From Tomocerus qinae (Eukaryota; Arthropoda; Collembola; Entomobryomorpha; Tomoceridae): DNA of 64,000 nt. The notes under the pieces are model-generated. The model saw nothing but the letters and a program-made list of their open reading frames with translations, did not search any database and was not told where the DNA came from. The DNA is taken from contig CM034548.1 in NCBI GenBank assembly GCA_020055645.1, positions 27,206,201 through 27,270,200 on the forward strand. Reading direction: 5' to 3'. Made by a program: the position numbers and the translations under genes. Of this stretch, positions 1 through 64,000 are shown piece after piece. Each line of letters starts with the position of its first letter. Positions within the stretch are counted from its first letter, which is position 1.

Positions 1-550
1 GGAAATAATCTTCAAAATGACTGTAACCAGGAAATGATTTTTTGAGATTGGTACCATAGTACCATGTCGGTTACAAGAGATTAGAAAATGGTTAAAAAAG
101 ATTGAAAATCCGACAGAACTGCATACTTACTCTAACTCTTGCAAGTGATTCGCCATGGTATGCATGTTTTAGAATTTAGATTGGACATGTTTGCCAATGG
201 TAAGATAACATACGAAATGCGAAGTGTAGTTTACATCACAGACAAAATAGTAAAATATTTACTTTCGTGGGATTAACATTGTACTTTTCACTGAATAATG
301 TGCCCAACTATCGTCATAACAAGCTCTATAGAAGATCAAAGTAATTTTTATATTAAAAAAAGGCTTTAAGGTTTCTTTTTTTAATCCCATAGTTAATTAC
401 TGTATTTTACTAAAATGTGGCCAATGTACCCATACGTATAGGTTTTGTGTCTGAATAAATCGTAAAAATTTTGCATCTACTAATGTTCAGTAACTGCACT
501 TGGTAGTAAAAGTAAGGTACAACCCTAATGAAGTGAATAAATTCCAATAC
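1..550 (-). other. Intron of the RNF11-like gene (partial)
   Basis: AT-rich sequence downstream of the first coding exon of the RNF11-like gene. The intron donor reads CAG followed by GTATTG at 551/550. No second exon encoding the rest of the protein, such as the RING-H2 domain, is visible before the window ends, so the intron continues to the left. Confidence 0.6.
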
Positions 551-668
551 CTGATAAATTTCTCCATGAATTTGTTCAGAAGATGAAGACTCCCGAGTAC
601 CTTCCCCTCCCCGAAGAAGTGACACATCGTCAGAAGCAGTACCTTTTAGACAGTTACCCATCTTTTTT
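551..668 (-). CDS. RNF11: First coding exon of an RNF11-like RING-finger protein (partial gene)
   Basis: The coding part runs from an ATG at 661 to 551: 37 complete codons ending in phase 0. The peptide begins MGNCLKGTASDDVSLL, which matches the conserved start of RNF11 (MGNCLK, then SDD, I or V, SLL). RNF11 is a small membrane-anchored RING-H2 protein that works with NEDD4-family ubiquitin ligases. Gly2 fits N-myristoylation and Cys4 fits palmitoylation, as known for the family. The exon opens after a T-rich acceptor ending GAACAG (AG at 669-670), leaving seven 5'-UTR bases before the ATG, so at least one untranslated exon lies upstream, not located. The donor is CAG|GTATTG at 551/550. Vertebrate exon 1 ends in a PPPY WW-binding motif; here it ends IHGEIYQ with no PY motif. 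The RING domain lies off the left edge. The identity rests on the N-terminus alone but that motif is distinctive. Confidence 0.85.
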
Positions 669-2864
669 CTGTTCAAAAATTACAAAAAATATTAATATTG
701 GGTTACCAATTATTGTGTAGGTTTCATATGCACAAATTACAAACCAACCACGACGAATGTTACTACTCAATGTGTTTGTATAGCTAATGTAATGTGTGAA
801 TATTAGGATAAAACATACACAACAAAATGCAATTGTGACTTTGACATCCTTCAGTAATTGTAAACTAGGGCAGTTTGAGCAATATCATTTGTCAAATTGA
901 AAATAACAATTCCAAGTAAATGAAATGTAACAAACGTTATGTTTCTATTATAAATCTACCGAAAGCAGACGTATGTATACATTATTGTATACGTTCTTAT
1001 ATAACTGTACAACAAGGAAATGCGTATAAAATAGGAATTAATGTATAGTAGAAGTGATAAAAACGCTATGTTATTACTTACCATAATTAGAACTAGAATC
1101 CAGAGAAAGCAAATAATATTAGGAGTCCTAATGTGGTTATAAATAAAGTACTCGTTCGAAAGGAAAAAAGATATATTGGTAGATTTGTCCTTGAACACTA
1201 AGCAATAAACACTAACTTTCGTTGAAACAGTTTCTTAGGCACACGTTTTAGTGGATTTTAGGAACAAATGACACGGTCTTGTTCATAATTTATTGCAATT
1301 TTTGTGTATAAGGCAGAAGCGAACAATTATCTAAACGGATATCGAAAGAATAATGATATTTAGAATGCACAAACTGAATAAAAACGAGATTATAGATGAC
1401 TTCGTAAGGTTCATTCGTAAATATTATTTAGTTACTAGCACAAGAATTTTGTTTCGTCAACTGAAAGAACAAGAGGCAACAAAAACCATGGTATAAACAC
1501 AATAATGCGTTAATATTGGATTTAAACCAATTGAAATAAAATTGAAAATTCCATAGGCACTATGCTAGAGAATAAGTCCTTAAAAGGATGGTTTGATTTT
1601 AAGCACTGGAGTGGTAGGCAGTATTTCCTTGTATAGCTATTTCCACAATTTTTTTACATTGTGGCACTTTAAAGCACAATTAGCAGGCGTGTAATTATTT
1701 TGTGTAGAGTTGCAGCTGCAAAAATTACGAGTTAAAAAGTCTCATAATCTCAAACTTTCACTTGAAACGAACGTTTCCCCAAATGCCTTTTAGTCAAGTA
1801 AAATTGTTTTCCAGCTGTTCAATCCAATTATATCGGTTGCATTGTCTGGAAACTCTGTAAGAGTAATAATTAGAATTTGTAATAAGGATGTGTCTACGTT
1901 AGCCAACCAAAGAGGAGTTAAAGATTAGAAACGTAATATACCTGCTTGATGGATGATAGATTGCTAAAATTATTGGCAAATGGAATGGATATCCAAAAGA
2001 GGATCGAAGCGAAGGTGAGACTTGAGTCAGCTGTTCGAGTGGATTTTTATTGAAATTATCTTCGGAGCAGATGTCAGATGTTATGGTTTCACGATGTGGT
2101 TATTTAGTATGCTGGGTCACAAATTCACTACGCTCTTGTCAGCAGTTATTGCTAGTGACCTTCAATAATTTTCTATGATATCAATTCTTATAAAATTGGT
2201 AGCGTAATGACGTAAAACGTACTATAGCAATCGTCGTAGAACTTAGTAGAAAAGCAAATGTAGTGAATATTGAGAAGACAAAGAAGAACTGTGAGACACT
2301 CACTACTTGGTAATTCCTATAATGTGGTACCTAGCTATAAGAGATAACTAAATAGACACTATAATATTGTAATTTTTACGACGAGCTAAAAGGTTAAAAT
2401 AAAGGTTAAACTTTGAGAATAGAGACAGTGAGTTGCTACACAACAACGTCGATTCGCTTAGTCACTATTATATTGTTACTTCTAGTGTATTCGTAATCCT
2501 AATTTCGTGAGGAGTCGTTTTATTGTTGGGAAAGACGAAACACTTTATTCATATGATTTGTATATTATTATGTGTGTTGTGGAGTAGTTCAAGTAGTGGA
2601 GTAGATAGTCTACTACTACTGTCGTGTTGTTCTATTAGGCTAGTCATGTCGTGCACTTTCTGTAATGTAATAGACTAGAAAGATGAAAGGCGATGTGACG
2701 TAATGTTTTTGCTATATAACAACTCGGTGTATGTATATACGCGTATGGCGTACAGCTCTTCTAGTCAATAACAATGATGATAAACTCAAAAATACCGTAT
2801 AGATTCTAATAAAACCCATAGCATTACCCGTTACTAACGTCTTGGTGGAAACCGTTTGGGGGAA
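669..2864. other. Non-coding, 5' region or first intron of the RNF11-like gene
   Basis: AT-rich sequence with no convincing open frame, RNA gene or repeat array. It should contain intron and possibly the promoter or untranslated first exon of the RNF11-like gene, but I could not pick out either. Confidence 0.4.
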
Positions 2865-2872
2865 CTGGAGGG

Positions 2873-3036
2873 CAAGGGCGTATCCAGAACTCAAAGTAAG
2901 GGGGTGCTTGAACATAAGACAAGAATTTTCTTATGTATAAAAATACTTTTTATTAAATTTTAGAAAATGTCAAGTGTGCTTTTGGGAAATTAAGGGAGGC
3001 TACAGCACCCTAGCACCTCCCCTAAATACGTCCTTG
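2873..3036. mobile_element. Short non-autonomous hAT-type element (MITE), 164 bp
   Basis: The left end reads CAAGGGCGTATCCAG. The right end, reverse-complemented, reads CAAGGACGTATTTAG, giving imperfect terminal inverted repeats. The element is flanked on both sides by the identical 8-bp sequence CTGGAGGG (2865-2872 and 3037-3044). An 8-bp target duplication with ends starting CAAGG or CAGGG is the hAT signature. There is no coding capacity, so any movement would have needed a transposase from elsewhere. Confidence 0.85.
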
Positions 3037-3044
3037 CTGGAGGG

Positions 3045-5711
3045 ACACAATGAAAGGTTTTATTAAGTGTATTGTATGAGGTAATAATTTGTGGGTCAAC
3101 TGGGGCAATATAATTATATTTCCAATAACTGGTGACTGGGGTGAGGATAATATAATGTAACACAGGATTGATTTAAGTGTAATACTGTTAGGGAATTGAG
3201 TTCTATTGCATGATATGCACACTGGGAGGAGAGTGGTACTAAAATCATTTGGACTAAAAATCATACATAATGACATATATTAATAAGTCATTGAATGGGA
3301 AGGGATTGAAGCATTGTAAAATATGTGATTTACTAATTATGTGGATTTATTAGAATTTGGAGTTTATTCATGGTAGATAGGTTGGAGGCAATATGAGAAT
3401 AAAATTCATTGACTGGGGTATCGCAATATTTTTATAAAGTTTACAATAAAAAATGGGACATTGTGATATATGGTGCTTTATTAGCGCATGGGCTACATTT
3501 AACTGGAATGTCACTTCGGAATCATTTGTAAGAGTAGAGGGGTTTTATTAGGACATATACGGTAGGCACTATTTACTACCTTTTTCTGTGTATTTTCTGA
3601 GGTAGTATTGCATAGCATTGCATTTGCAGTATTCACTCACTGTAATGTATCTGCTTTTGGTTGGTAACTGGCAAACAAGAGTAGGATAGGCAAGGAGGAG
3701 GTGTTTGAACTTACAATTATGTAGTATACGACGTAGTAGTTAACTTAAAACTCTATTATCGACTCGCCTCGACTGATTATGCATTAGACTTTGGACTTGA
3801 ACTTAAGAAACTATTGACTCCCTCAACTAAAGCCCCGCGTTCCCAACTCACCACTAATCACTCGACTCTCTCACGTTTGTATGCATATTGACATGTACTA
3901 TTTATTATCAACGGTTTATATCCATAGACACATCAGGAACGTTTTTGTCGACAATAATACTATTATTAGTAGTGCAATGTTATGCAATTGGAGCTAGAGA
4001 TCACGCTGTTTGATTATTTATATTGACACAATGACATTCGTCGCTGTCTCGAGTTACTTTTGTTTGTGTTGTATACCAGCTCAATGACAAATTACATTTC
4101 GTGAGTACAATGCAAATATAAACGCACTTAAAAGTAATTATAGGACTGACTGATTCATTATATGGAAAGATACGACAGAACTGTCTACCAATAATCACTG
4201 TCACAAAATTATTTATTCATGTACGAAGTTAGTAAATAAAACAAATTGCAAAAAATTAGCGGAGAGAGACGGAGTAATCCTTACACTGAAATGTTATGCA
4301 AAGAATAAATAAATCGCAAAAACAAAATTACACCTTTTACTGTAATTGTCGCTGCGGAACAAAGATTTTCTTGTTTGGAAAGCTCAACATGACAATGACA
4401 ACGGTTGAAATATTATTTATGATGGCCGTCGATAATTCGTTTACTGTCTGTACAATAGTCAGTTTTGATTGCTTTCTACACGAAAGGAGAAAAGAATTTC
4501 GTGGTCCAAAAAGGCAGCCTAGCAACATAGCAGCAGGGCAGAGAAGGCAGTTTGAGGTATTTAATATAAAAATGGCTATAGTTATATCTATATCCTTTTA
4601 ATCTCGTTTTGTATATTTAATTGGGACGAAACGAATAAATCTAACAAAATAGGATCCTAATTGTCTTTCTAGCTCCAATTCAAGTATAATACAAACCTAT
4701 GTACGAATACGAATTTCATGTATTATGTAAAGAATATCAATGCCAAGTATTACATATAGCACAATCGAATTGAGACGTAATACATAGAAGAAATAAAGTT
4801 AGCTGAATTCCGAAGGATACTTAGCCGAATTCGGCCAAAATGATACTTACTTGACAGAATCCAAATGGAATTTGATTCAAAGTGAACATATCACATCCTT
4901 AACCTCGGAAAAATCATGTACAGCGCATTTTAAGCACAATATCATGGATTAACTAGAATATATGGTCAGATTTGTAAAATTTAAAATTGTTGAATATAAT
5001 TGGTTCCGAGCTAGGAGTAAAGGTATTTACATATACTCTGGTAACTCTAATGCATTTTGAACCAAATTCGGTCGAATTTGAAATCGGTGAAGTGAAGCAT
5101 CATTTGACTGTCGGGTAACTTCTGATTGTGTATATGTATGTAGGTACTACCATCCTATTGCATGAACTATACACTACATTTGATTCTCTTCTGGGTTGGA
5201 TTGACTCGGATGATATTGTTTGACTTGGAATCGGAGTGTACTATTTCGGTGTTATAGCACTGGTCGGTGTCAGAAAGAATGTAAGCACTAAATATAGCGT
5301 GCATTCAGTATACGCTGCTCCTATATTCATATACCTTAAGTACATTCACATAATAATATTATTTTTTATATTTTGATATGCAAGTGTTCTATTTCCTTTT
5401 GTATTGAATATTTAATTTTAATTTCCAAGGAGTTTTAATACTAATGACAAGTTGAAGGAATAATAAAATGTCAAGTAAATTAAATGCCCTTAATACATGA
5501 GATTAAACCTATGCAATTTCATGAATTAAAAAATACGGAAAACATGCAATAAAGCGCTAAAATTTTCGCAACTTTTGTTAGTGCTCCCCCCGAAATGTTT
5601 TTATGGCTGCGGCACGGTCTCTAACTACTCCTTGAGGATGCACGATTGATTTTAGCCCACCGAAGGCGACCTTTTAAAATAGTTTCCAAGTAAAATTAAG
5701 TCATAATTTCA
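3045..5711. other. Non-coding intergenic or intronic sequence
   Basis: No supportable gene. Short open frames, such as the one at 4296-4601, lack splice signals and coding character. Around 5575-5620 a C-run followed by GAAATGTTTTTATGGCTGCG resembles the decayed end of a transposable element of the same general type as its neighbours, but I found no partner end. Confidence 0.4.
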
Positions 5712-5719
5712 TAAATATC

Positions 5720-5829
5720 CAGGGACGCAGTGAGGGGAGTACGGGGCACGGGTACCGTCTCCCCCAAAATCGAAAAAGAATAAAATTTTTGTCTAAAAAA
5801 GCAAAAATCGTTTTCTGGCCGTGGCCCTG
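5720..5829. mobile_element. Very short hAT-type element, 110 bp
   Basis: It starts CAGGGACGC and ends GGCCCTG, whose reverse complement is CAGGGCC, so the terminal inverted repeats are short. Both sides carry the same 8-bp sequence TAAATATC (5712-5719 and 5830-5837), a perfect target-site duplication of hAT length. It has no coding capacity. Confidence 0.8.
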
Positions 5830-5903
5830 TAAATATCATCATGACTATGTATAACGTAAACTGACTCATGCGCATTTAATAATATTTGTATGCACCAATG
5901 AAC

Positions 5904-6064
5904 AGGCACGTATCCAAAAATTTCATCAAGGAGGGGGCACAGCAAATAATAATAGGTAATAAAACTTCACATAATTTTTACGATTTTTGGGTCTTTTTAG
6001 GAAAAAAGCTTAGATCACACGCCCTGACCAGGGGAGAAGTTCAAAAAAAGAAAATATGGCTAAA
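5904..6064. mobile_element. Probable transposable-element remnant next to the minisatellite
   Basis: The sequence from 5904 (CAGGCACGTATCCA, then a G-run) resembles the left end of the element at 2873 (CAAGGGCGTATCCAG, then a G-run). I could not find a matching inverted end or target duplication, so the right boundary is unknown. It may extend through the adjacent tandem array. Confidence 0.4.
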
Positions 6065-6241
6065 CACCCCGTGAGAAATTGGTTAAAACCACCCCGTGAG
6101 AAATTGGCTAAAACGACTCCGTGAGAAATTGGCTAAAACCACCCCGTGAGAAATTGGTTAAAACCACCCCGTGAGAAATTGGCTAAAACCACCCCGTGAG
6201 ATATTAGCTAAAACTACCCAGTGAGAAATTGGCTAAAACCA
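6065..6241. repeat. 25-bp tandem repeat (minisatellite), seven copies
   Basis: The motif GTGAGAAATTGG recurs at 6071, 6096, 6121, 6146, 6171, 6196 and 6221, an exact 25-base period. The unit is GTGAGAAATTGGYTAAAACC plus ACCCC, with a few substitutions (for example the copy at 6196 reads GTGAGATATTAG). Copies are contiguous with no spacers. Confidence 0.95.
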
Positions 6242-8670
6242 CTTTTGACATCCAGATATATAATCAAATCCTGGGAATTATTTCGTATTAAATTAGAAAT
6301 TTTTGGGGTAGAGTTGGAAATTTTGTCTAAAGCTATGAAATCTTTTGAAGTAGGGGCATCTAATTGTGGCCAGCGTAGCCTAAAGTTGGACAACAACTTC
6401 AAATCTCCTGTGAATATCCTAAAAGTGCTTTACCATTTGAGCACTAATTCGTAAAGGTGTTGAACAATCTGAGCACTAATTCGGGAGGTGCTATAGAGCT
6501 TTGAGTTCCGTTCGTAAACAGGTAAACCACTTTTTCGCACATTTTTTGAAATTCTACCACCATTAAAAACCGGGAATTGTTTTGTTATATCTGCTTTGCA
6601 TATATTCCCCAAAAAGGTTTTAAAATAGGTTGGAACTATTTCCGAAATAGGCGTTTTTATTTTATTTTCATTTAAGCCTTTAGCGTCCAGATGGTTAAGC
6701 ACCTTTGTGATATTCACGCATGGGCGAAATGTTGTAAATTGGTAATATGGTAATGCGTGAGTATTATCATGTTTCTATTGACTTAAGCAAACCGAGATGT
6801 TATAATATTTATGTGCTTAGGAATGAAAATTACAATGATGCAAAAATTAGAAACCTAAAATATAAACTCGCTTTACTCCCCTGTTCAATATCCATTGGAT
6901 TCTAATGTTAATTCGCAATCTTTGGAAATTGTTTACTTCTGTACGCATAACGAACTTAACTAATTAAAGGCATTAGTAAATGACATTAAGCTTCAGATGT
7001 GTTTCTTATGTGGACTAATAGCATTCATAATCTTACCCATATAATTTCGATGGTGTAATTAGTGTCGACGATTTTTAAATACTTGGTCACTGGTCAGCAA
7101 TTTTCTATTGGCAAAGGTACACCAAAGTAAAATGGGCATTTAATGTTTAGAATATTTTTTAGATTTTTGGACGACTTGTAAATTTCGTGGAAGACAAGAT
7201 CGGGAGAGATGCTTTATGACAGTACACAAGGGTTGGCGTCAGGATATTCTCCCTAAAGAATTAGTATGCTTGCAGTATTGTGCTAAATTCCAGTGTAAAC
7301 GATACTATACTATTCTCATCTCATTCGTTTCATAAGTAAAGTAGTACAGTTTTGTCTCAATTATTGTTGCACCAGATTGGATCAAAATAAAGTATAGAAA
7401 TGAGCTATTTTTTAGCATTGTATGAATTCTCATACAACGAATCTAGTACAGTTTTTATTCATTGTTCATCATCTAAACATCTGTCACAGAGAAATGGGTC
7501 TCTAATCTCTAATATACATTTTACGTGTTTGTTCGACCTTGGTCAGCCTCATTGCTGAAGGTTTGGTATCGGTAATTAATATTATTTATCAGATATTATA
7601 GTATTAATCGTAGTCGTATGTCGTATTGATGTTGTCGTGTGATCGTGTCTGTGTATTTTTGTGTGATAGGTTCTTATGTATAATTATGTATAACCAGCGA
7701 TTAGACTGGGCAAGACTATTATAACTCATTTAGCCTAGTATCAATCGATTAAGTTAGCATTATATAATAATAATTATTGTTATTTATTACTTTATGGGTT
7801 ACATAGTGCTATGGAGTTTTGTTGAAGGCTAGCCGATTTATTTTTATGTAGTAAGTAAGTACATTAGATAATTCTTGTTCTGTCACGTTCTAATTACGTT
7901 CTACATACATTTGGATCGCTTTGGTAGTACAATACAATCGAGTATCTACCTTACCTCGTCAGACTGACAGTAATCAGCTTTCTGTACCGTTTACCGTACC
8001 ATCTAGCACTATCATGACAGTCAAGTAATAGTATAATAATAATATGTACCATGTAATTATCAAATCCCTTCATTTCATCCAATTGTAATGTAAGTAGGTA
8101 GTCGTATAAGAAACTAGGTATGTCATAAATTACTCCTTATTATGTAATAGAATGTTGATGTGTGAGATTAGCGTCTTCTCAAGTCTAATACAGGAAAGTA
8201 TTGACATGATACACAAACTTTGAAAATTTATATTTGTGTGCATTCCTATAGACTTATCTTTTGCATTTGTAAATGATTTGCTCAAATAAATCATGAAAGG
8301 AATATAGGTATCTATTTATTGGTGACCATTCTAATCTTAACCAAAATGCATGTGAATTAACTACATTTAAGTGAATATAAAAAATCATACAAAGTAGAAA
8401 ATATTCCTTTTCAATTAGTTATGGTACGTGTATGTGCTAACTTAATACATAACAGTGATAATTTAACAACAGATAATAAATATCAGATCAGTTTTGATTT
8501 GAAACGGATTGTACAAAATATTTATCATCGCTCCTCACAAAGGGACCTGATCTAATTGAAAATAACAAGCTATAAGTGCCCAAATATCTTGGTAAACGTG
8601 GTAATTGTGTAGGAATGAATTTAGGTAAAATTCTGGGAATGATTTGTGTTACACTACGATTGCTTCATAA
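6242..8670. other. Non-coding sequence with a small duplicated motif
   Basis: No supportable gene. The 14-base motif TGAGCACTAATTCG occurs twice, at 6438 and 6470 (32-bp spacing), next to the minisatellite and possibly part of the same decayed element. A 95-codon open frame at 6430-6717 (minus) overlaps this repeat and shows no recognisable protein family. From 6740 to 8670 I see only AT-rich unique sequence. Confidence 0.4.
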
Positions 8671-9593
8671 CAGAGATGAGCCAAGTTAACGCCATTTCAT
8701 ATATTAACAAAACGCGAAAAAAATTAATGTTATGTATAATAGGTTTTTAAAGACTTGGTAAAGAAATATTGAATACTGACGTACCCCATGAGTCAAACGG
8801 GAAACATTTTGACTTGGAAATGGGAAACGAAATCAGTATGAATAACATAAATCGTGTTTTGTAGCTAAAACTTAAAATTCCCTACGTAGTATTTCTCAAA
8901 TTATTCTCTACTCACAAGTGTGACTTTTTGACTTCTACAATTGTTAACCCAAAATTCAAAAAAAAATAAAAATCATTGATTTATAAGTCAAGATTTATCA
9001 CGACTATATTTCCCAACTTGAGTTTCAAGTAATTTACCTATTCCGTACATTCACCGAGCCGAATAGGGTACAGCATGAAACTTTTACCTAGATGCACCCT
9101 TATTGCAGAGCTAGGATTTTTTCCAAGTATCTGGGAAAAGTCACGAATGTGCTTATCCGCAACTTGTACAATATTGATAAAAATTGACGTTTTGACTTAT
9201 AAAATTTTTAGCCTAAAAGTCAAAAAAAATATCTAAATCAATGATTTATACTCAAGTTTTGTCACTACTTATTTCCCAACTTGAGTCCCAAGTAATTTAC
9301 CTATTCCGTACATTCACCGAGCCGAATAGGGTACATCATGAAACTTTTACCTAGATGCACCCTTATTGCAGAGCTAGGATTTTTTCCAAGTATCTGGGAA
9401 AAGTCACGAATTGCTTATCCGCAACTTGTACAGTTGTAACAAAAAATGAGTACGAACTGAAAATTTTGAAGCCATGTAAATTCATGTGCTTCGGAGTTTT
9501 GAACAATAAAAGAATGGATTGAATATAATTGATATAGAAATGACATCATTTAGCTGATGTGGCGTAAGTGAATTGTTTTAGGGCCCATCTCTG
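8671..9593. mobile_element. Non-autonomous hAT-like element, about 0.92 kb
   Basis: The left end reads CAGAGATGAGCC and the reverse complement of the right end reads CAGAGATGGGCC, an 11 of 12 match, of a type common in hAT elements. The flanking 8-mers CTTCATAA and TTAGATAA agree at five of eight positions, consistent with a decayed target duplication. The interior is AT-rich, has no transposase frame, and is largely filled by a 263-bp tandem duplication. Confidence 0.6.
8921..9447. repeat. 263-bp tandem direct duplication inside the hAT-like element
   Basis: Two adjacent copies, about 8921-9184 and 9185-9447. TTCCGTACATTCACCGAGCC starts at 9041 and again at 9304, exactly 263 bases apart. 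Roughly 150 bases around this point are nearly identical (for example CAGCATGAAAC versus CATCATGAAAC), while the upstream part of each copy has diverged by substitutions and small indels. Confidence 0.92.
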
Positions 9594-12500
9594 TTAGATA
9601 AATCGAAAGAAATAAAACTAGATTAGTGGCTGTGGGACCCAAAAGAGCATAAATGTATTTGTATATTGACATTATTAGATGTGGAACAATAAGTACTAGT
9701 TATTTATGGTAAAACAAGGACATAAGATTGCTGCATATTTAATACTTTGTACTCTGGCTTATTCTTGCATGTAAACAACAATTAGTCTTGTATCCTTGTT
9801 ACGTGTCATGTCATGTCACCGAGTGTCTGTTGGTATAATGGGTACTTGGTACTGTACTCTTATGTAAGTAGCAAGGCCAGTGTACCTGATTTGAGTGCTA
9901 CTTATAATTGCAGTTAGTATTGCGTAAGAAATAATAAAAAATATAGAGTTGCATTGATGTGATGTAGTTGGTAAGTAAGTATTGGTGGATTATTGGCTGG
10001 AGTACTTTATTGGGCAGATATACAAAGGTTATTATTAGTACATACGTATAGTTAGTATGGAATAGTTCATATAATTTGCATCTGCATTCCTTATCAGCAA
10101 CCACTCAATAAGGGATTCTAAGGGCATTCATACCTAATTGTAACTAAGTAATAAGAATAAGAATAATATAATTAGGTAGCTTTAAAAGTGCATTGCGACC
10201 TGTTAATTGCTTCCACTTCCATATATATTTAGTCTACTCACAAAATAGGTGGAATCAAAGTGAATATATCTAAGTGCTGTAGGTGAAAGCAAGTGAAAGT
10301 AAGTCGGTGAAATAGATATTATTACATAGTAGAGAAAATTGACGGCATTCCTCTAAATGAATCCTTAGGCTAATTTGATTGTTTGGTTGCCATATTGAAT
10401 TAAATAGGGTATTGTTCGGTATAATCTGTATAGTCGTATGTATATATAGTTAGGTGGTAGCAGTTTATTCTTTTATACACAATTTTGGTATGGTATTTCT
10501 TATTGCACAGGTTATTAAAACCAGAAGTAAAATAAACGGTTAGACACCGCCATTCAAAACTACCTACACACAATATCATCATGATCTCATTTCGTTCGTA
10601 CTTGTATAATAAGAGTGTTCTTTGTATTTTTTGGACTGGGTACAGACTGGAGATTCAGAAGTTTTCATGGTTTATTTAAAATAGTTCCTCCGAATCCACT
10701 CACAATTTTTACTACTGTGTTGTGTGTATAGTATGTAAATGTAATATGTAGATAGATCCATGCATGCGTTATTATTAGTTACCAATTACCGTTACCTTTA
10801 ACATGGGATTTATTAGTTATCTTTATTAACTGCATTATTAGTTGATTTTGTAGTAGTAGTGGATTATCCACATATCCGTGTATCTCTACTAATTAGTAAT
10901 TTTACCTAAACACTACTTACTTAATGTCATTTTGGAAAATGTGATATTGGTTTCATACTGTTAATTAATTCAAACGGACTATTTAATTTACATAAAAAAT
11001 TAATCCTACAAATAGTAGATATGGTGCAGCTAAGTACATAGTACATTGCTATACTACATACTTGTAACTGTATAGTATTAATAACAACTGTAATGCAAAA
11101 CAAAATCTGCATAAATAAAGTAACCATAACCAATTATTTTTGAGCAGTTTCTGTGCCTTATTACTTATTACATTTAGGTTTCAAACAATAAACTCTATAG
11201 CTTATAAATAATCCATATAAAATAAATAGCCTACAAATATATAAATATATAAATAATTAAAGCTGTCAAAAGTGTCAATGTATATTACAGACAATCAATG
11301 TCAATTATTTGTCCACGGTATGTCAAGTTTCAATATCATTTGCATATTTTTCAGACTAGGCATTTGCTTCTTCTCACCAATTTGCACTTTGGTTGACACT
11401 CTTGTTGACTATATAATGCTAACCTTCCCGTTGCTCTCTTCCTTTCCATCCCATCAATTCCTTACCAACCACTATAATATAGTAGAACACAGTATTATTA
11501 CTATAGCAGTTAATGTACTGGGTCTCATTCAGTTTTTAATGACTCACAAAACATTCTCTCATATCACTTGAACTAATTAGAAACTCATGGCTCTATTCAT
11601 CGTGTTTGTATTATTATTCCACCATTTATTTATTAATTTCACGACTCTCCTAAAGTAATTATTATTCAGTTCTTATGATAATAAAAATGGCCAATACAAT
11701 CGGTTAATTGTTATCTATAAAAGGTAATAAGTGGCTAATACATACTTATGTGTTTATAGTATAAATTCTTCACATAGGTATGTATCGTATAATAGTAACT
11801 AATTTGCTACTTTTATTGAGATTACATGTTCGAATAGCACTTATGCTTTTATACTTTGTATTTAAGTAATGGCAGAAGATATTTATTGCATTGCGTAAAT
11901 TGCGCATATTATGTTGATAAGAGTTTCTACTGAAACGACTAGTCTTAAGATTTTCTTGCAATCACAAACCCTATTTAAAGCTAAAACCTCACGTAAATAT
12001 TAAAAAAATCTATATAGTAATTACAAGTATTAGTTTGTAGTTTCTTGTAGTATTAAAACAGTAGACTAGTCATGAAATACTATTTAAGTTTACTTATCCT
12101 AATATTACTCACTAGTAATAAGCCACACCAAGGTTCCTATAAGTAAGTACAATTACATCAATAATATTTTGTGAATGGAAGTGGGAGTGAAAGTGAAAGC
12201 ACTTTTGGCTTTCACCTGAACGCTATGAAAGCATATAGGTTTTTTAAGGCATCGTCTGTGATTAGGTATGTCTCACATGCACACACTCAACTCTCACAGT
12301 AGTGTACGTTTAAATACCTATCTTATGTCCCTATCTTGCATTCGGTAAGCATTAACAACTGAGCTCTATTAAACTTATTGGCTACAGATACATTATATTA
12401 TGTATCCACATAACAGAACTTAACTTATAACAACTATGATCCCAAGTAAAAGTCGTAAAAGGCTGAATTACTGATCCTATCACCGTGTCATTTTTATATA

Positions 12501-14269
12501 GCTACTGGGATAAGCCAGTGGCGTTACGTACAGACTATAGCTTTACCTACTTTCTTGGGCAGGTTTAATTATAGTAGCAAAAATGCATTTAGGCACTAGA
12601 TTAACAGAGAAAGTCAATTAACCATTTAATATTGAATAGGTCTTTGAGAGTTAAATTATTACCGTTGGAATGTTTTTAAATTTTGTATACTAAGATCCAT
12701 TTCCCAAGTTTAATGTCTTAAGGATAAAGTCAGTATACTAAATGATGAAGTCTAACCCAAAGTTATAGCACTTTAAGGTAGCAATTGTCTGTACCAATAT
12801 TGCAGAAAGAACAAATTGCATAGCTATTGATTGCTATATAATTACCATAAGATTAAATATTCTTAATTAACATTATAATTTATAATAATTAATATTTTAA
12901 TGACTGGATTTATTACTGGACTTGTATAGGATGATATTTGTTGACTGCCTATCTCTGTACTTAAGTCGTGTGTATTTTATTAGGGCACACTGAAAAGACA
13001 AGGGATGTCGTTTGTAACGCTCTGACATAGAAATGTGACTAATGCGTTTAGCTGAATTTCATGGTAGAAGAAAGGCGAGAGCAACGGGAGAAAGAAACCC
13101 GATCTTCCATGGCAGAGTTCATATTGTCTTAGCTATATCTATGATAAATAATGGAGGCGATACAAGACTAGTATTTGCCGTGTACTGTTGTAAACCGAGA
13201 TCGTACTTCCATTTAGTTGTCTTGAATTTTGCTTTGTTTGGTTAGTATTTTCCTCGTTGTCAGGTTCTTGTTAGTGAATGCGTTATTTAATGAAAGAGCT
13301 TCATCTGTGAGAATGTATAATTGTGTTCCTTATTTTTTCACTAGATAACCACAGATGTAATTCTTGAGAGACGAAGTTGCAGAATGAACAGGTCTAATTG
13401 TAAGTTGGTATAGATGGGTAATATAGGTACTTAAAACGCACTATAGCATTACTAATTTCCGTGACATGATAATTGTATTCAATAAAAAACCTACGAGAAA
13501 TTCACAGAGATTATTTGCAGTATCTAAAGATGCAAATACATCACGAATCACGATACTCTACAGTATTAATGTATATTTTACAGCAGTGATATAATATTCT
13601 AGCACTTGACTTGACTTTTTCTGAGCTATGATGAATACACACAAGTTTCATTCAACTTACGGAAATAGATAAGTAAATAATGAATACAGAACGTAGTAGA
13701 TATACATATGCATTGAACTGTTGTAGTCAAAGTATAACTAAAAATGTACATAATAATTTAACGTGATTCACTAACTAAGTAGATATTAAGTGATTTACTT
13801 ACAAATACATTATTAATTTTACTTATGGCTTACTCATTGGCATTGATACTAATAATACATAACGTTCATACTTTCATAGTAGTACAGTATAAGTAAGTAC
13901 ATCATCGCCATCACTAGAATTAATTGCATAGTTGGTGTGATTGAGAAAGAAACGTGACTATAAGATGTAAAGTAAAAATAAGTTGTTTTGTTCTTCTTTT
14001 GTTTGTTGAGTGGTCGTTCTATGCATAACTTTGATAGTTATGTATTTACATTTAAAGTACATTGTTCACAATAGGTGAGTTTGTATGCGCTACTGTATTG
14101 TTTATGACTGACGCACACCTTTTCCTTTTAAGTACAACAAATCAGTACAGCTACGTATTTGTTACAACCTTATCTGTATGTATGAAGTCTGTAGATTCTG
14201 TTCGCTAGGCTCTAGTATCGTGATTTCTGTAGGTATATTTAGGGACTAGTTTGTATCCGTGTTCAAGAA
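9594..14269. other. Non-coding sequence between onecut and the RNF11-like gene
   Basis: AT-rich. No supportable gene. Short open frames (11272-11571 plus, 13042-13245 plus) have no recognisable domain and ordinary background composition. A slightly more G+C-rich stretch at about 13030-13240 could be regulatory or an untranslated exon, but I found no matched splice signals. Confidence 0.4.
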
Positions 14270-14275
14270 TTTATT
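14270..14275 (-). terminator. Candidate poly(A) signal of the main onecut transcript
   Basis: AATAAA on the minus strand, about 128 bases past the onecut stop codon. It is the nearest perfect signal, but the bases after it are not notably GU-rich, so the real 3' end may be further downstream. Confidence 0.4.
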
Positions 14276-14402
14276 AAAAGAGATCCATGCTGGAGTCCTT
14301 TGGATCCGATGGAATGTGAGAGTTGATGTCTGAGTGTCGGTGTGGACAAGGCTACTTGAGGATGAGGGTGATAGGCGGGTGTGCAGATCTCGAACGAAAA
14401 TG

Positions 14403-14738
14403 TCACAATGGCTCCGACTCATTTGACTGCTGCTGGGACAGGGCCGTATGGTGCACCGTCACCACTTGGGTCACATGCACCGTCTGCCCCTGACTCAGCC
14501 CGTGAGAGATTTGTTGCTGACTAGATGAGTTAGAGCTGACTGTTTGATTGGACAGACTACTATTGCTACCTCCATTCGAACCGGGTTGTTGAGGCGTCTT
14601 GCTCGGGTCGTTCTCCTCCTTCCATTTGTCCATTGATCGTCGTCGTGCGTTCATGAAGAAGTTACCCACCGTTGTTGGCTCCAAACCCAATTGACGCGCT
14701 ATCGTCACCTGCATCTCTTTCGACGGTCGCTTCGTTTC
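14403..14738 (-). CDS. onecut: onecut last coding exon: second part of homeodomain and C-terminal tail
   Basis: Opens after a T-rich acceptor (ATTTATTTATTTTCAG) in phase 0 with ETKRPSKEMQ and runs 111 codons to TGA at 14405-14403. It completes the homeodomain through VGNFFMNARRRSMDKW. Phe at homeodomain position 48 (usually Trp) and Met at position 50 (usually Gln) are the Onecut-class hallmarks; Asn51 and the following Arg residues are intact. The tail is rich in Ser, Asn, Gln and Thr, with a short hydrophobic stretch (VHVTQVVTVHHTAL), and ends ESEPL. An open frame continues upstream of the acceptor into the intron, but the splice join is unambiguous because the preceding exon ends in AIFK, as expected. 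Confidence 0.95.
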   Translation of the reverse strand, partial: ETKRPSKEMQVTIARQLGLEPTTVGNFFMNARRRSMDKWKEENDPSKTPQQPGSNGGSNSSLSNQTVSSNSSSQQQISHGLSQGQTVHVTQVVTVHHTALSQQQSNESEPL

Positions 14739-17700
14739 CTGAAAATAAATAAATATTATATCTTCCATAGATATATTCTTCCATTTACAATGAATTAAAA
14801 AAGGTTGTTAGTGTACGTACCTTAAAAATAGCTTGCAGCGTACGTCGCTGGAGATCGGTGAAAACTAAACGGGGCTTTTTGGGTGCTGGAGGATGTTCTG
14901 GTTGTGTCTGTTGCTCTTCCTTCCTCTTGCAAGCTGATTTATATGACATTTATTCAATATTCAGCACAGCCATCACCACCAAAAACAAACAAAATAAATC
15001 ACATTTTTTAGCTTTGAGGTTTATTATACATTTTGAGATTTGCAAAATGTTTACTTATGCATAGAAAAGAGTTGATGACGAAAGTACATGTGAAGAAAAC
15101 CATATAAGACTCATTTTGTGATAGTTTGTGTTGAAGTGAAAGTGCATGTGCTTTTCTATCACGAGCCTCCTATTTGTTACTTGTAATTTAATATGTCATG
15201 TAATTTGACTCCACAATTCCACAGCATGTCTCTAACTGTCTATTATTACTGAATTCCTAGTATTTCCTAACCTTGGCATAGAGTAGTATTCTTCTAAACA
15301 GAAACTAATGTAAACATACACACAACATAGAAACATGGTGAGTGCGGTCAGTGCCATATCAAATAACAGCAATTACTATTATTACTCAACCGCATCTCTG
15401 TTCTTTTACAAAAGAAAGTTTGCAGTTACTGCAATCCTTAAATTGCACATGATTCAAATTATTTCGCAGCTGGAAATAAAAGACTTGGGCATTTATAGAC
15501 ATCTGTGATAGCCACATACACAGATTTGTTAGGTAGTCTACCTGTTACTGATATACAGGATTTTAAAACGATGCATAGATCAACTTGTACGTCTCACTTG
15601 AAAAAGTAGTGATGACATTAGATAAATCGGTAAACAAATACTGCCCTCGTAGTTTATGTAAGTAAATTAGCATTTCCAATATAGTAAAGATAGAGATGAT
15701 TATAGGAGGAATGTTTATATTATGATACAGATCTGAATCAGAGGAAAGCATCTGGGAGACATAACGGAATGCTTCACTTAGATATCTATCATAAAAGACG
15801 ACGCAAGGGAATGAATAGGAAAACGAAATTTAAAGTGAAATGCAATGCAAATGTGAATTGGATGAGAGATATATTTATACAGAGCCCCAACAGATGATGC
15901 AGAGCCAGCAGTCTGTCTGACTGAGACATTTGAAATAACGCTTGATCATTTCGCCAATAACTGAATTGCTCTGCGTACTCCATTGTTCTTGTAGAATAAT
16001 GTCCACTCGAATCTCGTGTACAAACTACAAACTATGGTGAGTGCAGAGATGTTCGTCTCTATGATCCAACTGTCTTCCCAATAGAATAAGAACATCGTAA
16101 AGTATTTACATGTACATCTATCTGCGTACCAACTTTTGCTAGGATTTTCCATAACAGTTTTGCTTTTTCGACAATATTGAATTGCACGTATAGAGAAGCA
16201 TGAAAAATGCACAGTATAGGATATTCTTGTGAGATGTATAATAAAAGCATCGAACGAGAACCCATTAGTCAACTAGGGTATAAAAAATACATCTTCGTCT
16301 TCCGTGCTTGTTTAGACAGTTCCGTATTTTTGTGTGTAGGCCACTACCTCACATTATGCAGAGTAATGCAGAAAGTATTCCAAATTCTTGATATAAACGT
16401 AGGTATATAGCTAACGCGTATTTAAACAGAATTTATAGAGCCAGGTCATAAAATCATAACGAAATATATCAGAGGAAAATAGTAAATGAGTAATATCACT
16501 TGCGATAGAATTCTGAAGCGGTAATACTATAAAATTCTAGAGAGATCGTAAGATTTAGTACTTATGCGAAATGTGTCAATTATAAGAGTATTCAAATAGG
16601 TATGCAATGGCTGAGTAAGAAGAGGAGATTAGAAATGGGAACGCAGTGTTTGTTAATAGCCAGAGTGTACATAGTTACATTATTGTACGGACGAAAGTCA
16701 CATTACCAACAACTCGGAGTGTTTATGTATACTGTACAAATGTTCTGTCATGTCATTCATATGCCATTAGTGTCAACCAGATCGAGTTATTCGACGTTCT
16801 ACTTGCGTTGGCTGAATTGAGCTAAGTGAGTCTAGTTTGGCTTGAGGTACTTGGAAATAACTTAGACGGAGCTACACTGAACTATACAAATCACTTATAT
16901 GAATATACTAGTTGGAGTACATTTAATGCATGTGCCTGTAGATAAGTAGACACGACAACGCTTGGCGATCATAATAAATATAGTAACGAGTGGGTTGTTA
17001 AATTCAGAGTGAAAGTAAACTTTCTCTCATCTCTCCCTTCATTGTGCAAGTCCCCATTTTCCACTATTTCTTGTCTGACTCAATTTCTTTCGATATAATT
17101 GAGAGATAATCTGATTAAGCTGATAAACTCTTTGATCAATGTGAATGTGACTACTCAGTGCTGCTTTGCGGTAGATTTCCTTGAGTTTTCACTTCAGCTC
17201 CAATGTGTACAAACGCTATTGATACGTAATCCATACACATACTACACACATATACTCTAAAATGTACAGTGAACTGAAACGTGGACTACCTATATAAATT
17301 TATGTGTGTACAGATCCAGAATATTAGGCGACTACTATTTGTGCTCAATTATTTGGAGCATTGATCTCAATCAACGTCTAACCGCATAGAACGGTGCTAC
17401 AGTCAAAGTAAACCACACAACAGTACATACAACAGTAAATAGGCCATTCGGACTCAATCCAACTGAAGACTCTGCTCCTCTCCATATCCAATTCCCATTA
17501 TACACTCTACTGCATGGACTCTAATCCTAAAACTCCACCAACAAGAGTCCAATATGTTGCAGACACAACTAAAACAATACATACTATCTAAGCCAGGAGA
17601 AAGTACATGCCTTATTCAAATTAGTATTATATCTTTATATCCCACTCAACTCTGTATGTCTGTAGTACAATATATACTGTCTGTAACCAATCTCAACTGT

Positions 17701-20700
17701 AGTAGATAGTGAGCATATAATATTTACAATCGTTCCAAAGGAAGCATATCTGATTTAAAATGTGTATGCTAAGGATGTATAAAGAGTATAATATTTATTT
17801 ATAAATATCCTAAGTAGATGCATAGAGGTCTAATAACAGGCTACGTGTGTGCAATGTAATGTGAAGTAATGCTCACATGAAATACAGATGCTTGTACTTC
17901 GTTTACGTTCATGTCGTATAAAAGGGAGAGAGATTGCTGATGGGAAACTGATGTCGGGAAAAGCCAAGGAGTAAGTCCATTTAGATGAGATCAGATCACA
18001 TCACGAAAGTTCACTCTCTCCGCTTTCTCTCTCTCAATGTCGACATTTGAGAATTTACAGATTTGAAGAATGTTCAGTTCCGCTCACAAGAAGAGAACTT
18101 TAGAGAGGTATCTCAGTAGTATAGTTTGTATATGGACGGGTCTAGTTGTCTGGCCTATGAGGAAACGTCTAGTAGCCGAGGGCCTGTCTAAGTGAAAGTG
18201 AACCATCCAGCCAAGTCGAAGGAGACGAGAAGCCAGGAGTTGAGAACATCGAGAAGACAGCATTATACACTATTTCCCATTTGCATGACATGCCATTAGA
18301 CTATTAGACCATTGCATTAGGGAGACGCTCAACTCAACTCACTGACTCTATTCTCTACTTCACTTGCCCTCCCTCCAGTTCACTATTCTTTCTAATACGA
18401 TCTAAGTACTCTCCCAACCTACATAACTCCATACTCATACTCCTCAGACTAACAATAAGGCTTGTCAGCTTGTCCGTCTATCCAATATACATACATACAC
18501 TACACATCATACACTACTACTTAGTTAGGCAAATCAAAAGTATCTCCTTCACACACTTATTATATAACTTCCAGGCTTTATTGAAATATTATGGATATAG
18601 TATTGTATTCCTATAGTATGCAGAATCTATAGTATATTATATACCAGAGACAAAACTTGATTTCTTGCCGGCTTGGGAGATTTCCCTAGAATCAGAGGAA
18701 ATAGACACTTGCAAGCAAAACAGCTATTACGGCTTGCTATGAAGACAACAATAATAACGTATACTATCACAACGTGTAGAGAGGAGTTTTGACGTATTGG
18801 CACATTTATGTTTCCATCATCAAAAACTTTCATATCATTATGAATTCTGGGAATGGTTCAAAATTCATTAATTTCATGCTAGAACATCATTGTGACAAAA
18901 GTTACTCGGCACAGCTAAAACTGAACACGTTACAAACCAAAGATGCACTTAATTCAATCATCCCCTGATATATCTACGTATTTTACGAAAAATACGAAGT
19001 GTAAATGAAGTCGGTAAAAGTGCAGTGTAACCAGATGTCCTGCATAGTACGTAGAAAACGCATTAACAATTTAACGTGGCACAAAATAGCCGATGAAGTA
19101 TGCTATGAGATTTTTTAAATCACAACTCGTAGGTAGCTAGAATGCAGCGAATCTAGCACTGAAACTTTTTATTGAATTGTCAGTAACAAAATCTTGGGTT
19201 CATATATATGTAGATCAACCAATTTTTTTCCTGCTAACCTCATAAACAGAGGAAATCAAAAAAGGCAATTTCATTTCATTTACTATGTATTTCTGTTTGG
19301 CCTTATTTTATTAGGGCATGTAACATGGGTTACTTGGGACAGAATAGCAATTAGCAAATGAATAAGAACCTATAGAGGAAATTAAGATCTATTCTGTTTT
19401 TGTAGGTTTGATATTTTAATTTTGTGTTGGGTATTTATTGTGAATGAGAATTGGAGGAGATGTTAAAAAGGAAATGTTGGGGAAGCCGTGAGTGGTACCC
19501 ACCTACTTACTACGAACTATTGGAACGTGGTGCATTGGGATTGTGTAAGTAGCTGCACTTTGTGTACATAACAGAGAAAGTGAGTTAGGCGTGGAAGAAA
19601 GGAGAGAGCCATGTGCTTGGAAGATGAAGATGAGTAGGAGTTGTAGGTTATGTGGACGTTTATAGTAGAGTAATAGTACACGTAGTAGTACATAGTAGTT
19701 GATAGGAGACGGAAAATCAATTGCGGGCGCTCAATTATTCCTATCGATTGCTTGAAGGAAGAAAGTCTGTTGGTGTACTAGTAGAAAAGATAAGTACCCA
19801 GAGCACCAGATCAATACTAGTTCCATTCAAGCAGAGTTCCACTATTACTTGCACATTCCTAAAAATTACAGCAACCTCACAGCCTGAGAAAAGAATGCTA
19901 TACACACAGCCTCGATATTCAAAACACCAGTGACAGAATTTAGCACATTTAGGAAGTAACATTAAGCAGGAGGCACAGAAGCAAGGACAATAGATAGTAA
20001 TCTGGAGACCAAGATTAAAATCAGGGAGAGAGGATGCACATGCACTTACACTCATCTCCCTCCAATTGACTTGTCACTTTTCTGGAGCAGTCACTACAAA
20101 GCCCAAGTACTAAAGTAAAGCAGAGCACATTATCTCTCACAGCATTACTTTCTCTGCGTTATTTCGAGATTACCATTCAAACCAACCTTGCATCCATTCA
20201 GAGCAAATCATCACATCTATCATCACATCTTCCACGTAAAATAGACAAGCATTTCTATTGCCCAAATTAGCCACTCTTTATTCTACAGCGTGTGCGAGGA
20301 TTCTTTTATGGAGCCGCACATTAAGTCATTTCTTCAAGCAGTGAATGCAAGCATGTCTACTCGGTTTTTTCTTCTGCATAGTAAACTATAACAATCGATG
20401 GCACTACAAAGCATCTGCTAATTTATTATTAATGATGAGATGCTCTACTCATTCGTTACTTACAACGTTACAACTACAAACACGCAAATATTTATACAAT
20501 ATACTATAAACAACAATTCGTCCTTTCAAATTACATGAAAACAAGCGGATAACAACAAATAACGGATAATAGTCTTGTTTTTACAAATCAATTACATGCT
20601 TAAGAAAACAAATTCACTCCAATACAACTATTTGCAGTATATCAACAATATTACACGATATACGAGATGCATTCCCAACCACATCTATAAATACATTTCC

Positions 20701-23700
20701 ATCCAAAATGAGTGCAGCGTGTTAACATTTATAAACTGTAAGCTCTGAACACACAAAAACGACATTTAATGCTACATAAATTCAAGAGAAGGATTAATTA
20801 GTTAGTGAGACTAACATTATAATGGGATATAACTAGGAGAGTGAGAGACAGCACTATAAATATGCAGACTAGACTAGACTGGCAACTAGGACACAGACAT
20901 ACATATTGAGGAAGAACGGGGAAAAGAATGTACACGATAGAGACATTGTATAGTCAACTCTAAAATACGGACAACAAGACGTACGATAGACAACAGACAC
21001 ACACACTGAGCACACGCAATTATTTATTTAGATACAATACGGAGCGAGCGGGTTGGCGGGCGGGCGGTTTGGCGGGCTTTGAGAGCAGCGGAGGCACATT
21101 GATGGGAATTGCGAAAGTATTGAAGAAGAGATAGAGATGAGGAACTCACTAGAGAAGAGAGGAGCAACAGTTGCTGCCGTAGCTGCTGCTGACGAGGATG
21201 TCGTTGTCGAGGTTGCTGTGGCTGGTGCCGCCGTTTCTGCTGGGACATGATGACGAGTAGGAGTAGGACTCACACGGACTCACATTGACATGGGACGGGA
21301 CATAGGACGGGTAGGGCGGGGGACTAAGGGGCTTCCACCTCCGGGGGGAGGGGCTCTGCATGGAGGAGGGGGAGGAGGACAGAGTTTGCGAGTTGACTCC
21401 TCTCATCGTCACTCTCGTTGTCCCATTTGTAGACTTTGGGGCATTTGCACTGCACACCTGCATCTGGTACTCTGCAATCAGAGACCATCGATCATCACCT
21501 GTCACGTCAGCAACATTGACCTTTCCACATTCAACCACCACTACTACAGACACTAACCACACACCAATCAACACACCTTTATTCCCTCTACTCACCACTC
21601 ATATAACCCAACACAATCATAAATTAATCATTTGGCCCTTTCACTAAGTGGTCTAAGTCTACATTTGATATCATTTAGTAATGCCAATGGGCACAGGAAA
21701 GTTAGACGACAGTTGAAAGAATCTCTTGAACAAAATTGTTATACCATACTTTCTCCGACGTTCAAAAGAGAGAGAAAAGGATTTAAATACTGATTTTACG
21801 TTACATTTTACATGATTTAACCACTAATGATTTAAGAGTTAAGGATAATTTTACTTTAACTGTAGTAGTATCAATATTAAAGATTAATTCTGATTAAACA
21901 AGATTTAAATGAATTCTGGACTACAGTAAAATTTCTGTTTATTCCGAAATAACATTACTGAATGAAATTATAGATATCGACGTGTCTCTTTTTGAGTAAT
22001 GAAATATCTGTTTGATTTATTGCCGTTCAATTGTGAGTCTGCTTCAAAAAAAATGTTTAGAGCACGTTAACGCTGGAGAAAAAGTGGAGGCACGGGTGTC
22101 GTATTTTTCAGCAATTGAATTTTTTCATGCTGCGCTGCGTAACAAGAAGACATAGTCTCAAAAAGCTTGAATGTGTATAAGTAATTGATTTTAGTCGATG
22201 ACCTCGAGTGGTTTGAATGGCACTGTAGTATAGTGACTGAGAAAAAAGCGAAGCGAGTGGACTTGTTATTCTTTTCCACATCCACTTTTCATAGTACATA
22301 CAACATAAGTGACTCGCCAGATATTACATCCCGCTTGGAGAATGTCCATGCAAATATTGATATAAGGATAGATAAATGGAACTATAGGAGATATCCTGTA
22401 GCTAGGACCAGCACGTAAAAATGTCTTTGGTAGAATAATTCAAAAAAGGCTTTAGAAGCCGTACACTGATGTGATACTATTCTGCAGTTAGAGAAATGGT
22501 CAGAACTTTCATAATACGACTACTTTTACTTACGAGTGTAAAAGCATTGAGCTCTACCTATGCAACATGACAGAACACGACAAATAACACTGGACAAATT
22601 TCTTTTTACCAAAAAAGGCTTTTCTCTGAAGAGACTTTTGAATTCTTTTGAGAAATACACTTATCTTCAGCCTATGCAGTCATCTGATGGGAAATACTCC
22701 AAAGAGTCTTATAAGTAGCTGTAAGTAACTAGACCCACGAACAAAAGTCCATTTAGCATTTATACATTGCAGTAAAAAAGCACCCTCTCATCTTAAACTA
22801 AACATTACGCCCATTGAAAAATACCATTTTCACTCTACCTGCATTGTAATGCTCGCCATTCTAATAATAACATATACAAGCACCAGTTCTGAATCCTATG
22901 ACATTAAGAATATCGGATAAAATTGGAACTCGGACCGACACTTACTTCTTGATGTATTTTAAATTTTCCGAGTTTTAATATTTTCTACGTTTTTTCATTC
23001 AAGAAAAACTATTTTTGATCTCGTCTGATAGGATGTGGATTTAGGAAGCATTTTAGATAGTTGACTAAATATAAATTGATGTAAACACAAAATTAAAATC
23101 GAACACAGTATTTTCCATTACTGTAACGTAAAGTAGAAAGAATGAAGTAGTACATCTTTTTCTATATAATTATTTCTAAAAACATCGTCTCCAAAGATTA
23201 ATACTCACTATGAGATTAACCAATGTCTTACGACTAAGTTGTCTACGAACACAGGAAGAATAAAGTTTACTTCCAATAAGATTATGATTTCGGTAGGAAG
23301 TTTGCAAGACTACGAAAGGAAGTTCCGGTCTAGTTTTTGTAGGATTTCAAACAACCTAGCAGATGAGGAAAGGTGAATGTGCTCAGAAAGACAAAGAATT
23401 TCTTCCAGAGAAGCTTTATTGGCAATCTGAGTTCTGCTATCGTCTAAACTTTGAATGAATTATGCATAACTGTTTGGAGACAAGCAGACAAGTCCGCAAT
23501 CTTGAATACAGTTGACGAAAGGAAAAAGATGCACACAATCTGTCTTGTTCATCTCTAAACATTCTTGCCTCAATAGAATGAGCTATTTATATAGTCTCTT
23601 ATACCTATTTAGGCATATCAAATTTCTTTCCTCTCTCTATTAATATGTATTAGGCATAGTCTTTTACTTTCGTTAACTTTTGAGTTTCCTGTCCACGTCT

Positions 23701-26700
23701 CCTGACTTGACATTTTTGTATTCCAAACAATCAAACAATTTTTACTCTCATAAATATGGACATCTTATATAAAAATTTACCTTCATTTCATATACTACAA
23801 AAGGTTACTTATTGTACATTCTTCCTTAACACAAAAGGACCAATCTAAATACTGCAACCAGGATGAATTAACCAATGGGGAAAAGTTTTTCTTTTAAAAG
23901 CTTGACTATCTCTTTTCTATAATCATGTTTTTACAAATATATGCTTGTAACTTATATACATTGGCGGAATTTGTTGCATAACACTAAAAACTCCTTAAAA
24001 CTGGGTTACTATATTTTGAAATTCAATAGCAGTAATAAGCTCATTGTCATATATAAGAGCTCGTAGTCATATAAAAGGTTATTAGAACAAACTGTGTTGA
24101 ATTTCTTGTTTCTTATTAATATCTTGTTAATTTATTCTTTTAAATTTCATTTTTCTTGTTCTATAAATCACATTATAATACATATACATCGCAACCACGT
24201 TTTTTCTCAAAAATTTTACTCCAAAATCCTAGATGGAATAATTTAAGCCATTTTAAGAATAGTAACTCTTCATTAAAATTTGAAGAACCGAAATGGTTCA
24301 CTGTCGAAATTACTACCAATGTAAACTTAAATTTTCTTCGTGAGCGAAAGTATAGGTACCATTAAAATGCACGTTTATTGAAAGAAGATACATAAGGACC
24401 TAGATGTTTATGATGAATGTAAATAGGTTTTTTAGATGTTTTTATTTGATTTGACTCAATTAGGTTTCTAGTAATAAATTTAAGTGAACAATTTCCTGAT
24501 TGGGTGACAATGTGCTAAAAGCAATTATGAAACGATTTCAAACTTGAATTTAGTTGCTCCAGACATATTTATTTGTAGTAGTTAATCCGAAAGTAACTGG
24601 TGAATGTTAGAAGGAGAGAGTAGCGTTAGAAAAGTGAAAAAAGATGTATTGGTATAGTAAACAAGATAGATTCAGACATCCCAATATGATTTAATTTTCT
24701 CGACAGTTGGATATAGAGCCTTGTATTGTAAGTTGGGAGGTGAAAATGTAGCAGGGAAGTAGCGATATTATTATTTTTGGGGATAGTTGTATGTAGTTGG
24801 AGAAACGGTGACGTAAGGGATTTTTGTGAGCAAGATAAATAGGCTGATTCGAAGTGAGCCACGTTTTTATAGAAGAAGAAATGCAAACTGATTTAGTATG
24901 AAGGCACTTTAGTTCATATTTCCTGTCGTCGACAGTTTTTTACTAGCTAAGTAAGTACATTAGAGTGCCAACTTGCCAAGTGGACCGCACGGCTGATTTG
25001 CACTGCATATACTAATAATATTACAAAAAATGAGGAGAGTGAAAGAAATATGCGAATGTCCAGTGGACTACCTATTGGCGATGTGTGCAGCAATTTGAGT
25101 GTACGTTGACATTTGATAAACAACTGGGTTACATACTTAGCACTAGCTTTGTTCTGCCCTGCATTTCAGCTTGTTTTTCTCAATTCTTCCGGATCAAAAA
25201 GGCGAGCGTGACTTTACTCGATTTACTGAATACTGGACGCTTTGGATTTACACACATCCTTCGCAGTTTTGTTATAATGTAATAAAAACGATTCTTATAG
25301 AGACCTAACAAATCGAATGTACAATCTCATGGAGGAATTCTTATCCCACCTATTGTATTCTTGTTTTGTTTGCTCACGTCAGTTTCCTCCTTAACGATTA
25401 CTCTGCCAAACGAAATAAACTTAATAGTCAACGGACGGAATGTTCAATTTCCAATTTTCTCCTAAACGTTTACCAATTTTCTCTTGTCTCTGAAAGTCCA
25501 TCTTCCTAACTGAATAACAGCTACGATAATATTATTATGTTTTACTACTACGTAAGTCACTTCGGAAGCACGACTCTCCGTCCTATTTAGATTTTCTATT
25601 TCCTACATTCAAAATAACACCTGGAAATTCTATTACTGCCACACAAACAACCAAAAGCAATTCATAAATATGGCACTATGAACAACTGCCAAATCTACAT
25701 CAATATTCTCTGTATACACAAAGTAAGAAAGAATAGAAAGTAAATTTTCGTAAATAAAACTTCTTACCAAATGCCGGGCCGCATATAAAGTTTCCAACGT
25801 CTAAATGATCGTAATAAAAATAACAAAAACAAAAATTAAACAAGGCATAATTGCAATCATGTAACTTTCAGAAATGCCTCTCAAAAATCTAAATTTCAAC
25901 CTCCTCCAAATACAATTTTTAAATTATCTGACTCAAGAAATTAAAAAATATTATTTTTATTTTTGGAGGAGCCTGTATTATTTCTCACACATCAATTTCA
26001 ACCACCTACATAAAATAAAGTCAAGTGGGAAAAAGAATGAATATACAATAGTTGATGGGAAAAGATGAGATCATTAATGAAAAGCATTAAATATTGTATC
26101 TAACACATTACCAGCGTCCAAAGTTGGAAATACGGGAAATCCTTCTCGCACTTGTAAGACATATGAAAAGTTAAGCATTTATATAAAAGCAAAATCAAAA
26201 TTTGAAACATTAATTAAAATACTAAGAACAGTACAATAGTGGGTCTATAATAATCAAGTTTAGACTGTCAACTAAGATTATCGCCAATCAATAAGGGACA
26301 GGTAAAGTTACTACCATTACTAGAAATTCATTACAAATCTAAAATGGCGTGGAATGTTCCACATTTGACATACATGACATGTAAGTAACTGCGTAAACGA
26401 GAGTTGGGATATCCTACCCATAATTAAAGGTTTAGTATCATATTATTTTAAAAATATTATACTTTTAGTTCATCTTTTAACTCCATGTTATTTAGAGCAC
26501 TTCTGTCTTTGCTGATAAGATACTGTAATTAGTTCAAGGGCTAATTAATTTAGCACATGTTAAGATAAGTTACAAAATCATTATTAAATTATTAAAGTTA
26601 CGAATCCATCTTTGACATTTTCATTCTAACATTTTTTTGGGTTATCTAAAATCGAAGTTTGGGGCTTTTTCAGTATTCCTACGCAAGTCTGACGAAACCT

Positions 26701-29700
26701 GAGGTATTCACACAAAAGTTAAAATCAAAAGATGGTATCAAAGTATCCTGAATACATGGGATTTTCTATAATTCATAATTCAATCAAGCTTCATTGTATG
26801 TACTTCCACTTTAATCTGTGTGTACGTAAGATACTAATTCCCTTTCCAGAAATATCATTTCAAATATCGTATACTTCGTCATGCAAGTTTTCTCCAAGTT
26901 TGTGTTGGTTATCTACTCTTTACAATCTATAGCATTTTTATCAGTTTTTTACATAATACTACTGTCTAAGCCTGCTATACTATATTTTACTGCAATATAT
27001 TTCATGCCCCTAGTTATCTACTCATACATGTAGATTAGCTACTAGCTGGAGCTTTTGTCTTATAAGAATTTCGTTAATATATCTATAAAATAGGTATCAA
27101 TACGAGCATTATGGACATAGCATTTTGAAACCTCATCTATATTCTAAATACTTCAAACTACGTACCAAACCTGCAGACTAGACACGTTGCCAAAATTGAA
27201 AAGAGCATGTATTATTGCTTAACAATGTCACATATAAGGACAACTGTAATTCATATTTAGGCTATCATTGGATCATCAGATACTGGTTCATTTTGTCCAA
27301 AATTACATTAAATTTAACAAAATACATATTGAAAAATGAGGTTAGATGTTTCTAGGTACCGTCATTGAAGTGCATAAAAATTTTTGATGGTATTTCCCAA
27401 TAATATACTAAATTTAAACATTTTGTAAGCGCAAGTATTTAGTACTTGTGTATATAATTATGAATTATAGCCCAGTTGACTGTGACAGATGTGCAACCAA
27501 CGAATAAAACTATACTATTTAATCTTGATTTATGTATCTGTCTTCATTACGCTATCTTGGAGACTCTGGCCTCTACCTCATTTACTCAATTCTCCATGCC
27601 CCATTGGGATAAGGGAAGGTCTTTATTGTCTTACCTATTTAATTTTAGTGAGTTGGGTGCTCCTGGTATAAAATATCATTAGAAGATATGCATTGTTTCA
27701 CTGGCTCTGTCTGCTACTGCAAATAGACATATCTCAATGCCAAAACGCTGAAAAAGCATCTAAAGTTTGGTGGCTGTTATTTTTGTATAACTAATAATGG
27801 AGTCTTATAAAAGAAATTCAATCAAAATATAGTTTTCAACCAATGGGGATAGAATCCATAGTCATAAGTAAAACGACATTTATCTATAGCCATGCGACTC
27901 GGAGATATTACAAGTACCTAAATGAACTTAATTGGCTCTTACTGTAAGCTAGGAGACAAACTGAGTAACTAAGCGTTCCAACATAAATGCTAATTGAAAG
28001 AGTTGCTCCACGATTGGGCCATGTCTGCCATAAGTACCTCGACAATCTTTATGGAATAGATTCTTACATTGATGCAACTTACATAGTAAATAATGATAAC
28101 TTTTGTCTATATAATCAGCAAAATGAAGGCTGCTATAAACACAGCATTTTATAACAATTATAATTCCCAATTCCATGACACCGCAAATAGTATGTCCAAG
28201 TGTGCAGCAGTATATTGCAATACAAAGGTTAATGGAATATACATGAGCGAGAGTGATTCAATAATAAAACTAAACATGATGACCTTCAAATGTATTTCGA
28301 ATTTAATGCGTAATAATAATAATTAAAGCTGAATATGTGCACATACACTAATTATACAAGGCTGTTTCCAAATCTAATTATTTTTATCTGTAGATAATTT
28401 CCATGATTTCCCCATCCACGTGCCTTGTAACAAAAGACATGCCACTCTGTACTACTTATCCTTACTTTAGTGGCACTGATAGTGCTTATTAGCATTCATT
28501 TTCTATCAATGGTAAAAGTTCTAAATTCTAATCTTTGTAAAAGTCTATAGTGACATGTAATAATTACTTCATGAGGCTAATTGGCAATGCGGAAGTATTT
28601 TTCAAATGTTCAATTCAAAACAACAAAGTAGGCCAATATGAATGCTAATTTATGTTTCAAGTATTATTATGATCAATAAAAATTCATACTCGTGGCTACA
28701 ATTTCTATTGCTACATAGATTGGTATGCATGAAACGTGGGTCTTCCTTTTATGTAACTGGTAATTTGAGAACTTTGTTAGATAAAGTTTTTACTTCCTCA
28801 CCCCACCCAAAAATTGAATAACAAATGGGTTTTTATTTCCTTTCATGAATCATTGTCATATGAAATGTTAAAAGGCAAAGCTATTATTGAAAATTAAAAA
28901 ATAGTTCTTGGGACCTATTTTATTTGTAAAGTATTTAAAATTAGTAAGTATTCACAATTGTACTACCGGTACGTAGTTGCAAGTCGAGTTTAAAATAATT
29001 AACTATACGAGTAAGGAATTGGACACTTACTAAAATTATTACTATTGTAAGAGAATGTTAAAACTGTCATAGAATTAAACTAAAATTGGATAATTTTGGA
29101 AATTGTCTGCTTCCTTTGAAAATTTGTATTTTTTATTTGCCACGTACATTAAATAAAGTAAAAATTAATTTGTTTCGCTATTATTCTGTAATTTACATAA
29201 TTACGGGTCATATTAGGTGCGCTTGCTCTTATTTTTAAAATTTCCAAACCCTTTAAACGTTTGATAGATGTACTCTGCACGAAGCGAGGTTTCTATAACC
29301 AAGGGTTTCTTAATATCAACTCTTATATGTTGATGTGTCGAGATGCTTGAGAAATCTTTGAATGGGGAATATAAAACGTGTAAGAGAAAAGTTTTAAAGA
29401 TTTCGGCTGCCTTTGTAAGAAAAGGACATTACTAACCTGAAGTACCTACATTGTCGACATTGAGGGTTCATTTAGGTATATCTTAGGCCAAATAGAGTTC
29501 CGTAATAAGTAAAGCAGGTAATAATAACGATGTAAAAAGTATGCATAAGGATTGTGAGGGAAGACGCTGAAGGACTCCCGAAATAATCTAAGGCAATGGT
29601 GTATGAAAGATGATAAGAAAGAGCTTTCAGCAACACATAATGAGCTTTCACTTGACGATCCTTGGAATATTTCCTTGTATATCTGTAGCAGGCTCTGGCC

Positions 29701-32700
29701 AAGTTGGAGTGAGGGCTGACTGATATTTTACTCCATTATACTTTCGAGTTTCAACTTAAATGAATAGGATATACTTCAAATTGTAAGTGGCACAAGAGAG
29801 TATATATACTTGCACATGTGGCCATTAGACGAGTATAAGAGAACCTTCTATTTATTTACTTAGCGGGCTGCATTCAGTCAATAGATTCATAATATTATAT
29901 TCATTCCAATAGAAAGTATTTGCATCTAGGAACTGCTCAGTTTTTATAGACTTGAGAAATTTGCTTTTTTAAGAGTTTTTAATAGTTTTAACTATATCTA
30001 CTTATATAAGTTTATTAATTGATAAATTTCATGTGTTCACGACATTCTTATAATCAAAAATCGAACATTTTCCGTTATAAATACTCATTGCGTTTAATTT
30101 CTGCAGAAATTTATCATGAATTCATCAGAGACAATATAGATATTTTATATTATAATATTTATATAAGTATAGTATAGTTATTCTGCTAGGGAATTTAGTT
30201 GTAATGGTATAAAGGATACAAAAGGCATCACAATTTTTTAGATTTGATAATTCAGATGCGAATTTTTTGTGCTTAGATAGATTTGCGAAAGTATATATTT
30301 GAATATAATATAGAGTAGTACTAAATATAATTCAATGAAAATAAATATTTCTAGCTAGGCGTATTCTTTTCGTGATGCTAAGATTACATATACATATATG
30401 TCGCCATTATAGCTTGCATTAGAGATAAAAGTAGTCCACATATAGGGGTATAAACATATATAAGTAGTTCTGGAGACTATGATAATTCTTAGGGACATAC
30501 TTTGAGGTGATTCCAAAATGCTTTAGCTGAATATGAAATTTTTAGCGAAAGTAGATGAAATTCGTCTGAAAGGTTCTTAGCATGAAGTAAGTACGTATGT
30601 ATGTACGTTAGTTCACTTGACTGCTTTCACTTCTCCAGTCGAATTGTCATCGTTAAGATTACTAAGAGCTGATTTATGTGCTTGATGTATATGTCTAAAT
30701 ACACATGCTTCACGCATATAGCGCCACTTTTATATGTCTATACTATTTTCATATGCCTTTTGTGTACACTCTTTCCATTAAGTAATGTACACCTATGTAC
30801 GTTTACGTTTGCGTAGTCTCATTCCACATTCAAAGGACAATAATTCCTCTGCGAAAACGTATTTTCCGTTTATCTATCATTGCTAGGCATGCTTTCTAGC
30901 TTACAAGGGCATCCATGCTTCCATCCCGTGCGACCATTCAGCACACATTCTATACAATCTTGTCCTCCATGAAGTACAAATTGTGTATTGAGTATAAAAG
31001 TTCATAGTGATAAATACATTTTATAGAATGCTCTACTCTTTCGAATGATACCCAAGGGATTTGCGTAGGATGAGCTTTATTTCGTGATGATCTACTCATA
31101 CGAGGACGTCATGTTTCATCTATCCGTACGAAATGAGAGTAAATGGTGACTTCATTAGAGTAAACTGATGAGAAATGATGGGTTTCTATCATCTTGCTTA
31201 CCATCAGTTCACTTGGTAGCAACAAAAAACTTTTCCCCGCATCAATTTACTACTCGATTCTATTATTATGCATTACCCAGTTAAGTTTTACCATCAGGTA
31301 GGCATTATTGTGTATTTATTACGATTTCATTAAAGTGCAGAGGGGAACATTAAAAGTATACCTCCCTAGATGTAACAAGCATTATTTTATTAGCTTCCTA
31401 CGAGTCCAGTTAATTTGTACGCTCAAAGGGACAACGGAAAGGGTGCAATAATGTACGGGGCATTTTGTTATAATATATTTCCCTGCATACGCGACTGTGA
31501 CTGACTGCTGTGTATGAAAGGTAGTGGCAGCTGATGAGGAAAAGTTAGAAACCGTGTTTGTCCATACATATATCTGTCTGTATAATATAAAGGTGGGTTA
31601 TAATGTAATAATAGAGACATTGCATGTTTCCATTTCCTTTAATTTAATTTGGCTTCGAGTCGAAACTCATGGAAAGTGTTCTCATCGTCTGGCTTTGGCT
31701 CTGAACCGAGTTACTCTTATCCAGGTACTCCTATATAAAATTGGTCCTATATAAATACCTACTGTAATAATGTTGTCTCTCTGCGGTACCTAACCTTACT
31801 ATGCTTGCTATAAGGATAATATATACCTAAGTATGTAAGTACATGCACATTTAGCAATGTCATGTTATTTGTAACATGTCTAGTTCTCCACTTCAGAATT
31901 CAGATCACGACAATGAGCAACTATTATTGTAGTAGATATTACATTTGCAAGTTGATTGAGAATTACATCGTCCGGTCGCTCTATTTATGAACAATATAGA
32001 AGAGTAATAACAATACCTAAAACATTTGTGTCTAGATACACTATTGATGTCGTTCAATCCAATTCAAGCAAAATGTTCACTTGTTCCATGTACTTTTGCC
32101 ACTAGAAACCCCGATGTATGTATAAGTCGACAATAATTACTTAGCACGAGAAGATTAAAGCAAACTCATAACTTACTCTACGATTCCACAATACAGAGAA
32201 AAGGAGAGAAATACTCTACAGAAGAAGTCATGCCATTTAAGACTAAGGCTTTAAGACACCTTTACAGAATTACTTGTACTATAAACTGAATTAGCAATTA
32301 GTTACCTACCTTTTCCCAATAACTGTCATTTAGAAATAAATTTTCAGACTTGAAAATAGAACATTGTAAGCAGTTTAAAGAGGAGTTGGCTAGAGAAAAC
32401 TGAGTAGACGACAGAGAAATACAAGAGATTGACACGAACGACAAATGGAGGAAAGATTTAGTCTAATCCAGAGTAGTCAAGAGTTAGAAACGAGCTAGTT
32501 TAGTCTACTCGCAGCAACGGATACCAAGAATGAGAGAGAAAGAGGATTACCACAAAACAATAGATAGTATTTGTGATAACAGCTTGTAACCTGAGCTACT
32601 AAGTACGTGACTCACTCTACATTCGAATGAATTAGATAGCTGTAGTATATAATTAGGAAGACGAACCCAACAGGTTTTGAATGAAGAGCATTTAGAGACA

Positions 32701-35700
32701 GATAGAAAGTGGAGATTAGTAAAAGATGAGAAATAAACTGTGAAATGACTACTACGAGGGAAAATAGAAAGTAGAGAAAGTGTGACATCTGACAAAGTTG
32801 TACGTAGAAAGTAAAGTAGCATTTAGATAGATTTTCTACGATAGACTATTTACGTAGGTAGATGAATTGTGAGTGATTCATTGAGTCATATTTGAGTCTT
32901 TCTTACCGATGCCGGATAACGTTGCCTCATCACTGCCACAATTGAATCCTAGGTTGACTTGCATACAAGAGGAAGAATGCATGGTCGGCTTACCTGAAAT
33001 AAGATAACATAATCACACGACCCATCACATGTCACTTTCCTTAACAAACCTCTCCAGTACTCTCTCCACCACAAATCTACAATTCTTATACATCCTATTA
33101 TATAATACTCTAGCTACTCAAATCAAATCATTTCTCCGTGTACATATACCATGCCATGCCACTACTCATACCAAATACACTTAGTCAGGTTAGGTCGTAA
33201 GTATACTTACTATTGTTCATACTACTTATCTCTTCGTCCATTCGGGAGAAAGTCATGCCGAGTATTTTTCATTAGCCCATCCATCCATTCAGCTAACTAC
33301 TTAATCAGTAATTAAACCAGTAAAGTAAATATACAAAATTAAGTACCCCTAAATTCCCTCCTACTTAGTATCATATTACATCCTGTACAAAACTTTAATA
33401 ATGCCCCTAAATCTAGGCATATACATATAATATGATGTATAATACCTACCACACACAAAGTAACCCATGGTAAAAGAAATTAAAAGTTTCACATATGAGT
33501 AGCTACTTTCCATACCAGTATACACTTACAAAACAAAATTGGATATAGTAATAAGCAATAATAGCTACATAGCCAGAGCTGAAACGACGCAAAAATAGTT
33601 TAGCGACGGAGTACTCATTTTAACAGAAAATAGGTAGGTAGCTATGCCATACAACGTTATGCTGTTCTGCATAGCTCACTCGTGAAACTCCTCCATCCAA
33701 TTTACACAAAAGCAATTGTCCCTGCACGTAAGCAAGTCAGAAACATTATTTCATGTAACTGGTACATCTAATATATTTATATATCTTGATGTAGAATATA
33801 CTTTGCTCAAGGTAAAACTACAAAAGAAGAAACTGATCAAAATAGACTATTGTTTTGGTTAAGAGGTATGGACTCTTTTGCAAAATTTTAGAATTAAAAG
33901 CTTAGAGTTCACGAAAGGCTACTTATAATTATTTTAAAATGCATAACAGACTATTAGAAATATACTCTTTACCTTTAACATAATTTTTTAAGTGAGCTCT
34001 TCAGGAGGACACATAAGTACATTTACTAGGTACTGTACTACCTGGCCATATTATTATAAATGGCGAAGATAGTTTTACCTAAATTGATGCAGTTAAAGTT
34101 TCAATAATTGATGTAGCACTGCGAATTTGACATTCTTTATAAACACGGAGATAAAAAGTAGGTAACATTTTGGGTGGAAAATGCCTTCAATAAGTTAGAG
34201 TTACCAAGTTTTTTTATTCTCATCGCATTTGCTTTGCATTTTAAGATGGGCCCATATTTAATAAAAAAAAAGTTATCATTGTAAACTATGGGAATTTCTT
34301 TAATGGAAATAATAACTCTTGATAAATGCGAAAAAGTCTTGGAAGAATAAATATGAGAGTGGCTACTTAGTAAATGTTTTCTTATTGTTATTGAATTATA
34401 TGCAGAAGTGCCACGGAGGAGCACGGAGAACATGTCGGGAGTGTAGTAGATGTCTGTCAGAGGCAAAAAGGTTTTCTTACTTTCTTTAGCCTTTTTACAT
34501 AGACAAGATACTAGCAGAGGGAAAAGGATATGAAATACGGGTCTTGTTTGCGCTGCAGGAAAGTGCATTTCAACGTATAAGACTAAACGAGCTCTGGTTG
34601 AATCTAGGATTTTATTCCGCCAGGGAGTTCTGTGCACCAGTTCAATTTCCAAGCTAAGCAAAGCTAAACTAACCACTACAAATCGGAGTCCAAGCCACCT
34701 TATATGAAAATCGTGAGCGGACAAAAGTCCTGATGCTCTTTCTCTTCTACTTAGACATTTTTTGTAGGTACCTTGCTAGTACAGCCTCTATATGGGAGAG
34801 CTTAGCTGTTGAAATTGTTCGGAAAGGTATATAATACATAAAATACCTAATACATCCCCGCCTCAGAAATGTTTGTACATATTATGTAGAACCTTCAGCA
34901 AGACAGAGTGTATGAGCAAGTTCTGTACTATTCTGCGCCGTAAAGCCCGAATTTCCTCAATAGGAAATAACCACTTTGTCTGTGGGAGATCAAATTAAAA
35001 TGTACAGGAAGGAATTTTAAGAAATTTCCACAGGTAAATAGAGAAAATAGAAAAGGAAATGAGACTTTTGGCTGTTTAATGGAGTTATGAGATTACAAAT
35101 GAGAAAATTCTAAGACTTGAGACTTAATTTCATTAAGGATTTAATTAAGGAAATGGTATTTACAGTTTTGAGAAATACTAAATGGGTATATACGGCAGGA
35201 AGGAAAGTATTGTAGTTAGGTTGGATGGGATTTGCCTAACATAACATAGCTAAGTAGAAGGCGAGGTTTTGTAAAGGAGGATATAGTAGAGTTACATAAA
35301 TAGAGAACACAGACACATGCATTGGGCAGAGAGTGTATTAATAATAGTGAGAAAGTTGACTTGTCTGACTGGCTGTGTAAGGGACGAAGAATATTTCTGA
35401 GCACGGACTAAGTAGGAGCAGAGCAGGACAGACGGAGAGAGAATTAAGCGAATGTAGCAGGAGAAGAGAAGGAAATAAATGGGACTATGGAAGCGTGAAT
35501 CAGAGGATCCATGGAAACGAGGGAAAACATTCCTGGTTGCCCCAAAACTCGTGGAAATAAAATAAACCGACTCTTTCTCTCAAACTTGCCATTACAGTTC
35601 ATACATACGTACGCTCCCTGCATTGCTCAGCTTTTCTTTTCTTTGCCTCCTCCAAGTGAGTGACTGAGTGAGCAAAAGAGTGTCTACTCATAATATATTA

Positions 35701-38700
35701 GCACAACGGAATAAAACCGACGAGTATGCAGTACAGACTAAGTAGTTGTGTGGCCAGCGACAGTATGTACTTATCTCGTATGTATAATATGCTGGGTGAG
35801 AGAGACACGCTCATTTGCCAACTCAACTATAATATGTAAACACACTCACTCACTCACTCTCTCACATTATTATATGCACAAAATTCTAACATAACTGAGT
35901 ACACAATAATATTATTTATACAGCTTAAGCATTTATCTAAATCTACCTTCCTACATACTTGCACATAACGTCTGAGAAGATGTCAAAGTGAGACCTTTAG
36001 GTATTAAGTAATAGTTGTGTATAATATTACATACAATTGTGTACATTATTATTATGTACTTACTTAGATATACCTACGACAGCATAGCCAACAGGATCTC
36101 ATCTTTTATGTACAGCGCTCCCGCTATATACTAGTAGTACATACCTACATGTAAGTATATGTATGCAAGTGGATAGGAATACATGGAGCGTACAATGTAG
36201 ACACCACACCACTGTGCTATCTACTATTGATAGGTAAGACCTCCAGTTAGTGCCTGGCCGAGGCCTGTACCACACTTAACGACTATAACGATATAAGTAC
36301 TACAATGTATATGTATGTAAAAGGAGAAGATAGACGGGAGAAAAAGCTCTTATTTATCTTCGACTTTCTCTTACTTTAAGGGCGCAGATAGCTGGCTATT
36401 ATAGACACTGGCAGCCACTCGAATAAATGTATGTATGTATTTACATAGCCTGATATTACATGACATAACATAATAACAGAGTACATAGTCGTGAAACTAA
36501 CGCAACGTGAAAGCTACATCGTAATAGACAGGAACACGAGAAGAAAGGACAGAGAAAGGAGGAGGACGACGACGGACTGCCATATTAATGTACAAAAGCT
36601 TGTCTATCTCGCTATAGAAATATATGCATTCACTCAATGCCTTGCTCTCATTCCCATTTCTGGGGAAATGAACTGAAATAAACGAAGACAAGACAAGACA
36701 CCATGCCCACATACATATAAGTATGCTGCACTTCATCTCATTACTCCTCTGCTCCACATACGCTTCTTTTCCCAAAATATTACAAATGTACGTAGCAGTG
36801 CATTTAATATGAGTCAAACTCAACTTTACTACTTACTAGAACTTTCAAGTTACATTTATGGCGGAAAGGTAAGTAAATCTTATCGTTAGATATGCATATT
36901 ATTTATGTCCCTATATTCTCCCTTGTAGCAAAATGTATTTTGTAAATATATAATTTACGCGTTATACGCTCATATAACTATTGGAGACGTACTTACATAA
37001 TAATGCAAACATATGCAGACCATCTATAAAATCCTGAGGATATAAAGCACTCTATATAAGTAAATAGCAATATAGTACTGGTTTGCAAAGTAAGTGGATA
37101 TAGTGCTATATGCATGGGAAGAGATAGAAAGCGGAGAGAGGCAAGGCCTAGTGAAACAAATGGGAGCTTCCAACAAAACTAACTGCCACTTCACATTCAC
37201 AGACTCCTATTAGATAGCCTTAGCTTGAGCTCAATGCATGTTTGTTAATGCTGCAGGCGGCCTGTACTAGAAACACTACAGAATAAAACATAACAAGATA
37301 TGCTCACTCCAAATACTAAATACATTAGTCAATCAGTCAGAGACTACGTTTTCAACTATAGTCTGTCACCACTACGGGGGAATTCACTAATATTACATAC
37401 ACACCGTCAGACCCTCATTTGCTACCCGTCCTACTAAAATCTAAAATATTCATTCAATTTTAAACCCTTATTTTATTTTTGCAGGCAGGCTTAATTTAAA
37501 AAAAGGAAATAAACCTACTACATAGATAGTTTTTATTTGAAGTATTCACAAGCAAGTGCATGGCAGAGTTAGTATGAGGTAGGGCAGTATTCGGAGATAT
37601 ATGGTGTGTGTACAGTGAAGAGTTAGGAGAGAGAGAGGGCACATGACACAATGCAATGCAATACTCAATGAAATAGTCACACTCAGCACTCACCAACTAT
37701 TGTAAATACTCATGGTTGAGAGGACTAGAAACATGTCTCAAAATTCGTTGCTAATAGTGTGCATGTATGTCCACTTCCACAAAATATGTAATGCGATGTA
37801 CTGCATCACAGTACTACAGTTTGTGCTAGTATGCATTGCATATACATTATAGATACATAGCGTACCTTTCTTGCTGGAAATGCAGAACAGAATATTATGC
37901 TATGTGAGTCTTCCCATCATTCCTCCGCTTTCCCCTATTTTCACCATTCAAATGTCGTCCACTTGTCAACTACTACATGGAGAATGTTTTCTGAAACTAC
38001 TCTTCACTCCAATTCGCAAGAGCGAGTGGAAGTCTCTATCCCTTCTATGAATCTAACCTTTATATATATCCACATTGTAAGTGGCTAATTTATATGGAAG
38101 AACTTCAAGTAGATATGCAAGTGTATACAGCTATCTCTGACTGACTGTATTGTGCAAACATTTTATCCATGTGCTCAACTCAATGCTACAGACAAACATG
38201 GGCTTCTACATAGCAGAAGGGTAAACTTGAGTTTGGGATACAACAGCGAGTTCGTACTTATTCATTAGAATACTCAATCAGTACAGAACGAAGGATATCA
38301 TCGCATTATTAAGTACCTACCTACACACTTTATCATTCTTCATCTTTCTACCCTCCTAAACATTTGATTTGGAAACCTCTCGACATTATCTCCATTATAA
38401 CTAATATAATTGCGTCTATTGCCCACGAGAATAATATCTTTTTCAAATTAGTTAGGAGCTAGTTTAATATTGTTCAGTTAGTATAAAACTCTTGGTAGTT
38501 GTGATTTGAAAAATAAAATTTGGTTAAATCCGTGTTAACACAACTGCTGAGATTGAGATATTACTTGAAGGTCAAATTGACGAATTAATGAGTTTCGTTT
38601 AAAACTATTTATTTATTTTGCAAAGCTCGGAAACTGTTTTGCAATTTTGACTTTGTTTATGCTAACATAGAATGTTAGATTAATGTTGCAGCACAAAAGC

Positions 38701-41700
38701 TAAAAACAAAATTTGTTTTTGCGGAATAAATTGTGGCTTTCATACAAAACAAGTTTTCATGTACAGGAGAAACTACAAATTTGTTTGGCGAGGAGATTAT
38801 TTTGATTAGAGTGAACAGTAATTTAGCATAAAATATTTAACCGCTATATTTACTATTTGATAATGGTCATCGAAGCCGCAGAGTCATTGTAACGGAAAAT
38901 TGTTTTGCAGGGATAAAAAGTTGTTTGCAAGTTAGCAAATGATAAAATGACTTTACGATGATGCACATTAATGCATTAGTATAGAGAATAAAAAGTTTGT
39001 GTGATAAAAAGTGACAAAGTGCATGAAAAAAAGGAGAGAAATGTTTACAAGGGGGATTACTGATGCACTTGTGCAGTAAATGCTTGCATATAGACCTATT
39101 GAATAGTTTAGAGCAGTGGTTCATTTCTATTTTTTGTGTTGGCATAACTGAGTGTGTCTGGCCTTTGAATAATATGTGAAGACAAGTCAGAGGAAATAAG
39201 TAAAGGATGAAGTTGTGGTATGGAAATAATATGGGGGAAGAGAGTTCCCACAAGACAGAGAATAGTCTCTTTAATTAGAGATATTTCTAGCGTTATGGAA
39301 CAATTTCCCAGGCGTCAAACCCCATCTGGGTCTTCCCAGAAACTCAAACAGCCCCGAAATTAAGTTTTTAGTCAGATGTAATTAATCGTCTCCTGGCTTT
39401 CTCTCACTCCAGCCATCAACTTCATCGAATGAATTGTGCCGTTCACTTGTGCACGCCTGTTTTCCGCTGTCCCATTCTAGCATTTTACAGCACGGACCTG
39501 CATCCTAAATAGCACTGTCTTCTGCACTAAGACTTTTCATACACTACTGCAACCAAATACATACTATAAACATATTTATGGATGTACTTTTATATTATTA
39601 TAGGGACCTCTAACCTACAGAACATTCTACGTGGACATTCTTTTAATATTCTTCTCTTCTAGAGAATACAAATCGTATAAATATAGATCAGTTATTATAG
39701 CGTCGTCATGCCCATCTACTATGCATAAGAATAAATAGTAGCACGCAATAGAGAAGGATATAATAAGTGTATTAGGTATATATTAGTGCATTTAGAGCTT
39801 AGCGTGGATTGGGCAGTATGGACCTAGCTAATATTATCGTCGTGGTACTAACTACTAACTAGTGTAACATTACCACAACGACTACAAATACATATCCATA
39901 GAATTCTTTGTTGTGCTGCTGCACCAGTCGGGGTGGCCGTCGTAGTACATGGCAATCTGAAATAACGTTTACTTAACGCTTCTATTCCCTTTGGTTGCCG
40001 ACTCCGTTACATAGAAATAAACAAAGCTTCTCTGCAGAAAGGAAATGAGAGCATAGCGAAACGAAGCGTAAGGAGCTCACATCAACTCTCTTTCTCCGGA
40101 GGAGCTTTCTCCGTGAAAGCTAGTCGTATTTACTAATGGAGCAGAAGGAGAGAAAGTGCCTTCCAAAGGAAAGCAAGCCAAGTCAGAGCCAACCAACGCA
40201 ACAAAGTTAACTGAATCGAAGAGGGACAACTAAATTGAGACTTCATTGCTTTTCCCATAGTAAATTCTACAGGAACTCTTACTTATTACCAAACCAAACC
40301 AACTTCAGTTATTCTAAAAGCGGATCGAGTATTTAGCGACAAACTGCAAACAAGTCATCCACTCTCTCCACTAACGTCCTCACTTTGTTTCACCATCTGC
40401 ACATACACATACATATATACTTTATAGGTAGACAGATATTAGGTAGGTATCTATTTATTACTACCTACACAGGACTATTACTTCTTTCATTTTCCCATAA
40501 TACTCTTCTATCACCCAGATATACAGTGGACGTCATATACATTGACCTATACACTAATATAGGCTAATTTAAACTAACCATTTCTTCAGTGTGAAAATAT
40601 ACGACCAGTGTGGGCTATACCAACTTTGGACTATAATCCACACATTATTTAAATGCAATGCTTAAGACTGCTAAATATATACTCCGTTCACAATGTACGT
40701 AATAACTTATTACGTATATTGTAGACATAAGAGGATGGAATTCAACCAACGGCTAGGTATTTATTACTACTCTTTGCGTCACTAACCGACTAGGTACTTT
40801 ATCTATCTGGATATCGAAAAGCATGAAAGTGCTTTTTATAAACACGTTTATACACCTACTAGGTAATCCGAGTAGGTACCAAAATAGCTATTTATTCATG
40901 GATAGTGTGCGTAGACATTAGTCTATTCTTATATAAATTACTCTAATATCGCCATAGTCCGTTCAGAATTGCTTCAAAACCTGAGATACAGAGCCACAAC
41001 ATTTTATAGTTGAGTAATTAATGAGTGAGTGGGAGCCCCTGCAAAAGGTTCGTAAACTAAACATCTGACTGCAGTGCCTACTCCTAACCTATACAATTTA
41101 TTGGGACAAGGAAAAATAAAATGTAGCCAAGAACAATTTCTTTTCCCTCAGGTTGACCGAATTGAAATTCTACGAGATACACGATACAAACAATTCTTTG
41201 AATCTTTTACATCTAGCTTCCTTCTTAACTCTTAATTCTTTTACTTCTAGCTTCCTTCTTAACTCTTAATTCTTTTACTTCTAGCTTCCTTCTTAACTGT
41301 TAATTATTTTACTTCTAGCTTCCTCCTTAACTGTTAATTCTTTTATCTCTATATTTGAGACGAAAATTGGGAGTAAGATAGAATGATGGATCCCAAGTTC
41401 TTGTGTCTTTGAGACAGTTATTGTTGGGTGCTAACTCGACTTTACCGACCTTAGGGATTTAAAGATCAGTCCAGACTACTACTAGTACTTATTAGCCATT
41501 TCCACTTGTGCTTTGCATTGTATAGAAAATTAATGATGCACTTACAATTCGTGTTAAATTTATCTAATCACATTTTAATACCAATCCCAAAACATTGGAT
41601 TTGAATATTTGATCATTGGGCTTCGATTTATTATTCTTAGGCATGTCAATATGCACTGAATATAATATTCTGTCTGTACGGGTGTCTAATTGGAGCATTT

Positions 41701-44700
41701 TTATATAGCTTGGGTTGTTTTGCATTTGAATAGTTGGAGTACATTTGCATGCAATTTTTTTTGCGGAAGCATTTGTTTTCACAATGTATGCAATTACAAA
41801 GTCGACAGTAGAATTTTGCAAGTGTATTAAATATGTTGTGTGTGTGTGTATTGTTATTTACAGGCAGAGTTGCTGTTCATTTAAAAACGGAAAGAAATCA
41901 ATTTATAACAGTGTGCATACATTCTGTAGTATGTACGTGGCATTCACCTGACAAAATTTGGAAACATCCCATTACTTGAGAGTTGGCAACTGCATACTAA
42001 GCTTTAAAAATCAGCGTAGTAGACTGACAACGTCTATAGTGAGGGCAGGATATTTTTGAGTGAACAATGGAGTGAAACATGGAAGACATCAGTCAGACGA
42101 GACAAAATGAATGTGTTCGCTAACGACAAGAGTCTGAGTCTCGCCTCAGCGTGTCTGTTATTGTGGCACAAGTTTGTCCAATGTATTTCGTATGACGAAG
42201 CCTTGTCTCATTGTTTAAGTAACAAGCCAGCGGGTATGCATACGAACATGAGTATGAGTCAACTGTAATTGCCTGCATATTTTCTCAGAGCAGGAGAAAG
42301 TACTACAAAGGAATTTAATGATGGAATTTTCGAACGAGCTTTGCTTTGAAACTCATATTCCTCCACCATACATGATAAACATAAGCACTGACATATAAGA
42401 TATAAAGCATGTATTTGTTGGTGGTATGCACTCTGTGGTAACTAGCTACACATACAGCATTATTGTAGGGACTAACAAGAGTAGACTAGTAGCAACTTTG
42501 TCGCTATTTAGCAAACTCTAGGGAAGAGTTATCTCATATTATTTGAACAATTTTTGAATGCTGAGCATGCACGCCTTGTGGTTCATCCTGTATCGTATCT
42601 ACAGTTCAGTACGCAAACATGAGATGGTATTTGCAAATATTATTTGAACAATCTATCTGTTTCTACGTACTTTAGTTTGGCATGCTGACAGCATGGAACT
42701 TCTTTTTGTTTGTTTTTAATAAATATTTCAGGTAAAACGTGAGTTGGGTTTATGCTGATGCTATGAAAAAGAAAGAATGCAGAGTGCGCATACCTAAACA
42801 CCATAGCCAAATAAATATGTACATAGCTACCACACAATATGACAATTTAGGACAGACACAAGCGCCTACTACACATTTACCGAGACTATTTATCCCGACA
42901 ATCATCTGGACAAAAGGGATAAATTGCTATTATCACTTGAAAAACAACCGAGATACCTGACAGCCCTCTAATGCTGTCATGCGTAATTTTAAAGAGAACT
43001 TAGTTCATAAATTCATCCATATCCATACCTAGTCGAAACTACTATTTGAAAGTCAATCGCTATGCACGCACTCTTAACCCTACATTCACAAAGTGCCAGT
43101 TTAAAATGAAATTAGACTCCTGACGAAGAACATAGTTTTCGTACATAGTAACTGCCATTAATTGCACTAAATTGCAGTTATACAACTTTATTCGACAACT
43201 ATTAATGCTTAACGGCTAGTGGCTATTAGTTAGTTTCTATTTTGTGCAGTACGAATTGTTTCCCTATTCATAGTGTAGCAACATTACTAATTCAAGATAA
43301 AAGACCTTTCTGTCTTGAGTGACATATATGACATGTACATTCTACACTGTATTTTAGTAATCATCACTTGTAATTTGTAGTACTAGCCTTGTTAGTTAAA
43401 AGAAAATTGACTTTATCTAGTTCTTATGAAAATTGAATTTATTTTACACTGAAACATACTTGAAGACTGTTTTTACTATCTAATGAGCTTATTAGGTGCC
43501 CTATTTTCGATTACAATATCTTACTTCGATAATTTTGAAATGAAAAATTAAATGTCTGACATAATGATCTAGGATCTCTAGGAAATTAGATTTTGCTATT
43601 AATGATATGCTGAAATTACTGTTTTAAGTAGTTCTTAATAGAATAGCGTTTCAGCTTTGGCCTTTAGTACCTTCCTCCAAGTTCCATTAAACTACATACC
43701 GAAATTGGTTCAAGAACTATAATATGTTTTCATGTAATATCATCCATGTAATGTATCAATACTTAAGTAATGTATAATATTTTGATGAAACTGTAGTCAA
43801 ACATGGTAATCAAGTAATGCGATACTCCTTAAAAAGAGTCGTATACCGTTTGATGTGCTTTAAACCTATTGTAATTGTATTAATTACAGTTTGAATAGTT
43901 ATAAATGTATGTTGGGTGTATAAAGTGAGGAAAAGAAGAGACTGTTTGTCTTTAGGTAATGTGTAAATACATAACTAAATAGAGGGTAGGAGAGAGGGAG
44001 TTGTATGGGACGAGACGGAGTGCGAGTGTATTTGGGCGGCGTAAGTAAGTAAGTAAGTAGATGTCTGGAAAAAGGTTGGTACGAGGTGTAAAGGAAAGAA
44101 AGTGAATTAAATGAAAGTAGAATGTAGGAAATGTCGGAGTGAGTGAGGGTAGTTACGTAGCTTATCGTGTGCTCCAAGCTATTGTATCCCATGGCCATGG
44201 TATTTATGAAGTGAGTTAGCAATGCACAGTAAATAGTTAAAGGCTTGAAGGTGTAGTCTGTGTGTACATGGTCTACTCCACTCTCCACATTTCCTCCGTT
44301 CTCATCGTGCATTAGAGATAGTAAAGCAGCCATCCATGAGGGAGAGGATGTGGCGTGTAATGTTCTCTCTATGGTAGTTAGCCTGCAAGAAGCCTGCAAT
44401 AATAGGCCTTTGAGAGAGTACTAGACGGGCCTTCGGTGAATATAGTAGACAGAGGACAGTGATGGAAAGGAAGCCGGGCACCAGGTACGCAGGAGAACCG
44501 AATTCTGTGAGTGCACCGAACAACCCACCCACACCCCGCAGCCCAGCCACAACAAGAGCAAACAAGAGCAACTGCAGCCAAAAGAAAGAGTGAAACAGGA
44601 AGGAAAAGGAACCGGTGCCCAATATTCAGCCCAAATGCTCTATCACTCTGTTCCTCTCACCTTCTCCCTCACCATGTATGTACTTATCATTATACCGAGA

Positions 44701-47700
44701 CCTGACGCCGATTTAATGTATCTCCCGTTTTCTCAAAATCCTCTATTCACACACAAATGCATTTTAGTATATATTAGATATGCCTTGACAGCTACACTTA
44801 TATCTACTACAGCAGTATCACTCTGGACCTTATCACCTGGCACTCGTTTCTTACTATATATTTACTACTACTGAGTGAGACTACCCAACCAGCGTAACAA
44901 TAAGTGTAAATGTATACCGAGTTAATAATGCATTGGAGTCATGACGAGATACTGTTAAAACACGACTCACTTTGTATCTAGAGCACTGTGTGTTTTTATA
45001 TACACAATAGATTAGTATCTTTCACAACAATCTAACTTTCACAACCAACGGACCTATATAGGAAGTTCCCTAGCAGCAATCACATGGAAGAAATCATACC
45101 CCCTTGCCATGCAGAATTTTATAAATCGGCCAGTGTAATGTGAGTCTGTACATAAGTATAATTCCACCTACACACATACTTTGTGAAACTATAGCTTCCC
45201 TCCAATGCAAAAGTTATGTGATGGGTGCAAGCTTTTTTAAATGAGAGATGTACGAGAAATATCACAAGTGTGTATGTATATATGAAGCACTCTCATCGTG
45301 ACAGCAGTGTATCTATTGTGCACATTTGCTCTCTCCATTTATACAGTCATCGATCCAAAATTTGATAACCTTTATGGAGGAACCTATGTATGTGCATCTA
45401 ACAATGAAATTATATCAGCTCCAGTAAGTCGTTGATGGTTTGCGTTATAGTCTAAGATGTAGCCTCCACGTGTTTATGTAAGATATAGGAACTATTATAA
45501 TTATTCCTATTGTCGTTGGCGAAAGCAAATGTGGATCGTGATTCTTGTGTCCCACTACATGAACTAACATTTATACCTATTTATGTACATCGACTAGTAA
45601 TACTAAGAGGCTAAGAGGAAAAAGAAGCTTCATGAATAGCGGAGCAGTCGACCGACTCTTTTATGAAGGATCAAAGACGCAGATAGCAGCCATAGAGTTA
45701 TTATTATAAGTTCTCCACCAAAGTCACAGTCCACAAGGTTGAACTTTCCTTTTCCCACACAAAATATGTCTTATATTTACTCATAAAAGAAAGCTCCAGA
45801 AAGGAGAACGACGGAAAAATCTCGAAGCTATTTTGTTGGCTTCACTTTTCGTCCCATTACAAGATCTGAGAAGGAAAATTAATTCAATTCATAAAATTTA
45901 CTACCATTACCTATTAACTTTATGCATTGTTACTTTGTAATGTGGCACGTAGCAAGTGAAAAATTAATCATGTCACGTACTTTTAAATATCATTCAGAAT
46001 CTACTTTAACTTTTCTTTTGAAAGAAATTCGTGCTTACATGCAAAACAAGATACAATGGCCATTTTAATAGACACAACGTCACTTTAGCAAATATATCTA
46101 CCGAGTGCCATTAGTAAAATTGCAATAAAGGTAATATAGTACAACTACGATAATTAAGATTAAAAGACGTTATAATTTTCAATGGCATACAAAATAGCAA
46201 AATACGTAAAAACATTTAAACATGCAATATAATATAACCTTTCCTATTTGGCAATTGCCGAGCGTGTCTGCAATTGCACAATATAAACCTTCGTAGGATA
46301 GTTTACCGAGAAATACCAGTGGCCACTCTTAATATTTGTAAATACCTATTATAAAGATTATGCCTAGTAGCCATGGTATGCAGAGAAAAGTATATAGTCG
46401 TCTATAGCATGTGCAGCTATTGAGAAACTTTAAATGCATAGCATAATATTATCTCAACTTAAATCTAGATGCCTAAGTAAGCCTGAGCTAAGACTGAAAC
46501 GTATTTTAGTGCAGGAGAGCTAAGACTAAAACCGAGTCTCAATCCTTTTGGCATTGTAGGCCTTACGTAATAATTGTAAGAGATTGTATGTTGGTATAGT
46601 AGCTACAGAATGAATTCCCCAAGAAGGAATCACATTCACTGCTAATCTATTTCACGTAGAGGTAATTGGGCTTGAGGCCAATACGGAAATAATCAAAGCA
46701 CGCAGCCCGGATCTATGTAATATCCCAGCATTCAGCATTGACCAAAGTCAAACTTTCCTCTCCGACCTAAATTATCTTCTCCGTTTCGATCCGGTCATCT
46801 CGTAATTATACAGATATTAACCTCATCCAAACTGATATATAAACGTTGACAGAAAACATTGAAAGTTCTATCATAATATATATTTTGTACTAATATTATA
46901 GCAAGTAGATTATAAATGCATATATTACGAGGTAATTACTTAATGAATTCGTAACAGTAGCCGATAGAGAAACAACTTGGCTAATGATGTCATCAATAAC
47001 TTAATGATTCCAGCAGAAAAAATCTGAAAGGGGTAGTCTACTATATAAATTCCTTAATTCCTGTATAATTTTTTATACTAAATACTAACCAATACTGCGT
47101 AGTTGTATGCTACTATTTAATGATGGAGGATGCAAGCTGACCATCTCCTGCAGACGATCTACAAAAATCTGATATTCCTTTGGGCACAATAAATGTCAGT
47201 ACCATTATGTAAAAAAGAAATATCCTATAACTTAATATACCGAAATAACAAATATACCTCTACGTACTTTTACTAGTCCTTTTTGGCCATAACGTCATAA
47301 ATCCTGTATCTAAACTCAGGTATAAAAACATTGGCAGAATCTTTAGCACTTTTTTGTGCTACTAAGTATTAATCCTGAATGTGTATATTAGATTGAGTCT
47401 CTGTGATGTAAGTATGATAAAAAGGAAGGAGAAGAGAGGAAAGGGTATTGGAGCGTTGGTCTTTTGTTCAGTTACAGTTATTGCGCAGCATTAGGAATTA
47501 GGGAGGAAGTAGACCAAAACAGAATTATCCAAGCTTGTTTTCCAGCAATTTTTCCGTTACAATTAGTGTGCACAGGTAGCGTACTTACGTATGATTAGTC
47601 ATTATTCTGTCAGGGCATGCTAGCGAAGCGATACCATTCTTGGAAGAAATGAAGAGACTGAACGAACTAACAAGAAGATAGAGGAAAATAATAGGAAGAG

Positions 47701-50700
47701 CCTCATGGGTAGATTTTTAATGATAATAATGGTAATTAGTAGTACGGGAAGGCAAGTATACGCATTATTTTTGTGCTTTTATGTAAGACAGAATGTTATC
47801 GAGAAAACAGTTGTTGTGTATCTGCTATATGCTTAAATCCTTGAGATTGAGCAAACAGACAGGGCTTACTAGTTTTTGTGCCATACACAATAGGCAAAAG
47901 ATCGGACATTTATAATGCAGATGGTTGTAGCATATAAAAAGCATTAAAGATGAGGATATCTTTGAAATCTTGCAGGCCATTGTATTATGGTATTATTAGG
48001 TAGGTTCATCCAACAGACACTATAAAAGTAAAGTGGAGACTAGTACATCGCATCACATATCAGAGTAATAAGGTAGAAGGAAATAGGTAGTCTATCTTGC
48101 ACTGATACCTAATTAATGTATGTACCTACAATTCTAACTATATCTATCTGTACCTAATATCTCCCTCCCCACTGAGTCAGTAAGTAGCAGAAAGTGTATA
48201 GGTATATTTTTTATGCAGTAGGTAGAAGGAACTGCATCAGCTCGTGTGTCTCCAGTGAAATGAGGATGAGAGTAGGGTAGATACATATAAACACATGTAA
48301 GCAGGTCTAGTTTATCTAGTTGTGTAGCTGTGAGTGTGTTTTTGTGGCAAGTCTCGTCATGTTGGAGAAGTGGAATACAATGGAGTTGCTGGAGAGAGTG
48401 AGAGAGAGAGGGGGAAGAGAGAGTTGGGGAGAGTTCGGAGAGAACCAGCTGGTGCCTGGAACCAACTCTCCTATCTTATAATCCTATCTTTGTGCCACTA
48501 TGCATTATTACTTATTACGTAGGGTTTGTTTCCTTTGGTCTCCATCCACTGCCTACTCCTACTCACACTCCTCACAATAGCCACAATGGAAATATAGAAC
48601 TATTATACCTGCTTCCTCGCTATACACTCCGTCCGTATAAATATTATTATGATGCACACAGGCAGAGAACTAACGTAATCTGAGTAAGAAGGGAATAAGC
48701 CTCAGGTCGGAGAATAAAATAGTTTTAGCTGCCCTTATTAAACTCCTTCCACTTGAAATATCCAGAGCAATACATAAGTATATCAGACCATGTTTAATTC
48801 CAGTCAAAATACACACAATAAATAGCACTGTGTGCCTTGTGCCAGTTAAAACTTACACTGAGCTATGCACAACGAGATTATAAGTACACAGCTATTATGC
48901 ATATGCATACTCTTTTTTACTACTACCACTGCACTACTCAGATATGAACTCTGAACTGAAATGAACTTCTACTTTCTACTACTATTACTACACCCCTATA
49001 CCCCGTTCCTCTTCTACATTACACTTCATAGCCACTGCAAAGCTAATAGCTGACTCCAGTATTTCCACATTGTTACTGGTACTATTCTACATATAGCGTG
49101 TGTATGCTGGGTAGATTCTACTCATTTTCTCCTTAATATAATTACATCTACGAGTATAACTAGAGCCAGGCTTTGTTTCATTGGGATCCTCAGACTTTCA
49201 CTGTTTTCTACAGTCGGATAAACTAAGTAGAAGAGAACTTTGCTTTCTTGGCATTTATAACTTATACTTACATCCTCACATACTGGTCTCCTATTTTTCT
49301 TTGTTTGCCAAACCAGTTGGTCTCCTCTCACCAATACACTATATTAACCCTTCCCTCACAGATTGATGTACTTGAGCGTAATTCCCTTACTATTGGCACA
49401 CACATACAATATGATACTCCCAATTAACATCCTTATTGCGTTAAAAATGTACACCTTTATGTTTATAACAAAAAAGTGATTTCTTGTAAGGCTCGAGGCT
49501 CGTTAAACTTTTCATATAGTAATCCATGGACAAATTCTAATATAATGGGATGTTAAATACTACAAAAGCATACTATCTATACCTACATTGGCTAATACTG
49601 TTTTTTCTAATTCAAATTGACATTAAGTAACTACAGTGTACCTATACTTAGAATTAATTCGTAGGATTTTTAAATGGAACTGTGCACCTTCATATCATTC
49701 AATGCCAGAGAGACAAGAGAAACAGATAACAGAAACATGCTATTGGTATTTAGCTGTCAAGAGTATCTATTTATAAATAGTTAGACATTGATGAGTACTA
49801 TAATCACACCAAACATGAGTGGGCATTACTTTACTGAATCACTATTAAATTACTAGACACAAGACATCGTACACCTATTAATTGAGTGTTCCCTCTTCAT
49901 TCAGTATAACGATATACACTGCTCGTCTGCTTGACGATGTTAAGCAAGGAACAAAAAGTATTGCTTTTTTAGAAAATAGCAAGTAACAAACATACTTAAC
50001 ATTTTCTCTCTCTGATATTTTCTGTTAGGCGAAGGGAAAAAAGCTGGAAAGTAACTTATTGTATTTTGGATACAATGGATGCAATTCTGTTAAAAAGCAA
50101 TTATTAAAGATCAAAGAATTTATAACAGAATATTTTTCCTCCATAAAAAGTAGAAGGCGTTGTACTTTTTTACAACCTTTTGGTATTTCTGCTATAATAA
50201 AAAAGCAGAAAAGGGAAAAGGCAATAAAATTGCTTTTTTGTTCCCTGATGTTGATGTATTCCAAGAAACCCATGAATATGTCACAAGGTCCGGATAACTT
50301 GGCATAAAATTCCTCTTTTCTCCTCCTGGAGTTGAGGGAGAGAGAAAGTCGAGAAGAAAGGTAATATGCAAGGACAGACATATGTCTAATTCCTCGTCGT
50401 CTTTGAATAATTGAAGCTTAAGACATGATACAGACATACAAGAACTTTGGATTGTGACATTTCGTTGTTTGTAACTGTGGCTGTGATTCACTTTCGTGTG
50501 GAATTGACTTGACGCAGAATGGAATAGTCAATGTGGAAATTCGAACAACACATGTAATGTAACTCGGGCATTGCGTGCACCTAATACAAAGCACTTGCTA
50601 CTTAATTCACAAATCAAGCTTTCTTTGTATATCCTTTTCCTATCTTTTCTGACCATGCATACCCACACACACCGAGATAACTATGTACATACCACTAAAC

Positions 50701-53700
50701 CATCCTTCCCATTACTCAACTCCAAATGCTTCAATTTTAATACAAATCAAAGCAAAACCACACATTTGTTCTACCATTGATGTACTAATATGTAACAGTC
50801 GACTACTACTACTGCATCATATTTACCACGAAAGGAATGCGATATGGTTATAGAGACAACTAACTATAAGGCTTTCACCTCTGAACTAGTTTCTCTGAAC
50901 TGACTGACAAGACGATACACGGGCCGATGTTATAAATACTTTATCTACTACACTATGTACATTATCCTAGTATGTGCTAACGTATTTCAAACCTTAGACA
51001 AACCACTCAAAAATAGTATTTTCCCAAATGGAAGTTTAAGTACATTTCTATTTCCGAGACTTGAATAAAACGAATGATAAAATGGAACAACAAATCACTG
51101 CATCCCTAATAGAAAGTAAATGGGAATGCAGTAGAAATTGGAGATAACAAGATTATTATGTTTCCAACTGATATCGGATGTCTCATAATCTACTTATCCC
51201 CATATAAATGTTAGTGGCCATGTTAAGTTGTCGAGGAGAGTGTACTATGAAATACGATACTAAATACTTGTATTCCAATTTGAAGAATAAGGTTGACAGG
51301 AGGACGAAATGTAAAGAGAGGAGTTGGCTGTGCATATTCTAAGTAAAGCGAAAGAAGACGACGTCTATTGCATAATTATATGCGTTGCACTGAGCCAGAC
51401 AGAGCAAGTGAGACTGGAGTAATGCAATATGTAGGAAGTAAGTGTATATTATGGTATAGTTAAATGGGAGGACTTGAGTGAGTGGCTATATGGACGAGAA
51501 AGTAAATAATAGGCTACTATTATTAGTTGTTGGAATGTCATAAATATAGAAGAGAGCTGTATATTTACAAAGAGTCTAATTGGGGAATAGAGAGCGAACT
51601 GAATGAATGGATGGATTGCACTAGGGACGTAGAAAGGGCAGAAGAGAGAACTGAAGAAAGTAGATCGAAGTAAGTAAGTAACTGACTGTATGTAGTATTT
51701 AGTAAGTATATAATATTATTATATATAATAGAGATAGAGTTGAGCTATATGATAATAACAGTATACTATAGTACACTGGAACTGGATCCTGGAGTGTCGG
51801 AGAGGAGACAGTCTGGACTGGAAGTAGTAAATGTAAATAAGTACGTAGTCGATATAGATAGAGTCGTGTGTATGTTCGAGAGTGTTTACCTGCTAAACGA
51901 AGAGCAGACATCCGCTGAAACTCGGGTTCTTGGAGCCACTTCCACATTCTGCGAAAAGTTTCTCGTCCCGACTTCAGTTTGGACCATGGCTTAGGATTAC
52001 GGAGAAGGTCAGAGAGTGTCCCTTGAGACCTGCACAGAACTCTTTGGGCGAATATTGCTTGTGGTATGCTGTATCGTTTAAGTTCAGCACTGATTCGGGC
52101 TGCCAATTCTTTGGTATTAATTTCTTCCAGCTCCCCAGAGCCAGAAACGGAAGAGCCGCCACTATTTCCTGAGCCTGCAGGTATGGCTGTCAAGTGAGTT
52201 GCCGACTGACTAGATCCGCCGCCACCTGAGGATACCACGGCACTGCCGCTGGCGGCTTTGAGGGCGGCGGAGCTGAGGACGTTGAGGTGGCTGACGGAGC
52301 TGGTGGCTTGATTGACGGCGGCGTGGGTGTGGCTGATGTGAGGGTGATTGTGGGAGTGACTGTGCTGCACTTGTTGCGCGGAGTTCCCCGCCTGGGCGTG
52401 ATGTTGTTGCTGTTGTTGTTGGGAATGTGAGGTGACTATAGGTTGGGAAGAGAGACTGGCTCCGGCGGGGATGGTGGTGGAGACGAGAGGGGAGGAGGAC
52501 ATAACGACAGACATGGGGGAGGAGGTAGGGGGAGAAGAGGCGTCTCGGTGAGTGACGACAACGGCGGTGGCACCCGCGAGAGGAGGCGAGTGGTGGGAAG
52601 AGGAGTGGGGACTCAAGGAACTCATGCCGTTGGGGAGGGAGGTGGTGAGGGAGACTCCAGTGGCGACACCGAAGCTCATGGAATGTGGGGGTGGGGAGGA
52701 GTGGTGGAGGGAACTCCCCGACGGCGGACTGAGAGACGGACTGTGGCTACTACTGTGACTTTGGCTTTGGTTGTGACTGATGCCAGCAAGATTGGAGTGG
52801 CCACCGCCGTGGCTATGAGAGGAAGATGTTTGTTGAGAGGCTCGCAGCTCTCCGTTGGAGGTGACGCCAGAATTCTGCGGCGTGGAGGAGGGGGAGGAGG
52901 TTGGGGTGCTCTGGGCAGCAACGCTATTGCCAGAGTAGGAGTCGTAGCCATTGGGCGAAAGAGCTTTGGGCGGGGAATTCAGACCGTTTTGAGAGTAATG
53001 ATGAGGGGAGATGGATGGGGAGGGTTGGTGGGAGAGGGAGAGGCCGAGCCCGTTGGTTGGTGACGAGTAGTGTGGCGGGGACATCCCCATCGACGGCAAT
53101 TTGTCATAAGAGTACGGGCTATTCACGCCGAGTCCCAGATTTCCCAACCCATTGTTGTGCATGACGGTGAAAGAGCCCGCGACGTTGCCCGCGTGTCCGT
53201 AGGAAAACTTGTCGGACATGGTAGAAATGGGCGGGAGAGGTTGGAGTGGTGTGAGTGTGGCATACTGTGAATTGGAAGTGCCAGGACTGTACCCGGCGGG
53301 AGAAAGTCTTCCGTTGACAGAACTAAGAGCCTGGTAGCCATGCTCAGTCTGAAGGCCACGAAACTCAGAGGCGTCAATCATACTGGCCACAGAGACGGAA
53401 ATCCCGGAGCTGGGCGACAACTTTGGACTGAGAAGCTGAGCCTCTTCGTTCGAGTCGTCCCCTCCCGCAGGCACTATCACTGTCAATGTTGTCTCTCCAT
53501 CTGTGACAGACACAGTCTGAGCTTTGCCACCCTCCTGCGAGTGATGGTGGTGGTGATGATGTCCCGAGGATGAGGAGTGGTGATGACTGTGGTGGTGGGC
53601 GTGATGATGGTGCTGCTGTAGAAAATGGTGAGTGGGATGGTGATGATGGTGTCCGCCACTTGACGAACTCGAAGAAGTATTCTGTCCACTATTATTCTCG

Positions 53701-55676
53701 TTTTGGGAAGAAGAGTGGAGGTGGTGTGAGTGGTGGGGATGGTTCGGCGGAGCGGAGGCTGTAAGTCTGATGGTGGAGGAGGAAGATGGTTCAGGAGAGG
53801 AGGTCACGGATAAATCCTCTGCAGCTGTCTGCAACTCTTCCTTCACCTGGACCCGGTGCAAGGTGATGTGAGCACTTGCATGGTGAATGCTACTCCCTCC
53901 ACTTGAAATGTTATGACTAGCACTATTCGAACTTAATATATTTGTACTGGCAACGGCACTTGCACTCCCTCCGCTACTATTATTATTATTATTACTATTA
54001 TTATTATTACTCCCTCCTCCTGCACTGTTCTGACTATTATTATTATGACTATTACTGTTGTTATTATTATTAGAGTGGAGTTGGAGGGAGTGAGGTCCTT
54101 GTTGTTGTGATGTAGTGTGGTGAGATGCGGAGAGAGCGGAGTGAGATGGATGTGAAGTCACGACGAGCACACGACTGACTGAGGAGCAGGAAGCATTGGC
54201 GAGTGCACTGCCAGTCGGAGCGGAGTGGAGCGAGGAGCTGGATCGGGCCCCTGCCACTGACACCATAGAAAACACTTCTCCGGCCCCAGAGTGGCCGCAA
54301 TGAGTCCCCAATGCACTCAAACTCCCTCCCACAACTGTCGTCCCTCCAACAACAACTCCACTCGCCAACAGTCCGTGACTCGCATGTGAGTGATGATGAT
54401 GATGGTGATGTTGTTGTTGGTGGTGGTGGTGGTGGTGCGGATGCGGACTTTCTTCGGCCTCCTCCTCCACTTCTTCCACCACTTCCTCCGCACCCTCTTC
54501 CATATCGTCAATTTCTTCGTCTTCACCCCCGCCGGGGTGATTTCCATGGTGGTGATGGTGATGGCAATTGTGACCCACAGTCTCGCATTCTCCACCCTCT
54601 TCTTCTTCCACCCCTCCGTGGTGGTGTCCACCATGGTGCGAGTGATGATACTGATGTTGTTGTTGATCGTGGTGTTGTTGTAATTGGTGATGATGGTGTT
54701 GTTGCTGTTGTTGATGGTGGGAGTGATGATGACCATGGTGGGAATGTTGCTGCTGTTGTTGCAGTTGGTGGTGGTGGAAATTATTCGTTGTTCGGATGAT
54801 AGTATGAGTCTCCGACGTGGACGCCTGGATAATTGACGAGTTTTGGGAAATGTGCGACGTAGGGCAGTGGCTGCTCTCCGATAACTCGCACTCGCTCTCC
54901 CCCTCCCCGCCCATCATTTCCGGGTCGGAGGAATCTAGCCCCATTTCTTGCTTGTAGGCTTTGTAGTCTTTGTATTCTTTGAGCACTCTTTCTTCCTCGG
55001 ATTCTGTCACCAAATGATCTCCTGACAGATCTTGTTCTTCTCCCTGATCATCACCTTGTCCGTGCTCCAGTTCTTGCTCCACGACAACCTCCACGCCGCC
55101 AACACCATCTTTGTCACTCTCGTGGTGCAACACTCCGCACAAATCCCCGCCATCCTCCCGCTCTTCATCTGACGTTGGAGAACATTGACTCGCACTGTCG
55201 TACACCGTTACAGTTCGGTGCTGCCGCCTTTCCCGCAATCTCCCACCGGCTGTTGAATACAACTCCGAGCTCAGCTCAGAGTTCAGGTGCTGAGTCAGTT
55301 GCGCTAGCTGCGTGTGGGTGATCGTTTGCGTGTGACCGATGTGAGCTCCGCGAGCTCCGATGACCACCACTCCCGATGTCGCTCCCCCCGCCGTCGGCGA
55401 CGAAGACGTTGTGTACGTCCCCACGGGGTAATTCCCTTTCGCGATGACATTTCTGCCACGACTGTGCCGAGTCTCTGTGTAACTCACTCCACCTGTCTCT
55501 TCACTCAAACTCAACTCCTCACCCTCTTCCAAAACATCTTCGTCGTCCCCTGTGTGGTTCTCGATCTCGATTTCAACACCCACTCCCACCTCCACTATTT
55601 CCACTGCCCCCACAGACTCTGGATTCAATTGATCAGAGTCCAATTGCTCCTCTCCCAGAGTTTCCAATGTTTCCAT
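14403..55676 (-). CDS. onecut: onecut (HNF-6 family) CUT-homeodomain transcription factor, whole gene
   Basis: Predicted coding sequence joins 55676-51890, 14933-14821 and 14738-14403, giving 1411 residues. The joins are phase-consistent (phase 1, then phase 0) and rebuild the conserved linker RLAACKRK between the CUT domain and the homeodomain. Order: acidic N-terminus, three His/Gln-rich tracts and an Asn/Ser tract (residues 300-711), a conserved Onecut block (805-840), one CUT domain (about 1184-1262), a homeodomain (about 1281-1339) and a Ser/Gln-rich tail. Onecut proteins are nuclear DNA-binding regulators, known from flies and vertebrates in neuronal, photoreceptor and endodermal differentiation. 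From memory, fly Onecut has about 1080 residues and vertebrate members about 465-504, so this one is large because of low-complexity expansions. Two further candidate exons lie in the 36.96-kb first intron and are listed separately. Confidence 0.95.
14739..14820 (-). other. Short onecut intron splitting the homeodomain (82 bp)
   Basis: Donor AAG|GTACGT at 14821/14820 and acceptor TTTTCAG|GAAACG at 14739/14738. It interrupts the homeodomain in phase 0 after AIFK, between helix 1 and helix 2. Confidence 0.93.
14821..14933 (-). CDS. onecut: onecut middle exon: linker and first part of homeodomain
   Basis: 113 bases: two bases completing a split Ala codon, then 37 codons starting CKRKEEQQTQ and ending RRTLQAIFK. 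The acceptor is ATAAATCAG and the donor AAG|GTACGT. KKPRLVFTDLQRRTLQAIFK is the Onecut homeodomain start (N-terminal arm and helix 1). The basic CKRK cluster just after the junction belongs to the CUT-homeodomain linker. Phase 1 entry matches the end of the CUT exon at 51890, and equally the end of the 87-bp candidate exon at 32907. Confidence 0.95.
14934..21022 (-). other. 3' part of the long onecut intron
   Basis: AT-rich intron with no supportable exon. It contains many short tracts of the types GTAAGTA, TACCTAC and ATTA but no array or transposon ends I could delimit. A C/T-rich stretch at about 17990-18060 and 18330-18480 is ordinary intron. Short open frames here have no coding character. 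Confidence 0.5.
21023..21028 (-). terminator. Poly(A) signal of the candidate alternative onecut 3' exon
   Basis: AATAAA on the minus strand, 121 bases past the TAG stop. About 10-40 bases further along the minus strand is a GU-rich tract (CAGTGTGTGTGTCTGTTGTC), the expected downstream element for cleavage and polyadenylation. Signal and downstream element together are better than those at the main onecut 3' end. Confidence 0.55.
21149..21471 (-). CDS. Candidate alternative terminal exon of onecut (homeodomain-less isoform)
   Basis: An exon-like island within the AT-rich onecut intron. The acceptor is GTCTCTGATTGCAG|AGTACC at 21472/21471. The exon has two bases, 106 codons and TAG at 21151-21149, so it needs a phase-1 donor, which both the CUT exon and the 87-bp candidate exon have. 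Joined to the CUT exon it starts EYQMQVCSANAP, continues with Ser/Pro-rich sequence including LSPPPYPSYVP (a PPPY WW-binding motif), and ends SNCCSSLL. Codons strongly prefer C or G at the third position, as in the real onecut exon. The product would be 1369 residues with CUT domain but no homeodomain. An alternative donor CTA|GTGAGT overlaps the stop, but using it would shift frame into the homeodomain exon. It could also be the last exon of an unrelated nested gene; I do not recognise the peptide. Confidence 0.5.
21472..32906 (-). other. Middle part of the long onecut intron
   Basis: AT-rich intron. No exon, transposon end, tRNA or tandem array that I can support. Open frames of 60-90 codons on both strands (for example 24626-24886, 32547-32822) look like chance frames in low-GC sequence. 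Confidence 0.5.
32907..32993 (-). CDS. onecut: Candidate cassette / recursive-splice exon of onecut (29-residue linker insert)
   Basis: 87 bases bounded by an acceptor (TTATCTTATTTCAG) and a donor (CATCG|GTAAGA). The length is a multiple of three and it is stop-free in the frame set by the CUT exon. Inserted between CUT and homeodomain exons it would encode GKPTMHSSSCMQVNL followed by GFNCGSDEATLSGI, then rejoin Ala-CKRK. Mammalian HNF-6 beta carries a 26-residue insert at the same place, so a cassette exon here has a precedent. The exon's first bases are GTAAGC, so the site reads CAG|GTAAGC, a combined acceptor and donor as at recursive splice sites. It lies 18.9 kb from the upstream exon and 18.0 kb from the downstream one, close to mid-intron, where such sites tend to lie. 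I infer a real spliced exon; whether it stays in mature mRNA is open. Confidence 0.6.
32994..41203 (-). other. 5' part of the long onecut intron, first section
   Basis: AT-rich intron. A 195-codon open frame at 34137-34724 (minus) has no recognisable domain and no flanking splice signals. A (CACT)n tract lies at about 35842-35865. A more G+C-rich stretch at about 39300-40200 includes an ATTA-containing block near 39370-39480 and an exon-like block at 39905-39956 described under findings; it may be regulatory. Confidence 0.45.
41204..41346. repeat. 34-bp tandem repeat, four copies
   Basis: CTTTTAC with the following TCTAGCTTCCT recurs at 41204, 41238, 41272 and 41306, an exact 34-base period, with a partial fifth unit from 41340. 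Copies differ by a few substitutions (CTCTTAATT versus CTGTTAATT). It is inside the onecut intron and is pyrimidine-rich on the plus strand. Confidence 0.93.
41347..51889 (-). other. 5' part of the long onecut intron, second section
   Basis: Mostly AT-rich intron. Simple repeats include (GTAA)n at 44041-44058 and a GA-rich tract at 48391-48421. A G+C-enriched island at about 44160-44660 contains a strong pyrimidine tract and acceptor on the minus strand (TCTTTCTTTTGGCTGCAG, exon side from 44571), but neither following frame resembles a known protein. Nothing else here supports a gene. Confidence 0.45.
51890..55676 (-). CDS. onecut: onecut first coding exon: low-complexity regions and CUT domain
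   Basis: Starts at ATG 55676 (peptide METLETLGEEQLDSDQ); an in-frame TGA lies 13 bases upstream at 55691-55689, so no earlier ATG in this exon can extend it. It has 1262 codons plus one base, ending GTTTAGCAG|GTAAAC (phase 1). Residues 1-70 are acidic. Residues 301-360 and 412-432 are His/Gln runs, about 534-567 is Asn/Ser-rich (AAT repeats in the DNA), and about 672-711 is His-rich. Residues 805-820 (YATLTPLQPLPPISTM), followed by SDKF and AGNVAGSF, match a block conserved in vertebrate Onecut proteins. The CUT domain is about 1184-1262; LSDLL at 1221-1225 corresponds to the HNF-6 motif reported to contact CBP. The exon is much richer in G+C than its surroundings. Confidence 0.96.
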
Positions 55677-55706
55677 CACAGCCAATTTTCATTCTTCTAA
55701 GGGCAT
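55633..55706 (-). promoter_or_regulatory. Upstream open reading frames at the onecut start
   Basis: Two short frames precede the onecut ATG. One runs from ATG at 55706 for five codons (MPLEE) to TGA at 55689. The next ATG, at 55692, overlaps that stop, has A at -3, and opens a 19-codon frame ending at 55633, which overlaps the onecut start in another frame. The onecut ATG has G at -3 and +4. If the 5' UTR includes these bases, ribosome access to the main start should be restrained. Confidence 0.45.
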
Positions 55707-57359
55707 GTCGTCCTTGTCTCTTTAATTCATTTACGCACGCACGACTTGATTACGCACATTATTTTACACTTCGTCCCCAAATCACTTCAATGTCACGGAA
55801 TTTATTCAACACTCTCATATTCTTCGGATGTAGAATTCCCGCTTTTTTCTCTATCTTGACTCAATATTCTTGAGTAACGTTGTTTCGTTACTATTCCATC
55901 ATTTTAACTATTGTCGCAATAATTTGAACAAACGTAAATTGTCATATGACAATGTTCCTAAGATGCATAAAAATCTTGATTTTCTTAATTGACTAGGATA
56001 GTAAAGTTCAAGTGAATTATTTAAAACCTGTAATGATTGAGATCTGATGGTGTAGTTCAAGGTCAGTGACTAGACAGAAAGAAGAAAAGTTATACTTTCA
56101 CTTGCAGATAAAGTCTGCAAAGAGATTTAATACAAACCCGTCGGTGAAAATGTTTTAGTTTAGACTATCACAAAGGCAACTAAGGCAGTCAATGAAATTT
56201 CTTCCTGTTGTACTAAAATTGTTATTGTTTGAATATTTCTAAATATCGACGAAGGTAAGCTGCGTAAGAATGGAACATACTGGAGATTAGTCTATTTATT
56301 ATGTAAGTCTATATTATAATAAGGCTTGTATTTTCACCCGTAGTAAATAAAAAATATTCCAACGAATGTATTTATAGCTACTTATTATTGTTTGGAGAAA
56401 GTGAAAGCGTAGCTTCGTGTCTTCATTTTTTACGTATTGTAGTACTAGCAGTTGAAGGAACACAAATCTGGATATAAATATATTTAATTAATGTCTATAA
56501 AGATTAGATTATTGAAGATACATATCGATTGACAGGCTATGAATGAAGAACGTTGAAGAAAATAAGATTTTCCAATCTGAGGCCTTTGTGTTGCTTTCCA
56601 ATCCAATGGCTTCCTTCAGATCCCGAGAAAAGAGGTCTGGACTGGTTTAGATTGAAGCGTGAAAGTGGCAAGCCGTTCGTGTACAGAGTTCGCATATAAA
56701 AACAAAGGATCATATGGTGATATCGACCTTTAAAGATTCACTCACTGGCCACAAAAAGAACGCGTTAAGGCAAATGGTAATCAATACATTTGATAGCCAC
56801 CCTATCTAGTAAATAGTTATAAAAAGTCCGGGAATAACTAGATGAGACGAAATCAACACTGAGAACGTAATTTGGAAATGCACGGATGATAAATACAATT
56901 GAAGATGAAATGCATCTCTTACTTGGGTGGTAACCGGAGATGATCTTTTCTTAATGACGACAATTTAGGAGTTTAGCTGCTGTCGACTTTTACTCGGGAT
57001 TATATCTTCCGTCCTTGTATGCTGCCATAATGCCGTTGCCAGCCATATCGGAGTATGTGTGTATAGGAGTCGAAAGGTATTGCACTATGTGGGACTATTG
57101 TCTTTCCAGGAAAACTACTCTAATTGTATGTTTATATTTCTACGTGTGGATTTTCAAAGTCAACTGGCTAATTTGGATAAGAGTTTTTCAGTGATTGGAT
57201 GGAAATGAACTTGACCACTGTGTCACTGACAGGAACGTAGTTATTATGTTGTTGTTTTGTGTGTGAGTTTGTGGGGGTGGCCACCAGTGACAACAATGAC
57301 TCGCTGACCGAAAAGTAAGAGCAAGAGCAAGTCCATGTTGATGAGTTTGGGAGGAGGAA
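55707..57359. other. onecut 5' flank or leader, no gene seen
   Basis: Immediately upstream of the large exon I see no clear pyrimidine-AG acceptor, so the first coding exon may contain the transcription start or be preceded by an untranslated exon I could not place. No TATA box or other promoter element is convincing. Confidence 0.4.
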
Positions 57360-57850
57360 GGACTAGTTGGCTGGCAATCATAAGCAGTTCAGTTCATTTC
57401 AGTCCGAGTCGGTTCAGTCGGAGTTTCCCTATATCCACGCGATAACTCTTGTTTATACTATATATTCATATACATTTCATTCGGAGAAAGCTCCGAATTC
57501 CGTCTTCGCCCATGTTCACGTTATCCCACTAAAATATCCCATTGCGCAGGGACTCGCGCAGAGCCTACAACACACCTCTTACTTTCTATCCACTTGGGCC
57601 AAGGGTGAACTGATATGGAGTCTCCCAGCTCGGATCTCAGCCCTACGTTTCCCTACTACCCGAAATACCCGAATTCACAGTGTCAAACACTCACGTGATC
57701 AAAAACGACGGAGGGAGCCGTCTTTCTTTCCAATTCTACCCATTGTCCTCCTCCACTTCTACTCACTTACACAGACGGAGCTCATGTCTCCTCCGCCACA
57801 ACTCAACTGACACTGCACCAATCTGCCTCCTTCATCACACACAACTAAAT
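57360..57850. promoter_or_regulatory. G+C-enriched block upstream of onecut, possible promoter
   Basis: About 2 kb upstream of the onecut ATG. On the minus strand it contains an initiator-like TCAGTTG (57810-57804), a donor-like TGT|GTAAGTGAG at 57771/57770, and an E-box CACGTG. This could be a short untranslated first exon and promoter. A 147-codon open frame on the plus strand across this block does not look like a protein. The assignment is a guess from position and composition. Confidence 0.25.
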
Positions 57851-60487
57851 ATCGTCTCACCTTCCAACATCTACTCTGCTGCGACAATATTTACTACCAA
57901 CAAATATCACACTAAACACTTTCCAACCGCATTGTAGTCTAGAAGAATGGTTCTTACTTGTAATTATTCACGTTCACCAAAGCCAAATAATGTTTTTGGA
58001 AAGGTCGTCGTCCTAATAAGTGTATTTAATTACCATTGTAGATATCCGGTTGTGATTTAACAAGACTTAATTCAAAGAAAATGAACATTATTTAGTTACA
58101 CAGATTTATATAATTTATTTGTAGTGGTATTATATTATGTAGTACAAATAATAGAACAAGCTGAAGATATCTGTACAGCAGATTTTGTGTTAAATTAACC
58201 AGTTAGTTTAGTTGTGTTAGTAGTTATGAAACTCATAACAAGAGAAGATGATATTTTTGACGTTTGAAAATAATACAGGAAGGACCGTCTACTTAGTGCT
58301 GCTGAGCGATATTTTCCATGAAACATTAATGACACAAGGCCGTAATAAATGTAGGTAGAGAGCTGTAGGTAGGGACCTAGACTTAAAAGTACCAATTCAA
58401 AGTTGCAGTAGCTAGTAATACTTGTGCAACTGGATTGTAGGTAGGGAAGGAAGCTAAGGGATGGATGACATGAGGGCAGAGGAAGGAAGAGGTCCTTTTC
58501 TATAAAATAATCTCATCTCGTCCGGTTACCCTCAACCGACCCAGCCAAGAGCCCCTATGATTATATAGTATGGGATAAGCATACCTATTCACTTACTTAT
58601 CTGAACTTTGTATGCATCGAGTCATGATACAATAACATCCGTGATAGCGGTACTGGGTGTACGTGTTTGTAGGTACTCACGTACTGTCGTGTGACGCAAT
58701 TATATACAGAATAATATATGTATCCGGTTGATATAATTCATACTAGCTATTAAACTCTATTTATGATTTTCAACTATTCCTTCCTACTTGATGTATAGGT
58801 ACATAATTTATGCTCATATACTATTTGCTTATAACATTCAAATACATGCACTTACTTTTTATTGTTAGATTTTGTACGAAGGACATTAAAGTAATATTTA
58901 ATATTAATACCTAGAATTCGTGCTTAATGGCATCACTGGGAGAAAACAACAGCAGAAGAGATTGCTTTGTTTCTATCGGTCAGTACCGTATATAGAAATA
59001 TTTTCGGGGGTGCTATGCCACAAGGCAACAATGTTGTCAACAAAGAAATTCTTAACCTTTTTATGATGCAATGGATAGATTATTGTATATTATGTGATTG
59101 CCAAAATTGCAAAATATTATTCATTTATTGATACTTATGATGTTATTACTGATGATGTTGTTACACTTATTCCTTTATAGGTTGTTACTCTGGTCAGTCT
59201 TAACGTCTCAAGCTGAATTAATCATACATGTTGTAGAAGCCAAATAACACTACCACAAACTATGAAAAAGAAAGATTAAATAACACGGGGATAGTGCTAC
59301 AAAAACACCAACAAGTAAATCAAAATTACGATTTTATTTCATGTCTCATTCATAATAGTTTCTCATAATTCATGTAAAATCATACAACAACTTTGTCATT
59401 TGTAGGCAATAATTTAAATCTTAAGGCAATATGATTTTCAAAGCCCAAGACCTAAACGATATAAACGAGAAATTTTTGGGAAGTTCGGAAAACTCCGAAA
59501 AAAATTAATAAAAATTACAAATAATTAGACCAAGCATGTTGTGTGCATTAATTCGGAATTGAGTATAGCCCATAAAGTTACCAAAAGTCTTCCTAAATTT
59601 TCTAAAAGTGACGGAAGGCGAAGGACCTGTATAATATGGGGCGTGAAAATTTCTACTCCACACCCCTAAATTTAGAAAAGTCTTTAAAGTCGGTCGGTCA
59701 ATTTTTCTAACAACTTCTACATAAAGATGTACCTAAAGTGAATTTTAGCAGAGTATTTTTAGACTAAAAGCATTTGAAGCGATAAACTATAGATTTACTA
59801 AACATTTTCGAACTAAATATATACTAGGTTCTAACTAAAAGCAATAAAATAACTTACGCCGTTTTATAAAACTGTATTGCAAATGAACAAAGTTTTCTTT
59901 TTTAAATGGTATTTTGTTGTAGGTACACTTTAGTATTCCATAATGCAGATAAGCAACTGTAACACAAGTTTGACATTTTATATGCGTATAGCAGATAATT
60001 CTAAGGATTAATTGCTACAGTAGACACCGACATGAGGATATTGCTCTCAATTTCATTTGATATGCATATCTGATAAAGCTATTTCAAACGAAAGTTAAAC
60101 ACCCTTGTGGCGGATTGTACACAGCTGTCGAAAGGAGACGTGTAAAAAATTTGTTTCACCGATTGCAATGCCGGCGAATATCTATTCAGTAGACTGCCGC
60201 TAGTATTGCTCACGAAGGTAATGACGAATTACGTATGTATATCATGAATCCTCGGTATGTGCACTCCTTTAACAGGCATGGTTAAACAATCTGCACCTAT
60301 ACTATCGTTTATGTAACATAATTATGATATCTAATCCATAAACAAAAACATACTGCTGTTTGAAAAGGGTTGATTCATAGAAGGTATCCCTAGCTTTGAT
60401 TCTAAAGAATATTGCAGTACCATACGATGTAAAGATAGGTAGGTATACATAGATTGGTAACAAGTAAAGTTGTAAAATATTTCTTCT
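57851..60487. other. Upstream intergenic sequence, no gene seen
   Basis: AT-rich and unique as far as I can see. A small imperfect hairpin (GGGGCGTG and CACACCCC) lies near 59639-59667. No open frame or RNA gene is supportable. Confidence 0.45.
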
Positions 60488-61395
60488 ATGGTAATACCAC
60501 CCGGTGGTACTACCTCCCCGCTAGTTTATAATATTTTCCAATAATATTCCAATAATATAATAATATATAATAATTCCAATATATTGTTTATAATACCTTC
60601 TACTTAGTAATACCTCACATGGGTATTTCCTCTCTGCTAGAAATACCTCCCAAGGTTTACTGCCTTTTTGCTAGATATATTATTTCCCAAGGTACTACCT
60701 TTTTGCCAGTAATACCTCCTAGTAGTATTATCTCCAATTAACAATACCTTTCCAAAAGTATTGCATTATTTGTATAACTTCCCGTCAGCACAGTGATTAG
60801 TACCATGTCTGTTAGGGGGAGAGCACGGCCACATTGATAAGTAGAGCTATGATATCGCTCAAGCAGAAAGGGCTTACTTGCAGTTACTTCCGGGACAACT
60901 TTACTGAGTGTACAGACTTACACGAAGACTTTGGTGAGAGATACTGAACCATTATGTGGTACAGCCCTACACAGTCCCGTACTCTACCAACGCAGGAGGG
61001 GTATCATAGCCACCTACCTTGGTTAGTTGTACATTCTGCTAGTAATATCTTCCGGTGGTACTGTCTCCCGATCCAATAAGAAAAGATTCTTAATTAAAAA
61101 CTGGAAAGTAAAACGAGAAAATCCATTAAAAGTTTTGTGATTAAAAATAGTATCATGTTTTCAGATTAGTGTTGTTATTATTGGTTATGGTTAATACTAA
61201 TTATAAAATTATAATGTGCGCCTTGTATTACATTGCGTACTATTTAGTAAAACGATAATTAGAATATTCTATTATTTATTTGGCATCCTTATGTGGAGGT
61301 TCTAGTACTACTGGGAGATAGGATTAGTGAGATTTAATACTATGGGAGGTATTATCAAAGGGGAAGTATTACAAGCTGGTAGATATTAATATGGA
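60488..61395. repeat. Foldback-like cluster of short repeats, possible mobile element
   Basis: From 60488 to about 60770 variants of a unit containing TAATACCTCC, GGTACTACCT and GCTAG recur several times in one orientation. One more copy (CTGCTAGTAATATCTTCCGG) lies near 61036. At about 61298-61392 the same motifs appear in the opposite orientation (GGGAGGTATTATC, GGGAAGTATTAC). The middle, about 60780-61030, is non-repetitive and more G+C-rich. Inverted arms built of short tandem sub-repeats resemble foldback elements, but the boundaries and any target duplication are not clear. Confidence 0.5.
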
Positions 61396-62099
61396 ATCCT
61401 TGGATTCCTTACACTAAACAAAATCAGAGAGTTGCCTATGCATATAGTAGCATGTGGCATTGATACTATATGTACCATTAGTACAAGACACCATACTATC
61501 AAAATGTTTTTCGCTGTTTTTTCCATGCTATGCATATTAAACTTTAATCAGAGAAATGAACTGTATTGCATAATAAAACATGGAACTCAAATTAGATTGA
61601 TATAAAGGTAACTACGAGTACTTCGAAAGATGAATGTATAGACAATTATAGGTTGTTCTAAAAATTTCATGCATATATAATTAATTCATTACATACATAT
61701 TTGTACGACTTCCTCCAGCTGACCAAAACGAATATTATATCATTTATATAACTGTACAGTTTTAAAAGCTATAACCTATCTCATAGATAACGGTGACATA
61801 CGTAACTATATGAAGCAAATCTATGTGCTATGTAGACAGACGTGTCCTGCTTGCAATAATTCACCACTGAGATAAGGGAAGAGCATGTAAGTATCCCCAG
61901 CCCACTGCCATGTGTGATCGTGAGATAGAAATAGCAAGCCTGAAGGCGGCTATGTCCCTAACAATCATTTGGGTAGGATTCTATAGGGTAATATAGCAAA
62001 GGACAGATACAAAGGAGAATTTTTGGTGATATGACGGTAGGAAGGAATCCGATTGAATAGATAGTTTTTATAGGATATAAATAGTATAAATATTTCCCG
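61396..62099. other. Intergenic sequence, no gene seen
   Basis: AT-rich, no open frame with coding character and no repeat array. Confidence 0.45.
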
Positions 62100-62280
62100 G
62101 CTGGCTCGTGCTGGCTGATATTGAATGACCGAATAGATTTTGGACAGGAGCGCAGCGGCAGGAAATGGAGAGGCACTGGCACCTGGCTCTTGAGCAAAAG
62201 GCACCTGGCCTCGGCACGGCCCGCCATAGGGATCTATTGGTCTCTTCTCTCTAAATTGAGGTTGAGACTTCATCTATTTA
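62100..62280. other. Small G+C-rich island, unassigned
   Basis: Sharply more G+C-rich than its surroundings. On the minus strand an ATG at 62273 opens a frame (MKSQPQFREKRPIDPYGG, then Pro/Ala-rich) that reads plausibly for about 60 codons before becoming AT-rich. CAG|GTGCC could serve as a donor. I recognise no family; it could be a coding start, an untranslated exon or regulatory DNA. Confidence 0.2.
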
Positions 62281-63324
62281 TTTCTAGTAGGCATACTGAC
62301 TCATTCACTCTCTAACTACCTGGCTTATATACTGTGCATTACACGTTACACACATTCATTACATTTCATCTCATCATCCCCCTCCTGACGTGTATACTAC
62401 AAAACTCTACCACCCTAACCCTTTGTCTCTCCTATAATTTGGTTTGTTTCCTGCAAGTTTGACAAACACTAGCATAACATAAAAGAGAGATTTGTAAATA
62501 GATACAACTCACAGTGAACAGACATTAACTTGTTGTAAATCTACAATTTTTTGCACAAATTTTTAGATTAGTGGAGCATTCTTCAGCGTATCTGTCTATT
62601 TGTTGATATTAGTACTAAGTAAATGTACTTTCACGTCGAAATGATTTCCCCAAGGAGAAACGTAGTTTAATTTGTTTACTTTGACTAAGAGAGCATGATT
62701 AAGTAGACACTTGATAGGAGATGACATTGAAAAGAGAAAAATGTGTAGGAGCGTGAAGAGGAAAATCAATTGTATTGATAAAATAGTAATGTAGAGCAAA
62801 AAACGAAAATGAAATCAATAAGTCAATAAATGGAACGGGTTTTAAAAGCATTGCACTATTGCAGGAGGAAGTAGTAGTAGGAACATCAATAGAGTGATGT
62901 AAACAGTAGTAGTAGGTCCGTGTAGACAAATAGAATAAAAAGGGTCGGTAGCCAAGCAATCACATTCATTCATAGGCTCTCCTCCACTACTACTACTGGT
63001 CTTGTAGTAGTAAGTAAGTAGTGCAGTCGAGTTTACTGGAGTAGTAGCAGGGAGAAAGGACGTGGGTTACACAGTAAGTAGTAGAACACGGACACGAGTA
63101 GTAAAAGGTTGGTGTGGATGGTGTATGTGGCGTGAGACGGACGAGCGACTCGGGCGCTGCTGAAGAAGGCAGGGTGCCGGTTTCTAACTTTCCACCTATC
63201 TACCAGACTGGGGAAGAAAACAATATTATGCAATCGATACTACCCAATAGAGAGGTTTTTGGAGAGAGAGAGCGAGGACGAGAGTCAGTCCTCCAGAACT
63301 CACTCACAGAGCAGTAGGGTAACA
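62281..63324. other. Intergenic sequence downstream of the candidate terminal exon
   Basis: AT-rich to about 63080, then more G+C-rich. Short GTA/TAC tracts (62870-63080) and a GA tract (63258-63275). No supportable gene on either strand. Confidence 0.4.
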
Positions 63325-63330
63325 TTTATT
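63325..63330 (-). terminator. Poly(A) signal after the candidate terminal exon
   Basis: AATAAA on the minus strand, 46 bases past the TGA at 63379-63377. A G/U-rich stretch (TGCTCTGTGAGTGAGTTC) follows about 10-30 bases later, as expected of a cleavage site. Confidence 0.4.
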
Positions 63331-63376
63331 TGTTGGTGGGTCAGAAAGATACGGAAATGAAGTCAATCGCTCATCT

Positions 63377-63745
63377 TCAGTTCCCGCCAGTCTTCCGTTC
63401 GGACTCTGCAGAGACGGAGATCTCTATTTCATCTGAGATAATTGTCGCTCTTTTGTGATTTTCTTTGAATGGGAGAGAAAGGTTGGGCAGACAGAAATAC
63501 GGAAGTGAGAGACGGATTTTGTCGACATCTCCACTCATTAGGGCGGCGGTGATGTTGTTGTGAAAAGTTGACAGTTGTTGGCTTGGCCGACGGTGAACTA
63601 CAGAAAGATGACGAAGACGAGATTTAGAAAGAGTCGACGACGCTCGGTTCTCGGAATCGACGTTCACGCGACCACTCGCATCTTTCACCACATTCCCCTT
63701 CAGTTTCCCTCCACTTTCTTCTAATCCGCCGTCTTTCTCCAGAAA
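63377..63745 (-). CDS. Candidate terminal coding exon of an unidentified gene upstream of onecut
   Basis: A stop-free frame runs from an upstream stop near 63770 down to TGA at 63379-63377. It has no early ATG, so if real it starts at an acceptor; GTGAACAG (exon from 63745) and CTAAG (exon from 63752) are possible, both with weak pyrimidine tracts but with CTAAC upstream as a possible branch point. The peptide begins FLEKDGGLEESGGKLKGNVV and is charged, with balanced codons and CpG-rich third positions unlike the surroundings. It ends ESERKTGGN, and AATAAA follows 46 bases later. I do not recognise the protein. It would be the 3' end of a minus-strand gene whose body lies beyond the right edge, in tandem with onecut. 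Confidence 0.4.
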   Translation of the reverse strand, partial: FLEKDGGLEESGGKLKGNVVKDASGRVNVDSENRASSTLSKSRLRHLSVVHRRPSQQLSTFHNNITAALMSGDVDKIRLSLPYFCLPNLSLPFKENHKRATIISDEIEISVSAESERKTGGN

Positions 63746-64000
63746 CTGTTCACTTAGGTTAGGTAGCTACAATTATACTTGTCTTCTATTACACACAGCC
63801 GTCTTCTCTCCGACGATGCACCCTCAATCAACACAAATGCAACACACTATATGCATACAATGTCGTCTGCACAGACCTCCTCCTACTACATCCTATATAA
63901 TTACAACTACCCAGTCTTTATCCACCACAGAAGGTGGCCAACATGTCCCAGACTCTTCCTCTCTTACACATCAAATTTAAATGTCAGCACGACAACAGTC
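63746..64000. other. Right-edge sequence, probably intron of the upstream candidate gene
   Basis: No recognisable feature. If the terminal exon at 63377-63745 is real, this is its preceding intron. Confidence 0.25.

Follow-up and report, generated by a model that had tools for sequence, protein, structure and literature searches.

Until the seven reporter tests of Joseph et al., Ubx was, by their statement, the only Drosophila case in which recursive splicing of expressed recursive-splice exons (RS-exons) had been validated (PMC8605326). The Ubx exons m1 and m2 are short, in-frame exons of 51 nt each, two in the ~73-kb intron of a homeobox gene, and a donor is regenerated at the 5' end of the exon, where it competes with the exon's own donor; their recursive splicing was validated, and all 51 nt of m1 are conserved across Drosophilids (PMC8605326). 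Drosophila has more than 500 intronic ratchet points and fewer than 50 expressed RS-exons (PMC8605326). Zero-nucleotide ratchet points combine an AG/GT junction (a slash marks the splice point throughout), a pyrimidine tract and GTAAG (PMC6110457, PMC2773006) and lie in the middle of very long introns (PMC6110457); they almost never occur with expressed exons, and cryptic RS-exons measure about 50 nt and as a rule break the reading frame (PMC8605326). A rebuilt donor likewise competes with the exon donor in the cryptic RS-exons of long neuronal genes of vertebrates (PMC8911335). For the layout of the coding sequence, the closest system is rat HNF6 (Onecut1), with one exon for the N-terminus and CUT domain, one for 26 beta-specific residues, and one for the homeodomain and C-terminus, lying more than 10 kb apart (PMC11800625). 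The small HNF6-beta exon, between the CUT and homeodomain exons, lengthens the interdomain stretch, and the available part of PMC11800625 mentions no recursive role for it.

In introns >50 kb, ratchet-point (RP) sites outnumber those of the complementary strand 21.7-fold in fruit fly, 4.0-fold in bee and 8.0-fold in beetle; the enrichment is much greater than ten in mosquito, with none on the complementary strand, 8.2-fold in sea urchin and 0.9 to 1.5 in vertebrates (PMC2773006). High-confidence recursive sites are present in 63% of fly introns >40 kb, and where there is a single site it tends to be closer to the intron midpoint than chance would place it (PMC6110457). These base rates refer to introns >40 or >50 kb; the Onecut intron described below, with its 37 kb, falls somewhat short of either class, and the insect figures bear on it only as the intron of an arthropod.

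On the minus strand of the window (the whole 64-kb stretch of Tomocerus qinae DNA that was analysed), we found an ONECUT gene that consists of a long low-complexity CUT exon, an intron of 36,956 nt and homeodomain exons (Table 1). We scanned 178 residues of the conceptually spliced product, with the low-complexity N-terminal region outside the scan. They contain a CUT domain in one stretch (PF02376, E 1.5e-34) and a homeodomain (PF00046, E 3.6e-12), and they match HNF-6 (2d5v, E 6.7e-85) and ONECUT2 (8t0f, E 3.5e-82). The alignment with HNF-6 supports the junctions of the constitutive exons. The ONECUT class has Met at homeodomain position 50 (PMC4901127), and the homeodomain stretch VGNFFMNARRRS is that of 2d5v except G for S, with a Met that, judged by eye, would lie at the expected place. 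Judged by its sequence, the gene is of the ONECUT class, with one CUT domain followed by a homeodomain.

The 3' end of exon 1 reads TTAGCAG at 51890, in phase 1, followed by GTAAAC, and the intron between CUT and homeodomain (51889 to 14934, phase 1) falls between LRLA and ACKRKE. The two constitutive donors of the gene score 2.86 and 5.92 with our position weight matrices (PWM), which are approximations of insect splice sites and were not trained on Tomocerus qinae. Exon 1 is open over more than 1200 codons with dense His, Gln and Ser runs that lead into the CUT domain. The exon 2 acceptor (14934-14948, minus strand) has a poor pyrimidine tract, yet closes the 37-kb intron.

Table 1. Features of the ONECUT gene and of the mid-intron block, in window coordinates
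Feature	Position	Strand	Evidence
Exon 1, open part: long His/Gln/Ser-rich region and whole CUT domain	51890..55685	-	ORF, PF02376, HNF-6/ONECUT2 structures
Exon 1 original donor GTAAAC, weak, PWM 2.86 as CAG/GTAAAC	51884..51889	-	
G-rich stretch upstream of block, sense GC skew +0.25 to +0.73 in four 100-nt bins	32994..33393	-	
Acceptor tract ATTATGTTATCTTATTTCAG	32994..33013	-	
Putative ratchet-point junction TTTCAG/GTAAGC	32988..32999	-	
Candidate RS-exon (block), 87 nt, in frame, open; 29 residues between CUT and homeodomain	32907..32993	-	
Donor of candidate RS-exon, TCG/GTAAGA, PWM 3.33, below rebuilt donor	32901..32906	-	
Mostly pyrimidine-rich stretch downstream of block, purine 0.26 to 0.44 per 100-nt bin	32394..32906	-	
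Exon 2, remaining linker and start of homeodomain; weak acceptor, PWM 0.0	14821..14933	-	
Exon 3, remaining homeodomain and C-terminus, through stop codon	14403..14738	-	

The original prediction had described an 87-nt block in the middle of this intron, with an acceptor, a donor and no stop in the frame of the flanking exons, whose first bases would recreate a strong donor on exon 1. We found each of these elements on the minus strand. The acceptor is TTATTTCAG/GTAAGC and the donor CATCG/GTAAGA, and the block itself is directly followed by GTAAGAAAG. Going upstream from the acceptor, the next AG comes after 43 nt. Six branch-point-like NTNAY matches lie in the last 60 nt before the block, including A at about 33013, 33025 and 33032, and the interval between that AG and the acceptor holds such matches. 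Joining the block to exon 1 rebuilds a donor, CAG/GTAAGC, with a score of 7.20 vs 2.86 for the original one, and the block's own donor is inside the range of the two constitutive donors. The block starts at 51.1% of the intron length and leaves segments of 18,896 and 17,973 nt on either side. Translated in phase 1, as exon 1 dictates (GCA G/..), the block encodes GKPTMHSSSCMQVNLGFNCGSDEATLSGI with no stop, and both other frames have stops; the 29 residues would be inserted as SALRLA^GKPT...SGI^ACKRKEE. The weak points of these signals are that the exon donor lacks an AG before GT and that the rebuilt donor has C, not T, at +6.

Set beside the known systems, the block would be, as Ubx m1 and m2 are, a short in-frame exon in a very long homeobox-gene intron with a donor regenerated at its 5' end that would compete with its own, but it would be a single 87-nt exon, in a CUT-class gene. 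Like zero-nucleotide ratchet points, it has acceptor and donor motifs juxtaposed around AG/GT, with a pyrimidine tract and GTAAG, in the middle of a long intron; as in expressed RS-exons, there is a downstream donor that could define the exon, and the frame is preserved and open. Vertebrate cryptic RS-exons mostly carry stops. In contrast, inclusion of the block would give neither a stop codon nor a frame shift. In architecture the block corresponds to the HNF6-beta exon (29 residues vs 26 codons), being a small candidate exon that keeps the frame and separates the CUT exon from those of the homeodomain.

GCATG occurs three times at 33150-33258 on the minus strand, the copies beginning between 161 and 265 nt ahead of the block, and three such motifs are found in 0.78% of the intron's 300-nt windows. 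Since GCATG forms the core of the Rbfox site, a neuronal splicing factor could act at these sites.

We found that the junction at the block is the best in the intron. It ranks first of the 119 sense AGGT sites and above all 93 antisense sites, and with its normalised log score of 0.822 (next best 0.739 and 0.755) no other junction of the window reaches 0.8. Its summed score is 11.03 vs 7.16 for the next among the 10 intron sense sites with both halves positive. The threshold of PMC2773006 is 80%, and with our matrices the site passes on the log scale (0.82) and narrowly fails on the frequency-sum scale (0.78), should the latter be the scale of that paper. The sequence CAGGTAAG occurs once on the two strands of the window together, at the block junction, and AGGTAAG occurs six times, three per strand, with one other copy (27636) on the sense strand of the intron. 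For TTNCAGGTAAG there is one occurrence vs a shuffle mean of 0.18, with at least one in 16 of 100 shuffles. CAGGTRAG is rarer in the window than in its shuffles (1 vs a mean of 2.69), so that overall the window shows no enrichment of this motif.

Dinucleotide-preserving shuffles of the intron gave a junction with a summed score at least that of the block in 141 of 1000 cases, and one in which both halves each match in 27 of 1000. Hence, the junction by itself is weak evidence. A plain in-frame cassette of the block's splice quality appeared in 338 of 500 shuffles (1.18 expected per shuffled intron), and one equal to the block in both splice scores and codon usage in 40 of 500. The compound of a junction with at least the block's summed score, an in-frame open exon of 24-150 nt and a donor as good was found in 0 of 1000, and the antisense strand of the intron holds no junction or in-frame cassette equal to the block's. 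The features of the block are mildly unusual or weakly above chance singly and stronger jointly, all having been chosen for testing after the finding was seen. One in-frame cassette candidate elsewhere (15732-15598, minus strand, 135 nt) outscores the block at its splice sites (5.01 and 3.52) but has poor codon usage (-0.735 per codon vs +0.084 for the block).

Codon usage was scored as log-odds trained on the gene's own exons vs the intron, a test limited by the low complexity of the training exons, and gave +2.4 in the predicted frame of the block and -18.8 and -14.6 in the other two. A value of +2.4 or more is reached in 5.5% of the stop-free 87-nt intron windows, which number 13,011 of 73,734 on both strands. 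The GC content of the block is 0.48, and 2.8% of intron 87-mers are as high.

The sequence also changes from purine to pyrimidine at the block. At each of the five scales tried, a peak of this step less than or equal to 75 nt from the start of the exon ranks first or second in the intron, and its size on both measures is matched at 4 of the 2142 AGs of the sense strand and 2 of the 2352 of the antisense strand. The pyrimidine-rich side resembles the sequence after the exon 1 donor: by skew and purine content in 300-nt windows, the sequence downstream of exon 1 is in the lowest 2% and that downstream of the block at ~6%. By eye, the per-kb table shows no kilobase-scale skew ramp along the intron halves; the effect is local. 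Of the constitutive intron ends, the exon 1 donor has the composition signature and the exon 2 acceptor does not, and the intron contains further switches about as large, running either way. Hence, the composition switch is support, not proof, for the block.

A repeat or transposon origin was rejected, since the 493-nt neighbourhood of the block has no other match in the window at E <=1 except one of 18 nt. The 29-residue peptide likewise has no second copy; the best other tblastn match has E 0.41, with 35.7% over 28 residues at 36145-36228. A CUT query against genome and viral contigs and a homeodomain query against genome contigs gave no relative; as these collections are bacterial, archaeal and viral, the outcome has no bearing on conservation. 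RNA families were absent at gathering scores, and no tRNA was found. Among 5 of the 11 listed long ORFs (four intronic, one outside), none had a Pfam match at E <=0.1. One of 149 aa (21149-21598, minus strand), without a Pfam match, lies in a GC-rich intron patch (0.436 per kb bin) and adjoins a purine-to-pyrimidine switch near 21394-21477, and in-frame candidate exons end there in CTA/gtgagt at 21150; it is possibly another exon or a small gene. Another of 166 aa (43899-44399, minus strand), also without a Pfam match, lies near the GC-rich kilobase 44001-45000 (0.436) and a switch at ~44610. Tandem arrays have a 34-bp unit (x4.2) at 41203-41345, inside the intron, and a 25-bp unit (x7.7) at 6052-6242.

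With moderate confidence, we take as the best explanation that the block is a recursive-splice exon of the ONECUT gene with regulated inclusion; that the site acts as a ratchet point at all, whether its exon is expressed or cryptic, is probable. From the observed sequence elements, frame, donor scores and position, we infer two splice events, a donor competition and an effect on DNA binding. The mechanism is modelled on the fly scheme (PMC8605326). The rebuilt donor outranks the exon's own (7.20 vs 3.33). In step 1, the weak exon 1 donor GTAAAC would be spliced to the acceptor at 32994 and the first 18.9 kb would be removed, the block being recognised because its own donor at 32906 would define it as an exon. 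In step 2, the rebuilt strong donor CAG/GTAAGC would compete with the block's weaker TCG/GTAAGA. If the rebuilt donor wins, as would be the expected default, the block would leave with the remaining 18.0 kb to give the short-linker form LRLA-ACKRKE; if the block's own donor wins, the 29 residues would be kept at the CUT end of the linker, and this long-linker form may have altered DNA binding.

In the expressed Drosophila RS-exon reporters, the rebuilt donor was stronger than the exon donor in 7 of 7, and Ubx m1 and msi were mostly included despite their weaker exon donors (PMC8605326); hence, skipping need not dominate. The linker of ONECUT2 showed no electron density, and the intact protein, which binds at 7 nM, was suggested to depend for this on covalent linkage of its two domains (PMC11490551); therefore, a longer linker could change binding.

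That the block is a chance pseudoexon, with motifs that coincide in a long AT-rich intron which is removed whole or through unrecognised sites, is unlikely, though to be taken seriously. Cassettes and junctions of its quality are common in shuffles when taken singly, the search space is large and the features were picked after the fact; against this, no shuffle reproduced the joint compound, codon usage and the composition switch agree, and no antisense junction or in-frame cassette in the intron is as good. We also doubt, and slightly more so, that the site is a zero-nucleotide ratchet point whose cryptic exon is recognised but always removed, with an open frame by accident. The numbers in Drosophila, where ratchet points far exceed expressed RS-exons (PMC8605326), would favour such a site, as would a rebuilt donor much stronger than the block's own. 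However, at 87 nt the block is longer than the generally out-of-frame cryptic RS-exons of about 50 nt (PMC8605326), and it is in frame, open as a minority of intron windows are, and codon-like in that very frame.

The rat HNF6 three-exon layout (PMC11800625) resembles the architecture here, and the block could be read as an ordinary cassette exon that yields a long-linker isoform in the manner of HNF6-beta, with its leading GTAAG accidental and unused as a donor. This is improbable: the five bases with which the block opens, GTAAG, turn the end of exon 1 into a near-consensus donor, and CAGGTAAG is found nowhere else on either strand of the window. Least probable is an alternative first exon, with transcription starting just upstream and an in-frame ATG at codon 5 (ACC ATG C) giving a homeodomain protein that lacks the CUT domain. 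In its favour, the frame is closed by an in-frame stop that lies 22 nt before the block; against it, the good acceptor directly before the block would be unneeded, and tight binding by ONECUT2 is suggested to require a covalent link between CUT domain and homeodomain (PMC11490551). The original prediction had left open a linker exon, a recursive site or both; the dual reading, in which the block would be both, appears to fit the anatomy best, and codon usage, composition and the mid-intron position favour it, so that the proposal as a whole is partly supported.

The original prediction had further held that an arthropod counterpart of the HNF-6 alpha/beta choice built on a recursive site would be new. 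This was too strong, since the two 51-nt expressed RS-exons of Ubx, a homeobox gene, already are alternative in-frame exons and recursive sites at once (PMC8605326). Both halves of the proposal have direct precedents, Ubx m1/m2 for the mechanism and rat HNF6-beta for the architecture. ONECUT together with recursive splicing was not found in the open-licence literature among the matches listed, including those of broader queries; the new part would be the combination of an alternative in-frame exon and a recursive site in ONECUT.

More speculatively, and with little confidence, the ONECUT alpha/beta linker choice may be old in animals, with the beta exon descending from a ratchet point or doubling here as one, such that a single AG/GTAAG junction would both divide the intron and set linker length by donor competition, tying DNA-binding mode to intron removal. 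If the recursive-splice exon is real, ONECUT would be a second homeobox class in which an RS-exon serves as a coding switch. Donor competition would then provide a simple molecular handle on the length of the CUT-homeodomain linker, and whether the vertebrate HNF6-beta exon also begins as a ratchet point could be tested directly.
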